This document shows positions 1-64,000 of a stretch of DNA of 64,000 nucleotides, piece after piece. Source of the stretch: Massilia litorea (lineage in GTDB: Bacteria; Pseudomonadota; Gammaproteobacteria; Burkholderiales; Burkholderiaceae_D). Position numbers and translations under genes: made by a program. The notes beneath the pieces were generated by a model. That model was not told where the DNA came from, did no database searches, and saw only the letters and a program-made list of their open reading frames with translations. The stretch is from NCBI RefSeq assembly GCF_015101885.1, contig NZ_CP062942.1, positions 1-64,000 on the forward strand, read 5' to 3'. The first letter of the stretch is position 1, and the number at the start of each line of letters is the position of its first letter.

Positions 1-1
1 A

Positions 2-705
2 GTTGGTGTCGCTGATAGCGTATCCGGAAGTTTCGCTTTTGCTTATACGCCGGATGCAGGTATGCAAAACCTTGGTACTCTTCCGGGGGCGTATTTAGTC
101 GGGCAGAATCGATTAACGATGTAGGCACGGTTGTTGGTGGCTCGTTAGTTGGCGATTTTCCGTTAGCGCCATTCCACGCTTTTGAATATGCATCTGGTTC
201 TATGTATGATTTAGGATCATTGAATGGCGCGTGGAGTGTCGGGAAGCAATCAATAACAATGGTGAAACCGTCGGCTGGTCTAATGCAGGCTTTAATGTGG
301 ATCATGCCGTATTGTACGCAGATGGGCTCCTTACTGATCTTGGTACCCTCAATGGTTTTGGTTCCAGCTTGGCATACGACATTAACGATGCTGGACAGAT
401 TGTTGGCTCCTCCGAGTTTATGACCGGGAAAGCGCGGCTTTTGTATGAAGAGGGTCGATGATCGATTTAACCACGCTTATTGACTCCGCGTCTGGTTGGA
501 CAATCGAATCGGCGTATTCGATTAATAATCAGCATCAAATTGCTGCGTTCGGATGCAAGCAGATGTATGCCAAACCTTATTGCTTGATCCGGTAACGCCT
601 GTTCCCGAGCCGCAAACCGACTCAACTCTTCTAGCCGGATTATTGCTCATCCGATGGGTGCTCCGCGGCAGGCGGACACGGGTTCATCTGGGAAGCGGCG
701 GCTAA
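2..705 (+). pseudogene. Decayed HAF-repeat / PEP-CTERM secreted protein, 5' end outside window
   Basis: Fragments in successive plus-strand frames give the repeated pattern of HAF-type extracellular proteins: blocks such as GMQNLGTLPG, SMYDLGSLNG and LLTDLGTLNG, each followed by an IND/NNNG..VG turn (INDVGTVVGG, INNNGETVGW, INDAGQIVGS). Frame changes near 100, 225-260 and after 460 are needed to follow them. At 592-705 another frame reads TPVPEPQTDSTLLAGLLLI followed by an arginine-rich tail, which fits the PEP-CTERM sorting signal (VPEP, hydrophobic segment, basic end). The gene is therefore a broken secreted or surface protein. The intact HAF protein at 54606 shares the repeat type but has no PEP-CTERM tail. 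Family recognition is fairly sure; the exact breakpoints are not. Confidence 0.72.
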
Positions 706-929
706 TTTACTGCAAATATAATTGGCGATACTCAGCCGCTTTCGCACAACGGCTGCTAGCTGCACCGTTGATGCACTTTAATCGTTTTCACACTAAATGT
801 GGCGTTCGAATTTGGATTTGCTCAGAAGACGCTCAAACGACTGCCTTACCAGTTGTATAAGTACTTCATTCTTTAACCACTACATTCGTACACAGATATG
901 AAACCCAATCAGAATTATCGGAATACTCA

Positions 930-1221
930 CTTGCCCGCTGAACAAGTTAGAAGCAGAGGTTATTGAGGAGCTTAAAAAACGGCACTTTCTGGAGTATTAG
1001 TCAAGCACGTGAACAGTTTTGCATATTGCTCGCGGTGCTGGGCTTTCCGCCGAAGACCTAATGCTTAGTAATAGCCCAATAAGTCGAAAGTTGGACCCGC
1101 TCAAATGAAATACCATCATCCCATTGATGCGACGCGACATGGAGTGGACCGAGGGCGTCGACCAGGCTGGGTTAGAGACTGGATTGCTTCGGGAAAGAGT
1201 CTAGATACTTTAAAAATCTAA
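930..1221 (+). pseudogene. Decayed H-NS family nucleoid protein
   Basis: Pieces in different frames reproduce an H-NS-like protein: a coiled-coil piece (LEAEVIEELKKR) near 945-990, then SQAREQ near 1000, IARGAGLSAEDLMLSN near 1025-1070, and the C-terminal DNA-binding piece RGRRPGWVRDWIASGKSLD ending with a stop at 1221. The intact H-NS-like gene at 60554-60880 has the same order (KAREQIIAIAQGLG, then GRGRQPKWIAEGLAGGKTLD), which is how the relic was recognised. At least two frame changes and an internal stop (LDPLK followed by TGA) make it non-functional. It is a separate, older copy and not a duplicate of the 60.5 kb gene. Confidence 0.72.
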
Positions 1222-1244
1222 TTGCGACCTTTCGGGAGGGCGGC

Positions 1245-2797
1245 ATGGATGAAACAAGCGGGCACTATGAGTGCGACGTGCTGATTGTCGGCGGCGGCAT
1301 CAACGGCGCGGCCATCGCGGCGCGACGCAGCCGGACGCGGCCTGCGCGTGGTGCTGTGCGAAAAGGACGACCTGGCCCAGCATACCTCCTCGGCATCGAG
1401 CAAACTCATCCATGGCGGCCTGCGCTACCTCGAACAGCGCCAGTTCGGCCTCGTGCGCAAGGCCCTGGCCGAGCGCGAAACCCTGCTCAGCAGCGCGCCC
1501 CACATCATGGCGTCCGCTGCGTTTCGTGATGCCCCATGACGCCGGCGCCCGCCCGGCCTGGATGATCCGCGCCGGGCTGTTCCTGTACGACCGCCTGGCG
1601 CGGCGCGAATTCCTGCCCGGCTCGCAGGGCGTGGACCTGCGCACCCACCCGGCCGGGGCATCGCTGCAGCCGCAGTACACGCGCGGCTTCATGTATTCCG
1701 ACGGCTGGGTCGACGACGCCCGTCTGGTCGTGCTGAATGCGCTCGACGCCCGCGAGCGCGGCGCCGTCATCCTGACCCATGCGCGCTGCAACCCGCCGCA
1801 GCGCCACCCCGACGGCTGGAACGCCACGCTCGAGGGAGAAGGGCGCCACGTGCACGTGACGGCGCGCTGCCTGGTCAACGCCGCCGGCCCCTGGGCCGCG
1901 CGCTTCCTGCACGGCGCCACGAATGCGGCGGGCGGCCAGGCGCTGCGCCTGATCAAGGGCAGCCACATCGTCGTGCCGCGCCTGTTCGAGCACGCGCACG
2001 CCTATATTTTCCAGCACCCGGACGGGCGCATCGTGTTCGCGCTGCCCTATGAAGGCGCCTTTACCCTGGTCGGCACCACCGACGTCGACTTCCGCGGCGA
2101 GCTCGACAAGGTGGCGATCAGCGCCGAGGAAAAGGTCTACCTGTGCCAGCTGGTGAACCGCTATTTCACGCGCCAGGTGACGCCTGCCGACGTGCTGTGG
2201 AGCTATGCCGGCGTGCGTCCGCTGGTCGAGGATGCGGCCGCCAGCGCCGCGGCCGCCACGCGCGACTTCCGTCTCGAGCCCGACCTGGCCGGGGCACCGC
2301 TGCTATCCGTTTTCGGCGGGAAGATCACGACCAGCCGCAAGCTGGCCGAGCAGGCCGTGGACTGGATCGGGCAGGCGCTCGGCCGCGCGGGTCACAGTCA
2401 CTGCGCGGGCTGGACGGAGCACGCCTGCCTGCCCGGTGGTGACCTCTACGGTCCGCGTCCGGACAAGCGCGGGGTGCTGGAATTCGGCGCCTGGAGCGCG
2501 CGCCAGGCAGGCCGTTATGCCTGGCTGCCGGCGCCCCTGTTAGAGCGCTATGCGCGCGCCTACGGCACCCGCATCCATCTGCTGCTGGCACGCCGCGAGA
2601 GCCTGGCGGACATGGGACCGGAAGTGCTGCCCGGCCTGTACGCGGCCGAGATCGACTACCTGATGCAGCACGAATGGGCGCGCAGCAGCGCCGACATCCT
2701 CTGGCGCCGCAGCAAGCTCGGCTTGCACATCGCACCCGGCAGCGCGGTGCGACTCGACGAGTGGATCGCGGCACGAGAGGAAGCTTTAGTTGTATAG
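1245..2797 (+). pseudogene. glpD: glpD, glycerol-3-phosphate dehydrogenase, two frameshifts
   Basis: The three frames joined together give an almost full-length FAD-dependent glycerol-3-phosphate dehydrogenase of about 515 residues. The N-terminal dinucleotide-binding motif DVLIVGGGINGA lies in the frame starting at 1245. RDAAGRGLRVVLCEKDD and SSKLIHGGLRYLEQ follow in a second frame. RFVMPHDAG through SYAGVRPLVED and FGGKITTSRKLAEQA to the end at 2797 lie in a third. Each shift is explained by one extra base, near 1322 and near 1510-1516. The piece is far richer in GC than both flanks and uses core-type codons. It is either a recently inactivated gene or an intact gene carrying two sequence errors; the rest of the frame shows no stop. 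The normal product oxidises glycerol-3-phosphate at the inner membrane. Confidence 0.85.
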
Positions 2798-3018
2798 GGC
2801 ACACGGACTGCGTCTAAGACAGTATCAAAAAATCCATTATCGTTTAGGTCGTCCATAATGTTTGGCTAATTCTTGCAGAAAATTGCGTCAGCAGGCTAAA
2901 CAAATTATTGTTGGGCAGCGAAACCGAAGTGCCGAAAGAATTATTGGCTTTCAGATCTCAGAGGGGTTTTTCCTAAACTCTTATGTCAAATATGTGCGCG
3001 TATCCCGAGGAGCGCATC

Positions 3019-3237
3019 ATGAGTTGGAAACAACGTAAAAACAGGGAACGCCGCACCGATCTGCGCACGTCTATGCTAATCGATGCAGCTATCAATGCAG
3101 TCCTCACAAACCACCTGATTCCTGTCGCAGAAGAACTTATTGATCAGGGCATTGATCCAAATCTTATCCTACGTGTTCTGACACGCCAGCCGAGCGAAGG
3201 CGCTATGGCGAATTATACGAATCGTACCAGTCATTAG
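3019..3237 (+). CDS. Small orphan protein, 72 aa
   Basis: The frame is open from 2983, but the ATG at 3019 has a GAGGAG ribosome-binding site directly upstream and is preferred. The product starts with a basic stretch (MSWKQRKNRERRTD) and continues as a predicted helical segment containing VLTNHLIPVAEELIDQGID and then LILRVL. No known family was recognised. The second half resembles the small proteins at 32959 and, more weakly, 48738 (helix, A...L, QGI or NGV, then ILRVL), so these may be distant relatives. It stands alone between the glpD relic and the exopolysaccharide locus. Function is unknown. Confidence 0.55.
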   Translation: MSWKQRKNRERRTDLRTSMLIDAAINAVLTNHLIPVAEELIDQGIDPNLILRVLTRQPSEGAMANYTNRTSH

Positions 3238-4040
3238 TGTTCCACTAGTTTATTCAGAGTGACATTTAGAGCGCTTATAAATATTTTTAAACTATCTTCC
3301 CTAAGATACTAATTGCTCACTCAAACGGTGTTCCTTCTTTTTCGAACTATTGGAAACTTTAACTTATCACTGTCCAAGCTCGCAAACGGCATCAATGTTC
3401 GCTTACTCGAACGACCGAACTTCTTAAATCTGTGCTGTTAAGCGACTACGACAAGCGCAAGGATGAGATCTTTAACCGGCGTTATCGACAATGATAATAG
3501 GCAACTCAGACGATGAGTGCAGAGCAATTAATATCGGCACGTCTTAACTCAAGGCGTCGGCTCCCAACGTTTTAAGTACATACCGCGAGCATCATGCCGC
3601 GCTCAATTTCCATTTGAAATTGTAGCGTTGCCGATACCCAATACTGAGCTCCTGACGCCGAGCTAGCGGCTACGTATACCTTCGGTCCCGAAGTTGACCA
3701 AGGGTCGATAACTTCTTCTTGTGTGCATTTTCAGCTTTGATAGCAAGCCTCCTCATACGCCCTGTCGTGTCGGCGCCGCCGAAAAGTTTGCCGAGGTAAC
3801 AATCAATCCTTGCCAAGCTAATGTTGACAGCGCGAATCAGGAGCCCCAAGACCGAGCTAAGGGATTGTTGCTCGGCTCTAACTGCGGCTTGGCAGGCCCC
3901 AAAGCCGCGTTTCGTATGTTTTGATAAACAGTACCCGCCCAAAATGATGTCGCGATATTTGATCTGAACCAAAGTCCGGTCTGCTTGTTTGACCTACCCT
4001 GAGTCTAGATGCACCCACGTACTCATTCTGACAGGCAATC
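3238..4040. other. Intergenic, no gene recognised
   Basis: About 800 bases upstream of the exopolysaccharide locus with no convincing gene. Short open frames on both strands between 3670 and 3970 have no ribosome-binding site and match nothing recognised. The segment just before 4041 must hold the leader and probably the promoter of the export lipoprotein gene, but no clear -35/-10 pair was picked out. Confidence 0.4.
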
Positions 4041-5189
4041 ATGGAAACGTTCAACGTGTTAATTCTCAAGGGAACTAATTTCAGGATCGGGGTTCTGGCA
4101 TTAATTTGCTTCATCGAAGTCGTCATTACTGGATGTGCCTCGTCCATTCAGTTTCGCGAAAACGGCATGCACGGAACGGATGAGCTTGCACCTCCGACTG
4201 AAATGATTACCGAAAAGCTGATCAACGCAGAGCGAGAGCAGCGACGGCAGGTAGCCAACGAAGACCTCGACCGTCTGCTTGTGCCTAACCCTCCGCCTTA
4301 TGTCATCGGTAGCGGCGACCTTCTCTCAATTGTGGTGTGGGATCATCCTGAACTTGCGAACGGCTCGGTCGCTTCGGCTATAGCACCGACGAGCGCGACA
4401 GTGGACCCTGGCAACGCGACAAATGCAGCTGTGGGCTTCGTGGTTGATCACGCCGGCCAAATTCAATTTCCCCTCATTGGCATGGTGGCTGTGGACGGTC
4501 TGACCGAGGAGCGTGCTCGTGCATTGTTGACGACCAAGCTTGCTAAGTATCTAACAAGTCCAAACGTAACGCTACGCGTACTCGCATATCGAAGCAAGCG
4601 TGTGTATGTCGATGGTGAAGTCAAACAGCCCGGATTACAGGCCATCAATGACATCCCAATGACCTTAATGGAAGCGCTAAACCGCGCTGGTGGTCTGCTG
4701 CCCACGGCCGACCAGAGCCGCATTGCTTTAGAGCGTGGTAAGGCCCGCTACCGAATCAATCTCCGTGATCTTGTACAGAAAGGAATAAATCCTGGAAGCG
4801 TCATGTTAGCGCACGGTGACGTTGTACGTGTGCATTCGCGTGACGAAAGCAAGATATTTGTCTCCGGTGAAGTCATCACACCGAAGGCACTCACAATGCA
4901 CGATGGCCGCCTCACGTTGAATGAAGCATTAGGTGAGACAGGCGGCATCAGCCCACTAAGCGGAGACGTACGCCAGATCTACGTCGTGCGCAAGACGGCT
5001 GAGCGGACACGAGTCTTTCAGCTCGATGCCCGGATAGCCAGCTCGCTGGCGATGGCTGAGGGTTTTGAACTGCAGCCCAAAGATATTGTGTACGTGGCTG
5101 CAACTCCGTTGGCGAACTGGAACCGCAGTATCAGTCTACTAATCCCTGGTGCATTGACTTCCGCTGTCACTGCAACCAACCGGCAGTAA
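4041..5189 (+). CDS. Polysaccharide export outer-membrane lipoprotein (Wza/GfcE type)
   Basis: A 382-residue protein with a short N-terminal hydrophobic segment ending in VVITGC; Cys32 would be the lipidated residue of a signal peptidase II site. The Poly_export domain starts at YVIGSGDLLSI (residues 87-97). It is followed by two SLBB-type blocks, VYVDGEVKQPGLQAI and IFVSGEVITPKALTM, each leading into a GG-containing helix (NRAGGLL, GETGGIS). Length and layout match the Wza/EpsE export family, which forms the outer-membrane channel for exopolysaccharide. It is the first gene of the plus-strand block and lies 32 bp before the copolymerase gene, its expected partner. The ribosome-binding site is weak. 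Confidence 0.9.
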   Translation: METFNVLILKGTNFRIGVLALICFIEVVITGCASSIQFRENGMHGTDELAPPTEMITEKLINAEREQRRQVANEDLDRLLVPNPPPYVIGSGDLLSIVVWDHPELANGSVASAIAPTSATVDPGNATNAAVGFVVDHAGQIQFPLIGMVAVDGLTEERARALLTTKLAKYLTSPNVTLRVLAYRSKRVYVDGEVKQPGLQAINDIPMTLMEALNRAGGLLPTADQSRIALERGKARYRINLRDLVQKGINPGSVMLAHGDVVRVHSRDESKIFVSGEVITPKALTMHDGRLTLNEALGETGGISPLSGDVRQIYVVRKTAERTRVFQLDARIASSLAMAEGFELQPKDIVYVAATPLANWNRSISLLIPGALTSAVTATNRQ

Positions 5190-5221
5190 CTATCCTGCCC
5201 TCATCAAGAACGGAGTTAGAC

Positions 5222-7504
5222 ATGAGTATCGCAAGTGAGCAGCACGCTCTAGCCCCAATGGCCCCTCATCCTCCAGTTTTTAGCATTCCTTTTGACCCTC
5301 ATGTTGTCCATGGACCGGACGAGTCGTCATCTGATCTCAAGGGTTACCTCGGCACATTCTATGACAACCGCTGGCTGATCGGTGCGATCACTCTGCTCTT
5401 AACACTCGTAGCAGTCATGTACGTGCTAATAGCTAAACCCGTATTCGAGGCTAACCTAATAATCCACGTTGAGGAGGAGAGCACGAACGCATCAAAGAAC
5501 ATTCTCAGCGAAGCATCTTCGCTTTTTGAAATGAAAAAAACAGCAATTGCAGAGATCGAACTGCTGCGTTCGCGAATGGTTATATCGCGCTCACTCGACG
5601 ACTTACAGCTTTATATAGATGTACATCCAAAATACTTCCCCGTTTTAGGGCCGTGGTTTGCAAGCTGGAATAGTAGTCACCTATCTACCCCTGGCCTGCT
5701 CGGCTATGGCGGGTACGTCTGGGGCGGCGAGAAGGCCGAGGTTTCATTATTTGAGGTACCCAACGCGTGGGTGGGCCGCGAATTTACACTAGCCACGCTA
5801 AGCAACCAACGCTTCCGATTTAGTGGCGGTGGGCAACCGATCGTATTTGAAGGGAACGTTGGCCTGCGCTACCGAGTGCCTACTCCCGAGGGCGTAATCG
5901 AGCTGAAGGTCAACAATATGTCCGCGGAACCAGGCGCCCACTTTGTATTGAGACGCATGTCGCGCGCATCAATGACGGAAGCAATCCAAAATGCACTCGT
6001 GATCACCGAGCAGGGCAAGGAGTCGGGCATCATCGAAGTTAAGCTGGAGGGAGAAAATCCTCGCGAAACTTACAGTGTGTTGAGCGAGATCGGCCGCGAA
6101 TACATGCGCCAAAACCTCGCACGTAAGACCGAAGAAGCTGAAAAGTCGCTTGCATTCTTAAATCGACAGCTTCCGATTGTAAAGCGTCAGTTAGAGCAGG
6201 CAGAAGAACGCTATAACGAGTTCCGCAACCTTAATGGGACGGTAGACTTGCGCGAAGAAGCGCGCTTAAGCCTAGAGCAAGCGTCTGCAACGCGCGCGCG
6301 GGGAATTGACTTGATGCAGAAAAAAGCGGAGCTCCTCGCCCGCTTTACGGAGGATCACCCAGTTGTAATGGCAATTAACCGCCAGCGGAAGGAGGTCGAA
6401 GCTGAGCTTGCGGCTATTAAAGCGCGAATCAGAAATATGCCTATGCTAGAGCAAAATGAAGCAAGGTTAACACGCGACATCAAGGTCAGCACCGAACTCT
6501 ACACCTCACTTCTAAATACTGCACAGCAGTTGCGCTTGACAGCCACAGGCCGAGTTAGCAACGTGCGTATGGTCGACGCACCTGTTCTGCCGGAAAAGCC
6601 GATTAAGCCGAGACGTGCGCTAATAGTAGCGCTGGCTGCGATAACTGGGTTATTCCTAGGCACTGTGGTGGCATTCACACGCAAAGCGATAACAGGAGGA
6701 ATCGACGACCCGCATAAAATCGAACAGATGCTGCGGGCAAGAGTGGTCTACGCTACCATTCCACATAGCGGAAATCAAGATAAACTAATGCGCAAGAAAA
6801 AGAGTGGGTACAGTGTCTTGCCATTACTAGCAACAATGATGCCTGAAGACGTAGCTGTTGAGAGTCTACGAAGCTTCCGGGCGGCCCTTCAGTTCCAGCT
6901 GCCTCATTTTAAGAACAACGTTGTAATGTTTGCTGGTCCAACAAGCGGGATGGGCAATTCTTTCGTTACTGCTAATTTTGCGGCCATAATGGCGGCGAGC
7001 GGAAAACGCGTCTTGCTAATTGATACCGACTTACGTTGCGGCCAGCTGTACCATTATTTTGGTGTGGGCCGTGACCACGGATTGTCCGACGTAGTATTAG
7101 AAAAGGCATCAATCGGTGAGGTTATTCATCGCAACGTAATCGAAAACCTCGATTTCGTTGGCACCGGAGAACTGCAATCAAGCCGCTCGGAATTGCTGTT
7201 GCATACAAATTTCGGCAAATTTATAAAACAAACGAGTGCTCACTATGATCTCGTTCTGCTTGATTCGCCACCCCTATTGACAAGTGCTGAAGCGCTAGTC
7301 ATCAGTGCGTACGCTGGCGCTGTCTTTATGATTGCTCGTTCAGGCCGCACCAACGAACGTCAGATCAATGAGTCAGTTAAACGCCTGCACCACATCGGTG
7401 TGTCGTTGCAAGGAATATTGCTAAACGATATGGCGCCACGTTTAAGTTCCTTCAGCTCCAAGGAGCACGCGCCAGCTAGTCGGATTGGGCTTGGTAGCGT
7501 CTGA
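5222..7504 (+). CDS. Wzc-like polysaccharide copolymerase with degenerate tyrosine-kinase domain
   Basis: A 760-residue inner-membrane protein with the layout of Wzc/EpsB copolymerases: an N-terminal Wzz domain with a first membrane segment (WLIGAITLLLTLVAVMYVLI, about residues 56-75), a long periplasmic coiled coil (about 290-420), a second membrane segment after the proline-rich VLPEKPIKPRRA, and a C-terminal cytoplasmic ATPase domain. The ATPase Walker A motif reads GPTSGMGNS: the invariant lysine is Asn579 (AAT at 6956-6958). Walker A' (VLLIDTDLRCG) and Walker B (LVLLDSPP) remain. The C-terminus has no tyrosine cluster. It may therefore control chain length without kinase cycling. The gene is preceded by GGAG. 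Confidence 0.9.
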   Translation: MSIASEQHALAPMAPHPPVFSIPFDPHVVHGPDESSSDLKGYLGTFYDNRWLIGAITLLLTLVAVMYVLIAKPVFEANLIIHVEEESTNASKNILSEASSLFEMKKTAIAEIELLRSRMVISRSLDDLQLYIDVHPKYFPVLGPWFASWNSSHLSTPGLLGYGGYVWGGEKAEVSLFEVPNAWVGREFTLATLSNQRFRFSGGGQPIVFEGNVGLRYRVPTPEGVIELKVNNMSAEPGAHFVLRRMSRASMTEAIQNALVITEQGKESGIIEVKLEGENPRETYSVLSEIGREYMRQNLARKTEEAEKSLAFLNRQLPIVKRQLEQAEERYNEFRNLNGTVDLREEARLSLEQASATRARGIDLMQKKAELLARFTEDHPVVMAINRQRKEVEAELAAIKARIRNMPMLEQNEARLTRDIKVSTELYTSLLNTAQQLRLTATGRVSNVRMVDAPVLPEKPIKPRRALIVALAAITGLFLGTVVAFTRKAITGGIDDPHKIEQMLRARVVYATIPHSGNQDKLMRKKKSGYSVLPLLATMMPEDVAVESLRSFRAALQFQLPHFKNNVVMFAGPTSGMGNSFVTANFAAIMAASGKRVLLIDTDLRCGQLYHYFGVGRDHGLSDVVLEKASIGEVIHRNVIENLDFVGTGELQSSRSELLLHTNFGKFIKQTSAHYDLVLLDSPPLLTSAEALVISAYAGAVFMIARSGRTNERQINESVKRLHHIGVSLQGILLNDMAPRLSSFSSKEHAPASRIGLGSV

Positions 7505-7634
7505 GAGCCTCCGTATGTCATAGGGCATAGTTATCGGCAACGATGCCCGCATAAGATGAGCGCCATTTTTCTAAGCTAAAAGCGGATGGGGTAAGTACAG
7601 CTCCATCAAGGATTCTTAAGCTTAGACGGCCTAA

Positions 7635-7717
7635 AAAAAACCTCCAGGGCTAGGGGCGGCCTCAAAGACAGTACGCCTATACGGCCGGACGCTCCAACGC
7701 AGCCACGGAGGTTTTTT
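7635..7717. terminator. Long-loop inverted repeat with A/T tracts, possible terminator or attenuator
   Basis: AAAAAACCTCC at 7635-7645 pairs perfectly with GGAGGTTTTTT at 7707-7717. The 61-base loop is itself GC-rich and contains GGCC repeats that could fold. The outer A and T tracts give a terminator-like end in either direction. The long loop is unusual for an intrinsic terminator and could instead be an attenuator or the ends of a small mobile repeat. Confidence 0.5.
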
Positions 7718-7833
7718 GGTAGGCGCTATTAGAGTCGGGTGTTTAAAGAGTACAACAAAGACGGAGCTATCTTTACCTGGTTTGAGCCTTGTCAAAGGCA
7801 CTTATTATATTTAATAAGATTATGAAACTGCGA

Positions 7834-7853
7834 AGCAAAGCAAAGCAAAGCAA
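7834..7853. repeat. AGCAA tandem repeat, four units
   Basis: Four adjacent copies of the 5-base unit AGCAA lie upstream of the CapD-like gene, followed by a near copy. A five-base unit outside coding sequence could vary in length and alter promoter spacing, but nothing here shows that it does. Confidence 0.5.
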
Positions 7854-7971
7854 ATCAATCGATAGTGGCGGTTGAACGGCAACAAATTTATAGATGCGTC
7901 GCCATTGCTTGATATTAGAACGGAAATGTTCGGAGAGTTTTCGCTGACCAATCTACGAAGCGACTAGAATC

Positions 7972-9945
7972 ATGTTAAAAATCCAGCAAGGCAGCGTCAA
8001 GCTATTATGCCAAAAATTGGTTTCGTTGCCTCGATCAGCAAAAATTGGGCTGATGGTCGCGGCAGATCTAATTGCGTTACCGTTCTGTTTTTTGGTAGCC
8101 ATACTTCTCCGGGGTGGCGATTTGGATCTGGTGTCAGGTTTTAGTCCCGCATCCTACTTCCTCGTGGCTGTGGTTACCGTCACTACCTTCTCAGTCTCCG
8201 ACCTGTACCGTGCGGTTATCCGCTTCATCGATCAACGTCTGCTCAGTATCACTGGACTATCACTAGCGGTCGCTATTTTATGCGCTTATGTCGTAATGTT
8301 TATCATTAACGAAAAAAGCTTCCCGCGCAGTGCTTTAGCGATCTATTGGTTTGTCGGTTTTTCCTACGTTGTCGCTTCGCGAGTTGGAATGCGTAATTTC
8401 TTGCGTAATCAAGATTTGCGCGGACGCCGCGTTTCGGAAGTAGTGGCAATTTATGGCGCTGGCGAAGCGGGCGCCCGTTTGGCACAAACAATGCATGGTG
8501 GCGACGAATACCGCCCAGTTTGTTTCTTCGATGACAAGCACGCGCTCAATGAACGCAAGATCGGCGCGTTACGCGTTTTCAACACTGAGCGCTTGGTAGA
8601 AATTGTCAATGCGATGTGTATTCGCTCGATCGTCATCGCTATTCCATCTGTGTCGCCGGCACGCCTGCGCGACATCATGAACCGGTTGTCTAAGGCTGGG
8701 ATTAGTACTCGTATTCTCAGTCGTCTTGTCGATCTAGCGGGGGAGACGCCTAGCCCACACGAAGCAATTCGTGAACTCAAGTTTGAGGATCTGCTCGGTC
8801 GCCCGCCTGTGCCTCCCCGTATCGATCTGTTTGCACGCTGCGTGCGCGGAAAGACAGTGTTGGTAACCGGGGCAGGTGGCTCTATCGGTAGCGAGTTGTG
8901 TCGGCAGATAGTGACGCTCGCTCCGAGCCATATGCACTTGCTCGACCATTCGGAGTTTGCGCTGTACACCATTCGCCAGGAACTGACAACGCGTTTCCCC
9001 GACCTCCACATCGTCGCGCACCTGGGCTCTGTCTGTAACGCCGATCTGGTCGGGCGTATCCTACGCGACAGCAAAGTCGACACCATTTATCACGCAGCCG
9101 CATATAAACATGTGCCATTGGTTGAGTCCAACATTGTCGAGGGCATGCGAAATAATGTCGTTGGAGCTCAGGTAATCGCTGCCCAGGCGGCTCTGCACCA
9201 CGTTAAGACGTGTGTCCTGATTTCAAGCGACAAGGCGGTTCGACCGACCAATGTGATGGGAGCAAGTAAGCGGATCGCCGAGTTGATCTTCCAGGCTGCA
9301 GCAACACGACCCGAAACTTCTACCACTTTCGCCATGGTGCGATTCGGTAATGTGTTGGGCTCATCTGGCTCGGTGATCCCGCTATTTCAACGTCAAATAT
9401 CTCAGGGCGGTCCTATCACGATTACGCATCCTGAGATGTCGCGCTATTTTATGCTTATACCAGAGGCGGCCCAACTAGTGATTCAGGCGGGTGCCATGGC
9501 TAAAGGCGGCGATGTGTTTGTGCTCGAGATGGGCGAGCCAGTAAAGATCGTTGACCTGGCGCGCAGTCTCATCGCGTTGTCAGGCTTAACAGAAAAGACG
9601 CTGCAGAACCCGAACGGCGACATTGAAGTGCGCTACGTTGGCCTATTTCCTGGCGAAAAGCTCCATGAGGAGTTATTGATCGACGGTACGGTAATCCCTA
9701 GTGAGCATCCTCGCATCATGCGCATGAAGGAAAATGCGCTGCCCCCAAGCGTCCTCGATACATTTATCGCCTGCTTGATGATGGCGTGCGAAACCAACGA
9801 TCGCGCGATGATTGAATCAATGGCTAGAGCAATCGTTCCCGAATACAACCCGCAGCAAGCATTGGCTGTACCGACCGCGGTTCCGATTTCGCAATCGTCT
9901 ACGCAGTTAAGCGTCATCAAAAAATTTGTTCCGTTTCGTATGTAA
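7972..9945 (+). CDS. CapD/WbpM-type UDP-sugar 4,6-dehydratase (membrane SDR)
   Basis: A 657-residue protein with four hydrophobic segments in about the first 130 residues, a CoA-binding-like domain (IYGAGEAGARLAQ), and a C-terminal extended SDR domain beginning LVTGAGGSIGSELC. The active-site region reads ISSDKAVRPTNVMGASKR (about residues 417-434), with methionine in the position of the usual SDR tyrosine, as in WbpM and FlaA1. These enzymes remove water from UDP-GlcNAc to give a 4-keto-6-deoxy sugar, commonly the first step toward QuiNAc or FucNAc. The enzyme acts at the cytoplasmic face of the inner membrane. The downstream SDR at 16281 could reduce or epimerise its product. The family is secure; the exact product is inferred. 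Confidence 0.9.
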   Translation: MLKIQQGSVKLLCQKLVSLPRSAKIGLMVAADLIALPFCFLVAILLRGGDLDLVSGFSPASYFLVAVVTVTTFSVSDLYRAVIRFIDQRLLSITGLSLAVAILCAYVVMFIINEKSFPRSALAIYWFVGFSYVVASRVGMRNFLRNQDLRGRRVSEVVAIYGAGEAGARLAQTMHGGDEYRPVCFFDDKHALNERKIGALRVFNTERLVEIVNAMCIRSIVIAIPSVSPARLRDIMNRLSKAGISTRILSRLVDLAGETPSPHEAIRELKFEDLLGRPPVPPRIDLFARCVRGKTVLVTGAGGSIGSELCRQIVTLAPSHMHLLDHSEFALYTIRQELTTRFPDLHIVAHLGSVCNADLVGRILRDSKVDTIYHAAAYKHVPLVESNIVEGMRNNVVGAQVIAAQAALHHVKTCVLISSDKAVRPTNVMGASKRIAELIFQAAATRPETSTTFAMVRFGNVLGSSGSVIPLFQRQISQGGPITITHPEMSRYFMLIPEAAQLVIQAGAMAKGGDVFVLEMGEPVKIVDLARSLIALSGLTEKTLQNPNGDIEVRYVGLFPGEKLHEELLIDGTVIPSEHPRIMRMKENALPPSVLDTFIACLMMACETNDRAMIESMARAIVPEYNPQQALAVPTAVPISQSSTQLSVIKKFVPFRM

Positions 9946-9997
9946 TTATTTCATTCTAGCGTCCACCTAACCCATCCACTGATTCGTGAGGAACCTC

Positions 9998-11326
9998 ATG
10001 CGTGACGAAAGTAAACCGGCATACCTCGATCAGCTCATCGCAAAGTTACACGACGGCACTGCTGTAATCGGCATCATTGGCCTTGGCTACGTTGGGTTAC
10101 CACTGACTTTGCGCTATTCAGAGGCTGGATTTCGGGTCCTAGGGATCGACATCGATTCGGCAAAGGTCGAAAAGCTGAATCGCGGCGAAAGTTATATCGA
10201 AAATATTCCTGCGAACTCGATCTGCGCGGCACGTTCAGTTGGCTTTCAGGCTACGACCGATTTCGCGCGCGCTTGTGAAGCGGATGCGCTGATCATTTGT
10301 GTACCCACGCCCTTAAATCCCTACCGCGAGCCAGATTTGTCGTTTGTTCTCGGCACCGTCGACGCACTTCTTTCTTTTATCCGTCCAGGCCAGTTAGTGT
10401 CACTAGAAAGTACTACCTATCCAGGCACCACCGAAGAAGAGCTGCGTCCGCGGCTCGAGTCACGCGGCTTCGTGGTGGGACGAGACGTATTTCTCGTGTT
10501 CTCGCCGGAGCGCGAAGACCCCGGCAACCCGGATTTCGAAACTCGCACTATTCCAAAAATATGTGGAGGCAGTACTGCGGCCTGCCTCGAAGCTGGTGTT
10601 GCCTTGTACGAGTCGGCAATTGACCGTGTAGTACCAGTTACATCGACCCGCGCCGCTGAACTTACAAAATTATTAGAGAACATCCATCGGGCAGTAAATA
10701 TCGGCTTGGTGAATGAGATGAAGATCATCGCTGACAAGATGGAAATAGACATACACGAGGTGATCAGAGCTGCCGCCACTAAACCGTTTGGCTTTACTGC
10801 GTACTATCCTGGTCCGGGCCTGGGTGGTCACTGCATTCCGATTGATCCATTTTACCTTACCTGGAAGGCCCGCCAATATGGCGTACATACGCGCTTCATT
10901 GAACTCGCAGGCGAAATTAATAGCGAAATGCCACATTGGGTAGTGGGAAAGGTGACTGACGCATTAAATCAGCGCAAGCGCTCAGTTATGGGCAGCCGCA
11001 TTCTGGTGTTGGGTATCTCATACAAGAAGGATGTCGAAGACATGCGCGAGTCGCCGTCAGTTGAATTAATGGAGCTTCTGCGCGATAAAGGGGCGCACGT
11101 CGACTATTCCGATCCGCATGTGCCCGTCTTCCCTCGCATGCGTGAACACTATTTCGACCTCTCTAGCATCCCGCTTACTCCGGAGTCGCTGGCGTCCTAC
11201 GATTTAGTATTGCTAGCGACAAGCCATAGCGCTTTTGACTACGAAATGATTCGCGACCATGCGAATCTGATTGTTGATACTCGTGGCGTGTACTTGGAAT
11301 GCCTGCCCCATATCGTGAAAGCCTGA
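9998..11326 (+). CDS. wbpA: WbpA-type UDP-N-acetylglucosamine 6-dehydrogenase
   Basis: The frame is open from a GTG at 9986, but the ATG at 9998 has AGGA just upstream and gives a normal 442-residue protein. The N-terminal NAD-binding motif is GLGYVG (residues 28-33), and a typical [11 protein letters not shown] segment follows. The catalytic cysteine lies in [11 protein letters not shown] (Cys279). The C-terminal domain has the expected [14 protein letters not shown] stretch. The family oxidises C6 of UDP-GlcNAc in two steps to UDP-GlcNAcA. It is followed at once by wbpB, wbpD and wbpE homologues, so it supplies the first step of the UDP-GlcNAc(3NAc)A pathway rather than a simple glucose dehydrogenase reaction. 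Confidence 0.92.
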
Positions 11327-11346
11327 GCGTTCAACCGGAGAAGAAC

Positions 11347-12420
11347 ATGCACAACGTAATGCGTAATTATCCACAAGGTATTACCAATCGGAAGATACGC
11401 TTCGCTTTAGTGGGCTGTGGCCGTATTGCGACCAACCACTTCAGCGCTATTCGCGAACACGCGGATCGCTGCGAGCTGGCGGGTGTATGCGACATAGAGC
11501 GACGTGCTCTCGCTGTCGCTGCAGACAAGACGGGTGCTGAGGCGTACTCAAGCTTGGATCAAATGCTTGCGCGCTGTGACGCCGATGCTTTCATCGTCAC
11601 CACTCCTTCAGGTTTGCATCCCGAGCAGACGATCCAAATCGCCCGTGCTGGCCGTCATGTGATCACTGAGAAACCGATGGCCACGCGTTGGGAAGACGGC
11701 AAGCGAATGGTTGCAGCCGCTGATGCCGCTGGTGTGCGCCTATTTGTTGTTAAGCAGAACCGTCGCAACGCCACACTGCAGTTGCTTAAAAGCGCAGTCG
11801 AGAAAAAGCGCTTCGGTCGTATCTACATGGTCAACCTCAATGTGTTCTGGACACGCCCTGAAGAGTACTATAACAGCGCTGACTGGCGTGGAACGTGGGA
11901 ATTCGATGGCGGCGCCTTTATGAATCAGGCGAGCCACTACGTTGACTTGATCGACTGGATCGTCGGGCCGGTAGAGAGCTTGCAGGCCTACACCGCCACG
12001 CTAGCGCGCAACATCGAAGTCGAAGATACTGGCGTCGTTAGCCTACGCTGGCGCAACGGCGCTTTGGGCTCGATGAACGTTACGATGCTCACTTATCCGC
12101 GCAATTTTGAAGGATCCATCACAATTCTCGGCGAGCACGGAACCGTACGCATCGGTGGCGTTGCCGTGAATGAAGTGCAGCAATGGGAATTCGCTGAACC
12201 TGATCCAGATGACGAAAAAGTACGCGATGCCAGTTACCAGACGACCTCGGTGTACGGCTTTGGCCACCCGCTTTATTACGACAACGTCATCAAAGTACTA
12301 CGCGGGGAAGCTGAACCCGAAACCGACGGTCGCGAAGGACTGAAATCACTCGAGGTCTTGGTCGCAACCTACATGTCAGCACGTGACGGTAAGCGCGTCG
12401 CGCTCCCGCTGGAGTATTAA
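11347..12420 (+). CDS. wbpB: WbpB/WlbA-type UDP-GlcNAcA 3-dehydrogenase (Gfo/Idh/MocA family)
   Basis: The ATG at 11347 is chosen because GGAG lies eight bases upstream and it sits 20 bp after wbpA; an open extension to 11299 overlaps wbpA and is not needed. The 357-residue product has the N-terminal NAD-binding fold ([14 protein letters not shown]) and the EKPMA motif of Gfo/Idh/MocA oxidoreductases, whose lysine is catalytic. In the Wbp/Wlb pathway it oxidises C3 of UDP-GlcNAcA to the 3-keto sugar that WbpE then transaminates. The stop is separated by only two bases from the wbpD start, indicating tight co-translation. Confidence 0.92.
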
Positions 12421-12422
12421 TT

Positions 12423-13037
12423 ATGGATCGCGATCTCTCGCAGGACCGGATCCATCCCAGCGCAATCGTCGACGAGGGTGCGGAGCTTGGTGCAGAAACA
12501 CGCGTTTGGCATTTTGCTCATGTCTGCGCAGGCGCACGCATTGGCGAAGCCTGCTCTCTCGGGCAAAACGTCTTTATTGCTAACGACGTTCGTATCGGTA
12601 ATCGGGTCAAAATACAAAATAACGTCTCTGTCTATGATGCTGTTACGCTCGAAGACGACGTGTTCTGCGGGCCCAGCATGGTCTTTACTAATGTCCACAA
12701 TCCTCGTTCGGCTGTGGAACGCAAGAATGAATATCGACCGACCTTGGTCCGGCGCGGCGCAACGCTTGGCGCCAACTCCACCATCGTTTGCGGAGTTACT
12801 ATCGGAGAATATGCTTTCATCGGTGCTGGCGCTGTAGTCACACGCGACGTCCCGGCGTTTGCTCTAATGGCCGGGGTGCCGGCACGCCAAATTGGTTGGA
12901 TGAGTCGCTATGGAGAGCGGTTGCCCTTGCCCATCGGTGGTAACGGCGAAGCGCGATGTCCAAATACAGGCGATATCTATACCTTACAGAACGGCGTTTG
13001 TCTGATGACTTCACGCCCTGAAACTCACGCGCTCTAA
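12423..13037 (+). CDS. wbpD: WbpD/WlbB-type N-acetyltransferase (left-handed beta-helix)
   Basis: A 204-residue hexapeptide-repeat acetyltransferase. Repeats of the form [LIV]GxxxxI/V run through most of the chain ([42 protein letters not shown]), and the active-site loop [10 protein letters not shown] contains the expected histidine region. In the Wbp pathway the enzyme acetylates the 3-amino group made by WbpE, giving UDP-2,3-diacetamido-2,3-dideoxy-glucuronate from acetyl-CoA. It lies between wbpB and wbpE and probably shares their transcript. The call rests on both fold and context. Confidence 0.92.
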
Positions 13038-13059
13038 CCCTCACAAAACGGACCTTAAC

Positions 13060-14229
13060 ATGGAATTTATCGACCTTAAAGCTCAGTATGAAGCATCGCG
13101 GGAACTAATTAATCAGCGCATTCAGGCAGTGCTCGACCACGGTCAGTACATCATGGGTCCTGAAGTAGTAGAACTTGAGTCGGGACTGGCCCAGTACACG
13201 GGAGCGCGCCATTGCATCACAGTCTCGTCGGGCACAGAAGCGCTGGTGATTTCGCTTATGGCGCTCGGCATTAAACCAGGCGATGAGGTCATCACTACGC
13301 CGTTCTCGTTTATCGCCACCGCGGAAGCCATCGTGCTCCTTGGCGCTACTCCGGTGTTCGTCGACATTGATCGAACGACATGTAACCTTGCACCGAGCCT
13401 AATCGAGGCCAAGGTGACGCCGCGCACTCGCGCAATCATGCCGGTATCGCTGTTCGGTCAACCAGCTGATATGGACGAAATCAATGCGATCGCTCAACGC
13501 CATGGCCTCGCCGTGATTGAGGACGCAGCCCAAAGCTTCGGTGCGACCTACCACGGCAAGAAAAGCTGCAACCTATCAACTATTGGTTGCACCAGCTTCT
13601 TTCCGAGCAAGCCACTTGGCTGTTACGGCGATGGCGGAGCCATCTTTACCAGCGACGACAATCTTGCTCAAGCCATGCGTGAAATCCGAGTGCATGGCCA
13701 GTCCCGGCGGTACGTTCATACTCGCATAGGGGTCGGCGGACGGATGGATACCTTGCAATGTGCAATCGTATTGGCGAAGCTGGAGCGTTTTGAATGGGAA
13801 CTGATGCAGCGCGCAAAGGTGGCTGAGCGCTACGACGTATTGCTGTCTGGGCGGATCGAGCGAATCTCCTGCATCTCCGCGCGCACAAGCGTGTACGCTC
13901 AGTACACGGTAGTTGTCGAGAACCGCGCGCGCGTTCAAGAGCAATTGCATGCGGCCGGTATTCCCACCGCAGTACATTATCCGGTTCCAATTCATAGGCA
14001 ACCTGCGTACGCTCACTTCTCGTCCGCAGATTGCTGTCCGGTAGCGCTCGAGATGGCAGACAAAGTCATCAGTCTACCTATGGGACCATATTTGTCAGCC
14101 GAGTCTGCCAATACCGTCGCTATCACCTTGCTAAGTGCGGCAGGCATTGCGCTGCCCGAAGAAATTACCACAACCGAAACAGCAGAACAACAAAGCATGG
14201 CTGCCGCTACAGCAAGTGCCTTGCCCTAA
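13060..14229 (+). CDS. wbpE: WbpE/WlbC-type PLP aminotransferase (DegT/DnrJ/EryC1)
   Basis: A 389-residue sugar aminotransferase starting MEFIDLKAQYE, typical of the WbpE family. The phosphate-binding SSGTEALV, the cofactor-contacting EDAAQSFGA and the Schiff-base lysine Lys184 in FFPSKPLGCYGDGGA are all present. WbpE uses glutamate to transfer an amino group to C3 of the keto sugar made by WbpB. With wbpA, wbpB and wbpD it completes the route to UDP-GlcNAc(3NAc)A. No C2 epimerase of the WbpI type was found in the window, so the manno form would need a gene elsewhere. Confidence 0.93.
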   Translation: MEFIDLKAQYEASRELINQRIQAVLDHGQYIMGPEVVELESGLAQYTGARHCITVSSGTEALVISLMALGIKPGDEVITTPFSFIATAEAIVLLGATPVFVDIDRTTCNLAPSLIEAKVTPRTRAIMPVSLFGQPADMDEINAIAQRHGLAVIEDAAQSFGATYHGKKSCNLSTIGCTSFFPSKPLGCYGDGGAIFTSDDNLAQAMREIRVHGQSRRYVHTRIGVGGRMDTLQCAIVLAKLERFEWELMQRAKVAERYDVLLSGRIERISCISARTSVYAQYTVVVENRARVQEQLHAAGIPTAVHYPVPIHRQPAYAHFSSADCCPVALEMADKVISLPMGPYLSAESANTVAITLLSAAGIALPEEITTTETAEQQSMAAATASALP

Positions 14230-14296
14230 GTTTGCAAGGGCTACTCTTACCAGGGTTCGGCTAAAGGAAGCGATGTTAACGCTCGGGACAGGTGAA

Positions 14297-15532
14297 ATGA
14301 ATATCCTTCTAATCAATCACTACGCTGGTTCGCCAAGACATGGTATGGCATTTCGTCCCTACTACCTGGCCCGCGAGTGGGTGCGTCTAGGCCATCGCGT
14401 CCACATCATCGCCTCAGAACATTCCCACATCCGTGCACGTCAGCCTGATCTCCGGGGCAAAGCGCGCCTTGACGAGACCATCGACAACATCGAGTACAGT
14501 TGGTACCGCACGCCAACTTATTGCGGCAACGGGATCGGCCGCGTAAAGAATATGGCGACGTTTATCGCAGCATTGTATCGGGACAGTAAGCAATGGGCGC
14601 AGTCGTACAAGCCCGATGTGGTCATTGCGTCAAGCACCTACCCCATGGATATCTGGCCTGCTCATCGGATCTCTACGTTAGCCAAGGCAAAACTATTATT
14701 TGAAGTGCATGATCTATGGCCTTTATCGCCGATGGAACTTGGAGGAATGTCGAAATGGCACCCGTTCATCATGGTAGTGCAAAAAGCTGAGGACTATGCG
14801 TATCGCCATGCAGACGGTGTGGTGTCGATTTTACCTAAGGTACGTGAATATATGGTGTCGCGCGGGCTAGCGCCAGAGAAACTACACCTGGTACCCAACG
14901 GCATCGATCCAACCGAATGGATTGCCGGCAGTCGTCAATTGCCCGACCGAGTCATTCGTGTTCTTGCCGCGCTTCGTGAGCAAGGCAATGCCATCGTGGG
15001 TTACGCAGGCACGCATGGCGTATCGAACGCACTCGACAATATGCTGAGCGCAGGAAGACTAATGCTAGACGAGAAGGTCGCGTTTGTGCTCGTAGGATGC
15101 GGGCCGGATAAGGCGAGTCTACAAGAGCGAGCGGCTCGCGAAAATCTAAGTAACGTCTACTTTTTAGACCCAGTCGAGAAAAGCCAGATCCCTTCTTTGC
15201 TGCAATGCTTCGATATTGCTTACATTGGCTGGCATCGGCATCCACTGTACCGGTTCGGAATTGCTCCAAACAAATTAATGGACTACATGATGGCGGCGCG
15301 CCCTGTATTGCACGCAGCTGCAGCTGGAAATGATCCTGTTGAGGAGGCGCGTTGCGGGGTAACCGTAGAGCCAGATAATCCTGAAGCAGCCGCTGTCGGC
15401 ATTCGGGGACTATTACGTCTTTCGATTGAAGAACGAACCGCAATGGGACAGCGAGGAAAGGCATTTGTTCTAGACAATTTGACTTATCCTGTCTTAGGGC
15501 AACGCTTTCTCGCCGCATGCAGTCATCAATAA
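14297..15532 (+). CDS. Glycosyltransferase family 4
   Basis: The frame opens earlier, overlapping wbpE, but the ATG at 14297 follows CAGGTGAA and starts the usual GT4 N-terminus (MNILLINHYAGSP). The 411-residue product has a GT4 acceptor domain with HIIASEHSH and LLFEVHDLWPLSP. Its C-terminal nucleotide-sugar domain has VGYAGTHG, FVLVGCGPDK, the APNKLMDYM helix and the acidic ENPEAAA-like region (PDNPEAAAVGI). It transfers one sugar to the lipid-linked repeat unit at the cytoplasmic membrane face. The donor cannot be read from the sequence; UDP-GlcNAc(3NAc)A is a reasonable guess from its position. Confidence 0.88.
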   Translation: MNILLINHYAGSPRHGMAFRPYYLAREWVRLGHRVHIIASEHSHIRARQPDLRGKARLDETIDNIEYSWYRTPTYCGNGIGRVKNMATFIAALYRDSKQWAQSYKPDVVIASSTYPMDIWPAHRISTLAKAKLLFEVHDLWPLSPMELGGMSKWHPFIMVVQKAEDYAYRHADGVVSILPKVREYMVSRGLAPEKLHLVPNGIDPTEWIAGSRQLPDRVIRVLAALREQGNAIVGYAGTHGVSNALDNMLSAGRLMLDEKVAFVLVGCGPDKASLQERAARENLSNVYFLDPVEKSQIPSLLQCFDIAYIGWHRHPLYRFGIAPNKLMDYMMAARPVLHAAAAGNDPVEEARCGVTVEPDNPEAAAVGIRGLLRLSIEERTAMGQRGKAFVLDNLTYPVLGQRFLAACSHQ

Positions 15533-15560
15533 ATTAAAACGGCTGTTGCAGGTGAGGCCC

Positions 15561-16217
15561 ATGCGTCACTCGTCATATTTCGGCCGAAAAATTTTGAGGA
15601 CATGGCTTCACTCATCTCGCAGAAAGAAAACGTCGAAAGTAAAGACCAAAGAGGTGACAAAACGTTTGCTCGATATATCGTTTGCGTTAGTAGCAATGTC
15701 CATTTTAACGGTACCCTTCCTGGTCCTCGTTATTTTGGTAAAGCTAACTTCGAAAGGACCAGCACTTTACTGGTCGGACCGAATCGGCCGAGATAACGTA
15801 ATTTTCTCGATGCCAAAATTGCGGACAATGCGCGTAGGCACACAAGTGGTAGCGACTCACCTCCTTCCGAACCCTGACGAGTGCCTCACACCGATCGGCG
15901 GGTTCCTGCGCAAGTCGAGCCTAGATGAATTACCGCAACTATGGTGCATCTTCCGCGGCCAGATGAGTCTCGTCGGCCCGCGCCCAGCGTTATTCAATCA
16001 GCACAACCTCATCAAAATGCGCACCGAAAAAGGCATCCATATGATCCGTCCAGGTTTAACTGGATGGGCACAGATCAATGGTAGAGATGAGCTACCAATA
16101 CCTGAAAAAGTAGAGCTCGACCTCTACTACTTGCGCCACCGATCGATAGCATTCGACGCGAAAGTTATTTTCCTTACGTTTCTAAAGGTGATGCGTCGTG
16201 AAGGCATTACCCACTGA
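15561..16217 (+). CDS. Undecaprenyl-phosphate sugar phosphotransferase (bacterial sugar transferase)
   Basis: The ATG at 15561 follows a GGTGAGG site, so it is preferred to the TTG at 15546. The product of 218 residues has one hydrophobic N-terminal segment (ALVAMSILTVPFLVLVILV) and the bacterial sugar transferase domain: SKGPALYWSDRIGRDN, the KLRTM motif, RKSSLDELPQLW, SLVGPRPAL and RPGLTGWAQINGRD. This is the short PglC/WcaJ-core type lacking the extra N-terminal membrane domain. It links the first sugar phosphate to undecaprenyl phosphate and so starts the repeat unit. Position next to the GT4 and SDR genes fits. Confidence 0.92.
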   Translation: MRHSSYFGRKILRTWLHSSRRKKTSKVKTKEVTKRLLDISFALVAMSILTVPFLVLVILVKLTSKGPALYWSDRIGRDNVIFSMPKLRTMRVGTQVVATHLLPNPDECLTPIGGFLRKSSLDELPQLWCIFRGQMSLVGPRPALFNQHNLIKMRTEKGIHMIRPGLTGWAQINGRDELPIPEKVELDLYYLRHRSIAFDAKVIFLTFLKVMRREGITH

Positions 16218-16280
16218 CAAATCCTGCGATGTTAGCAAAATTATTGATTGCGTCCAGCAACAATTTTCACAGGGAATTCT

Positions 16281-17165
16281 ATGCGTACCATTGCAATCAT
16301 CGGCGCAACAGGAGAAGTCGGTTTCAGACTCGTGCATGCTCTACGATCGACATACAAAATAATTGCGATAATTCGTAACCGGGAAAAGCGGGACTTCAGC
16401 TGCTATCCCGACGTTGAAGTCCGTCAGCTCGATGATATAACGGATTTCAATAGGCTCGGTTTATTGCTCAGCGGGTGCGAAGCCATTATAAACACAGCAT
16501 ACATTTGGTTTGCTGAACACATTCATCGAGCAGTATTGCACAGTAAAACGCCCATTCGTCATGTCGTATTAACGGGGTCGACCGGAATCTATACGCGCTT
16601 ACCGTCCGAGAGTGCAGACCGTAAGCGCGAAGCCGAAGCATTCGTACGTACAAGCTACCGTTGTCCCTGGACAATTATTAGGCCCACCATGATTTACGGC
16701 CATAAGGACGATCGAAATATATCGCGTTTAGTTCAGGCGGCTGCTCACTACCCCGTCTTACCTTTAATCGGTAAGGGCGATAACCTTATTCAACCTGTGC
16801 TAATTCACGATCTCATCAGAGCTTATAAAATGGCAGTACTTAATCCTAAATTTTATAATAAGTCCTACGATATTGGAGGAGGTAAGGCATATTCGAATAG
16901 GGATTTAATCTCCTGCGCTGCATCAAGCCTCGGGAAACCAGCCCGGTTAATGCCCCTTCCTATAGCGCTCATTCGAGGCGGGATCGCTTTGCTTTCGGTA
17001 ATAGGGAAGAGCCCGATCTCGAAGGAGCAGGTAGGGCGCTTCCAAGAAAACAAAGATATTGACCTTGCCCCGTTCATTAGCGATTTTGGCTATATCCCTC
17101 GTGATTTCGAACATGGAATCCATTGGTTGATACGAGATCTGAAAGTTCACAGATTACTCCGCTGA
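16281..17165 (+). CDS. NAD-dependent sugar epimerase/dehydratase-like SDR (atypical)
   Basis: The ATG at 16281 begins MRTIAIIGATGEVGFRL directly after an AGGGA site; the longer open frame from 16248 is not supported. The 294-residue protein has the GATGEVG NAD(P)-binding motif and the later IIRPTMIYG segment typical of sugar SDRs. The classical YxxxK active site is replaced by a charged segment (SADRKREAEAF), so it is atypical. It could be the 4-reductase or epimerase that uses the CapD-like product, as seen for WbpK/WbpV in related loci, but this is inference. It is the last plus-strand gene before the convergent block. Confidence 0.75.
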   Translation: MRTIAIIGATGEVGFRLVHALRSTYKIIAIIRNREKRDFSCYPDVEVRQLDDITDFNRLGLLLSGCEAIINTAYIWFAEHIHRAVLHSKTPIRHVVLTGSTGIYTRLPSESADRKREAEAFVRTSYRCPWTIIRPTMIYGHKDDRNISRLVQAAAHYPVLPLIGKGDNLIQPVLIHDLIRAYKMAVLNPKFYNKSYDIGGGKAYSNRDLISCAASSLGKPARLMPLPIALIRGGIALLSVIGKSPISKEQVGRFQENKDIDLAPFISDFGYIPRDFEHGIHWLIRDLKVHRLLR

Positions 17166-17313
17166 CATTCAAAATGGTAATGTCGGAGATAAATCGGGCG
17201 GCGCTCTTTAATGTTTGATATGACCGACGAGCCGAAAATCAACATCGCAATCCGCCACGCATGTCGGCAGTAGATCACTGACATGGAGTTTTACTGCCGA
17301 GCCAAACCGCATT

Positions 17314-18483
17314 CTAGCGCGGATAAAAATGGTATTTGCGAAGTCCGTTGACTGTATTGCGCAATAACTGTACGGGCTCGTACAAGTTGCGGTAACTCCG
17401 AAATGATTTGATCGGGGCCCGCATGATGTCTTCGAACTGCTGGGGCGACAATCTGAGTTTCTTTGAAACATACGCGAGATCCTGCTGCTGTAGATCTTCA
17501 GGATAAGGGGGACGTTTCATTTCTGCTAGCGCTTGTGATCGGCTTATCTGACTCGCGTTGATCAGATCGGACAAGTGGCCATAACGTTTATCGATCCCGA
17601 ACTTACGCGGTAGAACATAGCCTTGGTAGAACCTCGTATAAATCGACTCGTGGTGCTTCCCTCCATAATCTTTCCAACCTAAACTGTTGCATAGTATTTC
17701 TTTTGCCCTTTCTTTATTATAGTCGACGTAGTTAAGTATTGAGACCATACGAACGCCCCGCACGACATTCGCATAGCACAAGTAAGCCAGGCTAAAATGC
17801 GGATAGGTTTTAAGTTTCACAGAACCGAATCGTCGGTGAATGTCTTTAATGTAACGCCAGTCGGAGTGTCCATAGGACCATTCGGGCACACTAATTGACT
17901 CGGTGGCGAAGTTCATGCCTGAGATGATGTACTTGATGCCGCGCGAAGTCGCTTCTTTCCAAAGCAAAGCACCTATCGCATGGTCTGTTGGTATTTCCCC
18001 GTCCGGCGTGGAGGCCTTCAGAAACGCGAGTTGCAAATCGCGAAATTCGTCCCAGTCAACGACATGGGTATGGAGGTCGATTTTTATATTGCAGAGCACG
18101 CGCTCGATATTCTTGGTGGCTAGTTCGGAATTCCAACCATTGTCAAAGTGAACTGCTAGCGGACGTAACCCATGCTGTTTGACGAGCCAGGCCACATACG
18201 TGCTATCTACTCCGCCGCTGACCCCAATTATGCAGTCGTACTCGCGTCCCTGTCCGGCTGCCTTAATGCATTCCACTAAAGCTTGTAGTGCGTCTCGCCC
18301 AAGATCGCCGCGCAGGTGTCGAGCACTTACCAGTTTGTCATAACGAAGACAGTGCCGGCATAAGCCGTCGTCATCAAAGGAAATACTTTGATCCGCTACA
18401 GTGTCCATGATGCAACGGGTGCATACCTGGTAGGATTTGGAAGGGGCCAATGGGTAGCCGGCGTTCTCGGTAAGGGATGTCAT
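17314..18483 (-). CDS. wbuX: N-acetyl sugar amidotransferase (WbpG/WbuX family)
   Basis: A 389-residue ATP pyrophosphatase-type enzyme. An N-terminal zinc-binding pattern is visible (Cys21-x2-Cys24 in QVCTRCIMDT and Cys42-x2-Cys45 in GLCRHC), followed by the PP-loop IIGVSGGVDSTY (SGGVDS at residues 89-94). This family works with dedicated HisH- and HisF-like proteins that supply ammonia, and it converts acetamido or carboxyl groups on surface sugars into acetamidino or amide groups. Both partners lie directly upstream, and its start overlaps the end of the HisF-like gene by four bases. The substrate is probably the GlcNAc(3NAc)A made by the opposite-strand wbp genes. It is last in the minus-strand operon. 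Confidence 0.9.
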   Translation of the reverse strand: MTSLTENAGYPLAPSKSYQVCTRCIMDTVADQSISFDDDGLCRHCLRYDKLVSARHLRGDLGRDALQALVECIKAAGQGREYDCIIGVSGGVDSTYVAWLVKQHGLRPLAVHFDNGWNSELATKNIERVLCNIKIDLHTHVVDWDEFRDLQLAFLKASTPDGEIPTDHAIGALLWKEATSRGIKYIISGMNFATESISVPEWSYGHSDWRYIKDIHRRFGSVKLKTYPHFSLAYLCYANVVRGVRMVSILNYVDYNKERAKEILCNSLGWKDYGGKHHESIYTRFYQGYVLPRKFGIDKRYGHLSDLINASQISRSQALAEMKRPPYPEDLQQQDLAYVSKKLRLSPQQFEDIMRAPIKSFRSYRNLYEPVQLLRNTVNGLRKYHFYPR

Positions 18484-19241
18484 TTAAATAACCTTTCAAG
18501 TTCTTCGTATTCGGGGTAGGTGATCAAAACAGCACGGTGTTTACCGTGAAAGACAAACATGCTTCCGGCTGCAAGGCCAGAGGCCCCCGCTCCCGCCGCG
18601 TTTCGTAAATCCGGCAAGTGGGCAGCACCACCAGCTGCAACGACCGGGATCGAAACCGCTTTACACACACGGCCTATGAGTTCCAGATCGTAGCCTTCCA
18701 TTGTTCCGTCACGGTCGATAGCGTTTAGTAGAATTTCACCTGCGCCCAGCTGCTCGACCGCGCGAGCGTACTCAACCGGATCACGTTTGAGGTCGCGCGT
18801 GCCGCCGGCCACGTGAACCGAATATTTGCCCATCCAATTACGGCGCACATCGATTGATACTATTACGCCAGAACTGCCTGCGAGCGCGGCGGCTGCCGAT
18901 ACCAAGTCGGGCTGATCAGCAGCCGCAGTGTTGAGAACTATTTTCTCAACTCCCAAACTATATAAGCGCTTTACATGTTCGATACTTTTGATGTTGCCGC
19001 CATATGCAAATGGCATAAAGGCCTCACTTGCAATCTCAGCGAGCAACTCGAAATTAGGGATGGCCGGCACGCCGGGATTGCCAATGTCGAGAAAGACCAG
19101 TTCGTCTACCTCTTTCTCGTTGAAAATTCGCACAGCATTGATGGGATCGCCCACGTAGCGTGCGTTCTTGTATTTGACTGTCTTAACCAGACCGCCATTG
19201 CGCATGAGCAAACAAGGAATTACGCGTGCGTGCACCATCAT
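18480..19241 (-). CDS. wbuZ: HisF-like sugar-amidation protein (WbuZ)
   Basis: A 253-residue TIM-barrel protein related to the imidazole glycerol phosphate synthase cyclase subunit: RVIPCLLMRNGGLVKTVKY at the N-terminus, VDELVFLDIGN, PFAYGGNIKS, EKIVLNTAA, VSIDVRR and VVAAGGAAHLPD. It differs from true HisF in its opening and substrate-loop sequences and sits between a HisH-like and an amidotransferase gene rather than in a his operon. This points to the WbuZ/HisF2 role in sugar amidation, probably as an ammonia channel. Its stop overlaps the next gene and its start overlaps the HisH-like stop, so the three are translationally coupled. Start may be either of two adjacent ATGs. Confidence 0.9.
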   Translation of the reverse strand: MMVHARVIPCLLMRNGGLVKTVKYKNARYVGDPINAVRIFNEKEVDELVFLDIGNPGVPAIPNFELLAEIASEAFMPFAYGGNIKSIEHVKRLYSLGVEKIVLNTAAADQPDLVSAAAALAGSSGVIVSIDVRRNWMGKYSVHVAGGTRDLKRDPVEYARAVEQLGAGEILLNAIDRDGTMEGYDLELIGRVCKAVSIPVVAAGGAAHLPDLRNAAGAGASGLAAGSMFVFHGKHRAVLITYPEYEELERLFK

Positions 19242-19849
19242 ATCCTCGCGAAATTGTGCAATAGCGACATGCCGAAGCGATGGCTCTTCTCCGGATGGAA
19301 CTGTACCCCGTAGATATTTTCACGCTGCACCATCGCTACGAAGTCCCCGCCGTGGTTCGCTGTGGCCAAAATATCGTCAGGATCATTGCAGAACATGCGA
19401 TAGGAGTGGCAGAAATAAAAACGTGACCGTTCGTCAAGTGTGTGCAATAGCGCGCTGTCGCGATGTGGAACTAGAAGGCTCCAGCCCATATGTGGCACCT
19501 TTAGTCCGCTGCCTGGTGGCATGCGGAAGCGGCGTACCTCGGCGTCAACGAGACCTAGTCCGTTCATGCTACCTTCCTCGCTACGCCGACCTAACATCTG
19601 CATACCCAAGCAGACACCCAGTAGTGGAACCCTATCGTTCAACGCCTTTTTTCGCAACGGCTCGGCCAGACCTCGATCACGCAAAGCAGCGATGCCGTTA
19701 TCAAATGCCCCTACGCCCGGCAACACGATTTTCTCGGCCCGTTCCACCTCTGCAGGAGTTGATATCAGCTCAGCTTGGGCACCAACTTTATGCAGCATGT
19801 TGAGCATTGAGCCTAGATTGCAGACGCCGTAATCAATGACAGAAATCAT
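19238..19849 (-). CDS. hisH: HisH-like glutamine amidotransferase (WbuY)
   Basis: The ATG at 19849 is chosen because GGGAGA lies just upstream and it begins the standard MISVIDYGVCNLGS; the open extension to 19876 is unnecessary. The 203-residue class I glutaminase has the nucleophile Cys80 in LLGVCLGMQMLG and the His-Glu pair in GVQFHPEKSHRFG. It releases ammonia from glutamine for the WbuX reaction through the HisF-like partner, with which it overlaps by four bases. Its start overlaps the upstream glycosyltransferase gene by 17 bases. This is a dedicated second copy, not the histidine-pathway enzyme, judging by context. Confidence 0.9.
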   Translation of the reverse strand: MISVIDYGVCNLGSMLNMLHKVGAQAELISTPAEVERAEKIVLPGVGAFDNGIAALRDRGLAEPLRKKALNDRVPLLGVCLGMQMLGRRSEEGSMNGLGLVDAEVRRFRMPPGSGLKVPHMGWSLLVPHRDSALLHTLDERSRFYFCHSYRMFCNDPDDILATANHGGDFVAMVQRENIYGVQFHPEKSHRFGMSLLHNFARI

Positions 19850-21017
19850 GGTCGTTCTCCCGTCGGTAATCGCCACCGGTATGTAACGAACGCATGCCTA
19901 ACGCCCCTAAATAGACTTCGTGAAGTTTCTTCTCCTGGCCTTCCCAACAAAATTCATCGGCAGTACGAACCAGTGCCACCTGCAGCTCATTCTGATCGCG
20001 TGAAAGGAGATTTTTGACGCCCTCGCAGATGGCTGCTGGCGTCGTGCCGCTCGCGACCTCTCCGATACCTTGCTTGCGCACGAATGCGCTCTGTTCCGTC
20101 GTAGGCGACACTAGCACTGGTTTTTTTGCCATCACATATTCGAATAATTTGTTTGGCATGCAGTAATCGTAGCTGAGGGAGGTAGGCTCAATCACAGACA
20201 GCCCAAAGTCCGCGGACGCCGTATAGTCGAGGAGCTGATCCGGGGACACCGCTGGGTGATAATGGACGCCAGGGCGGTGTTTAGCCTCGTTGGCGATCCA
20301 TTCAGTCAGCGGACCATAGCCCATGACAACGAGTGCCGCGCGGTCGGAAAATGCGGAAAAGGCCTCGACAAGATTAAATATCCCTCGGCCTGTGCCGATC
20401 ATGCCTTGATACAAAAAGATCGGAACGTTTGACGGAATTTGAAATGTCTTGCGGAAATGGTCTGCTGATTCCACTTGACGGCGAACCGGGCAGTTGTACA
20501 ACACTGTCGTATTCCTTAGCCCATATTCGCGAACATACCATTGCTCAATGGCGCTCCCTACGAAAATACAGTGGTCAACATGCCGAATTAATCTGCGTTC
20601 AGAGTGCTTGGTCAGGAGTCTGCGTACTCCCGCAAGGCCATTTGTTTCGGTCTCGAGTTCATGGGCGTCATACACTAGCTTCGCTCCAGTGCTGCGGCTA
20701 AGCATTACGCCTAGAGGAAGCGTTGCTACGCTGTGACAATTGATACACCCAATCTCTTTATTGTAGTAGCGCTGATATACTGCTCTGCTCCACTTGCTAG
20801 TACGTGCTAACTTTCCTAACAGACCAGTCCCACTCCGCTGTCCAATTCGTACGATCCGGATATCAGTTTGTATAGCTTCAATCGACGCTATCCCGTCCTG
20901 GCCCACACCTATCAATTCGATTTGATCAAACAGTTTTAGACGCGAAAGCGAACCGGCCTCTCGCAAGATCCGGCTCTCGTTAAGAAACACCGACGGATAC
21001 AGGTGAATATTGATCAT
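19833..21017 (-). CDS. Glycosyltransferase family 4
   Basis: The ATG at 21017 follows AGGAAGCGGGAA and is preferred to the open start at 21035. The 394-residue product is a GT4-like enzyme: N-terminal INIHLYPSVFLNESRI, acceptor-domain INCHSVATLP and LVYDAHELETE, and a C-terminal donor domain with FLYQGMIGTGRGIFNL, LVVMGYGPL, the late MPNKLFEYVMAKKPVLVSP helix, and acidic residues preceding it (SVIEPTSLSYDY). It adds a sugar to the repeat unit in the cytoplasm. With only two glycosyltransferases and one initiating enzyme recognised, the repeat is likely a tri- or tetrasaccharide unless further enzymes lie outside the window. Confidence 0.87.
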   Translation of the reverse strand: MINIHLYPSVFLNESRILREAGSLSRLKLFDQIELIGVGQDGIASIEAIQTDIRIVRIGQRSGTGLLGKLARTSKWSRAVYQRYYNKEIGCINCHSVATLPLGVMLSRSTGAKLVYDAHELETETNGLAGVRRLLTKHSERRLIRHVDHCIFVGSAIEQWYVREYGLRNTTVLYNCPVRRQVESADHFRKTFQIPSNVPIFLYQGMIGTGRGIFNLVEAFSAFSDRAALVVMGYGPLTEWIANEAKHRPGVHYHPAVSPDQLLDYTASADFGLSVIEPTSLSYDYCMPNKLFEYVMAKKPVLVSPTTEQSAFVRKQGIGEVASGTTPAAICEGVKNLLSRDQNELQVALVRTADEFCWEGQEKKLHEVYLGALGMRSLHTGGDYRRENDHDFCH

Positions 21018-21053
21018 TTCCCGCTTCCTCATCAATTATTTATGACTTTTCGA

Positions 21054-22328
21054 TTACTTAGATCGGGCTCGATAGTTCGCGTAGGCGCCCATAGCGGCTC
21101 CAGCGAACATATCGTCGAAAGTTTTTGCGGTGAAGAGTAGTAATAGCGACATACACATTAGCGAACACGCTAGAAGGAACTGGCTCGATCGGACCTTCAA
21201 CAGCCACCCTTGCGCGAACAGCTTGACGGTGGCGGTCATAAGCATGAAAAATAAATATACAAAGCCGAAAAGACCGAGATCGACCCACGCAGACAAAATG
21301 TTGTGCGAATATGCACCCGATGGATAGCTCGCGTAGGCACCCAGAACAGGATGCTCTACAATGGTTTGTAGTGCACGTTGTGTAAGATTGTATCGAGAGC
21401 TTGCGGATTCCGAATGCGACAAATCAAATAATTCCCAAACCCGATTCTCAGGAAGGTGCGTCATAACGCCTTGTGGGCCTACAACGACCAAAATAATGAT
21501 CGACAGCACAATAAAAAAAATGTGCAGTGCGTTCCTTGCACGATATATTTCAATTAGTGGTAGGACAAACAGCACCCCTATCAGCTCGCTCCGAGCACTG
21601 TTTAGAAACATGGCTACCGCAGCCATTACATATAATATCAAGCGCAACAATCTTGATTTTATAAAACATACTACTGAAACGAATGTGAGCGCATACGAGC
21701 GAGCGAAACCTTGGTAAGTTGCTACTTTCTCAGGATCTTTTGGAGAACCCACCTGACCAGGCTGGAAGCTTCCCCCACTTGAAAAGAAAAAAATTATCGC
21801 AGACATTAGCAGCAACGATACAACAGCAAACGCGATAGTCTTTCGGTCCGAAAAGTCGATGCTCTTAAAGATCAAATAAATATTAACAAAGTAAAGGACC
21901 GAAAGTAAATGACTTTTGACCGTGACGGTGTCGGCGCCAAACGCGGCGTTAATAGCCACCACGATCAAAAAATATGCTAGGAAAAAGCCGAATTGGACGT
22001 CAGTGGGAGCAACTCGGTATCCGGAAGCCTTTACGGTACTCCAGTAGGCATAGCCGATGGGAATGAAAAGCAGGATCGAGACAGCTGCGAAGTAGCCGCC
22101 AAGCAACGCTCTCATTGCGCCGACCCCAATTAGCGTATGGTAAAAGAAGAATCCGGGAAACAAGAGCAAAAAGGCGGCGCGCGCCAAATTAAGAATTTTG
22201 CCGTCATTAACCGTAGTGCTTGCGCGACCATAATTTATACGCATGGCGTTTCCGTCCGCGAAGAGAACCAATGCGTAATATTGTGCGAACCATGTACTGT
22301 TATGCGAAGGGGAGCTCGGTTGAGACAA
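21054..22328 (-). CDS. O-antigen/exopolysaccharide polymerase, Wzy/WaaL type
   Basis: A very hydrophobic protein of up to 424 residues with about ten or more predicted membrane segments (for example AVVSLLLMSAIIFFFSSG and IFFIVLSIIILVVVGPQG). A large loop with a TLVEHPV-like piece (TIVEHPVLGAYASYPSGAYSHNILS) matches the O-antigen ligase/polymerase family signature in which a conserved histidine is followed by a membrane helix. In a Wzx/Wzy locus this is the polymerase that joins lipid-linked repeats in the periplasm. The true start is uncertain; the ATG at 22244 (MRINYGRAS) would also keep all membrane segments. It precedes the GT4 gene by 36 bases. Confidence 0.8.
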   Translation of the reverse strand: MSQPSSPSHNSTWFAQYYALVLFADGNAMRINYGRASTTVNDGKILNLARAAFLLLFPGFFFYHTLIGVGAMRALLGGYFAAVSILLFIPIGYAYWSTVKASGYRVAPTDVQFGFFLAYFLIVVAINAAFGADTVTVKSHLLSVLYFVNIYLIFKSIDFSDRKTIAFAVVSLLLMSAIIFFFSSGGSFQPGQVGSPKDPEKVATYQGFARSYALTFVSVVCFIKSRLLRLILYVMAAVAMFLNSARSELIGVLFVLPLIEIYRARNALHIFFIVLSIIILVVVGPQGVMTHLPENRVWELFDLSHSESASSRYNLTQRALQTIVEHPVLGAYASYPSGAYSHNILSAWVDLGLFGFVYLFFMLMTATVKLFAQGWLLKVRSSQFLLACSLMCMSLLLLFTAKTFDDMFAGAAMGAYANYRARSK

Positions 22329-22599
22329 ACGTGCGGTGACGTCGTCTGCAAAAACGTAGATTTATAGCGCTCTTTTGGAGTAGTCAGAAGTCTGGCCCAA
22401 CTGAGTACCAACTTACGTGTGTTTCCAACAGAGTTTTTCGGCACGAAGATAGATGTCGGTGGCCTACTTACCGATGAGAGATCCGGAATTCGCTTCGCAT
22501 TAATGTTATCGTTTCTCCAGTCCGAGGACGCGCCAGAACGCGACCTTTGTAATCGAGAAACACTCGGCTGGCCAGCTGACGGAAGCCTATTAAAAGACA

Positions 22600-23646
22600 T
22601 TATCTATTCCCCATATGTGACAGAATGCACTGGCGCAGTGATAGCAGAGGCGATGGAGTTTTGCTGACGCGGAAATAGGGAACATGCTCGCCTCCGAATC
22701 CTCGCAAGTAAGCCTCGACTGATCTGATCATCGAGCCACAGAAGTTGTACTGACGCGTAACGCTAGCTGCATGGCGAACTGTCTCCCACAGGCAAAGACT
22801 AGCCGCACCGGTGTGACGGTACTCCGGATCGGCGCCGGAGATTAAGCCGTAGGCGCTGTTTTCATCCCACACGTAGTAATATCCACAAAGCGGTATGCCG
22901 TGAGGATCGACTGCAACGAGTAACTTGCGGCAGTTGCGTTCTGCACATGCAGCGTCGAGTCGGCGAACGAACTCGTCCGTATAGGGGGGCACTAGCCCTT
23001 GGCGTTCGAAAGTCTTGCGGTTCAACTCGAGAAGCACGTCAAGTGACATGTCGTCGCGCACTTGTAAGCGATGTTTGCTTTCGGCCTTAGCAATAATTCG
23101 CCGAATATTACCGTCGAGCTCTGCCCATAATTTCTTAAGATTGGACAAATCTGGTAGGACGTAAGTGTAGTATGTGGTCTGCTGAAATCCATTCCAGTAA
23201 AAAGGCTGCCAGTTTCTGCGGCTGTGGTGCCAAGCCTGCGCAAAATGATCGAAAGACGGGAGCTGGTCGATCAGCGCCTGCATGAGTTCGTTTTCGCCGC
23301 TTAAACGTGTTGCTAGCTTGCCTTCAAGCTCATGTAGCCACGGACCAAGAATCGGAGTCAGTGCCGGTTGGCTGAGAACGCGCATCGTATAGCGGGTGCG
23401 TAGAACATAAGGCATTGACGCAATAATGACGTCACCCTTCTTAACAACAACAACATCCCATCCTTGCGAACCAACCGCGGCATCTAGCCACCAATCCCTG
23501 GAAAATAGAGGAATTGAAGGTTCCTGACGGCAAAACAAGCGGTACTCTTCTTTTGGCGAAACAGCACGGCTGGGCTCTGGCACTTGCCCGGTCAAAACTG
23601 AATGCGCTAAGTCCGTTGGTAAAGCTGTGGTAAGAATAGGAACCAT
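22600..23646 (-). CDS. FemAB/CelD-like GNAT acyltransferase, copy 1
   Basis: The ATG at 23646 follows GGGAGAAA and gives 348 residues; the frame is open to 23667. The C-terminal half matches the Acetyltransf_6 (CelD/BcsL, FemAB-like) fold: RRIIAKAESKHRLQV, LELNRKTFERQG, VDPHGIPLCGYYYVWDEN and YNFCGSMIRSVEAYLRGFG. Such enzymes transfer acyl or aminoacyl groups to surface polymers. It is strikingly similar to the gene at 27902 (most positions identical along the whole length) and distantly similar to 28979. It lies between the polymerase and the tyrosinase. The acyl donor cannot be told from the sequence. Confidence 0.85.
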   Translation of the reverse strand: MVPILTTALPTDLAHSVLTGQVPEPSRAVSPKEEYRLFCRQEPSIPLFSRDWWLDAAVGSQGWDVVVVKKGDVIIASMPYVLRTRYTMRVLSQPALTPILGPWLHELEGKLATRLSGENELMQALIDQLPSFDHFAQAWHHSRRNWQPFYWNGFQQTTYYTYVLPDLSNLKKLWAELDGNIRRIIAKAESKHRLQVRDDMSLDVLLELNRKTFERQGLVPPYTDEFVRRLDAACAERNCRKLLVAVDPHGIPLCGYYYVWDENSAYGLISGADPEYRHTGAASLCLWETVRHAASVTRQYNFCGSMIRSVEAYLRGFGGEHVPYFRVSKTPSPLLSLRQCILSHMGNR

Positions 23647-23667
23647 CGAGGCTTTCTCCCTCATCAA

Positions 23668-24518
23668 TTTGCAATCGAGCGGTGTCTCTCATAGTTTGCC
23701 TGGTCGTACGATCGCGGCTACTCGCAACCGCCGCCCGAGCACCGAGCTTTCGTGACATTACTTGTATATTGTTCTCGGGACGATTCGCCCGAATCAAAGC
23801 TCACGGTCGCCCAACAACTGAATATGGGTCATACTCTCAAGGCTAGCCTGACAACAGTCACTATGTTCAGTAAAGGAAGCGGATCTAAGGGTCAACCGCC
23901 CACGATTTAACAAAGTTAGGCGCATCATGCCTCGTACACCTTCGGGCTCGCAGACTTCGTTCTGCATACCCTAATCCTAATGGCATTTGCGATTAAAAAA
24001 TGGCTTACTGCACGCTTGATCTACATGCAGTTGATTCTGCCACGACGCTAGAGGTAAAAATTTGATTTCGATCTATGTTTGAGCAGAACGCGGCCCAAGT
24101 GTACAGGGGCGGTTTCGACCGATGTTTAGGGCTTTATGCTCACCCAGCCACGTTACGCAGTTGCCTATTGAGCAAAACCGCTAACTTCAATCGTCTTGAG
24201 GTCCGACAGGCGCAACCTCAGACAGCGCTTAATGGCTGAGTCGAACACCAACAGCTGCGGCGAGAACTGCAGTCTTTGCCGAGTATCACTTTTCTGTTTG
24301 ACCGCAATGTCCGGGACAGGTTAATTTCAGGCCTAATTGTTGTTAAGCCGATCAAGCACGGCGATGCGCTCCCAGTCAAACGGATTTATCGGGCGCGCCA
24401 TAACTAAGACCGACGTATATTGTTTTGTGTCAAAATTGGATAAGTGTCTGCAACTCGAAGATAACGGTGAGGCCCACTGGCCTTTTTAAAGTTCGTTGTC
24501 GGGCCTCACCAATCCGTC
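23668..24518. other. Intergenic, no gene recognised
   Basis: About 850 bases between the first FemAB-like gene and the tyrosinase gene, both on the minus strand. No open frame with a start signal and no recognisable relic was found. A gap this long inside the minus-strand block could hold a terminator for the tyrosinase and a new promoter for the genes from 23646 leftwards. A weak pair of GGCC(C) stretches near 24470-24485 (GTGAGGCCCACTGGCC) was noted but is not convincing as a terminator. Confidence 0.4.
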
Positions 24519-25943
24519 CTACGCCGTCGTAGATATTTCGACTCGCACTTCGCTTATACCGATCACTCCACCTGCGGGACTACGGTCCCCATTAACTCGG
24601 ACAAAGGACACTGACATCATCCCGATGTCACTCATGGATGCGCCCGATAGCGCGTCTTTGATCGGATATCGCAATTGGATGCGGCCCCCGGCGTGGTGAG
24701 AGGCGGCGTTTATTTCGAAGGGTCCGACTGTGCCAATATAGATGTTGGTTGGCCTCAGAGGGATTCCCTTACCTGAAATTATATTCAGGTATATTTGATA
24801 GAAGTAGCCTCCGTTCTTTCCGCTTTCTGACATTTCAATGCCGTCGAAAACGGCGAATGCTGAGCGATACGTTCTCGTACTTCCAGGGACGGACGCAGCA
24901 CGACCAGCAGCGATTTCGACCAATGCTCGACTATATTCCGCGGCCACTGGGAGCTGAACGCTAATCGACCGGTTGTCTAAGCCAACGTTTAGGGCGCCAG
25001 TAACGGAAAACGTCTGGTCGCTGGTTTGATGCGGCCCAGATACCGGGAAAGAACCGACGGGAGGAGTCGACCCAAGTAGATCATTTGAAGTCGCTTGCAC
25101 GCGGTAAATATTTTTACGACTGAGTTGCGCTACTGGTAACTGAGTAGGGAACGTTTCGCTGGCATAACGGTAACCCAACGTGGTCCGGGTACTATAAGTG
25201 TCTGTTCTCGACATCGTAAGTGAGCTGCTATAGGTATGCTTACCTTTCCAGTAGGGCTTGGTTATTCCGGGCATTTGCCGACCAGCCCCGGCGTTTACCC
25301 AAGCGACCCAGAGTCGATCAACGTTCGCATGATGAAGCCAGAAAATCGGATCGACTGGAGACGACATAGTTGCCATTACGTTCCCAACAATATTGTGAAG
25401 TTGGTTGTGTGGTGCACCCTCAAAGCTCGGCTCGTATGCGTTGCTCGTTCCGGTCTGGAAATTGACGAGATTGGAGCTGAACGGCGCGAGCGTTAACGCT
25501 TGTCGAACGTTAGTGTTGACGCGTTCGACGTACAGTGGGCTAGTAGAGTTGGTAAATTCGCTCGGTAACGTTGCATAGGAATAGTAGTCCCAATATGGAA
25601 GAATGAGCTGGGCATCGCCAGAGACTGCACGGAGCTGGCGCTCAAAATAGTATAAATAGCCGCGATGCCATGCGAGAAAGTATGGGGCACCGTGTGGGCA
25701 ATAGTTGCGGTGAACATTCGTCCAATACGACCAACTGTTGGGGTCGGCTGAATTAGTGTTTGCTTTCATCGAACTGATCGCCTTAAGCAAGGAATCGTAG
25801 TGGCCTGTAGTTTTGAAAGATTGCCATTCAGGACGGACAGTTAACGTAGTTTGGCCAAACACCTCTAGCGGAATCGTCGCCGTGCCCAGTAAAATAGAAG
25901 AGCTTTTTATGAAATCCCTTCTGCTGAAATCTCCCTGTTTCAT
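24519..25943 (-). CDS. Tat-exported tyrosinase (type 3 copper oxidase)
   Basis: The ATG at 25943 has AAGGAGAAGGAA directly upstream and begins a twin-arginine signal (SRRDFIKSS at residues 7-15, then a hydrophobic stretch), so the longer frame to 26090 is rejected. In the 474-residue product the CuA site is visible as His78 (NVHRNYC), His84 (CPHG) and His93 (AWHRGYL). The CuB site is visible as PHNQLHNIVG and DPIFWLHHANVDRLW. The C-terminal 200 residues look like the beta-sandwich lid found on plant-type polyphenol oxidases. The family hydroxylates monophenols and oxidises diphenols to quinones. It would act in the periplasm after folding with copper. Its place inside an exopolysaccharide block, between FemAB-like genes, is unusual. 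Confidence 0.92.
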   Translation of the reverse strand: MKQGDFSRRDFIKSSSILLGTATIPLEVFGQTTLTVRPEWQSFKTTGHYDSLLKAISSMKANTNSADPNSWSYWTNVHRNYCPHGAPYFLAWHRGYLYYFERQLRAVSGDAQLILPYWDYYSYATLPSEFTNSTSPLYVERVNTNVRQALTLAPFSSNLVNFQTGTSNAYEPSFEGAPHNQLHNIVGNVMATMSSPVDPIFWLHHANVDRLWVAWVNAGAGRQMPGITKPYWKGKHTYSSSLTMSRTDTYSTRTTLGYRYASETFPTQLPVAQLSRKNIYRVQATSNDLLGSTPPVGSFPVSGPHQTSDQTFSVTGALNVGLDNRSISVQLPVAAEYSRALVEIAAGRAASVPGSTRTYRSAFAVFDGIEMSESGKNGGYFYQIYLNIISGKGIPLRPTNIYIGTVGPFEINAASHHAGGRIQLRYPIKDALSGASMSDIGMMSVSFVRVNGDRSPAGGVIGISEVRVEISTTA

Positions 25944-26543
25944 TTCCTTCTCCTTCGAGAATTCGACGGTGTTTGATGCTTTGCTGTTTCGCAACCTTGT
26001 ATTTTTCAAAGTTGCAATCTTCAATGATGAGGCCCAACTGTTACGGTCAATGGTAGCTATAGAAGGTCTTCGCAATTTGACATTTATCATGTCTTGAGCA
26101 GTGGCCTTGGGGCTGTTGGGGTTAGCGCCACTAACGACAAACGTTGTTGCGAGTCAGGGAAGCCACGATTCGTCGCTGGGAATCGCAAGCGCACATCTGC
26201 AACACATTTACGGACAGGAAAACTCGACTATATGTGGCGAGGATTTCTGGATTGGACGAGCGAGCAAACCATGTTCCGATTGAGTAGAAAGGGGTTCGGA
26301 TCATTTATCAATGCGGCGTAATGGCGGTTCTGTTATAACGATGCCGGACAAGTACGCTCGACGTTCGGCTGGTGGCACCGGTACCACCGACAAGTCACTG
26401 TGGTGGACGTCGTGTTGCGCGTGATCGTGCTGAGTAGACATAGTTTCAGCGAGCCCCGCGGTCGAGTAAATGGAAGTGCACGCGTCTTTTCGCTGCGCCA
26501 GCCGTACGTTGAGCAACCGGCCTGGAGTAGACAAATTAACGAG
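25944..26543. other. Intergenic, no gene recognised
   Basis: Some 600 bases upstream of the tyrosinase start. A 77-codon minus-strand frame (26301-26534) has no recognisable domain and no good ribosome-binding site. The stretch must contain the tyrosinase leader with its strong ribosome-binding site at about 25948-25957 and may contain a promoter for it. Confidence 0.4.
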
Positions 26544-27905
26544 CTATTGGATCAGATTCGAGTACATTGTTCGATCCGCCTCTTCTGTAAGTGACGAATT
26601 GTGCCAAAGCAGAGTGAAGTCACCGTGAAACTGGCTGCAAATCTCTTTATAGCGTTGCATTGCTGCAAGAGCTCGCTCGCCACGTCCCAAGCCCATATTT
26701 GCCTCATCAATTACAGCGTTTTCCATCACAATGAGAGGGCGTTGCTGTAGCGAAAGTGGACGACGCTCGATGATGTCGTACATCGTGTACTCGCGGCATG
26801 TGCCGGTTCGAAATCCTGCAGTCGTAGGGTATGACAGCGTACTGTCATAGCTCAATTCGTTCGCTGCCCACAGTCGGGCTGTTGTCGTGACATCCCAACG
26901 TAAATAATGCTGACGTCCTCCTAGCTCATGCTGAGTTATCCCTTCCTGATCTAGTGCACGTCTCAGTGTCTCGACAGAACTCGCAAACAGTTGTGGGCAG
27001 CAATAAGTGTTATAGCCGGGGTGAATACCTACGAAGTGACCGCGGCGATGGACTACTTTGAGTAGATGGCGCATACGCCAGTCGTCTAGACTGGGCGCGT
27101 TATCCATGTCTCGGTCCGTTGGCTTTGGGATGAAATTAAAGGTGACACGGTTCCCGGCCTTTTCGTTAACATCCATGATCCAAAACAACGCCTGCCAGTA
27201 TGGATCGCTACTTTGGTTACCTCTTTGAACTGACCAGTAATTGTGGACGCTAGACGTCAAACCGCCCAGTGAACGTTCGCGGTATGCACGGCCCGCGAGC
27301 CTCTTGCAGAGGCGAGAAATGGAAGTGCAGGCTGGATCGAACGGCAGGTCAACATCACAGCTGATTAGCTTGCGTCCTACGTGTTCTTTTCGTTTCAGAC
27401 CCGGCCAAAGGCGACGCATGGCTGCCCACAAAATTTCCACATACTCGTCAACTATCGGGCGGTTAAGAAAACCTAGTCGGACCGCACTCGACGCTTCGGC
27501 GGGAAAACGACCATGTCGATCATGCTCTTTCCACTTCCATTCCTCATAACGCGTCAGCATGAAAAACGCTGAGCCAAATACGTCGAGGGATAGCAGCGCA
27601 TCGCCTTTCGTATCAATCGTAAAACCGGGGCTCCCGAACAGAACTGGAATGCTCTCCGCGCACAGCTGGATATCAAGGGAACTCGCTGCCAAAGTCCAGT
27701 GTTGTCCAAGGTTTGTCGTTTTCACCTGGTTCGCAAAGAAGGAATCTGAGACAGTCAGTGTCTTACCCGACGCGGTAAGACGCACCATGTGGTCGCGCCC
27801 GAAGGTCAAACTGTGCTCAAGCCCAAGAAATTGCCCGAGCAAGACTTCCGTAATCCAAATCCGCTCGGGCTGCCAGTTTGAAGGAAGACTGATGTGTAGC
27901 ATCAT
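26544..27905 (-). CDS. Polysaccharide-deacetylase-like protein
   Basis: A 453-residue protein, start at one of two adjacent ATGs. The C-terminal half looks like a divergent NodB-type deacetylase: LISCDVDLPFD supplies an Asp-Asp-like metal/catalytic motif (CDVD). Then come VTFNFIPKPTDRD, HFVGIHPGYNTY with the His of the H-x-S/H metal motif, LRWDVTTTARLWAANELSYDSTLSYPTTAGFRTGTC, and a late LLWHNSSL. The N-terminal 200 residues (SAFFMLTRYEEWKWKEHDRHGRF) resemble the accessory domain often fused to such proteins in surface-polymer loci. There is no signal peptide, so a cytoplasmic role on precursors, or a non-classical location, is implied. It overlaps the upstream FemAB-like gene by four bases. 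Confidence 0.75.
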   Translation of the reverse strand: MMLHISLPSNWQPERIWITEVLLGQFLGLEHSLTFGRDHMVRLTASGKTLTVSDSFFANQVKTTNLGQHWTLAASSLDIQLCAESIPVLFGSPGFTIDTKGDALLSLDVFGSAFFMLTRYEEWKWKEHDRHGRFPAEASSAVRLGFLNRPIVDEYVEILWAAMRRLWPGLKRKEHVGRKLISCDVDLPFDPACTSISRLCKRLAGRAYRERSLGGLTSSVHNYWSVQRGNQSSDPYWQALFWIMDVNEKAGNRVTFNFIPKPTDRDMDNAPSLDDWRMRHLLKVVHRRGHFVGIHPGYNTYCCPQLFASSVETLRRALDQEGITQHELGGRQHYLRWDVTTTARLWAANELSYDSTLSYPTTAGFRTGTCREYTMYDIIERRPLSLQQRPLIVMENAVIDEANMGLGRGERALAAMQRYKEICSQFHGDFTLLWHNSSLTEEADRTMYSNLIQ

Positions 27906-28951
27906 TTAGCCCCGATGTGTGACAAAAAGCCCTGACGAAGTGACAGTAGAGGTGACGGTGTTTTGCTGATGCGGGAATAGGGCACGTGCTCGCCTCCAAA
28001 TCCACGCAGGTAGGACTCGACTGATCTGATCATTGAACCGCAGAAGTTGTACTGATGCGTAACGCTAGCGGCTTGTCGAATCATTTCCCAAAGACAAAAA
28101 CTGTTCGCGCCGGTGTGACGAAAAGTTGGATTTGTGCCTGAGATCAAGTTATACGCACACTCGTCATCCCATACCAGATACTCACCTGAAAGGGGCACGC
28201 CGTGAGGGTCTACTGCAACGAGAAGCTTACGGCGGTTACGTTCTAGACATGCGGCGTCAAGCCGGCGCACGAACTCGTCCGTATAGGGGGGCAGCAGCCC
28301 TTGGCGTTTGAAAGTCTTGCGGTTTAGCTTGAGAAGTACATCAAGTGGCAAGTCATGGCGCACCTGTAGCCGATGTTCTTTATCTGCCTTCATAATGTTC
28401 CGCCGGACTTTACTATCGAGTCCCGCCCACAGTTTCTCAGAATCGGAGAGATCTGGCAGGATATAGGTGTAGTACGTGGTCTGCTCAAATCCGTTCCAGT
28501 AAAAGGGCTGCCAATTACGTCGGGTCGAGTGCCAAGTCTGGGAAAAATGGTCAAAAGGCGGGAGTTGGTCAATTAGCAACTGCATAAGTTCGTTTTCAGT
28601 GCTTAAACGTGTCGCTGGCTTACCTTCAAGCTCATGTAGCCATGGCCCAAGAATTGGCGTCAATGCCGGTTGCGTGACAACGCGCATCGTATAGCGGGTG
28701 CGTCGAACATACGGCATTGACGCAATGATGGCGTTACCCTTCTTCACAACTACAACATCCCATCCTTGCGGACCGACCGCAGCATCCAGCCACCAGTCCC
28801 TGGAAAACAAGGGAATCGAAGCTTCTCTCTCGCAAAAGGACCGATACTCGTCTTTGGGCGAGACGGTGTCACCTGCAGTCGACCCCAACTGCGACAAGTG
28901 TCTATGTACTTCCCTATTTGACGCTTTACTGTTAATTGCGCTAGCGTTCAT
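27902..28951 (-). CDS. FemAB/CelD-like GNAT acyltransferase, copy 2
   Basis: A 349-residue paralogue of the gene at 22600, nearly collinear. Long shared stretches include IPLFSRDWWLDAAVG, QPALTPILGPWLHELEGK, YTDEFVRRLDAAC and KTPSPLLSLRQ. The N-terminal 30 residues differ. It has the same CelD/FemAB-type C-terminal domain. Its stop overlaps the start of the deacetylase-like gene by four bases, so these two are coupled. Keeping two close copies separated by other genes suggests duplication followed by specialisation, for instance different acyl groups or positions. Function beyond acyl transfer is inferred. Confidence 0.85.
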   Translation of the reverse strand: MNASAINSKASNREVHRHLSQLGSTAGDTVSPKDEYRSFCEREASIPLFSRDWWLDAAVGPQGWDVVVVKKGNAIIASMPYVRRTRYTMRVVTQPALTPILGPWLHELEGKPATRLSTENELMQLLIDQLPPFDHFSQTWHSTRRNWQPFYWNGFEQTTYYTYILPDLSDSEKLWAGLDSKVRRNIMKADKEHRLQVRHDLPLDVLLKLNRKTFKRQGLLPPYTDEFVRRLDAACLERNRRKLLVAVDPHGVPLSGEYLVWDDECAYNLISGTNPTFRHTGANSFCLWEMIRQAASVTHQYNFCGSMIRSVESYLRGFGGEHVPYSRISKTPSPLLSLRQGFLSHIGAK

Positions 28952-28978
28952 AATCTACTAACTCAGGTAATCGCATCG

Positions 28979-30001
28979 CTAGCTCTTTGGCAAAGCCAAT
29001 TTTAAACCTTGTCGCAATCGTAAAAGCCTTGAGGGCGTTTTGCTAATGGTAAAAATTTGGCTTTGCTCCGTTCCGAAGCTACGAACATATGGCTCAATAG
29101 AAGGATTGCTGTTTCCGAGAAAGTCATACTTAGGCGCTACGGTCGAGCTAAACTTAATCGCTTCCCACTGGCACAAACTCGGCGCACCTGAGTTGTGCAT
29201 TTCCGGATGAGAGCCCTTCATTAAAGCGTAGGCGCAAGTGCTGTCCCAGACCGTGTAAGTGCCAGCGCAATGATTGCCTTCTTCGTCAACCACAATATGG
29301 ATTTTGCGGCGACCTCGTGCGGCGCAAGCAGCGTCTAATCGACGTAGGCAGTCGTCATCGAATGACTGGACAATGCCACGATTCGCAAGTGTTATCTTGT
29401 GGAGCGCCAAAAAAGCGTCCACAGGAAGGTCTTCGCACACTCGAAGCCGTCCGGCGCCCTGTTTACAGTGCTTCCGCCGGCTCGAATCAAAGTTACTCCA
29501 CACCTTATCTAGGTCGTCCAGTCCGTGCACGACGTACGTATATTCGGTGGTTTGGCTGAAACCCTTCCAATAGAAGGGTAGCCAGTTTGAGACGTTTCTA
29601 CTTAATGTTTGTCGGAAATGATCGAACCGGGGAAGTTGCTCGATGAGCGACAGCATCACTCTTTGTTCGTTGCCTAGCCTCGTCGACGCCTTCTCGCCGT
29701 TTTGAGCTATCCATGGGCCCAGGAATGGGGTAAGCGGCGGTTGCTGGATGACCTTCATTCCAAACCTCTTGCAAGTGACGAACGGCATCGCACCGATAAT
29801 CCGTCCGTTTAGGATTGCGAGAGCTACATCCCAGTTTGTAGGTCCTACAACCGCATCGAGCCACCAACTAGTGCAAAACACAGGAATCGACGGCTCCGTT
29901 TCACAGAATGCACTATAGGAAGCTTTGCGGGATAAGGCTGCACTTTCATTCTGCACAGCTTCATTGCCCGTAACGCTTGGGCTTTTGATTACTGCATCCA
30001 T
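28979..30001 (-). CDS. FemAB/CelD-like GNAT acyltransferase, copy 3 (divergent)
   Basis: A 340-residue protein collinear with the two other copies but clearly more diverged: IPVFCTSWWLDAVVGPTNWD, QQPPLTPFLGPWIAQ, FYWKGFSQTTEYTYVV, CLRRLDAACAARGRRKIHIVV, YDFLGNSNPSIEPYVRSFG and KTPSRLLRLRQ mark shared positions. It lies 27 bp upstream of copy 2 in the same transcript. A tryptophan- and tyrosine-rich centre (WLPFYWKGF) is common to all three and may form the acceptor pocket. The divergence pattern suggests it split first and copies 1 and 2 later. Confidence 0.85.
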   Translation of the reverse strand: MDAVIKSPSVTGNEAVQNESAALSRKASYSAFCETEPSIPVFCTSWWLDAVVGPTNWDVALAILNGRIIGAMPFVTCKRFGMKVIQQPPLTPFLGPWIAQNGEKASTRLGNEQRVMLSLIEQLPRFDHFRQTLSRNVSNWLPFYWKGFSQTTEYTYVVHGLDDLDKVWSNFDSSRRKHCKQGAGRLRVCEDLPVDAFLALHKITLANRGIVQSFDDDCLRRLDAACAARGRRKIHIVVDEEGNHCAGTYTVWDSTCAYALMKGSHPEMHNSGAPSLCQWEAIKFSSTVAPKYDFLGNSNPSIEPYVRSFGTEQSQIFTISKTPSRLLRLRQGLKLALPKS

Positions 30002-30045
30002 CGCCTGACTCCATTGTTAAAAAAAATCCATCAAAAGAACACCCG

Positions 30046-31353
30046 TTAACTTGACTGCGGTTTTTGCAATCGCAGGTCGCCTGCACAGGCAAACATATAG
30101 CTTGCGGCCAAATTTATAAGATCGAATATGGCAGAGACTGCTACGAACCCTAAAATAAAATCTTTTGCATCAAGGTCGACAAAATAATGGATTGCGGTTA
30201 CAAGCAACAAGCACATCAATAACCCCGCCTGCCACAAAAATTCAAACCGATTTTTTTGAGCGATTATTGCGACCAGGCTCAAAGGGTTACTGATGAAGCG
30301 AAAGTAAAACATCGGGCACATCAATTGTGCGTATTCTCCAGCGACACGCCACCTTTCGCCGAACAAGTGGGCAAAAACCAGAGGGGAAAAAAATAGACAC
30401 AATGAAAAGGGCGGAGTGGAAATCGCGACTAGCTTCCATAGAGTACTCACGAAATTTTTCCTACAATGGTTGCCAGCGGTATAAGACTCAGCCATTTTCT
30501 GTCGAAACACGTCTCCTATCGACGCGGAAACCAGAGAAACAGGCATCCCAACTAGTCTTTCAGCAAATAAGTAATACCCGGCGGCCGAGAGACCGAAATT
30601 TGCAGTAACAAAAACCGCAGGTAGCTGAACAGCTAGAGCGCTCAAGACGTGTGCAGGCACTAGAAATTTTACGCAACTAATGTATCGCTTTGCTAACACG
30701 AGAGTTTTGCGTTTGTCGATAACTCGCCATATATTTCGATTGTGACGAAAAATTATATTTGCCATCATAGCCGATGCCAACGCCTGGCCGAAGATGCTAC
30801 CGATGACCAGTCCCCCCGCATCGGTGCGCAGAAAGCCTAAGGCAATTTGTACAGCTGAAGTCCCTCCACTTTGTAAGACTCGCCGATGGGCCATTATGCG
30901 GTAGAGCTTGTTCCGATTACTCCAATAATTCAGATTTGAATAGATACCGTTGAGCAGAACCGCTAGCGGAACAAAGTACAGCCAAGTACAAATTGCGCTA
31001 TTTCCCAGCGCAGTTGAAATTCTGTCGTTTAAAGTCCAAGCTGCTATGAGCAAAATCGTGCTTGTTATAAAACAGATTGCGATGGATAACGCTGCCACAT
31101 TGATAGCGTCGGCATTCTTACGCGGTAGCATGATTGCAAGTTCATAACGGCCGGTGACTACTGCCGCTAAGCTTGACACCGTTGCCGTAAACAGTGCGAA
31201 AACCCCAAATTGTTCTGGATTGTAGAGACGCGACAAGATCGGAGTAACTCCGAGCGGTATAAGTTGTGCCAGTCCGGTTCCGGTCATCAAAGTGAGTACG
31301 TTGCGGTTGAACTCGCCCTTTACCAATACTCTGATAGCATTTACGATGAACAT
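30046..31353 (-). CDS. Wzx-type polysaccharide flippase
   Basis: A strongly hydrophobic protein with about twelve predicted membrane segments and the opening typical of Wzx flippases (TGLAQLIPLGVTPILSRLYNPEQFGVFALF). The ATG at 31353 gives 435 residues, usual for the family, with AGGAG about 12 bases upstream. The frame is open to 31527, and a start at 31422 is possible but would add a hydrophilic tail. It moves the lipid-linked repeat unit across the inner membrane before polymerisation. It is the first gene of the minus-strand block, with the promoter expected in the 31.4-32.2 kb gap. Start uncertain, family secure. Confidence 0.87.
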   Translation of the reverse strand: MFIVNAIRVLVKGEFNRNVLTLMTGTGLAQLIPLGVTPILSRLYNPEQFGVFALFTATVSSLAAVVTGRYELAIMLPRKNADAINVAALSIAICFITSTILLIAAWTLNDRISTALGNSAICTWLYFVPLAVLLNGIYSNLNYWSNRNKLYRIMAHRRVLQSGGTSAVQIALGFLRTDAGGLVIGSIFGQALASAMMANIIFRHNRNIWRVIDKRKTLVLAKRYISCVKFLVPAHVLSALAVQLPAVFVTANFGLSAAGYYLFAERLVGMPVSLVSASIGDVFRQKMAESYTAGNHCRKNFVSTLWKLVAISTPPFSLCLFFSPLVFAHLFGERWRVAGEYAQLMCPMFYFRFISNPLSLVAIIAQKNRFEFLWQAGLLMCLLLVTAIHYFVDLDAKDFILGFVAVSAIFDLINLAASYMFACAGDLRLQKPQSS

Positions 31354-31527
31354 ACCCGCTACATTTCTCCTGTATACCGTTGTAGTTTCCACTTGGCCTG
31401 TCTGATTGCTCGGTATCGTCATTGACCACCGGGCGCCAGCCGTGCGCAGCCTGGCGAAGTACGGATGCGCTAGAATTTTCGGGCGGAACTCATAAACCAG
31501 GTTTGATCTATATCTATACATCGACAA

Positions 31528-32274
31528 CTATTTCACCTGAATCATGGTCCGAAGAAATTTTTGCTGAAGCTCGGGATTAATAGTCAATGGAATCGAGGCT
31601 AGCCTGCCCGGAACCGCTCAACAGTACTGCGCATGTTTCCTTTGCGTTAATGAATGCTTCTCGCCGTTATTTATAAGATAGGGTGTGAGTGTGAATCCAA
31701 CCGCACATTCAATTTCTTGTTACAGGAGTTCTTTGTTGAAACAGATGATAAGGTGGAGCAATAGCTTAAGAAATGCTACATCTATAATGAGGCATTCGTT
31801 TCCCTAGCGAATGGCACAGAAAGTGTATTGACACGTTGGTGTGTCCGCCTGGTCCAGCTTGATCCGGCTGAATTACATGAGCTGGCGGTTAAAGTGATCT
31901 GAGTCTAGGCTCGCCTGTAGGATACCCCAGCGAAGTTAATTAAGCTGACTGCTACGATCACCGCATTATTTCGGCGTTTGGTAGATGTTGTTCGAACTTA
32001 CTTTTGTTCGCATGTGTCTGTCGAGAATAGCGATTCTCGGGATCTCAATCTTCTTGTTAGTGGCCACGCTGACGTTCTATAGTAGATCACAACGGTGGTG
32101 ACTGAAGATGCGCCGAATTCTTGTCAAGCTGCGGAACCTTGCGTTATGTCAAAGAAGATAGAACACTTAAAGTTCATCCTCTTATTCTGCGGTGTATAGT
32201 AGGAACCGCATCGACATTGCACTTTGACAGTTCGCGGGACACTTGATAAACGCAGCTATACTGACGGAGCGAAC
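31528..32274. other. Intergenic, likely divergent promoter region
   Basis: About 750 bases upstream of the leftward exopolysaccharide block. The promoter for the flippase-to-amidotransferase operon should be here or in the flippase's non-coding extension. A short plus-strand open stretch around 31795-31903 (ending ELHELAVKVI and a stop) has no start or ribosome-binding site and looks like a coding relic of unknown origin. No operator motif was identified. Confidence 0.4.
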
Positions 32275-32502
32275 ATGCACCGCATTACATCGGACGTAAT
32301 GATTCATAAGATAATAGAATCGTTACCCCTTCAGAGTGGAACAAAATGGGATTGTCGTATCCGATACTTTCTCGAACAGCAATTGGCAGTACTGGTACGA
32401 TTATCGAAGCAAGAGCAGATGATCGAAGCGAAGGAGATAGCGGCAGAAGTTGACGATGCCGCCACGACCACAACCCGAGATCGTAAGAAGATCCTACATT
32501 AA
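32275..32502 (+). CDS. Small orphan protein, 75 aa
   Basis: The ATG at 32275 has GGAG a few bases upstream and starts MHRITSDVMIHKIIESLPLQ. The frame is open upstream to 32224 without a better start. The product is mostly helical in appearance with an acidic middle (EAKEIAAEVDDAA) and a basic tail. No family was recognised. It is followed at 450 bases by another small orphan. It may be a real gene or a chance frame. Confidence 0.35.
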   Translation: MHRITSDVMIHKIIESLPLQSGTKWDCRIRYFLEQQLAVLVRLSKQEQMIEAKEIAAEVDDAATTTTRDRKKILH

Positions 32503-32958
32503 ATAGAGACGCTTCCAATGTAAAGTTCGGAAGACCGCTATCTAAGGTCGCTTCCGCGGCATGATGGTTCGCGTAATAAAATGTTGGCGATCTCGGGTAC
32601 TCAAATAGTCGTTAGCGCATTTTTGCTGTCAAGAAATCTCAGCAAAGCGTTATGATTCCGCACTTGCATAAATCGTCATCAATGGTTTGTGTTCCCTAGG
32701 AGCACCGACACCGTTTCTTTGCCTACCTTGTTTAATCGTGCGGGTGCCTGGCCCTCCGCCTTATTTGATAGCTTATACAGTACAGTAAGGTAACGGCAAA
32801 GCAAGGATGAGTAGCGTTTGATAAAAATCAAGGACAGGCAAAATAGCTTTACAGGACGGAGTTTAGACATCCGCAGCATGCTTGATCTAAGGTATTCTTC
32901 TGTAGCCTTGCGATATCAAGTACGTAACTGCGATTCAGAGCTTTATAAGGAGACGGTT

Positions 32959-33222
32959 ATGCCTACCTACACCCGAGCTAATCTTTCCCTCGAGCAAGCC
33001 GTACGGTACGGCATCGTACTAGACCACGAGCTTGGTGCAATTCATGCGTGGACATTCATGGCCAACAACGGAGTGGAAAGGCGAGTGATCCTTCGCGTGC
33101 TGCTAGACGCCGCGCAACGGAGGGAGGCTGATCGGGTAGCAGTCGATATCGCCGCAAGGAGCGGATATCTACATCGACAAGCTGAGGCAATTCGTGTGAT
33201 ATCGGCCCTGCGCCTGGCGTGA
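32959..33222 (+). CDS. Small orphan protein, 87 aa
   Basis: The ATG at 32959 follows a strong AAGGAGA site, so the open extension back to 32818 is ignored. The product MPTYTRANLSLEQAVRYG... is predicted helical and contains NNGVERRVILRVL. This resembles the QGIDPNLILRVL segment of the 72-residue protein at 3019: a helix with an aliphatic face, a glycine turn, then (V/L)ILRVL. A run of Arg/Ala-rich helix follows (RREADRVAVDIAARSG). No known domain was identified. The clear ribosome-binding site makes it a likely gene. Confidence 0.6.
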   Translation: MPTYTRANLSLEQAVRYGIVLDHELGAIHAWTFMANNGVERRVILRVLLDAAQRREADRVAVDIAARSGYLHRQAEAIRVISALRLA

Positions 33223-34835
33223 AGCAGCACATACTGAAGGTTAAACAGCGCAACGGAAACGACTTAAATGAAGTTGTACGTTTAATTAACAGCGCTGACT
33301 CGACCATGCTTTGCGACTGTCTGTCCGGGAGAAATGGATCACGACAAGCTGCTGCCTGGTCAGTGCTTGATCTTGCATCCAGTGGCTAAAGTTGTGGCCT
33401 TAAATCGGCCAATCATCCGTAGCCTCTGTTATCCGTTAGCACGCAGTGATGCAGCCGAGCTTATGGCGATAAGTCGGATCTCGGCCAATATGCGCACACC
33501 GCTTACGTTAAGCCGACGGATGAGCTTCTATATGCGGGAACGGTCGTCAGGAAAAGGGTTTGGACCATGGGCGTATTCGTTCTGTGAACGCAGCCGCTAT
33601 CTTTACGCTCGACTGCGGAGCGTGTATGTGTGCTATCGCTGGGCCAAACGGATGTCCTGTGGCATTCAGCGGCAAGTCGATGCACCATCGCGAATTCGTT
33701 TAGACGGGCACCGTCTGCAGTTGGTCCACGTAAGCTCATGGCAAACAGGCACTTGTTCGACGTTGCTGTCGGCAGGCTAAAGCTCAGATGATCGCAGAAG
33801 CAATTGTCCGATCAGCTAAAGCGGCATACCTGGCTCTCCATGACTATCACCAGGCGAAGCGATCAACCGTGTTGATGTCCGCATTATTAGAAACGATCTC
33901 GAACATGGTCGAGATCGTTATGTAAAACCCATAACGTCAACTGATGTAGATCCGTTAAAACTCTCATTTCAGCATCGACCTGCCGAGTAACTATCGGTGG
34001 AGCGTGTTACATCCTCCGTTGATGAGAAAGCTCCGCTAGACCTTTTTATCCACGCTTTCGACTATGATTTCCGCCGCGAGCGAGCTTATCAGGGAGCTGT
34101 TCGTGCAAGAGGTGTCAGGTATTCTCGAAGTAGTAACTTCTCGAAAGCTCAAGAATTTTTCCGATTAGTTCACAAGCTTTACGATTGGTCGCCAGAAGGC
34201 GGCCACAGGCGTGACGTATTACAACATCATCGGAATATTGCCGAGCATCTCGTCGTGTTCGGGCTGGACTGCCGAGAATTGGCAACTCGGCAGCAACGCG
34301 CAATCGTTTCAGTTTTACCACATCTTGTACACCGCGACACGCTGTCGATATTTTACACGGCACCTTTTGGGATCTGTTCGGTTAACAGAGCCGTATGTGC
34401 TATTTGCATTATGAATGTTTCCGAACGCTCAGACCTTAAATGAAAGTTGGCGGTAAGCTGTTGAGGAAATTCTATACTGACACGTCAAGATAACTGGTCA
34501 GTATTCGTTATGTTTCTGGTTGCCATGAAGTTTTGAAAATTCCAGCGTTGTTTGATGTCGGACAAAATCTGCCGCCGTAAATCGATCGTATTTCCATTAA
34601 TATAACAGCGTATTCAACGGAATAGGCGGAAGATTGCTTTGAAACACTCAGCTGGGCATCGTTTTGGATTTCGATAAGGAATGTTTGTAGGCAAAATTGT
34701 TATTGCGAAATTCATAAATTTGCGATCGTAAGGTCGTATCGAAAGCTATCAATCTTAAGACAGGTTTCGAACTACGCCGGCAAGATAACTCAATTATTGC
34801 CATCATTTACTTACGCTAAACATTATGAGTTCATC
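33223..34835. other. Long region without a recognised gene
   Basis: About 1.6 kb with two 148-codon plus-strand frames (33334-33780 and 33997-34443). Neither has a ribosome-binding site or a recognisable domain; both are rich in Arg, Tyr and Ser in ways typical of a wrong frame or a decayed gene. A perfect 11-base inverted repeat lies at 33892-33919. Probably decayed coding DNA, origin unknown. Confidence 0.4.
33892..33919. repeat. Perfect 11-bp inverted repeat
   Basis: AACGATCTCGA at 33892-33902 and TCGAGATCGTT at 33909-33919 are exact complements around a six-base loop ACATGG. There is no T tract on either side, so it is not a standard intrinsic terminator. It could be a regulator-binding palindrome or the stem of an RNA element. 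Confidence 0.5.
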
Positions 34836-35504
34836 ATGCAGATCCATTTTGTATCTACGAAAAAACTCCTCGTTGAGGGCATGACTCTCCTCCTTAAGGA
34901 AAACGGTAACTATGAAATTGGACGTATTTTCGACTCGTATAAACAACTCGAAGAGGGGCGGGGATTGATATCGGACGACGTAGTAGTTCTGACCGACCCA
35001 GAATTTGATTGCTCTACCGTAGAGGTTCTTGAGACGTTGCAATCAGTAGGGCTCCGTATCCCAGTTGTTTTGATAACCCGTAAGAATCGTCTCCGCTCCG
35101 TAACCGTGCTTTTTAAATATTGCGTACGAGCAATATTGCTGGAGGACAGTCGAGTGACCGACTTCTATGCATCGATAGCCGCGGCTACTTCCGGAAAGCC
35201 GTATCTAACAGCAACAATCTCTCAGGCCTTGACCGAAGAGATACTTCACGGCGAACCCAAACAAAAAAAACTTTCTCATCGCGAACGTCAGGTGATGGGT
35301 TTGATAGCCTCAGGAATAAAAAACAACGAAATCGCTAGAAGGCTTTCGCTTAGCGAAAAGACAGTTAGTAGTCATAAAAATAATATAAAGATACGACTAA
35401 ATCTGCACGGCACTAGTGAAATTGTTCAATACGCGATCGAAAACGATCTGGTCGCTCGTAAGAAACCTCTCGCTACAAGTTTATCGACGAACAGACTAGT
35501 GTGA
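34836..35504 (+). CDS. LuxR/NarL-type response regulator with atypical receiver
   Basis: A 222-residue protein starting MQIHFVSTKKLLVEGM. The C-terminal LuxR helix-turn-helix is clear: LSHRERQVMGLIASGIKNNE, IARRLSLSEKTVSSHKNNI. The N-terminal receiver-like domain keeps the aspartate after the third strand (VVVLTDPEF). It lacks the acidic pair normally found after strand one, where VSTKK replaces the usual VDDH. Phosphorylation by the common route is therefore doubtful. It lies between orphans and a second degenerate receiver gene and may control the nearby exopolysaccharide operons. The start is not backed by a strong ribosome-binding site; the frame is open to 34797. Confidence 0.83.
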   Translation: MQIHFVSTKKLLVEGMTLLLKENGNYEIGRIFDSYKQLEEGRGLISDDVVVLTDPEFDCSTVEVLETLQSVGLRIPVVLITRKNRLRSVTVLFKYCVRAILLEDSRVTDFYASIAAATSGKPYLTATISQALTEEILHGEPKQKKLSHRERQVMGLIASGIKNNEIARRLSLSEKTVSSHKNNIKIRLNLHGTSEIVQYAIENDLVARKKPLATSLSTNRLV

Positions 35505-35639
35505 CGAAACATAATCTATGACGCCCGTTCAATTAGGCAGGCCACCCGACTAAAGGAAACAAATAGATTCGTTTTTTCTTTTCCGAAGTGTAGACCGAGC
35601 CATTTATAAATCATAGATTTCGACAAACCGGGAGAAGAA

Positions 35640-36065
35640 ATGATAGCGAACGCAGAACGTAGATTACGCGTCCTTATCGTCGATAACGAAGAAGAAAAAT
35701 TAGAGCTGTATTTTTCCGTTTTTGTCAGCAAGGGTTATTCTGTAAGGAAAGCGATAACTTGTGCAGACGCGTTAGCGCTAGTTCCGATCTTCCGGCCTGA
35801 TGCAGTTTTCACATCGTTGTTCGATGTCAGTCGCAGCGACCCTGATTTATGCTTGTCGCTTCGCAAAATGCCGGAAACGGTCGAGGCTCTTATCGTCGCT
35901 ATAACGAATTACGGCATTCCAATAAACGACAATCGTGCTACCGCTGGATTTGACTATTTTCTTGTTAGGCCGATAAGCCTTAGTAAAGTGTTGGAAACGA
36001 TGCAGCATCTTGTGGGTTATAAAGGCGATTCCGTAAAAGCAGTACGTGTACCGATCTATGACTGA
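35640..36065 (+). CDS. Stand-alone degenerate receiver-domain protein
   Basis: A 141-residue single-domain response-regulator fold preceded by a good GGGAGAAGAA site. The first strand and acid pair are present (VLIVDNEEEK, Asp15). The phospho-acceptor strand reads PDAVFTSLFD, placing Ser59 where the aspartate is expected. The Thr position is present (VAITNYG), but the conserved lysine is Arg (YFLVRPIS). It is probably a pseudo-receiver acting by protein contact. It lies 135 bases after the LuxR-type gene in the same direction, and neither has a kinase beside it; the nearest histidine kinase is at 51813. Confidence 0.82.
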   Translation: MIANAERRLRVLIVDNEEEKLELYFSVFVSKGYSVRKAITCADALALVPIFRPDAVFTSLFDVSRSDPDLCLSLRKMPETVEALIVAITNYGIPINDNRATAGFDYFLVRPISLSKVLETMQHLVGYKGDSVKAVRVPIYD

Positions 36066-36519
36066 TGGGCCATTCTCCTACCATTCTCCAAGACGGTAGA
36101 TGATAAATTAGCGTCACCGAGTTCCTGACGAATTGTGCAATCGTCTAGGCCTGCAGATTTGTGGATTTTCGGAGAAAGCAAGCTTTAATGCACCGACGAC
36201 ATAAATGACGGTGCTGACAGATAATTCATAAAATCGTAGTCCTTGGCTATACATACCAAGCTAGGCCTTAGGAGTTCCGGACGGAAACACTTTAGCTTTC
36301 CCGTCTCCTAAAATAAATACGAATTCTGGGACAAAAGCGAGCGCGCTAGCCGCGTCTTGGTTTAGAGCGCCTAACAACACCCCTTGCTTGCCCGGATAGC
36401 AACAGCACCGTAAACTGAGCTATTGTGGACGTCTGCAGCCGGCCGATGAGGGACATCTACAATGGTTAAGTGTATGGTGTTCGTTGCTTTACTCACAATC
36501 GAGGGTTTTGCTAGGCACA
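36066..36519. other. Intergenic, no gene recognised
   Basis: Between the receiver gene and the end of a minus-strand relic. No frame with start signals was found. Confidence 0.4.
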
Positions 36520-36960
36520 CTAAGCAAGGACGTCGCTTTCGCAATGCTTGCACTTGATGGCAGCTGCTAGGATCTTCTCCGCGCAGAACGTGCATGTTTT
36601 CGTCGAGCTCGCCGGCGCCGGGAGAGAGGTCTCTTCAGCTTGCGACACCGCTACCGGTTCAGGTTTCTTGAAGGCTCACACCGTCGGCATGTCTTCGTCG
36701 GGCGTGCCGGCGCCGACGGCAGCGGGCTCTCTCGAGCTGGCGCCGCAACGACCGGCTCAGGCTTCTTGAACGCTACACCAAACCCCGCACCCACCCCAGA
36801 ACAGACCACCGTAAAGAGATGTTCGCGAGCGCAATTGCGGTAATGTTCGGGTGCCCCTTCAGCTAGGCTTCGTAGGCCGGCAGTATGTCGAGCATCGGCA
36901 CCAGGATGAGGAACAGAAACGAGAATATCTCGCCGGCCGAGTTGAGCTCCCTCACTGCGG
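36520..36960 (-). pseudogene. Decayed superinfection-immunity protein with zinc-ribbon tail
   Basis: Read on the minus strand, 36960 to about 36800 gives a membrane stretch (FSFLFLILVPMLDILPAYEA), an in-frame stop, then HPNITAIALANISLRWSVLGWVRGLV and another stop. The pattern LP.Y.A..KxHPN..AI...N...GW...GW...LVW is that of the superinfection-immunity (Imm_superinfect) membrane family. A frameshift then leads to two imperfect tandem copies of a linker (FKKPEPVVAAPARES... and FKKPEPVAVSQAEET..., each ending TKTC). A C-terminal zinc ribbon CTFCAEKILAAAIKCKHC ends at the stop at 36520. Intact proteins of this layout occur in beta- and gammaproteobacteria. Frameshifts and stops show decay. Confidence 0.68.
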
Positions 36961-37326
36961 TCATAACTACTGACCAGGTTAGAGCTGTCAGGAACATCGG
37001 TGAAGGAAGGCACAAGGCGAACATATCCTTCCCCAGTTAGTGTTTTGGAGCGCTCAGCCAGCACATCGGCAATGTTACGTTTTGTTAAGTTCTCCGCCGA
37101 ACAGAAACGGAGCCCGATATCGAAACTAGTTATCAGAAATATAGTCCTAATGGACATCGGTTCGCGCGCTAAAGGCATCGGAACTGTTGTTTTGTAGGCC
37201 GTCTTCAGAGCATAAGAATCGTAAAGACATGATTGCGACAATTGGTGAGATTCTGGCAATTCTAGATCCGTATAATGCTTCGGCTTGAGGGCGCAAATGT
37301 GCCCGGTCAATCTCGGGGAAAAGCAA

Positions 37327-37536
37327 ATGCCTCTGAAAGCGTGCGTCGAGTGTGGTTACCTCACCAGCTTCGTAACAAGCTGTCCTCAGTGCGGTCACCA
37401 GCCACATGTAGTTGTTGGCCTACGAACGGCCGGGATAGCCGCCGCCGCTCTAATTGCCTGCTTGGCAGTCCACTATTTCGCCAAGGCTGATGAGGCTCAG
37501 CCGGCGCCTGTCCTGGCCAATCTGCGCCAAGGGTAA
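37327..37536 (+). CDS. Small zinc-ribbon membrane protein, 69 aa
   Basis: The ATG at 37327 follows GGGGAAAAG. The product starts MPLKACVECGYLTSFVTSCPQCGHQP, a two-CxxC zinc ribbon. One hydrophobic segment follows (TAGIAAAALIACLAVHYF), then a short polar tail. Small proteins with this design often sit beside immunity or phage-related membrane genes, and here the relic at 36520 has a similar ribbon. Downstream DNA to 37773 contains a second short open frame (from 37630, EEDPDHFQIGSLTAEEL and so on), which may be a decayed continuation. Function unknown. Confidence 0.5.
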   Translation: MPLKACVECGYLTSFVTSCPQCGHQPHVVVGLRTAGIAAAALIACLAVHYFAKADEAQPAPVLANLRQG

Positions 37537-37884
37537 GATGCTCGACCTCTAGAAAGCGATAGCAGAAAAAGACAGTGGTTTGTGGGTAGGGCTGCCGATC
37601 GCCACAGGACAATCAGTGTCGCGCGATGAATGGCTGGCCTAATGGAAGAAGACCCGGACCATTTTCAGATCGGCAGTCTTACAGCCGAGGAGTTGACCGG
37701 GTACTCGATGGATCACGAGGACCTGATTGAGTGGGCCGTGTTCGTCATATGGTCAGACGAGAAGGTGCATTAGGTTCGCAAATCTCCAGTAGATGACAGT
37801 CCTCCTAAATAACTGCAACTTGCTCTGATGGAACATTTTTACACCTAATCAGCCCAATCACTAGGCGGATGAGGGCCGGCATGA

Positions 37885-37915
37885 AAATAAAGTGCGCCGG
37901 CGGCGCACTTTATTT
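37885..37915. terminator. Intrinsic terminator of the secreted-protein gene
   Basis: AAATAAAGTGCGCC at 37885-37898 pairs perfectly with GGCGCACTTTATTT at 37902-37915, a 14-base stem with a three-base loop and A/T-rich outer ends. It lies just past the stop of the minus-strand gene at 37931 and can end transcription from either side. Confidence 0.85.
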
Positions 37916-37930
37916 CCTGATCGCCCAGCC

Positions 37931-38800
37931 TTATTCACAGTGTTTCGGGCCGCTAGGATAACTGCCTTCGTTATATTTTGCCAACGTGGCGGCCCAGTCC
38001 TTTTGTACCCCGCAGCTTCCTTTAGTACTGCAGGCGACTGGACTAGTAACAGTCAGCCACGCTGCCGCGGCCGAGATGGTGGATGTCACTCCTTGTGGCG
38101 CAGATGCGTTATTCGCGACATTTAATACTGCGGCGATATATTGTTGTGCCAGCTGATAATACCCAGGTGCGCTTTTTACCGGGCTATCCATGATTCCCTG
38201 CCAGGTTAGTCCGCTCAAATAGAACATTGCGCTGCGATCGTACGGAGAAGGCCAGACGACGTTCGGCTTGCTCCCCCAGTACCCCTGCGTGTAGCTGCAG
38301 CCACCTGCGTCGACGGAGTCGCAAGGCTTCACGTCGCCCAAAAAGGTTGCTTTCGGTTCCGGGCCCTTGGGAATACCGAGCGAACCGGAATGGTTCATGA
38401 TTGTGATGGAGGCTACATTCCGGATGGTGCCCGGAAGAGGCAGGTTGTCGACCGAATACGGGATGACGGTCGCGGTGCCATCAGTGGTCGCGGCAGGGAT
38501 GAAGCTTGGAACGGTTAGATTGACATATGGACCGCCGACCCAGTCGGTTCCGGTCTTGTATTGGATCTGGTCTTTGATGGACAGGCCTTCCGTATTCACG
38601 GCGCCCTCATTCCAGAGCGTGATCAGGCCGTAATAACGCCAATCGCCATTACCGACCGCGCAGATATCGATCGTTTTGTAGCCGGCCAAAGTCGTACCGT
38701 TTTTCCCTTGGGCAAGGGCAGTGTCGTATGTTACGAGACAGGATGCCACCAGTAGCGTGGCCTGGAAAAGACGCGAGAGTTTCCGTGTATCTTTCATCAT
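37931..38800 (-). CDS. Secreted protein with TQGYW motif, function unknown
   Basis: A 289-residue protein with a clear signal peptide (KLSRLFQATLLVASCLVTYDTALA before QGKNG) and a GGGGAA site upstream of two adjacent ATGs. The middle looks like a beta-rich domain with conserved WNEG, PYVNLTVPSFIPA and PYSVDNLPLPGTIRNVAS. The C-terminal third begins CSYTQGYWGSKPNVVWPSP, matching the TQGYWK-type element seen in various secreted bacterial proteins. Six or more cysteines suggest disulfides. It has its own terminator and is monocistronic. Predicted periplasmic or extracellular; no enzymatic residues were recognised. Confidence 0.8.
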   Translation of the reverse strand: MMKDTRKLSRLFQATLLVASCLVTYDTALAQGKNGTTLAGYKTIDICAVGNGDWRYYGLITLWNEGAVNTEGLSIKDQIQYKTGTDWVGGPYVNLTVPSFIPAATTDGTATVIPYSVDNLPLPGTIRNVASITIMNHSGSLGIPKGPEPKATFLGDVKPCDSVDAGGCSYTQGYWGSKPNVVWPSPYDRSAMFYLSGLTWQGIMDSPVKSAPGYYQLAQQYIAAVLNVANNASAPQGVTSTISAAAAWLTVTSPVACSTKGSCGVQKDWAATLAKYNEGSYPSGPKHCE

Positions 38801-39797
38801 TATTCCCCTATATTTTGCAGACGGGCTCGAGAGTGAGCCTTATTGAGTCTAATGTAAATACAAGTGAAAATCATGAATTATGCATACTATTAAAATAATG
38901 TAAATAGCTTGTGGCTATTTAGCGGTTATTCATCTGGGAAAATAAGTTAAATTCATGCTTAATGCGATTGACATATTTAGACTGAAGATACAGATGTTAT
39001 GTCCAAGAAAGCGTTCAGGACGCGTGACCATCTGCTCAATCGCCTATCTAGCTGCGTTGGAAACCAAGATCAACGGCATAGTAGGCATGAGCGCGATCGG
39101 CCTGTTCGCACAACCTCAAGGAAAGCGTTTCAAGCGCCGAGTTAGTACACAGCCTAGTTCACAAACCGCCGCCTTGATGACATCTTCCTATAGAGCAAGA
39201 ATCGAGTTGCAAGGTGGGTTGGTACGCGGGAGTGGGCCGCACGCAGGTACTCATGGTTTTCTAAGCTCCGGACGGCACCCTTGGGAACTTTCACTCCAGG
39301 GTTTTCCTCTCCAAAGAGTCAATGTGCTCCATCCCTCTCACGACCAGGCATATTGGAATGTATGTTGTTGGTCACTGTAGAAGAAATACGCAAGGCAACG
39401 CACGTTGCAAGGTTCATCCATGCTCCCCTTTCCTCCACCGTCCAGGTCTCTCCCCATATCTGACCTTGTACTGCGCCGATTGGAACGACTCACCGCTGTC
39501 GTGCAACGACGAATAGTGATTTCATGTAAATTAAGATGAGGTAGAGTTACAAGGAGCAACAGACTTAAAACCACAACGCGCGCCGATGTTCGACGATCGG
39601 CTGAGTCACTTCGCCAGTAAGCAATTCGCCGTTGACCTGATGGCAATGCGTGTCTTGCTCTCAGCCATGCTCGGCTTTGATGACGGCTTTTGGTGAGCGA
39701 CGGCGTCTTCTCATCGCCATGCCGGCCCTGCCGCTTCGTAACAGGGAAGCCTGCGGGCAGGGCCGCACCGTAGGCCAGGCAATATTGAGGCAGAAAC
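38801..39797. other. Intergenic, holds promoter and leader of the 39.8 kb operon
   Basis: About 1 kb. The first 150 bases are A/T-rich and probably contain the promoter of the secreted-protein gene. The frame 38955-39380 (plus) has no ribosome-binding site and no domain. Base composition becomes GC-rich from about 39570 onward, marking the edge of the next operon, with a strong hairpin at 39724-39764. Confidence 0.45.
39724..39764 (+). promoter_or_regulatory. Structured leader hairpin upstream of aminotransferase operon
   Basis: GGCCCTGCC (39724-39732) pairs with GGCAGGGCC (39756-39764). Inside, GCTTC (39733-39737) pairs with GAAGC (39746-39750), leaving a five-base bulge and an eight-base loop. 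No T run follows, so it is not a simple terminator. It ends 33 bases before the start codon at 39798 and, if transcribed, would be a stable 5' leader structure. Confidence 0.5.
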
Positions 39798-41027
39798 ATG
39801 ACTGAAGGACGCTTTCCCTCTTCACAGGCGTGGCTCAGGCGCGCCCAGTGCGTCATTCCCGGTGCGCACCACCTGTCGGGGCGGGTGCTCACGACGCCCG
39901 AGCGCTCGCCGATGTATATCGAACGCGGCTTTGGTTGCCGGATCACGGATGTCGACGGGCACGAGTACATCGACTATCTGATGGCCTTCGGTGCGTTTCT
40001 GCTCGGCTACGCGGACCCTGAAGTGGACGCGGCGGCGCGCGAGGAGCTCGAGCGCGGCTCGCTGTTGTCGATGAATCGTCCGCAGCACGTGCTGTTCGCT
40101 GAAGCGCTGGTCGCGCAGTTTGACGCGGCCGACATGGCCGTGGTACTCAAGACAGGGAGCGAAGCGACGACTGCCGCCCTGCGCATCGCCCGCCGCGCAA
40201 CGGGGCGCCGCCGTGTCGCACGGGCGGGTTATCACGGCTGGCACGACTGGTGTCTGCCACTCGAGAATTCAGTTCCCGCCGGGCTCGACGCACAGGTGCT
40301 GGAGTTCAACGCCAACGATCCGCATTCGCTCGAGGCCCTGTTCAGCGTCTTTCCTGGCGAAATCTCCGGCGTCATCCTGGCGCCGGAGATGGTATTGCCG
40401 CCGACGCGGGAACGGTTTCAGGCCCTGCAAGACCTGACGCATCGCCACGGCGCGCTGTTCATTCTCGATGAAGTGAAGACAGCATTTCGTACCGCCCCCG
40501 GGTCGGTGCAGGCCCGTTTCGAACTCAAGCCCGATCTGACCACGGTGAGCAAGGGCCTGAGCAACGGCTGGCCGATCGCGGCGGTGGTGGGGCGGCGCGA
40601 TGTCATGAACAGCGCCGCCGGAATGCATCTGTCGGGCACCTTCCACGGCGATACTGCGGCCATGGCCGCCGCCCTGACAACCTTGCGTATCGTTCGGGAA
40701 CGCGACGTTGCCGGCCATGTATGGGCGCTGGGCCAGCGGCTGATCGACGGCCTGAACACCATTGTGCGCGAGTTCGATGTGCCCGCGCTGAGCTACGGCG
40801 AGCCTTTCCCGCCGATGCCCTTCCTACGCTTTGATCATCCGGACTCCCAAGTTAACGATGCAATGCGGACAGTGTTCTACGAGGCGATGCTCGAGCGCGG
40901 CGTCCTGCTGCATCCCCGTCACATGTGGTTCATCAGCCATGCGCATCAGCGGGATGACATCGATACGACGCTGGAGCATGCGCGAAGCGCGATGCGGATC
41001 GCCAGCCAGCATTGCCGGGCGACCTGA
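39798..41027 (+). CDS. Class III PLP aminotransferase (glutamate-1-semialdehyde aminomutase-like)
   Basis: A 409-residue protein with GAGG about nine bases before the ATG. The class III aminotransferase fold is clear: VIPGAHHLSGRVLTTPERSP, the GSEATTAALRIARRATGR phosphate-binding region, ARAGYHGWHDW, LFILDEVKTAFR with the cofactor aspartate, and the Schiff-base Lys252 in TVSKGLSNGWPIAA. It is closest in look to glutamate-1-semialdehyde aminomutases. However, its neighbours are a methyltransferase and an ATP-grasp enzyme rather than haem genes, so it more likely transaminates a special metabolite precursor. It heads a tight three-gene operon with GC-rich codon use unlike the flanks. Confidence 0.9.
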   Translation: MTEGRFPSSQAWLRRAQCVIPGAHHLSGRVLTTPERSPMYIERGFGCRITDVDGHEYIDYLMAFGAFLLGYADPEVDAAAREELERGSLLSMNRPQHVLFAEALVAQFDAADMAVVLKTGSEATTAALRIARRATGRRRVARAGYHGWHDWCLPLENSVPAGLDAQVLEFNANDPHSLEALFSVFPGEISGVILAPEMVLPPTRERFQALQDLTHRHGALFILDEVKTAFRTAPGSVQARFELKPDLTTVSKGLSNGWPIAAVVGRRDVMNSAAGMHLSGTFHGDTAAMAAALTTLRIVRERDVAGHVWALGQRLIDGLNTIVREFDVPALSYGEPFPPMPFLRFDHPDSQVNDAMRTVFYEAMLERGVLLHPRHMWFISHAHQRDDIDTTLEHARSAMRIASQHCRAT

Positions 41028-41037
41028 ACGGGCTGCG

Positions 41038-41919
41038 ATGGACCATCGAGCCGCCAGCATCCAGCAAATTGTCGACCGCTATCTGCGCGCCGAGGCTTCG
41101 GTGTCCATGATCGTGATGGAACTCGTGCAGCACACGGAGGATACGTCGGCACTGGCCCGCATCCTGCCCACGCTCACCGGCGACCCGGCGAAGCTTCGCG
41201 CGCTGGCGCAGCACCTCGCCGACAATGCGGCGGGCTGCAGGACCATCGTCAGCATGATCCGCCAGCGCCTCGATTCTCCGGAACCTGCCAGCGACACGGA
41301 AGAGGGCATCGAGCGATGCCGACGGCTGTTCGATGCGTCTGTGGCGCAGAGCGAGGAGTCGAGTGTGGCGCTTTACTCACTGGGAAACCCCGAGTTGCTG
41401 GCTGCGGCGACGGACGAGGTCATTGGCGTGATGGACGACTGGGGTGTCTTGAAGCCAGATCGGGATGCCATCGAGATCGGCTGCGGCATCGGGCGCTTGA
41501 TGGCGCCCCTGTCCTCGCGCCTGCGGTCCGTGAGCGGCACCGATGTCTCCCCTGGCATGATCGCGGCGGCCACGCGCCGGCTCGCCGCTTGTTCGAATAC
41601 GTCTGTCCTGCTGACTGACGGCAAAGACCTGTCGGCGTGGGAGGCGGCTTCTGTCGATCTCGTCTACAGTGTCGATACCTTCCCTTACGTCGTGCTTTCC
41701 GGGCGGGCCTTGGTCGAGCGCCATTTTGAAGAGGTGCGGCGCGTGTTGCGCCCCGGGGGCGATTTTGTCCTGTTCAATTATGCTTACGGTCGCTCACGCG
41801 AGGAGGTCAATGGCGAGGTGCTCGGCTTGGCGCAGCAGGCGCAATTGCAGGTCATCCGTGCCGATGTATCGCCATTTCACATCTGGAATGGCGTCGGCTG
41901 GCAGCTGAGGAAAGCCTAG
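41038..41919 (+). CDS. SAM-dependent class I methyltransferase with N-terminal extension
   Basis: The ATG at 41038 begins ten bases after the aminotransferase stop; the open frame to 40831 overlaps that gene and is rejected. The 293-residue product has an N-terminal helical part of about 130 residues (MDHRAASIQQIVDRYLRAEA and on). A Rossmann methyltransferase domain follows, with motif I DAIEIGCGIGRLMAPL, then GTDVSPGMIAAATRRL, the acidic LLTDGKDLSAW, LVYSVDTFPYVV and VRRVLRPGGDFVLFNY. The substrate is not evident; a small molecule handled by its operon neighbours is likely. One base separates its stop from the next start. Confidence 0.87.
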   Translation: MDHRAASIQQIVDRYLRAEASVSMIVMELVQHTEDTSALARILPTLTGDPAKLRALAQHLADNAAGCRTIVSMIRQRLDSPEPASDTEEGIERCRRLFDASVAQSEESSVALYSLGNPELLAAATDEVIGVMDDWGVLKPDRDAIEIGCGIGRLMAPLSSRLRSVSGTDVSPGMIAAATRRLAACSNTSVLLTDGKDLSAWEAASVDLVYSVDTFPYVVLSGRALVERHFEEVRRVLRPGGDFVLFNYAYGRSREEVNGEVLGLAQQAQLQVIRADVSPFHIWNGVGWQLRKA

Positions 41920-41920
41920 C

Positions 41921-43099
41921 GTGAGAATTCTTTACCTGTCGCCAGGTTTTCCGCCGAATTCGCATCTGTTCTGCGTCGCTGCGCGCGCGCGCGGCGCGAA
42001 CGTCCTTGCCGTAGGCGATATCCCAGAGCAAGATCTGCCGCCGGAAGCGCGCCAGGCATTCGAAGCGTACGTGTTTGAACCGCGTATGGGAGAGTACGAA
42101 CGCTTGCTCGGCGTCGTGCAGTCCCTGGTCGCGCTGTACGGTCCCATCGACTTTGTTGAATCGAACGGCGAGCACTGGCTCGAAGTGGAGGGCCGCCTGC
42201 GCGACGACCTCTGCATCGAAGGCCTCTCGGCGCAAGACGTCAGGCGCCTGCGCAGCAAGCTGGCCATGGCGCAGGTTTTTGAGACAGCGGGCGTGCCCCA
42301 CCCGCCTGGCATCCGCTGCGTGTCTCCCGAGGTCGTCAGAGACTTTGCTGCAACGCATGGCCTGCCGCTCGTATTCAAGCCCGATAGCGGCTCCGGCGCA
42401 ACGTCCACCTTTCGCGTATCGACACCGGCCGAACTCGACGCCGCGCTGCTTCTGCCGCTCGATAATCACATCGTCCAGCCCTTTGTCGAAGGCGTCATCG
42501 TCACCTTTGATGGCCTGGTCAACCGCGAAGGCGGCGTGGTCTTCTGCACCTCGCATGTCTACGATAGCGGCATCATGGAAGTGAGAACCGGCACACTCGA
42601 TGGCTATTATTATTCGATGCGCAGTATTCCCCCGGCGCTCGAGGACGTCGGTCGGCGTGCGTTGGCGGGGTTCGGCCTGCGCCGGCGCTTCTTCCACCTT
42701 GAATTCTTCTGGCGTCCCGACGGGTCCTACCTCGCGCTGGAGATGAACGTGCGCCCGCCAGGCGGCTACACCACCGACATGATGAACCACGCCTGCGACT
42801 TCGACGTATACGCATTATGGGCCGCGGTCATGATGGGAGATTTGCTGGAAGACTATCGGTACGAACGCAAATTTCACACGGCCCACGCAGGACGGCGCCA
42901 CGAACGCGTCTATGCGTTGTCACCTGAGACGCTGAGGGAACAGCTTGGGGACACCCTGGTTCTCGTTCAATCCGTTCCTGACGCGTTCGCATCGACAATG
43001 GGCAACACGATGTACATGCTGCGGCACTGGCAACTGGCGCAGCTGCTTGACGCTATCAAATTAGTGCAACTGCCGGCGGCTCGAATGCAAACTGGCTAG
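41921..43099 (+). CDS. ATP-grasp ligase
   Basis: A 392-residue protein starting with GTG at 41921, one base after the methyltransferase stop. After an N-terminal Rossmann-like part (MRILYLSPGFPPNSHLF), the ATP-grasp core shows LPLVFKPDSGSGATSTFRV (ATP-contacting lysine and glycine-rich loop), NHIVQPFVEGVIVTFDGLV and FFHLEFFWRPDG. Then YLALEMNVRPPGGYTTD supplies the Mg-binding Glu and Asn. It would join a carboxylate to an amine through an acyl phosphate. With an aminotransferase and a methyltransferase in one transcript, a route to an amino-acid amide or similar small product is plausible. The product is unknown. Confidence 0.88.
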   Translation: MRILYLSPGFPPNSHLFCVAARARGANVLAVGDIPEQDLPPEARQAFEAYVFEPRMGEYERLLGVVQSLVALYGPIDFVESNGEHWLEVEGRLRDDLCIEGLSAQDVRRLRSKLAMAQVFETAGVPHPPGIRCVSPEVVRDFAATHGLPLVFKPDSGSGATSTFRVSTPAELDAALLLPLDNHIVQPFVEGVIVTFDGLVNREGGVVFCTSHVYDSGIMEVRTGTLDGYYYSMRSIPPALEDVGRRALAGFGLRRRFFHLEFFWRPDGSYLALEMNVRPPGGYTTDMMNHACDFDVYALWAAVMMGDLLEDYRYERKFHTAHAGRRHERVYALSPETLREQLGDTLVLVQSVPDAFASTMGNTMYMLRHWQLAQLLDAIKLVQLPAARMQTG

Positions 43100-43195
43100 G
43101 GTAACCAGGCGTCGAAACGCCTGCGCCAGTGAAGCTCGTTGACGCTCGTTGACGCCGCGGACGAGAAAAGGGCTACACGATAAAGTTCTACGCCG

Positions 43196-43501
43196 CTATC
43201 GTAGTTTGCCCAGTGCTGCAGCAGTGATCACGATGCCATTTTCGGTGATTGCCCCAATCCAGTTCGGTCCTTCCTCGTTGACGTATGTGCAAGTTAAATT
43301 GCCGATACCAAACTCTGCCAGGATACCGTCGGTGGTCCAGGCCCCTTTCTTCATTTCCGGGAGTGTGACGTCTGGGAACTCATGCTTGATGATAGTCTGC
43401 ACAACAACGCGTGCGGTCCACCGTCGAGCGCGAACATTTAAGGAGAGCTCGCGCGGCCGCGCAGGCACGCCTACCAAATAATTAAGTCGAAACACATCCA
43501 T
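43196..43501 (-). CDS. Hypothetical protein, 101 aa
   Basis: The ATG at 43501 is preceded by GGAGG with a four-base spacing, and the frame has no better alternative start. The product (MDVFRLNYLVGVPARPRE, later VVVQTIIKHEFPDVTLPE and GNLTCTYVNEEGPNWIGAIT) looks like a small alpha/beta soluble protein without signal peptide or membrane segment. No family recognised. It is convergent with the ATP-grasp operon and alone on its strand. The good ribosome-binding site supports a real gene. Confidence 0.55.
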   Translation of the reverse strand: MDVFRLNYLVGVPARPRELSLNVRARRWTARVVVQTIIKHEFPDVTLPEMKKGAWTTDGILAEFGIGNLTCTYVNEEGPNWIGAITENGIVITAAALGKLR

Positions 43502-43983
43502 AACGCCTCCGCTCGTCTACCAGCGGAATCATATTGACGGACGCACGCACAGTCTAATCACTGTGCATAAAGCGAGGCCACAAGTCGAGCGCCTTACATT
43601 CAATCCGTAATTCCTCCGGCTCTATCCGGACAGAACCTGTTGTGCAGGAACCAAGGTTTCTGGCGCGCGGACAGCCAGCGAGGGAGCACTCAAGGAACTA
43701 CAAGAAGGCCGGTACACACTATGCAGAACAAGCCCTTGCCGCCCATAGAGCATCCTCTACACTATTTTACCGTCCGATTGCGACCCGAAGTGGACCGTTC
43801 GGTACCGTCGAGAGCGACCGCGAATAAAATGTAAAATGCAACTCTCTAATCGAGAGGCGGATACGCTTGGTACCACCGACGGTGGACACGTAATCGAGTG
43901 CATGCAAACATCGATCACTGGGGGCACCTCGGCGTTTGTGAGTTGCTTTTACAAATTCGCAGCAACTGAGCCCCGCAAAGTAA
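43502..43983. other. Intergenic, no gene recognised
   Basis: About 480 bases between two minus-strand genes; open plus-strand frames here lack start signals and known domains. The promoter for the 43501 gene is expected here. Confidence 0.4.
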
Positions 43984-45147
43984 CTACACAGCAGGCTTCA
44001 TCGGAGCCGCAATAGCGCGGTTCTTTCCAGCCCGTTTTGCGGCATATAAGGCCATGTCCGCAGCGTCCAAGAGCGAGAGAAGGTCAGGGTTATTCATGTT
44101 GAGGCAGGCGGCGCCGATACTCACAGTATAAGGCGGCACACCTTTTGCATTGGTCTCGGCAATGCAAGTACATATGCGGTTAGCAATCGCGAGCGCTGCC
44201 TCGATGCCGGTTTGTGGCAGAAGGACTACGAATTCTTCTCCGCCATAGCGACCGATGACATCTTGCGCACGTAGCAGTTGTGTAGCCTGTGCCGAAAAAT
44301 TGGTAATCACTTTGTCGCCGATCAGATGACCGTAAGTGTCATTGATTGCCTTGAAGTTATCGAGGTCCGTTATCAGCAATGATAGGGGCGAACCATACCG
44401 TCGTGACACGGCGATTTCGCGCTCGACAGTTTCAAGGAAAGCGTCGCGTCGCAACGCACCCGACATGGGGTCATGCAGTGCCTGCAACTCAAGGCGGCCC
44501 TGCAATGCACGGTTGGCCATGAGCAGAAATCCTAAGCTCATCGCCACCAGCGAGAACGGAAACGCGAGAATGTACAGGTCGTGAATCGTAGACGTGTCAT
44601 TTTCCCGTATCAAAGTCTGTCCGGAGACAAGCGCCGAGACGCAGCGTGCCCCCATGACCAATGCAGTGGTTGCATACATGGAACATGTGAACCACTCGGG
44701 AAACCGTTTTAAATGGTATCTGGTGAGCGAGACGCTACATGCTCCAAAAAGTACAGTGAGCAAAGCGCTCACAATAATCACCCGAATGCCATAGTCGTCG
44801 ACAACAAAAGTCACCCATCCCAAGGCCACTGAAGCGCCACAAAGCAGCGCGAACAGCGGCCGTTCGCTGACCGTCAAGTTGCCGAACATGGCTAAGCTTC
44901 GATGCATTACGATGACACCAAACGGAATGAGTAAATTGGGAAAGTAGCTCGAGAACAGCACGGGCAATTTGCCGCGCGTTGTAAAGCCCAAAGCGGCAAT
45001 GACCATCAGCAGGCACGCCCATCCCCATTCAGATAAACCGGCGATGGTCTTTGGGAAACCGACACGTACGGAGAAGAAAAGAAAACCGCAAAGTAGGCCG
45101 AATGCGGCTGAAATGATGATGAAGGAATTATTGTCGATCCCTAGCAT
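43984..45147 (-). CDS. Membrane-bound diguanylate cyclase (GGDEF)
   Basis: A 387-residue protein with six to seven predicted membrane segments in the first 210 residues, followed by a complete GGDEF domain. The active site is GGEEF (residues 302-306) in VIGRYGGEEFVVLLPQTG, with LLITDLDNFKAINDTYGH supplying the metal-binding aspartate. An inhibitory RxxD site (RAQD, 293-296) lies exactly five residues before GGEEF, so product feedback is expected. It makes cyclic di-GMP at the inner membrane, a signal that commonly raises exopolysaccharide production. The N-terminal sensor was not matched to a named MASE class. No EAL domain is attached. Confidence 0.92.
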   Translation of the reverse strand: MLGIDNNSFIIISAAFGLLCGFLFFSVRVGFPKTIAGLSEWGWACLLMVIAALGFTTRGKLPVLFSSYFPNLLIPFGVIVMHRSLAMFGNLTVSERPLFALLCGASVALGWVTFVVDDYGIRVIIVSALLTVLFGACSVSLTRYHLKRFPEWFTCSMYATTALVMGARCVSALVSGQTLIRENDTSTIHDLYILAFPFSLVAMSLGFLLMANRALQGRLELQALHDPMSGALRRDAFLETVEREIAVSRRYGSPLSLLITDLDNFKAINDTYGHLIGDKVITNFSAQATQLLRAQDVIGRYGGEEFVVLLPQTGIEAALAIANRICTCIAETNAKGVPPYTVSIGAACLNMNNPDLLSLLDAADMALYAAKRAGKNRAIAAPMKPAV

Positions 45148-46271
45148 AGCTAGCAGGCCTTTCTGAACGAACCAATGACAGGATTTCTCTCAGCTGGATC
45201 GCCTTAAGTAAGTAGTGCCCCAAGTACCACAAACGAAGCCAGAAATTCTAATAGGAAACATAGTGTTCCCCTCTGAACTATCGCACAGCTTCTCGAGTGC
45301 GTCGTGGAAGCAATCAAGCTTCCTGGTAATGCTAATTGACGGCCAGAGCAAAGCCGGGCGACTATGTCATTAAGCGCTAGTATATGCAGACCTGCAGTTC
45401 CGTGTGTAAATCCGCGAGAGTTCGTCTTTTCAAACGTACCGTTGATGAAGATCAAGCCCTACTGAAGACAAGCGTGTAGCTTCTAACATGAGTCTGGCAG
45501 CCGCTAAGCTGACGTCATGTGCGTGCGAATAGACAGAAACACGAGCGGTGTCGAATTTCGAGTATGGGCGGGAGAAAGTGCTAGAGCGAAAAAGGAGCCA
45601 GCAAGAACTCCTAATCGCCTCGCATTGTCTAATCACAACAGCGTGTTGAACTACCTTCAAGTAGCAGGGACATCGCGGTCTCATATGGAGAACATGTACG
45701 GCCAGCGGCGGCAATGACACTCTTCAATTCATCAATTTTTCTTCGTGATCGCAACTGGAAAAGAAAATCCCGTTATCCCAAGGTTCTTCAAGATTTGCTC
45801 TGCTGTATGGATGTTCCAAACGCCGTTTGGGACAACTATGCTAGGAAACCCATGTCGAAAAATATTTTCGTTATTTACATTGACGAAATGCTAATTGAAG
45901 GATGATCAAACGCGGTGCGACGCTTCTCTACAAGAATTTATATAATGTAAATAAAGCGAAGCCGGAGCATGTAAGTTGCGGTACGGTAGATTAACAATTA
46001 TCTTCATAATGAAGAATCGAAATGTGGTGAATTCGTTCTCATTAACGCGGGACAAAGACGCCTGTCGTGTTGTCTCTACACTGCGTCGATCATTCAAGAT
46101 TTATCATTGATCGCCTGAGCTCAGTCCCCGATAATTTGCACTTTTCGAAAACGACGCCGTTTTAACGTCCTTAGGGCCTAATTTTATGTTGAGCGTGACT
46201 GATTTCGGTTATTCCACCTGTTACCAACTAGTGTACTGAGATAAGTTTTATTAAAAGAATATATTTAATAA
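45148..46271. other. Intergenic, no gene recognised
   Basis: About 1.1 kb upstream of the cyclase gene. Several frames of 60 to 96 codons occur on both strands, but none has a ribosome-binding site or recognisable domain. A 63-codon frame at 45714-45905 (plus) is the least unlikely. A/T content rises towards 46270, consistent with a promoter for the DUF695 gene. Confidence 0.4.
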
Positions 46272-46811
46272 TTGCGGAAAATTTCCCCTGGGGAATTAGA
46301 TGTAAATGACAAATTTAAGACGTTATCTGTGAAGCGGAAATGCAAATCGTTCTTTATTTTGGTCACGTTATTTCTCATGTCCAAACTCGCGAACCCACAA
46401 GTATGGAAAACCGCCATCTCCAGAAACGAAAGTGATGGAACGGTAGTTATTTATAGATACGTTAAAGAAGTCATCCCCAGTTTTTTACGCAGTCGACAAC
46501 CCGACCGTATCCTTTTCGTATGGCGATACAACGGCGAGAGAGGGATGCCGTCCCTTAACGAGCGTAACCAGATGGATGATTTCGAAGCCGCGCTTTCGCC
46601 TCTGCAGGGGGACGGATTCTCAACATTGGCAATGGTTTCAACCGGAAACAACCTGAAAGAGTGGACATATTACACCCAAGCGGAGGAGGCATTCATAGAA
46701 CGGTTGAATTTGGCTCTTCAATTCAGGGCGACGTTTCCGGTTGAAATCCACGTTTCTTTTGATCCAGGGTGGACAACGTATGAGCGGTTCGTTAAGGCTG
46801 TAAAGAACTAA
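46272..46811 (+). CDS. DUF695 family protein
   Basis: A 179-residue protein, start at a TTG or at a later codon not resolved here. A short hydrophobic stretch (KSFFILVTLFLMSKLANP) near the N-terminus could be a signal or anchor. The rest matches the DUF695 pattern: ILFVWRYNGERGMPSLNER, NQMDDFEAALSPL, STLAMVSTGNNLKEWTYYT, then AFIERLNLALQFRATFPVEI and SFDPGWTTYERF. Members are usually cytoplasmic and of unknown function, so the N-terminal hydrophobic part is unusual if it is translated. No partner gene is apparent; an IS30 relic lies immediately downstream. Confidence 0.72.
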   Translation: MRKISPGELDVNDKFKTLSVKRKCKSFFILVTLFLMSKLANPQVWKTAISRNESDGTVVIYRYVKEVIPSFLRSRQPDRILFVWRYNGERGMPSLNERNQMDDFEAALSPLQGDGFSTLAMVSTGNNLKEWTYYTQAEEAFIERLNLALQFRATFPVEIHVSFDPGWTTYERFVKAVKN

Positions 46812-46844
46812 TTCATTGACCTCTCGTCCGCTTGGAATTTATTT

Positions 46845-47390
46845 TCAACCAGCCGATGCAACACATTCGTGAAATCGCTGTATGGGTGTTCGGAAGTTGA
46901 ATTTCTTCTTGGTTCACTCATTCAGCTGCTTAGCCACCTCGTCAAGGCTCAACTATGGGTACGCCGAGAGGTCTAGCCCTTTCGGAAAATCTGGACGCAA
47001 GATCCCAGTGATGTTTTCGTTGAACCGCCCTGCCAATGGTCTTCATGGGCGCAATATGTATGGATATGCGTATCGACAGTGAAGCGCTTATGGTCAACCC
47101 TCTCCGTCCCGCGGGCCCACGTCAACGTTTTATAGTTTTGCTGTCGAGTTTACGCAAATTGCTGATGAGTGCATCGATCACCGATGCGGTATCTCTGCTG
47201 GCTACTTTTAGCGGCATCAATTAGCGTGTCAGCGGCTCGACGACTGTAGCGATTTCCTGTTGTGGCTACGGAACAGCAGATCGACTTCCCAGTGGCTGCC
47301 TAACGCGCGATCCTCGACAGCACTAGAAAGTTCACTGATCGAAACGGTTTCAACGATCCCGTCATGGTCGTTCGTTTTTGTATGTGAAGA
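46845..47390 (-). pseudogene. IS30-family transposase relic
   Basis: Minus-strand translation with frame changes gives the C-terminal half of an IS30-type transposase: TNDHDGIVETVSISE and VEDRALGSHWEVDLLF, then VASRDTASVIDALISNLRKL, DHKRFTVDT, FNENITGILRPDFPKGLDLS, and KKFNFRTPIQRFHECVASAG with a stop at 46845. These follow the order of intact IS30 enzymes (EDRA..HWEGDL..., NEN.NGLLRQYFPKGTDLS, NxRPR..L....P...F). Several frameshifts and stops, no N-terminal half and no visible terminal repeats mark it as an old relic. Confidence 0.8.
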
Positions 47391-47672
47391 ATTCAGTTTA
47401 GTTTAGTTCCTAACTTTCCCTATCGTTTATCGCGCCAAACAGGTTCTTTCGACGTCGTCGCTAGCGAACCATTTGTCTAGCGACAAATAATTAAGACTGA
47501 CAGCCTTCCCGCGTGCCGATGCCGTCGGTCGTCATATTCCGCTACCGGGGAATACTCTAACAAGATCCTTGATATTGTTCAATGCTGAGACCTATGCGAC
47601 ATGATAAAAGAATGTTGCATGGACAGCGTGACCGAACGGTCGATAATGCTACCGTACAACATGAGGCACATA

Positions 47673-48248
47673 ATGATCTCAGATCTAAGCTGCGACGATA
47701 CGTTGATTCAGCATGCTCGACAAGGCGAGGGGAAAGCATTTGATTGCCTAATGAAGAGGTATCGTGGACGCGTAATGCGAGTGGTTTCCATGCTGATTTC
47801 TAATCCTGAGGACGCAGAAGATGTGGTTCAGGAAACTTTTTTGAAGGCATTTCGTGGATTGAACGGTTTTCGTAACGAGGCATCGTTCTTCACCTGGCTG
47901 TATAGGATCGCTACGAACGTTTCGAAGAATTATCTTCGAGGAAAACATAGGCATGAATTGATTTTTTCTCGGGTCAATTTCGATTCCGCTCCAACCAACT
48001 CTAACTTGGAAAATTCATTAGAACTAGACACGCCAGAGTTGCTGCTAATAGGTAAGCAGGTCGAAAGCTCGATTCGTTTCGCTATCGCACAGCTCCCAGA
48101 TGATATCCGGGATACATTGGCTTTGCAGTTGTACGATAGTTTAAGCAATGATCAGATCTCAAAAAGGCTAGCGTGCCCGACCGCAACCGTACGGACGCGA
48201 ATTTTTAGGGCGCGTGCTGCTACCAAAAATTATCTGGAGCGTTGTTAG
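47673..48248 (+). CDS. ECF-type RNA polymerase sigma factor
   Basis: The ATG at 47673 with GAGG seven bases upstream gives a typical 191-residue ECF sigma factor; earlier in-frame starts (47601, 47622) would add an untypical tail. Region 2 is clear: DDTLIQHARQGEGKAFDCLM, PEDAEDVVQETFLKAFRGL and SFFTWLYRIATNVSKNYLR. Region 4 follows: IAQLPDDIRDTLALQLYDSLSN, DQISKRLACPTATVRTRIFRAR. It resembles the RpoE-like group. No anti-sigma gene follows; downstream there is about 490 bases without a gene. What controls it and which promoters it reads cannot be told here. Confidence 0.9.
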   Translation: MISDLSCDDTLIQHARQGEGKAFDCLMKRYRGRVMRVVSMLISNPEDAEDVVQETFLKAFRGLNGFRNEASFFTWLYRIATNVSKNYLRGKHRHELIFSRVNFDSAPTNSNLENSLELDTPELLLIGKQVESSIRFAIAQLPDDIRDTLALQLYDSLSNDQISKRLACPTATVRTRIFRARAATKNYLERC

Positions 48249-48737
48249 ATTTCTTATCAAGAAGATACATTAATTGTTCAGCGAGTTGGTTGGGGCTAGT
48301 AATGCCAATTTCAATCCCAATTCCAGCTTAATTTTCCGTATTGACTGCGCAATTACAATTGGGATTTTACGAATTTAGTAATTTGTCTGCTCTTCTGAGG
48401 TGGCACTTACAAAGACGGCACTGTCATATCATATAGCACGAACCACACATGACCTTTGTTATAAGAATGGGTAGCGTACCGGTGTTAAACTGTTTGTAAT
48501 GTTGCTATTCCTTAGTCTTAGCGCATCGCAACGCTTTAAATCGGGCGGTGGAGAAAATGTGACGTGCTGACTCATACTATATTTATTGAAGTAGTTCGTG
48601 GTATTGATGCGACGCACGCGTTTCGTTAGGCACCACTAGTCTTGAAGTCTCATAGTTAGCCAAGCACGTTTTTATTGATTAGCTTTTTTAGCGAAATACC
48701 GCAGATTTTGCATGGAAAATTCTGGCATTCCTTATAT
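48249..48737. other. Intergenic, no gene recognised
   Basis: A/T-rich stretch between the sigma factor and a convergent small gene. No anti-sigma gene, terminator hairpin or promoter was convincingly seen. Confidence 0.4.
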
Positions 48738-49001
48738 TTACGAGTTTTCGTATCGGTAGCAATTTGTCGATCCAGAAAACTCAGGAAGCTGCGATAACTT
48801 ATATATTGCGCGGTAGAACTCTATAGAAAACTCCGGCGCCGGAACTCGGCATAGCGTGTTTGCGGCCCAGCAGGAGATCTTCATCGCCTCACTGCTTGGG
48901 ATCCCCTGTTCTTGTAAGAAAGATTGAGCATAGTATTGACCATGCATTTGTTGCAAGGCAATCGCACAAGCGAACAGTCGTAGCCGTTCATTAAGATTCA
49001 T
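48738..49001 (-). CDS. Small orphan protein, 87 aa
   Basis: The ATG at 49001 follows an AAGGAGAT site with good spacing, strong evidence for translation. The product (MNLNERLRLFACAIALQQMH, SFLQEQGIPSSEAMKIS) is predicted helical. Its helix, QGI turn and helix recall the small proteins at 3019 and 32959, although the ILRVL element is missing. It has three cysteines and an aromatic C-terminal part (EFSIEFYRAIYKLSQLPEF). No family recognised. It lies alone, convergent with the sigma factor. Confidence 0.55.
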   Translation of the reverse strand: MNLNERLRLFACAIALQQMHGQYYAQSFLQEQGIPSSEAMKISCWAANTLCRVPAPEFSIEFYRAIYKLSQLPEFSGSTNCYRYENS

Positions 49002-49385
49002 TCCATCTCCTTGGTCGAAGTGCTGCAGGTTTAGGGAACTATAACGCTAACAACATTACTGCCTTATACATGGCTTATCGGCTGCCCCAGAGCTCTAGTC
49101 ATGTCGGGTAGCAGGCGATCGAAGTCATCCATAGTAGAAACAAAATTTCTGGATTGAATCACGGGGGCAAGCACTGCACGAAAGATTGGATGATAGTACG
49201 GCGAGGTGATGCAAGGTCTCTTCTGTGGTCTGTTAGCGTTTCCCATCAGCTACTATTAAGCATCGATCTATAGTTAGCCATGACTGACAACTATTATAAG
49301 CTTTGGGATGTTGTTCGTCAGAGTTATGAAAAGTGTGCCTCTCGCTCCTTTGTTATTTTGTTGCGCTACGTTACCTTAAGATGAG

Positions 49386-49679
49386 ATGGATATCGAAAAA
49401 CTTGAAGGAACAGGCATTCTGTCGATTAGCTTAGATCAGCCTAATCATTATTTTGAAATGGTAGTTTGCACAAATATTGGGCGCAAGTTCAAGGTATCCG
49501 CCTGGAATGCGGTCGACGCTTTCTTTGATATAACATTTGGTGCTCTGGATTGCCGAGAATTTGGTGCAGTGGGCGAACTTGAGTGCGTGACCTTGATGGG
49601 AGACGTACTAATACTTGAAGGGAATTTTGTGAATATTGTAATCAAGACTGCTAGAATCTTAATCGAAGAGTTTTCTTAG
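49386..49679 (+). CDS. Hypothetical protein, 97 aa
   Basis: A short acidic protein (MDIEKLEGTGILSISLDQPN, FGAVGELECVTLMGDVLILE) with alternating hydrophobic residues suggesting a beta-rich fold. There is no signal peptide and no recognised family. The ribosome-binding site is weak (AAGATGAG close to the start), so the call rests mainly on plausible composition and an uninterrupted frame. It is followed by the first copy of the 1.3 kb repeat. Confidence 0.42.
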   Translation: MDIEKLEGTGILSISLDQPNHYFEMVVCTNIGRKFKVSAWNAVDAFFDITFGALDCREFGAVGELECVTLMGDVLILEGNFVNIVIKTARILIEEFS

Positions 49680-49873
49680 TCCAGGATTTGGATAGGCAAA
49701 CTCATGACGATAGGAGGCACTCGTTTTCCATTGAAGTTTGCTGATTATTTTATGCTACAGCCACGTAGTATGAACACTGAGGACCTATTGTTAGGGTCTG
49801 CCTACTCGCTGACCAGGGTCGAGTGGTTGCTGACGGATAGATGTATGCCACATCTCTAGTTGCTTTGCAGAAA

Positions 49874-49895
49874 ATGCCGGCCTTGCGGCCGGCAT
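49874..49895 (-). terminator. Terminator of beta-helix gene copy A
   Basis: ATGCCGGCC, TTGC loop, GGCCGGCAT form a nine-base stem just past the stop. On the minus strand it is followed by TTTTC, giving a usable though short T tract. The same stem at 56135-56156 lacks the T tract because the repeat ends exactly at the stem. Confidence 0.8.
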
Positions 49896-49909
49896 CGATT
49901 TCGTGAAGT

Positions 49910-51043
49910 TTAGTAGAGGTACGACTCGTAGGCGCCGAAGTCAATCTTCGCACCGCGCGTCTTGCCATCGAAATCGGTGATGGGCGCGTTGGCGGTCAAG
50001 CCTTTGCTGATGACTGGGGAGGTCGTCTGCAGGTGATAGTTGCCATCGCCGCTGGCGAGATACTGCACAAACTTGGGATCGGCACTGATGATGCCGGTCT
50101 TGGTGGCGCTGCTCGGACTCGCGAGATCGAAGTTCGTGCGGTTTGCATACACCAGGTTGGTAGACACGCTGTTACCGACGTCTTCCGATGCGATCGGACC
50201 CTGGATGCCGCCGCCATTCGCGTAAATGATGTTGTTATGCACCTGAATATTGCGGGTTGGGCAACCGTTGTTGTAGGCTTCCTTGCAGCCGCCGTAACGC
50301 ACGCCATAGCCAGAGTTGGCAAACAACGTGTTGTTCATGATCAGGGTGTTGTTATTGTCATGGCCCAGGTTGATACCTTGGCTGGTGGACGAGACAACGT
50401 TATTCATGATCATGCCGGACGAATTGTGGTAGATGCCCTGGATGTAGCCACAACCACCACCGACCTTGTGGACCCGGTTGTTGAAAATCTGGTAGTTCGA
50501 GTAGGTCTTGCCGCGGCTTTGGTCGGTCACGATGCCGCCCCCGCCACGATTGTCACAGCCAGAGGTCATCGCGACGTCGTGGATCCAACTGTTCCTAACC
50601 GACGAGTTACCGCCGGTCATGGCGATACCGATGCGCACGCTCGTGCTACCGGCACCGTTGACCTGGAAACCGTCGATATCGGTATAGCCACCCCTTTGGC
50701 TCCACATCGTGTACGCGCCAGTGACCGGCTTGAGAATCGCTCCATACTTGGTGTCCGAAACGAAGCGAATACGTGCGGTCGCGGTGCCACTGACGGTGGA
50801 GGTAACGGTTTCGGTGTAGGTACCGGGAGCTACGTGGACAACATATCCAGGCTTGGCAAGAACTGCAGCGCGCTGGATGGTACGCAAAGGAGCACTGCTC
50901 GAGGTACCGACGTTCGTGTCCTTGCCCAAGGTGGACACATACAGGTCCGCAGCGCTAGCGCCAGCGGTAACGGTAAACAGTGCTGCAAAACCAGCGACGA
51001 ACATTGCAGAAGTACGGGTAGACGAATTAGCAAAAGTTTTCAA
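49910..51043 (-). CDS. Secreted right-handed beta-helix protein, copy A
   Basis: A 377-residue protein read from a TTG start preceded by AAAGG. It has a signal peptide (FVAGFAALFTVTAGASA before ADLYVS). The mature start DLYVSTLGKDTNVGTSSSAP and TIQRAAVLAKPGYVVHVAPG is the usual opening of DUF1565/pectate-lyase-like beta-helix proteins. Repeated N-rich turns follow (QIFNNRVHKVGG, MIMNNVVSSTS, LIMNNTLFANSG, IQVHNNIIYANGG), ending DFGAYESYLY. Such proteins bind or cut acidic polysaccharides. No classic lyase catalytic triad was recognised. The identical copy B is 6.3 kb downstream. The nearby exopolysaccharide locus makes its polymer a possible substrate. Confidence 0.85.
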   Translation of the reverse strand: MKTFANSSTRTSAMFVAGFAALFTVTAGASAADLYVSTLGKDTNVGTSSSAPLRTIQRAAVLAKPGYVVHVAPGTYTETVTSTVSGTATARIRFVSDTKYGAILKPVTGAYTMWSQRGGYTDIDGFQVNGAGSTSVRIGIAMTGGNSSVRNSWIHDVAMTSGCDNRGGGGIVTDQSRGKTYSNYQIFNNRVHKVGGGCGYIQGIYHNSSGMIMNNVVSSTSQGINLGHDNNNTLIMNNTLFANSGYGVRYGGCKEAYNNGCPTRNIQVHNNIIYANGGGIQGPIASEDVGNSVSTNLVYANRTNFDLASPSSATKTGIISADPKFVQYLASGDGNYHLQTTSPVISKGLTANAPITDFDGKTRGAKIDFGAYESYLY

Positions 51044-51365
51044 CGGAAATGCCTTTAATCACGAAAGAAGGAGTAACTTTGACGTAGGTCAACTGCCAAA
51101 GTTCAACATTTCGGCAAAAAAATTTTCCATGTGAACTGTTTTGCTACAGAAATTGCCGCCGGGCTATTGATATAGTAGTTACATTAGCCCCTTTGATTGA
51201 TCGGATGTCCATCTGAAATTAAATGTGCTTAGTACTTTCTTGTCAATAGATTCTACGGTTTGGAGCTAGTTAAGCACGTTTTCTAAACAAATCTCGTGCA
51301 TCTTTGGCGATATTCTCCTAGGTATTGTTTCTGCCACATACTCCGTCAATGCCTAATACGGTCAT

Positions 51366-51437
51366 AACCTCTTAACCTCTTAACCTCTTGATCTCTTGAT
51401 CTCTTGATCTCTTGACCTCTTGACCTCTTGACTTCTT
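51366..51437. repeat. Octamer tandem repeat, nine units
   Basis: Nine adjacent 8-base units: three AACCTCTT, three GATCTCTT, two GACCTCTT and one GACTTCTT. The block structure of variants suggests stepwise local duplication. It lies in non-coding DNA about 380 bases upstream of the LOV kinase and 190 bases beyond the beta-helix repeat. Confidence 0.85.
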
Positions 51438-51461
51438 GCTCACGCAGCGCCTCAAGAGGTC
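51422..51461. other. Hairpin formed with the last octamer units
   Basis: GACCTCTTGA at 51422-51431 is the exact complement of TCAAGAGGTC at 51452-51461 with a 20-base loop. Because the left arm is a repeat unit, other GACCTCTT or similar units could pair with the same right arm in alternative registers. Confidence 0.55.
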
Positions 51462-51812
51462 TACAGACACTACCTTCGTCTGTGCATAGTTTGAAAAACG
51501 GGGTGCTAGGAGATTGTGCTTGAGCGCTTCAAGAAATACCTATCACTGTTGCGAGCCATACCACGCGATGTTCTCGACACCAGCGCTTCAGAAGCGACGC
51601 ACGTTTCTGCCAATGTTGCTCGTTAAGAAATTTCTCAAGGTTGACGTATTTTATGCACACCCAGTTCTTTTTTTTTACGCTAACTTTTGAAGCTGATGAT
51701 CTAAAATACACCTTTGTAGAATGTGAAGTGGATTATCGATTGTAGCCCAAGGGAAGCGGTGGCGGCGACTCTTTTACGCATGGAAATCTGCTCTCCTCAA
51801 AGGAATACCAAA

Positions 51813-52940
51813 ATGGAATCCAGTAGCAATCATAATGATGCTTGGCATTTCTTGACTCTACTTTTAGACGCCAGTAACTTTTCCGCTGTCATTACCGACG
51901 CAAATGCCCCTGACAATCCGATAGTTTATGTCAATGCCGCGTTTGAAAAAATGACAGGTTACGCTATTAATGAGGTAATCGGTAAAAATTGCAGACTGCT
52001 GCAGAACGACGACAGAGATCAGCCTGATCGAAAATTGATCTCAATGAGCATCGAAAAGAACGCTCCTTGTGAGCACTTGCTTCGGAACTACCGTAAGGAC
52101 GGCCAGATGTTCTGGAATAAACTCTATCTTTTCCCATTTCGAAACGATGGGCAGGTGATTTACTTTGTCGGCGCTCAACTCGACGTAACTTCAGAGATTA
52201 GCATGCTGGCAACCGTTAAGAATACGGCGTCTGAGCGGACACGATTGATAGAGACTTTGCATACCGAGCGAAATCGCATAAAAAGACTTTCGTTGAAGTT
52301 GCTTAATGCCCAGGAAGCTGAGCGCAAAGCACTAGCGCGAGAATTACATGACGAGTTCGGCCAACGGCTATGCGGAATCAAGATGTTTCTAGATCGCGCG
52401 CAATCCGACATGGACGCGGACGAGAAAAATTTATTAGTACTACAGGCCAAGGATGAGGTTAGTGAACTAATCGCATTAGTTCGGAATATGTCTGCATCAC
52501 TACGACCGGCAAAATTAGAATTTTTCGGGTTAGAAGCAACTATTTATGAGCTGCTGATGCGCCTGTTTAAGGATGGCCCCAATTGGGTTTTCGAGTATAC
52601 AGATCTTCCAGAGCGTCTTCCACTGGAGATCGAAATCACATTATTCCGTATTGTACAAGAGAGTGTTACCAATATCCTGCGTCACGCCAACGCCGGTCAA
52701 GTTATCGTTGAGATGAAGCGTGGGCCTGCGAATGAAGAGATCACACTTACGATCGCTGACAACGGGGTTGGATTTGATGCGTCGCGTTGGAAAGAAGTCG
52801 GCGCCTCAACAGCACGGATGGGATTGATAGGCATGAGTGAGCGCATTGAATTGCTCGGCGGAACGTTTGTCGTGAAAAGCGCTCCGAACGCAGGTACGTG
52901 CATTGCCGCTGTGCTTCGTGTCATTTGCGAGAGTGACTAA
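51813..52940 (+). CDS. LOV-domain (blue-light) sensor histidine kinase, HisKA_3 type
   Basis: The ATG at 51813 follows AAAGGAATACC and gives 375 residues; the frame is open to 51723. The PAS domain has LOV hallmarks: NPIVYVNAAFEKMTGY, GKNCRLLQ with the adduct-forming Cys60 (the usual Phe of NCRFLQ is Leu), NYRKDG, FWN and the late glutamine in FVGAQLDVT (Gln122). A coiled linker leads to a NarL-type dimerisation domain with phospho-acceptor His179 (ARELHDEFGQ). An ATPase domain follows with N box NILRHANAG, G1 DNGVGFDASRW and G2 MGLIGMSERIELLGG. A flavin-binding blue-light kinase is therefore expected in the cytoplasm. There is no response regulator beside it; the LuxR-type gene at 34836 is the nearest candidate. 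Confidence 0.9.
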   Translation: MESSSNHNDAWHFLTLLLDASNFSAVITDANAPDNPIVYVNAAFEKMTGYAINEVIGKNCRLLQNDDRDQPDRKLISMSIEKNAPCEHLLRNYRKDGQMFWNKLYLFPFRNDGQVIYFVGAQLDVTSEISMLATVKNTASERTRLIETLHTERNRIKRLSLKLLNAQEAERKALARELHDEFGQRLCGIKMFLDRAQSDMDADEKNLLVLQAKDEVSELIALVRNMSASLRPAKLEFFGLEATIYELLMRLFKDGPNWVFEYTDLPERLPLEIEITLFRIVQESVTNILRHANAGQVIVEMKRGPANEEITLTIADNGVGFDASRWKEVGASTARMGLIGMSERIELLGGTFVVKSAPNAGTCIAAVLRVICESD

Positions 52941-53031
52941 TGGGTGACATAATCTAATTAATTTCTCATTGTGGGGCTAACAGCAGCTTAATCACACGTG
53001 GAGTGTGCTTCTGTACGCTTAGCTTCAGAAG

Positions 53032-53553
53032 TTAGCTAACAACTTTCGCCGTTGCTCGGGCGTGTGCGCACCATCCTTCCCAGTACCATTCGAGCACCAT
53101 ATTTTCATAGCGCCCGCCTGGGCGTCGTGTAAAATCTTTTACACCTTGCCCCCCCATCTGTCGCTCAAAGTATGAACGCTCACGAGATTCTATTTCAGTA
53201 TCAGTTTCGATTTCGGTAACAGTGCGTGAACCTCTACGACTGGCCATCCATGCCGCGGTTCGGCAGTGCTGCTTCCATAGAGCGTCGACACCCGAACGAC
53301 GATAGCTGCCATGAAGTTTATGTTGCCTAAGGTCAAGATTCCTATGCTGTCTAGTAAACTCGGCTCGCAGCTCGGCCTCATCGGGCCAGCATGTTTTATC
53401 TGAAAGCCCTGGGCCGTCAACCTCCCTATTTTCAGTCACCATCATATGTACCCCAAAGTGTAAGCAGTTATTTTCATGTCGCGTCATTTCGTACATTGGT
53501 AACGGCCGCTCCTTGGCTCGTGCCGGCAACGTCCGCCGTGTTGCTCTGATCAA
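53032..53553 (-). CDS. Hypothetical protein, up to 173 aa
   Basis: An open frame with an uncertain start (53553, 53496 or the internal MMVTENREV region are all possible). The C-terminal part (ALWKQHCRTAAWMASRR, ENMVLEWYWEGWCAHARATA) has the Trp/Ala-rich helical look of small phage or mobile-element proteins, and the middle is rich in charged residues. No ribosome-binding site clearly decides a start. No family recognised, so this may be a partly decayed gene. Confidence 0.42.
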   Translation of the reverse strand: MIRATRRTLPARAKERPLPMYEMTRHENNCLHFGVHMMVTENREVDGPGLSDKTCWPDEAELRAEFTRQHRNLDLRQHKLHGSYRRSGVDALWKQHCRTAAWMASRRGSRTVTEIETDTEIESRERSYFERQMGGQGVKDFTRRPGGRYENMVLEWYWEGWCAHARATAKVVS

Positions 53554-54605
53554 GCAGCACGGTGCTTTTGTGTATCATCCTATGCCGCCGGGGCGCAACC
53601 GTGTGTTCGTTACGTAGTAGTGGCTGCCCATAGACGTCAACGTACTCGGTTATTGACGTCCACAGAAATGCAAAGCTACTTCGGGAAGGGGCCGGAAAAG
53701 AGCGTTTGTTAGGACAAGGTAGTGAGTGCTTCCGTTATACTGCTATTTCATCGGCAACTATCGATAATGGTTGAGAACATTAGAATCCCTTGGGCTGTGT
53801 ATCGTTAGACCTTTTTGAACGAGAAGACGGAAACCGCCGATCCATATTGCAATCCTCAGCCCTGTTATCGCTGACGATATAAAAATTTTGTTCTTATATT
53901 GTCGTGGTTTATGGATGTGCGTTCAGAACTCGTTTATACGAGTAATAAAATTAGAGTTATATCTTGTACAAGGTACTACGCGTGTGTAACGAGGACGGCC
54001 TAGTGCCGCTGAGCCAGTGATTACTCGAGAAATTAGCACATATCTGACCGATCGCGCAGCAGAATAAACAGTTCATTGATAAGCATCAAGCTATTGCGGT
54101 CACTTACACCTCCCTATATTAAGAAATAACAGGATGGTACGTACGCCGAACGGTTGTTATGGTAGTCTTACGGATTCTCTTACGCAATCTTTGTGTTCAG
54201 GCGTCAATTTGAAGTTCGCGCGACAGGTCCACTAGATAGTCTACTCGTTTGCATGGTGACGCACGAGTTGCAGTATGACTAGGAAAAATTTAGGGCAACC
54301 CAGCGTAGACTCGGGCTATTTCAACTATTCTTATTCTTTCGCTCCTGATGCGTAGTTCTTCACCGCTGACACGATAAATCGTCCTGAAAGTAATAAATGC
54401 CGCGCTCGCAAAACTAGGCGGAGAAGGCTGATGGCTGCAAGTAGGACGCGGAATAATTCGGATGAGGGCCGCGGATCCGAAACCTAACTAGGGCTAACGT
54501 CGGGTATGGCCGTTAAAAAGGTTTCAGTCGGCTAAGCTTGCGCGTGTCGCACGCGGTTTTACCCAACTGGGGCACACGTGGTATGCAGTTGGCTTGGAGA
54601 GATAT
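53554..54605. other. Intergenic, no gene recognised
   Basis: About 1 kb without a credible frame in any direction. The right part should hold the promoter of the HAF-repeat gene at 54606. No repeats or IS relics were recognised. Confidence 0.4.
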
Positions 54606-55823
54606 ATGGGATTCAATCGAAGAAGCTATATTTATTCAACCAGCCAACGAGGTCTGTTTGGTGTGAGGACCTTACTTTTCGCGTTGGCTGCAGTGAGCGC
54701 AGCAATTGCGTCGTATGCACCACCTTCCTTTGCCGTCGGAACGAAATGCTCCAGTTCGCGAACTTGCTATCGGTTAATCAATCTTGCTCCTGGATTGCTT
54801 GCTGCAAACCCTTCCATTAACGCTAAAGGGCATGTGTCCTTTTCAATGCAGTCACTTAAAGGGGCGACTGCTTACTTCTTTGACGGGAAGACTGTCCGGA
54901 ATATAGGCACGCTTGGAGGTAACGACGTTTTAGCAGTTGACTTGAATGACTTAGGACAAATTGCTGGCAGTGCCACTACCAGCTCTGGCGTCAAGCGCGC
55001 GTTTGTTTGGAGCGCGACAAAGGGCATGCTCGACATAAGCGGACTGCCTAAAACGGCTGAGTCTGAGGCCGCTGCGATTAATAATCACGGTATTGTCACC
55101 GGCACTTCGAACTCGCATGCGTTTCGCTGGAGCGCCGACACGGGTATGGAAGACCTGGGAGCACTTACGAAGGGGGCAGCTAGCGTTTCCTTCGGTAGAG
55201 CCCTTAACGACGCAGGTATGATTGTAGGCGCGTCGCAAACTGTTACCAACGAAAGGCATTCTTTCATTTGGACCCGAACTGGTGGCATGCGTGACATCGA
55301 TACGTTGAAAAGCTCAGATGCTATTCCTGTAGCGGTGGGAGACAAGGGACAGGTGGCGGGCAATCGTAGAGGTTCCGGTGATGGCGGCTATAGCCCCTTC
55401 CTATGGACGTCCACCGACGGAATGGTAGACCTTGGAAAGGACTCCGGTACGGAAGCAGTAATTGCTGCGGTGACGCCTAACCTGCACATTGTAGGCCTCA
55501 TCAATCTCCGCGATGGCAATCAGCGTGCGATGTCCTGGACGCGTACAGGTGGCATGCGTCGGCTTGGCACGTTTGGTGGGCGGTCGTCGGGCGCTTCACA
55601 TGTTAACGCGAATGGACAGATCGTCGGCTATTCCGAAAACAAGGCTGGCGATCGACATGCATTTGTGTGGGCGGCGAGCACGGGCATGCTAGACCTGAAC
55701 GAGCACATAAATAATGCGCGTCCTTGGCAGGTGGTAGACAGTGCAGTCGCAATCAATGACAGCGGCGCAATCGTTGCTACTTCTAATATTGGGCTTGTTC
55801 TCCTCCGGCCGGTCAATAAGTAA
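54606..55823 (+). CDS. Secreted HAF-repeat protein
   Basis: The ATG at 54606 follows GGAGAG. The 405-residue product has a signal peptide (RTLLFALAAVSAAIASYAPP..FA) and at least six HAF-type repeats. Each has a HAF.W/SF.W strand, a GM.D/R.L motif and an (I/L)N..G...G turn: RAFVWSATKGMLDISGL, HAFRWSADTGMEDLGAL, HSFIWTRTGGMRDIDTL, SPFLWTSTDGMVDLG, RAMSWTRTGGMRRLGTF and HAFVWAASTGMLDLN. This suggests a beta-propeller-like extracellular protein. There is no PEP-CTERM tail, unlike the relic at 2-705. Function unknown. Confidence 0.85.
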   Translation: MGFNRRSYIYSTSQRGLFGVRTLLFALAAVSAAIASYAPPSFAVGTKCSSSRTCYRLINLAPGLLAANPSINAKGHVSFSMQSLKGATAYFFDGKTVRNIGTLGGNDVLAVDLNDLGQIAGSATTSSGVKRAFVWSATKGMLDISGLPKTAESEAAAINNHGIVTGTSNSHAFRWSADTGMEDLGALTKGAASVSFGRALNDAGMIVGASQTVTNERHSFIWTRTGGMRDIDTLKSSDAIPVAVGDKGQVAGNRRGSGDGGYSPFLWTSTDGMVDLGKDSGTEAVIAAVTPNLHIVGLINLRDGNQRAMSWTRTGGMRRLGTFGGRSSGASHVNANGQIVGYSENKAGDRHAFVWAASTGMLDLNEHINNARPWQVVDSAVAINDSGAIVATSNIGLVLLRPVNK

Positions 55824-56134
55824 GGAGGAAATTCTCGTTGTCTTTCGCGCTACGCGAATTGATAATGGTTCGCGCCTGACGTCCTAAATTTTCTTCTATT
55901 GCTGGGGCACCTGTCTCGTTACTGTCTTGCCCGGAACTTAAAAAGACACGGGCTCAGCAACTTAGCGATAGTCATTGCCCACTCAGCTATTTGAGCGTTC
56001 TCTTATAAACGCACTTAGATGCTTTTGAGCTTTTTCCGTTCCTGTGGTTTCTACTATGAACGATAGGTAGATTCGTTGAGCAAAGAGTTCGGTGGACCTG
56101 GCAGTGCTGGTGACGCTTGCAAGCTGGTCACCGG
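55824..56134. other. Intergenic before repeat copy B
   Basis: About 310 bases between the HAF gene and the second copy of the 1.3 kb repeat; no gene was seen. The last bases before the repeat contain TGGTCAC (56125-56131), which recurs at the right end of the repeat (57437-57443). Confidence 0.45.
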
Positions 56135-57437
56135 ATGCCGGCCTTGCGGCCGGCATCGATTTCGTGAAGTTTAGTAGAGGTACGACTCGTAGGCGCCGAA
56201 GTCAATCTTCGCACCGCGCGTCTTGCCATCGAAATCGGTGATGGGCGCGTTGGCGGTCAAGCCTTTGCTGATGACTGGGGAGGTCGTCTGCAGGTGATAG
56301 TTGCCATCGCCGCTGGCGAGATACTGCACAAACTTGGGATCGGCACTGATGATGCCGGTCTTGGTGGCGCTGCTCGGACTCGCGAGATCGAAGTTCGTGC
56401 GGTTTGCATACACCAGGTTGGTAGACACGCTGTTACCGACGTCTTCCGATGCGATCGGACCCTGGATGCCGCCGCCATTCGCGTAAATGATGTTGTTATG
56501 CACCTGAATATTGCGGGTTGGGCAACCGTTGTTGTAGGCTTCCTTGCAGCCGCCGTAACGCACGCCATAGCCAGAGTTGGCAAACAACGTGTTGTTCATG
56601 ATCAGGGTGTTGTTATTGTCATGGCCCAGGTTGATACCTTGGCTGGTGGACGAGACAACGTTATTCATGATCATGCCGGACGAATTGTGGTAGATGCCCT
56701 GGATGTAGCCACAACCACCACCGACCTTGTGGACCCGGTTGTTGAAAATCTGGTAGTTCGAGTAGGTCTTGCCGCGGCTTTGGTCGGTCACGATGCCGCC
56801 CCCGCCACGATTGTCACAGCCAGAGGTCATCGCGACGTCGTGGATCCAACTGTTCCTAACCGACGAGTTACCGCCGGTCATGGCGATACCGATGCGCACG
56901 CTCGTGCTACCGGCACCGTTGACCTGGAAACCGTCGATATCGGTATAGCCACCCCTTTGGCTCCACATCGTGTACGCGCCAGTGACCGGCTTGAGAATCG
57001 CTCCATACTTGGTGTCCGAAACGAAGCGAATACGTGCGGTCGCGGTGCCACTGACGGTGGAGGTAACGGTTTCGGTGTAGGTACCGGGAGCTACGTGGAC
57101 AACATATCCAGGCTTGGCAAGAACTGCAGCGCGCTGGATGGTACGCAAAGGAGCACTGCTCGAGGTACCGACGTTCGTGTCCTTGCCCAAGGTGGACACA
57201 TACAGGTCCGCAGCGCTAGCGCCAGCGGTAACGGTAAACAGTGCTGCAAAACCAGCGACGAACATTGCAGAAGTACGGGTAGACGAATTAGCAAAAGTTT
57301 TCAACGGAAATGCCTTTAATCACGAAAGAAGGAGTAACTTTGACGTAGGTCAACTGCCAAAGTTCAACATTTCGGCAAAAAAATTTTCCATGTGAACTGT
57401 TTTGCTACAGAAATTGCCGCCGGGCTATTGATATAGT
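56135..57437. repeat. 1303-bp direct repeat, copy B
   Basis: The second copy of 49874-51176, in the same orientation. TGGTCAC occurs three bases before its left end and spans its right end, a possible target-site duplication, though imperfectly placed. Copy A has no such flanking repeat, which would fit copy B being the inserted one. Confidence 0.93.
56171..57304 (-). CDS. Secreted right-handed beta-helix protein, copy B
   Basis: The protein is identical to that at 49910-51043 over all 377 residues, including the TTG start, signal peptide and DFGAYESYLY end. The upstream 130 bases are also the same, so both copies should be expressed alike. The terminator stem is kept, but the T tract that follows it in copy A is missing, so transcription may run on. 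No sequence divergence was seen, which implies a recent duplication, ongoing gene conversion or an assembly duplication. Confidence 0.85.
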   Translation of the reverse strand: MKTFANSSTRTSAMFVAGFAALFTVTAGASAADLYVSTLGKDTNVGTSSSAPLRTIQRAAVLAKPGYVVHVAPGTYTETVTSTVSGTATARIRFVSDTKYGAILKPVTGAYTMWSQRGGYTDIDGFQVNGAGSTSVRIGIAMTGGNSSVRNSWIHDVAMTSGCDNRGGGGIVTDQSRGKTYSNYQIFNNRVHKVGGGCGYIQGIYHNSSGMIMNNVVSSTSQGINLGHDNNNTLIMNNTLFANSGYGVRYGGCKEAYNNGCPTRNIQVHNNIIYANGGGIQGPIASEDVGNSVSTNLVYANRTNFDLASPSSATKTGIISADPKFVQYLASGDGNYHLQTTSPVISKGLTANAPITDFDGKTRGAKIDFGAYESYLY

Positions 57438-58284
57438 GGTCACATTTTACCCAGTCATTGCTTACATACGGTAAAAACATGGAATGAAACGACTTTGTGA
57501 GTATGCAAGGATCAGATGAAAGCTTTCTCGCACTGCTGAGTTAGAAGCAACGGCAATAGCTTCTTTCTTGCTGGGTTATGCGGTGCGAGAGTGCTCTTCC
57601 TCTGCAATTGAAGGCTCCTCTTTAATATGACGCTGGCTTACCGAGGGTCATATCAGTTGAGTTGACGTAGTTGTTGACCAGATGGCTTGCTTTTCAGCTA
57701 CTCTAATGTTCGTACGATGCCGGCGAGCGTAAAAGGAGTACTAGCTTGATTCTGCCCCTTAGTTTGGCCAGAGTTTCGAAGTTTGATATAATAGTGAGTT
57801 CGCTTGCGTTGGCGAACATCCCACAGTTCATCCGGCCAGCCAGCAGAGATTGCAATGATGCAAACTATGGTAACCACGCTGGATCAATGCATGTATTGCA
57901 ATGCAGAGGCAAAGGAGAGCTCGACATTAAGTACTGCGTGCCACATTTTCCGCGCTCATTAAGATAACGCCGGATCAATAAGCGGCAACTTGTGCAGTCG
58001 AGGTAACGCTTATCATCAGTAGAGAAAAGGTTACCTCTTTCAACACAATAGACGGGTTATAAAGGATGCATAAATTTTCGGCGCTGCAACGAAAACTATC
58101 AACAATCAGAATTGTTCAGCCCGCTACGAATACAATACTACGGCTTGCTCGAACCGCAATGAGTTGAGCAAACCGTTACCACTTATTAAATTTTGAGAAA
58201 AATATTAAGGGAAAACGCCTGCCAAGACACAACATTGTTGGTTCATTAACCCAACCGTATGACGCTGGTAATCGGTAAGTGCGA
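57438..58284. other. Intergenic, no secure gene
   Basis: About 850 bases. A TTG at 57746 has AAAGGAGT seven bases upstream and opens a 73-codon frame (57746-57967), but the product has no recognisable features. The remainder appears non-coding. The end of the next gene (minus strand) lies at 58285. Confidence 0.4.
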
Positions 58285-59454
58285 TTAATAAACTTCATAT
58301 GCGCCGATATCCTTCCGGGCGCCGAGGACAATACGTGCATCTGCAGAAGCAATGTGCCTGTAGCTGAAATCCACATCCAGCGAGGTCCCATCAGTTGAGT
58401 AGCCAGCCTCAGAGCCAGCGTTCACGATCTGGGGAATGATAAGTGGACGAAGATCATAAGCCGCTTTGTTGACGAAGTTTACGGACGTTGCCTGGTAATT
58501 AGTGCGCTTAATCGCACTCGGTTGAGTAACTTGTTGACCATAGCCACTAAATAAATTGTTAATCAGTACAACTGATGTTTTAACTTCAGCACCAACCATT
58601 ATGAACGTACCACGCGACCTTTCGTCATTGATAAAGGTATTGTTCACTATGTACAGGTCCGTTGCATATCCAGCGATACCTTCTTCGCCGTAGGCTACGA
58701 TATTCCGGTTAGTTCCGTCAACGGGCTGCATGATCACGTTGCCGATAAGAGAGGTCGTACCCCCATTGGGGATATCAATTTCGTAACTCGGCTTGCCGGC
58801 TTTGGTGCTACCTGTTTCGCCTAAACGCAGGCTTGAAAAACGATTGTAGGAGATCGTGTTAACTAACGCGCGAGTTTTAAGGTTGTGGCCAACGTTGGCG
58901 TCATGCGAATAGTTGAAGCGAAAAATTAGCCTACCAGCTTTCCCGATATATACATTATGACTGTATCCATTGCCATAGCCATTGTATCCGAACTCGTTGT
59001 TTTCCAGGACAATGGTACTAGCAGTATTCACCCCGCTTAGTATGCCATTTTCATTGTCATGTAAAAACGAGTTTCTCAAGGTAAAGTTTGTGCCTTCTAA
59101 ACGTAGGGCAGAGCCATTTTGATCCGGCACTGAGGCTCCAAACATTTCGATGTTTTCAACAACAACGTTATTGCCACCTATAACCCAAATTGCCTTCCCT
59201 TGGGAGCTCATTCCGGCTGCATCGATCTTTGGTCGTCCGTTCACGCCACGAATTGTTAAGTTGCTTTTATCGATTCTACACACGTCGCCGGAGTAGACGT
59301 CCGCCGTAATATTGATAACGTCCCCATCGCGCGCCGCTGCGAACGCACTGCAGGGTGTAGGGTAAGCACTATTGGGAAGCACAGCAATAGTTGCAGCATC
59401 ACTGAAAGTTGGAATAGTAGCGGCAAGTAAAAGCGCGCGTTTGGTATATCTCAT
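58285..59454 (-). CDS. Secreted right-handed beta-helix protein, second family
   Basis: A 389-residue protein with a signal peptide (KRALLLAATIPTFSDA before ATIAVLP). Parallel beta-helix repeats follow: LTIRGVNGRPKIDAAG, VVVENIEMFGAS, FTLRNSFLHDNENGI, IVLENNEFGYNGYGNG and LYIVNNTFINDERSRG. It ends GARKDIGAYEVY, similar to the last residues of the duplicated beta-helix protein, but otherwise the two are clearly different. It resembles pectate-lyase-superfamily proteins that bind or process polysaccharide. It is monocistronic. Catalytic residues were not identified. The KIDAAGM segment and tyrosine-rich N-turns suggest a carbohydrate-binding face. Confidence 0.82.
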   Translation of the reverse strand: MRYTKRALLLAATIPTFSDAATIAVLPNSAYPTPCSAFAAARDGDVINITADVYSGDVCRIDKSNLTIRGVNGRPKIDAAGMSSQGKAIWVIGGNNVVVENIEMFGASVPDQNGSALRLEGTNFTLRNSFLHDNENGILSGVNTASTIVLENNEFGYNGYGNGYSHNVYIGKAGRLIFRFNYSHDANVGHNLKTRALVNTISYNRFSSLRLGETGSTKAGKPSYEIDIPNGGTTSLIGNVIMQPVDGTNRNIVAYGEEGIAGYATDLYIVNNTFINDERSRGTFIMVGAEVKTSVVLINNLFSGYGQQVTQPSAIKRTNYQATSVNFVNKAAYDLRPLIIPQIVNAGSEAGYSTDGTSLDVDFSYRHIASADARIVLGARKDIGAYEVY

Positions 59455-60553
59455 CCGATTTCTCCATCTGTTGACGAAAGAGCTTTGAGTACATTAGTCT
59501 CAAGAAGTTCCCTCTTAATCAACTTTTCACGTATTTCGCTTCATTGCAACGTAAATGGGCAGCAAGACATTAAGCGAAAGGCCTAAATTTGTGGACTTTA
59601 ACCATGACTAGAGGATGATGCCCATTGTCATTGTTACGGGAAACTGAGCAGTTGACGGCAAGCCGCCCGTCGAATCCGCCGGGTACCAACTAGGTAGTAT
59701 GTAACGATAGATTTGTTTGGAATCCGCTAAACGCCTGCGGTGGCATCCGAAATGGCAGACTGCCGCTTCTACGCCGTACCCCGAACTGATCGATGCAGGC
59801 TACTCTATCTACACCTTGAGGAACTTAACGCTTCGAAACAGCGTTCGTTGCCAATCGAGATTCTTGGTGTGGACTTGGTATCGTCCTATGCGACGAAGCC
59901 AGACACTTGCAGGGAATTATCTTTGACAGACTGGGCGCGAGTGTTCTTTGCCCTGCTAGGTCATTCGTTATTGCAGCAAAGCTAGCACGTGGCACGTGGC
60001 GTTTGGTGTTTCGTTGCTGTCGCTGCACCGCGCTGGCCATCGCCAAGCGCCGTACGACGGCGGCCCAGCGTGGGTTCACGCTGAACTTTCTTTTTTAATC
60101 GTGCGATTGATCGGGTAGTAGCCTCCAGCGAGACCAAAAGCAGCTGCGACCTACAGCTGAGAGAGGTGAGTGGCACAGGTGGCTTTGCTCGTCCCATGCC
60201 ATATACAAGGTGCTGTGCATAGCGTAAGCCTTGCTCGCACAGCGGTACGCAGTGCCGCGGAGAGGTAACGAAAGCCCCGGCTTAGCGGCCATGCACGCGG
60301 CTTGCCGCTGTTGTGACATAAGTTCTCTTTCTCAAGCGAGCTCATCGGATGATAACTTGTATTATCGTGGAAGCGTTTTTGCTCTTGGCGCCGCTGCGAT
60401 CGACCTGCCACCTAACGGGTGCAGCCCAACGGCCGCATGGGCGCTCGTCCCTGCGTCTTCATGAGCGAGGATACGTACCTAATATACGTTCATCCTCGCT
60501 TTGTACTCAGTATGCTGAGCCCCTGTGCGCTTCTTCCAATACAGTGACCTGAG
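59455..60553. other. Intergenic, decayed DNA
   Basis: About 1.1 kb. The first 60 bases are the beta-helix gene leader. From about 59740 several frames of 60 to 86 codons overlap on both strands without start signals. The GC-rich part from about 59960 to 60470 looks like decayed coding or IS sequence, but no family could be named. Confidence 0.4.
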
Positions 60554-60880
60554 TTAAATTCTGAAATCGTCGAGCGTTTTTCCCCCCGCCAACCCTTCAG
60601 CAATCCACTTCGGCTGTCGACCACGGCCCGTCCACGTCTGCGCATTGTCAGCCGGATTTCGGTACCGCGCCTGCACCTTTTTGCCGTTACCTTTAGATTT
60701 CGGGCCGCTATTCGTAAGCAGCTCTTCGACGGATATGCCTAGGCCCTGAGCAATGGCGATAATCTGTTCGCGTGCTTTAGTGACCTCTTGTTGTTGGCGA
60801 TTTTTGATTTCTCGTTCGATCTCCGCTTGCAATCCTTTAAGCTCGCTGAGGTTGTAATCTGACAGATCTACCTTGGACAT
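60554..60880 (-). CDS. H-NS family nucleoid-associated protein
   Basis: The ATG at 60880 begins MSKVDLSDYNLSELKGLQAE with GAAGGA upstream, giving 108 residues; the much longer open frame to 61360 is not supported. An N-terminal coiled coil (ELKGLQAEIEREIKNRQQQE) is followed by KAREQIIAIAQGLGISVEELL, a basic linker and the C-terminal DNA-binding domain TWTGRGRQPKWIAEGLAGG, the usual GRGxxPxW motif of beta-proteobacterial H-NS-like proteins. Such proteins silence horizontally acquired A/T-rich DNA, which fits the content of this window. A decayed relative lies at 930-1221. Confidence 0.9.
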   Translation of the reverse strand: MSKVDLSDYNLSELKGLQAEIEREIKNRQQQEVTKAREQIIAIAQGLGISVEELLTNSGPKSKGNGKKVQARYRNPADNAQTWTGRGRQPKWIAEGLAGGKTLDDFRI

Positions 60881-61224
60881 ATATGTATCCTTCATTGTTG
60901 AGGTTACTGGTGGCTTATTGCTACAAGGCATTCTACTATGGACATGTGTGTTAGGCATGTTCGCGACTTCTGACTTGAAACGCTCGACGAAATCCACGAG
61001 TTTGCATTTATTTAGGGACCTAGAAGCATGACTGGCCACCATGGCACTCGGCGGCATTACACCGATACAGAAAACTTGCTCGTACCGCTTACTCTCTACT
61101 TTTATCTCGCGCCAAAAATGGGGATACCGCAGGAAATCGCGGCGCTGCTGGGCATCACTACACTGGAGGGTATGATGCGGATCGGTAACGTATGGTTGCC
61201 AAGGTTCGAAAGCGTCAATGAAGC
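60881..61224. other. Intergenic upstream of the H-NS-like gene
   Basis: Leader and presumed promoter of the H-NS-like gene. A 66-codon plus-strand frame at 61028-61228 has no start signal. Confidence 0.4.
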
Positions 61225-62400
61225 TTAGCCACAAAAATCGGCGCTGCGCTCGCGCTCTGCGTAGTAGCGGCGCTCGTCTCCAGTCCGGTTCTTGCGCGGA
61301 GCGCCACCGCCACCATACATACCTTGGCTGTCCAGGCCTCGCAGTCGCAACGGCACCCACGGGACCATACGATGAGCGCGACCGGCTTGATCGGTTCTAC
61401 GCCCGGCGCAAGTTTTCGCCAGCCTAGAATCCGCCGGCGGCGGCTGCCGCATTATGGGTACTGCGCTAGGCAAAGCTGCAAGGCCTGACCCCTTTCGATT
61501 ACGGCGCGGACTCCCTGCAGCGGCAGCTGCGCTCAGGCGAAGCCGATTCCGCTCGTTTCGATGTCGCGTTCACCGCGGCCATGCTTCACTGCCTGGCCGA
61601 CCTGCGAGTCGGTCGCGTGCGGTCCGAATATCACAACTACCTGCCCGATCCGCGCCTGAGGCAGCATGATCCTGTAGGAGGCCTGCGTTCCGGACTCGCA
61701 GCCGGGAGGCTCCAGGCTGCAGTGCAGGCGGCTAAGCCGCAAGTCTGGCAATACGGGCGGGTCAAGGCAGCATTGGCACATTGCCGCGAGCTGTCTGAGC
61801 CGTATTCGACGCTACCGCGACCGCCGGCCAAGGTCGCGCCTGGCGCGTATCTTGCCGCGAGGGCGCTGTATTCGCGCTTGGTTCTGCTAGGTAACCTGCG
61901 GATCGACGTACTGCCCCCCTGAAGGAGTGAGTCGACAAAAGAGGGCGTCTCGAATTTTCAGGCGCGTCACGGGTTGGACGAAGATGGGGGCTGGGCCGTG
62001 GCACCATCGACGCGCTCAATGTATTGCCGGCGCAGCGCGTGCGCAGCCCGAACCGACGCTCGAGCGTCTGCACTGGTTACCGGATTTCGGTCTTAGCCTG
62101 CTGATCCCGGTCAATCTCCCGGCTTACCGCCTGTGGGCGCTGCATGACAGCAGTAACGGAGCGCCGCTCGAGATGCGAGTCGTCGTCGGCTCCGCACTTA
62201 AGACCAAAACCTCGCTGTTTGTTGGCCAGATGCGCTAGGTCGAATTCAATCTGTACTAGACATCCCGCCTAGCATTCTCGACAAGGAAATCATGCCCAAA
62301 CTCAAGCGCAACCTTGGGTACATGACGCAAAATCAGATGGAAATGGTGCGGCCAGTCGCTAGCACTGCCGATCTCCGCGTAGGCCGGGCACGTGTGCCGG
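61225..62400 (+). pseudogene. Decayed L,D-transpeptidase (YcbB/LdtD type)
   Basis: Plus-strand frames joined in order give an L,D-transpeptidase. They run DRLDRFYARRKFSPAW, LTPFDYGADSLQRQLRSGEA, LHCLADLRVGRVRSEYHNYL, then a peptidoglycan-binding end GLGRGTIDALNV. The start of the catalytic domain follows (ERLHWLPDFGLSLLIPVNLP, AYRLWALHD, LEMRVVVGSALKTKTSLFVG, QMR), then after stops SILDKEIMPKLKRNLGYMT and QNQMEMV. The catalytic HGT..S.GC region is absent; the gene ends near 62400, where an IS5 relic begins. Frameshifts and stops (61922, 62236) confirm decay. It is GC-rich like the core genes and probably once encoded a periplasmic cross-linking enzyme. Confidence 0.8.
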
Positions 62401-62413
62401 CGCCTAAGAGCGC

Positions 62414-62640
62414 CTAACAAAATCGTTCGACATACCGCCAACAGATGAGCGAGCAGGCAAGCGAAAGAAACGCCTGGTGCACGTCTGCTCGCCACTCATG
62501 CTGGATGCGCAATCTGCGGAAGCGATGTAGCCAACCCAAGGTCCGCTCGACGACCCAACGCCACCGCCCAAGCCTTTCGCGCAACTCCACACCTTAGCGC
62601 GCGATACGAGCTGCGATGCCCCGACTGCGCAACTAAGCCC
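62414..62640 (-). pseudogene. IS5-family transposase relic (C-terminal part)
   Basis: Minus-strand reading gives SRGIAARIAR, a stop, then GVELRERLGRWRWVVERTLG, WLHRFRRLRIQHEW, RADVHQAFLSLACSLICWRY and VERFC with the stop at 62414. This is the C-terminal DDE-domain end (RWVVERT.AWL..FRRL) of IS5/IS427-group transposases. Only the last quarter is left. It lies directly at the point where the L,D-transpeptidase relic is cut, so its insertion probably caused that break. Confidence 0.8.
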
Positions 62641-62689
62641 GATGGGCTATCGAAGCGTACGCTCAATTGGCATGCAGCTTACCTGGACG

Positions 62690-63310
62690 TTTGCGAGCAC
62701 GGCCTGCCAGCCCTTTAACTGCCGGGATTGACTCTACCAGCGGGATGAGGAAACGCGAATCGTGTACCTGCGCGCCCGAGATCCTGAGCTGTTTTGTTTG
62801 GGCGTGAGCCCAAACGAAGCAGCCATCTGCCTGCCATTGGCGAACTGGCTGGCGTCGCCAACTGTTGCCAGCAAAGCCGTTGCGGTCACCGGTCCGATAC
62901 CGCGTAGCTGCTGCAGGCGCACCGCCAGCCGGATCGGTTCGCGCAATTTGCTCGATATCCCGGTCGAGCTCTTCAACACGCTCGTCCACCACAAGCAGGT
63001 CTTGCCACAGTCCGCGTAACAGCCGGCGAAAGCGCTCGCTCAAGCCATTCGCCCGATCCTCAAGCCAACGAGGGATTGCCGCTCTCAGATATAGGAGTTC
63101 TCTTGGCGCCGACATGCCATATTCCGAAGTCAAGCCTCGAATCTAATTGGCTCTTGACTTGCACTGATCGACGAGGCTCGCCCGGACACGGTGAACGGCC
63201 TGAACGTCTTGCTGCTCGACTGTCTTTGCCGCGACAAACCACATGTTTGGCCTGCTCATTGCTTCACGAATGGCTTCGGCATCATTAGCGTCATTCTGGC
63301 GCCGATGTCG
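62690..63310 (-). pseudogene. IS110-family transposase relic
   Basis: Minus-strand pieces in order are QNDANDAEAIREAMSRPNMW (near 63270), FVAAKTVEQQDVQAVHRVRA, RELLYLRAAIPRWLEDRANG, LSERFRRLLRGLWQDLLVVD, VRLQQLRGIGPVTATALLAT, and VGDASQFANGRQMAASFGLT, PKQNSSG (near 62800). These follow the RuvC-like and C-terminal domain order of IS110/IS1111 transposases. At least two frameshifts are required, and both ends are missing, so it is inactive. It is adjacent to the IS5 relic, suggesting successive insertions. Confidence 0.83.
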
Positions 63311-63419
63311 AAAGGTGAGCCTCTACGGGGACAGAGGAATCTGCTGGCGAAAAGTAGGGTTGCTCATCAATTGTCTTGGCTCGTCATGGCCTAGCGTTTT
63401 TAGCGCGCACTGCTAGCCG

Positions 63420-63449
63420 CCATTTGGTGTATGATTAACTACCAAATGG
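63420..63449 (+). promoter_or_regulatory. Palindromic operator/promoter of the toxin-antitoxin operon
   Basis: CCATTTGGT (63420-63428) and ACCAAATGG (63441-63449) are perfect complements separated by 12 bases. A TATGAT -10-like hexamer (63430-63435) lies between the arms, and the ribosome-binding site GGAGG overlaps the right end. The start codon follows at 63457. This arrangement fits autorepression by the antitoxin. Confidence 0.7.
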
Positions 63450-63456
63450 AGGCATT

Positions 63457-63924
63457 ATGGACAACGCAGATCACCAAGGCAAAAAAGAGGGAAAGCGGGC
63501 AGCCTCAGCAGCGATGCAAAATCTTTTTGCGGTCTTACGCCGTGATCTGAAGGATGGTCGGGATCCGATTGAAGTGATTCGTACAGGTCTAACCGCCGAC
63601 CTGTTGACGGCAGCTGGAGACTATTTTGAAGTCCCAGCGTCCCGGATACGTGCCATTACGCACGTCCCTGACACCACCGCACATCGGCTGATCAAGCGCC
63701 ATGCGCTCTTGGATCCTGCAGCGTCAGAGCGCCTGTGGCGTCTCGCTGACGTTGCTGCAATGGCGGAAGATGTGTTTGAGGACGAGGCTATGGCAAAACA
63801 ATGGCTGCGATCCCCCAACCAGACCTTCTTAGGTACTGCACCGATTGACTACTTGGATACAGAACCTGGTGCGAAGGCAGTTCGGCAGGTCTTGAACGCG
63901 ATCGCCACAGGTGGCGCCTTATGA
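63457..63924 (+). CDS. Xre/MbcA/ParS-type antitoxin (DUF2384)
   Basis: A 155-residue protein with GGAGG upstream. The N-terminal part forms a helix-turn-helix-like region (LTADLLTAAGDYFEVPASRI, RAITHVPDTTAHRLIKRHAL). The C-terminal part is the toxin-binding DUF2384-type domain (LDPAASERLWRLADVAAMAE, DVFEDEAMAKQWLRSPN, FLGTAPIDYLDTEPGAKAVR). It neutralises the RES toxin encoded next, whose start overlaps its stop (ATGA). The palindrome at 63420 is the likely operator. Confidence 0.9.
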   Translation: MDNADHQGKKEGKRAASAAMQNLFAVLRRDLKDGRDPIEVIRTGLTADLLTAAGDYFEVPASRIRAITHVPDTTAHRLIKRHALLDPAASERLWRLADVAAMAEDVFEDEAMAKQWLRSPNQTFLGTAPIDYLDTEPGAKAVRQVLNAIATGGAL

Positions 63925-64000
63925 GGCTGTGGCGCATTGCTCACCGAAAGTATGCGCTTGATCGTTTGTGTGCCGGGGCAGCTCTATATGGAGGGCGTTG
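63921..64000 (+). CDS. RES-domain toxin, N-terminal part
   Basis: The ATG at 63921 overlaps the antitoxin stop by four bases, a typical coupled arrangement. The visible product MRLWRIAHRKYALDRLCAGA followed by ALYGGR matches the start of RES toxins, which open with an Arg-containing MxxWRI strand and a GxxxxGGRW motif. RES toxins degrade or modify NAD+. Only 26 residues lie in the window. Confidence 0.85.
   Translation, partial: MRLWRIAHRKYALDRLCAGAALYGGR

Follow-up and report, generated by a model that had tools for sequence, protein, structure and literature searches.

A Tat-type tyrosinase gene within a Wzx/Wzy-dependent exopolysaccharide locus of a Massilia litorea plasmid: a possible accessory in matrix oxidation

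Here, we propose that an exopolysaccharide (EPS) locus on a circular plasmid of Massilia litorea (about 139 kb) includes an accessory tyrosinase that may oxidise or cross-link the matrix, a reading to which we give a probability of roughly 0.45. This is based on gene content, domains, copper ligands, and recurrent linkage to EPS genes. The 64,000-nucleotide stretch analysed (the window) holds a locus, 4041-31527, which encodes the Wzx, Wza, Wzc, and initiating transferase that mark a Wzx/Wzy-dependent EPS locus, and in which the tyrosinase gene has a VimE-like deacetylase on one side and Fem3, a duplicated FemAB-like acyltransferase, on the other (Table 1). Since a tyrosinase with predicted export lies inside slime genes, and the linkage is kept in some relatives, oxidation and hardening of the slime may be its role.

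Table 1. Features of the EPS locus and its surroundings in the window
Feature	Position	Strand	Basis or remark
Wza export protein and Wzc tyrosine kinase	4041..7504	+	PF02563; WZC_N/GNVR/Wzz
WbpM-like dehydratase, UDP-sugar dehydrogenase, WbpB-like Gfo/Idh, WbpD-like hexapeptide, WbpE-like aminotransferase	7972..14229	+	domains, structure matches
Glycosyltransferase, initiating sugar-phosphate transferase, SDR-like protein	14135..17165	+	PF02397 188 bits
WbpG/WbuX N-acetyl sugar amidotransferase	17314..18483	-	TIGR03573 275 bits (cut-off 203)
AglZ/HisF2 acetamidino-modification protein	18480..19241	-	NF038364 342 bits (cut-off 310)
HisH-type amidotransferase	19238..19876	-	TIGR01855 225 bits
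Glycosyltransferase	19833..21035	-	Glyco_trans_1_4 34 bits
Wzy-type polymerase	21054..22328	-	PF04932 26.8 bits (cut-off 31.7) and cluster position
Fem3, FemAB/Acetyltransf_6-like acyltransferase	22600..23667	-	PF13480 59.8 bits; 79% identical to Fem2
Non-coding gap after tyrosinase, 851 bp	23668..24518	-	
Tat-type pro-tyrosinase, 474 aa	24519..25943	-	PF00264 111.5 bits (cut-off 22.6)
Non-coding gap before tyrosinase, 600 bp	25944..26543	-	
VimE-like carbohydrate deacetylase, DUF7033 N-terminal part	26544..27905	-	PF23019 98.4 bits
Fem2, FemAB-like acyltransferase	27902..28951	-	PF13480 53.8 bits; PF02388 26.6 bits
Fem1, Acetyltransf_6-like acyltransferase	28979..30001	-	PF13480 33.8 bits
Wzx-type flippase	30046..31527	-	PF13440 63.8 bits, above cut-off
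DUF1565 protein	49910..51043	-	identical second copy 56171-57304

An earlier note on this DNA had placed the tyrosinase in an EPS operon, on one strand with three FemAB-like acyltransferases, a deacetylase-like protein, Wzx, and Wzy. The acyltransferases, the deacetylase, and Wzx are borne out on the minus strand; Wzy, also on that strand, is assigned partly from context, since its PF04932 score lies under the cut-off. The position of the tyrosinase within the EPS locus likewise stands, but the tight packing expected of an operon does not extend to it: the remaining minus-strand genes are separated by -44 to 44 bp, with one gap of 271 bp, whereas the gaps on either side of the tyrosinase are so wide that its operon membership is at most tentative. 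Neither gap has a match in the plasmid collection or, beyond its own place, in the compared loci, and these comparisons gave no remnant of a transposon that might have inserted the tyrosinase. When the region was scanned for sigma-70 promoters and for terminators, the minus strand had no promoter-like site from 22300 to 30000, and one terminator-like site (24630-24612) falls inside the tyrosinase 3' end; over the whole scanned region, promoter matches were fewer than in shuffles (4 against 10.2) and terminator matches about equal (11 against 11.5).

The tyrosinase most likely begins at the ATG at 25943, 3' of AAGGAGAAGGA, the open reading frame being readable back to 26090, a longer form that we do not favour. 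The resulting 474-residue protein has the N-terminus MKQGDFSRRDFIKSS with the twin-arginine motif SRRDFIK at residues 7-13, from which export is predicted. In a 35-row tyrosinase alignment, R8, R9, H78, H84, H93, H179, H183, H204, and H205 are invariant, and the PF00264 core carries the six copper histidines by which type-3 copper tyrosinases are recognised, as the earlier note had read them. The C-terminal domain folds like that of latent polyphenol oxidases (PPOs). The protein is a type-3 copper tyrosinase with a C-terminal domain, for which monophenol hydroxylation is predicted. Asn180 directly follows HisB1, an arrangement described as frequent among tyrosinases (PMC11608171). The Tat leader, core copper domain, and C-terminal domain recur in vsTyr, the pre-pro-tyrosinase of Verrucomicrobium spinosum, in which a cysteine likewise stands two residues before the second copper histidine (C84 and H86 in vsTyr, C82-P-H84 here; PMC10526336), and the core and C-terminal domain recur in the PPOs of Hahella (8b74), Ralstonia (7xio), and apple (6els). 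Identity to all of these is approximately 19-30% across the aligned parts, and the window copy differs in being encoded in a Wzx/Wzy locus. Such C-terminal domains are noted to resemble carbohydrate-binding or -processing domains, their recognition of carbohydrate being described as not yet investigated (PMC10526336), a remark on which an EPS-linked tyrosinase bears.

The sugar genes and their partners have several counterparts. The Wbp O-antigen genes of Pseudomonas aeruginosa include WbpG-HisH-HisF2 and share the sugar nucleotide genes and this amidotransferase trio with the window, which adds the deacetylase, the three acyltransferases, and the tyrosinase. In Streptomyces CslA/GlxA, an exported copper oxidase is encoded with a polysaccharide synthase, but GlxA is a copper-radical oxidase of another fold. 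WbpA/B/D/E-type genes are all present, WbpE by a named structure (3nyu, E 1.8e-131), and WbpA, WbpB, and WbpD by domain or by a structure titled only "dehydrogenase" (3q2i, E 5e-184). Fem2 and the deacetylase gene overlap by 4 bp; a fusion of the two in relatives, hinted at by long open reading frames, was dropped because a stop codon ends Fem2 in all four. In the Wbp/Vim pathway of Porphyromonas gingivalis and Tannerella forsythia, VimA and VimE are proposed to join an amino acid to a diamino uronic acid, VimA being said to match the pepcterm_femAB family TIGR03019 (PMC7468200). The window setting resembles this pathway in its WbpB/E-type genes, VimE-like deacetylase, and pepcterm_femAB-related acyltransferase (a possible VimA likeness by way of the family model), at scores far under the membership cut-offs: 147.9 bits against 440 for the deacetylase with the VimE model NF053580, which reached its cut-off in none of 10 genomes searched, and 27.4 bits against 260 for Fem2 with TIGR03019. 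The VimA/VimE likeness speaks for the earlier suggestion that an acyltransferase adds an amino acid to the amino sugar, and the low scores speak against it. A search of the PDB with the Fem2 sequence gave no match at E<=0.1, and the Fem structure model is poor (pLDDT 53.6). Where Wbp/Vim has WbpS, the window has WbpG/HisH/HisF2, together with the tyrosinase; the Wbp/Vim sugar attaches secreted proteins, whereas no protein attachment is known for the window polymer. A deacetylase paired with a GNAT-type N-acyltransferase is also found in the Caulobacter holdfast, in which HfsH and HfsK tune an EPS adhesin, but the sugar genes differ and the accessible text mentions no tyrosinase (PMC5362036).

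Given such neighbours, what might the tyrosinase do? Wbp-type steps would give the polymer of this cluster its 2,3-diamino uronic acid, which WbpG/HisH/HisF2 would modify with an acetamidino group. In the cytoplasm, the VimE-like deacetylase would free an amine that a FemAB-like enzyme may re-acylate, plausibly with an amino acid, before Wzx/Wzy/Wza/Wzc assemble and export the polymer. Tat would export the tyrosinase folded and copper-loaded, as a latent pro-enzyme that becomes active when its C-terminal domain shifts or is cleaved, and that might then convert phenolic groups of the matrix or its surroundings into quinones, by which the matrix is cross-linked or darkened. It is plausible, if hypothetical, that an acyltransferase supplies the phenol. 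In its most specific form, which we consider unlikely, a FemAB-like enzyme (perhaps Fem3) would attach a tyrosyl group, or a phenolic amino acid of similar kind, to the diamino-uronic sugar after its deacetylation, the exported tyrosinase would convert this substituent to DOPA/dopaquinone, and the arrangement would have been recruited more than once in Burkholderiales. If so, the locus would encode a catechol polysaccharide, a sugar counterpart of mussel glue. To our knowledge, no bacterial polysaccharide owes its hardening to a tyrosinase that acts on substituents of the polymer itself, and none of the titles listed in a search of mostly open-access literature links tyrosinase to such hardening.

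The search of other genomes that the earlier note had called for did find EPS-linked tyrosinases, in excess of expectation. Among 35 related genomes (32 with a match in one search, plus G017, G018, and G024 from another), 12 of 50 tyrosinase copies, counted regardless of integrity, lie within 10 kb of Wzx, Wza, or Wzc, with at most 1.9 expected under a null that is uniform along the genome and leaves hot spots outside the model; the other 38 lie farther away. Near and far were called by eye from coordinates, with hand-copied marker counts and rounded genome sizes. After removal of the window copy, three of the four members of a clade, and one of a tandem pair, 7 of 45 copies are linked against 1.72 expected (P 0.0015), and 6 of 44 when a C-terminal remnant is also left out (P 0.006). 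One linked copy, that of G177, has an open frame of just 312 aa. Among the matches listed and by HMMs built partly from the same loci (that of G146 by HMM alone), Acetyltransf_6 genes lie within 10 kb of 5 or 6 of 44 collapsed copies, against 1.13 expected (P 0.005 or 0.0008, respectively); here one of G035/G051 was dropped as well. In these two other Massilia, the Acetyltransf_6 protein adjoining the tyrosinase is 15-16% identical to Fem3, which rules out one universal tyrosinase-Fem pair, so that the link holds at superfamily level only. Pfam matches show EPS genes, of various EPS types, at other tyrosinase-linked loci. In Caballeronia/Paraburkholderia, 8 loci have a Wzc-like match within 10 kb, of which 3 are weak (E 4e-40 to 2e-29); one of these, in C. 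grimmiae, carries the annotation of a short CpsD kinase. By Pfam, Wzc is accompanied at one locus (L138) by a MurJ-type flippase and a glycosyltransferase, and glycosidase-like domains occur at two (L168, L173). In four of five Caballeronia plasmid regions, those examined, no EPS operon surrounds the tyrosinase.

The neighbourhood is also kept closer by: in all four relatives whose cluster is a close counterpart, a tyrosinase is present, and its open frame spans 471-476 aa in these and the window. The four have it after wbpG, as a gene of its own in convergent orientation, a placement that differs from the window, and their tyrosinases form one clade, which may reflect a single event, with the window copy outside. 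A single ancestral EPS-tyrosinase unit was rejected, the window and the four as one clade giving a p-AU of 0.00117 for a five-member group that had been defined by gene context ahead of the test; two partial tyrosinases (L056 and the second of L082) were left out of the tree. We favour two separate recruitments to the cluster, relocation with loss being possible too. A more distant homologue of the deacetylase (39-47% identity) occurs in five genomes, in which no such tyrosinase was found at E<=1e-60; in four of them, other EPS genes adjoin the deacetylase.

Matrix oxidation has to be weighed against other readings. It is possible, if doubtful, that the tyrosinase works on free tyrosine or on phenols from the environment, forming ordinary melanin in the periplasm or outside it, and that the polymer carries no phenol; the proximity to EPS genes would then reflect a shared part in a protective coat. 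Melanin formation is what tyrosinases are best known for (PMC10526336, PMC11608171), the family is found in many unrelated gene contexts, and in the four relatives the gene is independent; yet melanin alone leaves the Acetyltransf_6 acyltransferases near several tyrosinase copies unexplained. We regard as improbable that the tyrosinase is a mobile accessory without functional tie to EPS, landing in polysaccharide loci because hot spots of recombination lie in such loci and in plasmids. The plasmid location, the featureless flanking gaps, the majority of copies unlinked to EPS, and several paralogues per genome (the window genome has two more of full length, plus a C-terminal remnant) fit such hitch-hiking, whereas the open frame maintained in the window and all four relatives and the enrichment over the uniform null, which ignores hot spots, weaken the idea.

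Very improbable, in our view, is that an aminoacyl diamino-uronic sugar anchors secreted proteins and that the tyrosinase acts on tyrosines of matrix proteins, cross-linking them with one another or with the polymer. The Wbp/Vim linking sugar of Porphyromonas and Tannerella is a precedent (PMC7468200), the genome has one exosortase (C1:1496366), and the window encodes DUF1565 and DUF3466 proteins, but that exosortase is on the other replicon, where it has separate Wzx and Wza matches no more than 20 kb away, and a Pfam scan of 30 window proteins gave no sortase family match. Whether for catechol-type adhesion or for melanised slime, the repeated tyrosinase-EPS linkage offers a defined test case in cultivated species, such as M. 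kyonggiensis (L114), which has the linked cluster. Among the remaining genes of the window are those for DUF1565 and DUF3466 proteins, the DUF1565 protein at 49910..51043 being 75% identical to the product of a gene that directly adjoins the tyrosinase in a relative.

The earlier note had placed a tyrosinase among FemAB-like acyltransferase, deacetylase, Wzx and Wzy genes, and this arrangement is real: all of them lie in the minus-strand block of an exopolysaccharide (EPS) locus, which is convergent to a plus-strand block. The minus-strand genes other than the tyrosinase are spaced by -44 to 44 bp, apart from a single 271-bp gap, and those for the deacetylase and for Fem2 (one of three acyltransferases, Fem1 to Fem3) share a 4-bp overlap; the tyrosinase is flanked by 600 bp ahead and 851 bp behind, and neither gap has a match in the plasmid collection or the other loci compared. 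No report of a tyrosinase-EPS gene link was found in the literature searched, a scope outside which most subscription journals lay.

Features of the EPS locus, of contig C2 and of tyrosinase loci in related genomes (G, genome; L, locus; no prefix, window)
Feature	Location	Strand	Basis
Wza, Wzc, WbpM-like dehydratase, UDP-sugar dehydrogenase, WbpB-like oxidoreductase, hexapeptide acyltransferase, WbpE-like aminotransferase, glycosyltransferase (GT), initiating transferase, SDR-like protein	4041-17165	+	
Wzx, Fem1, Fem2, VimE-like deacetylase, tyrosinase, Fem3, Wzy, GT, HisH, HisF2, WbpG	31527-17314	-	
Gap ahead of tyrosinase	25944-26543		
Gap behind tyrosinase	23668-24518		
DUF1565 protein, two copies	49910-51043; 56171-57304		
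Multicopper oxidase, N-terminal RR motif	L107:2985-4379 (C2:86985-88379)		
Sigma-70-family gene, window's plasmid	L109:13049-13693		
Rep3 initiator	C2:118485-119852		
ParA	C2:122149-123381		
C-terminal tyrosinase remnant locus, chromosome of window's genome	L056 (G000:C1:136300-156100)		
Two tyrosinases; Wza, Wzx, WbqC	G195		Pfam
Wzc, GT, UDP-sugar dehydrogenase, epimerase, DegT by tyrosinase	G244		Pfam
Wzc, GT, Wzy, AT3-SGNH by tyrosinase	G038		Pfam
Sigma-70-family gene between tyrosinase and Wzc, G038	L039:10687-11517		
AT3-SGNH, Wzc by tyrosinase (frame only 312 aa)	G177		Pfam
AT3-SGNH, Wza by tyrosinase	G019		Pfam
Acetyltransf_6 and two GTs by tyrosinase	G117		Pfam
CpsD-like kinase and ATP-grasp amidoligase immediately ahead of tyrosinase, Caballeronia grimmiae plasmid	L189:10109-11582		

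Conservation of this neighbourhood, for which the earlier note had asked, is found but has clear limits. Deacetylase homologues (E<=1e-40) occur in 6 of 62 genus genomes, the window counted, five of the six having at least 66% identity. Four relatives keep the Wzx-Fem1-Fem2-deacetylase-Wzy-GT-HisH-HisF-WbpG block in identical order, and all four, like the window, carry a tyrosinase with this close cluster, but there it comes next after WbpG, on the opposite strand and less than 100 bp off. Across 392 genomes sampled from the family (E<=1e-60), the deacetylase is present in 10 and the tyrosinase in 32, and the five with both are the window and these four; no tyrosinase was found at that threshold in the other five deacetylase genomes (39-47% identity), four of which have other EPS genes adjoining the deacetylase and two of which also have UDP-sugar dehydrogenase, WbpB-, hexapeptide- and DegT-type genes. 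Fem3 and Fem2 are 79% identical, a duplication in the window that is absent from the four relatives. Since each relative has one Fem1-type and a single Fem2-type gene, the window's extra between deacetylase and Wzy is the tyrosinase plus Fem3. The tyrosinase's place in the window cluster coincides with this duplication.

In a tree of 49 tyrosinases, the linked four are sister to two unlinked copies (support 100/99), with which they share no flanks, and the window copy falls outside; a single clade of the window and the linked four was rejected (p-AU 0.00117). Two separate arrivals beside the same EPS type fit this picture, as does one arrival with relocation and loss. The linked four may represent a single event, because their tyrosinases form one clade. 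The 377-aa DUF1565 protein, encoded in the window by two identical copies 6.26 kb apart, is 75% identical to the product of the gene immediately adjoining the tyrosinase of G030 (one of the linked four), which has counterparts 93-94% identical in the other three.

Linkage to EPS genes extends beyond this cluster. Twelve of 50 tyrosinase copies (35 genomes) have a Wzx, Wza or Wzc match no more than 10 kb away, at most 1.9 being expected under uniform placement along the genome. With close kin collapsed and the window removed, 7 of 45 are linked (expected 1.72, P 0.0015), and with the chromosomal remnant also removed, 6 of 44 (P 0.006). Pfam-checked examples of the wider linkage (G195, G244, G038, G177, G019, G117) are given in the table. 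A Wzc-like gene is 4 kb away from the remnant itself, whose neighbourhood also holds a WecA-like transferase and an epimerase. In the species collection, HMMs found an EPS or Fem marker of any kind at 19 of 77 named tyrosinase loci, which overlap the 35 genomes and from which the HMMs were partly built. In two genomes (G035, G051), an Acetyltransf_6 gene directly follows the tyrosinase, its product only 15-16% identical to Fem3, with no further marker of the HMM set within the 20 kb examined. No EPS operon surrounds the tyrosinase in the four Caballeronia plasmid regions inspected, of five listed, though in one of them a CpsD-like kinase and an ATP-grasp amidoligase adjoin it.

What might the tyrosinase do here? 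According to PMC7468200, a 2,3-diacetamido uronic acid is made in Porphyromonas by WbpA/B/E/D, with 2-N-acetyl removal proposed for VimE and amino acid addition for VimA; the amino acid is Ser in Porphyromonas and Gly in Tannerella, and Tannerella vimA placed in a Porphyromonas mutant changes Ser to Gly. Like this system, the window locus unites the same kinds of enzyme; unlike it, its deacetylase scores 148 bits against a VimE cut-off of 440, and pepcterm_femAB gives 27 bits against 260. Because both scores fall below the cut-offs, we keep the locus out of the Wbp/Vim class, and it may at most resemble that system in its working. The chemical coupling of acyltransferase and tyrosinase, as put forward earlier, is something we infer. 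Should Fem3 or Fem2 use an aromatic amino acid as its acyl group, the tyrosinase could find a polymer-borne substrate. Read cautiously, the enzyme would be an accessory matrix oxidase; read boldly, the product would be a catechol polysaccharide.

The genome, whose near relatives are Massilia/Telluria, consists of two contigs (5.35 Mb), and the window is the initial 64 kb of C2 (158,663 bp). The start of C2 (window 1-19246) recurs at its end (L105, C2:139000-158663) over 19.2 kb at 99.7% identity, with 0 mismatches and 49 gaps. This overlap, together with the Rep3 initiator and ParA, makes a circular plasmid, about 139 kb long, the likeliest form of C2. GC content is 51.5% in the window, 61-63% in three chromosomal stretches and 54-67% in other parts of C2. 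The plasmid also encodes a multicopper oxidase and carries a sigma-70-family gene.
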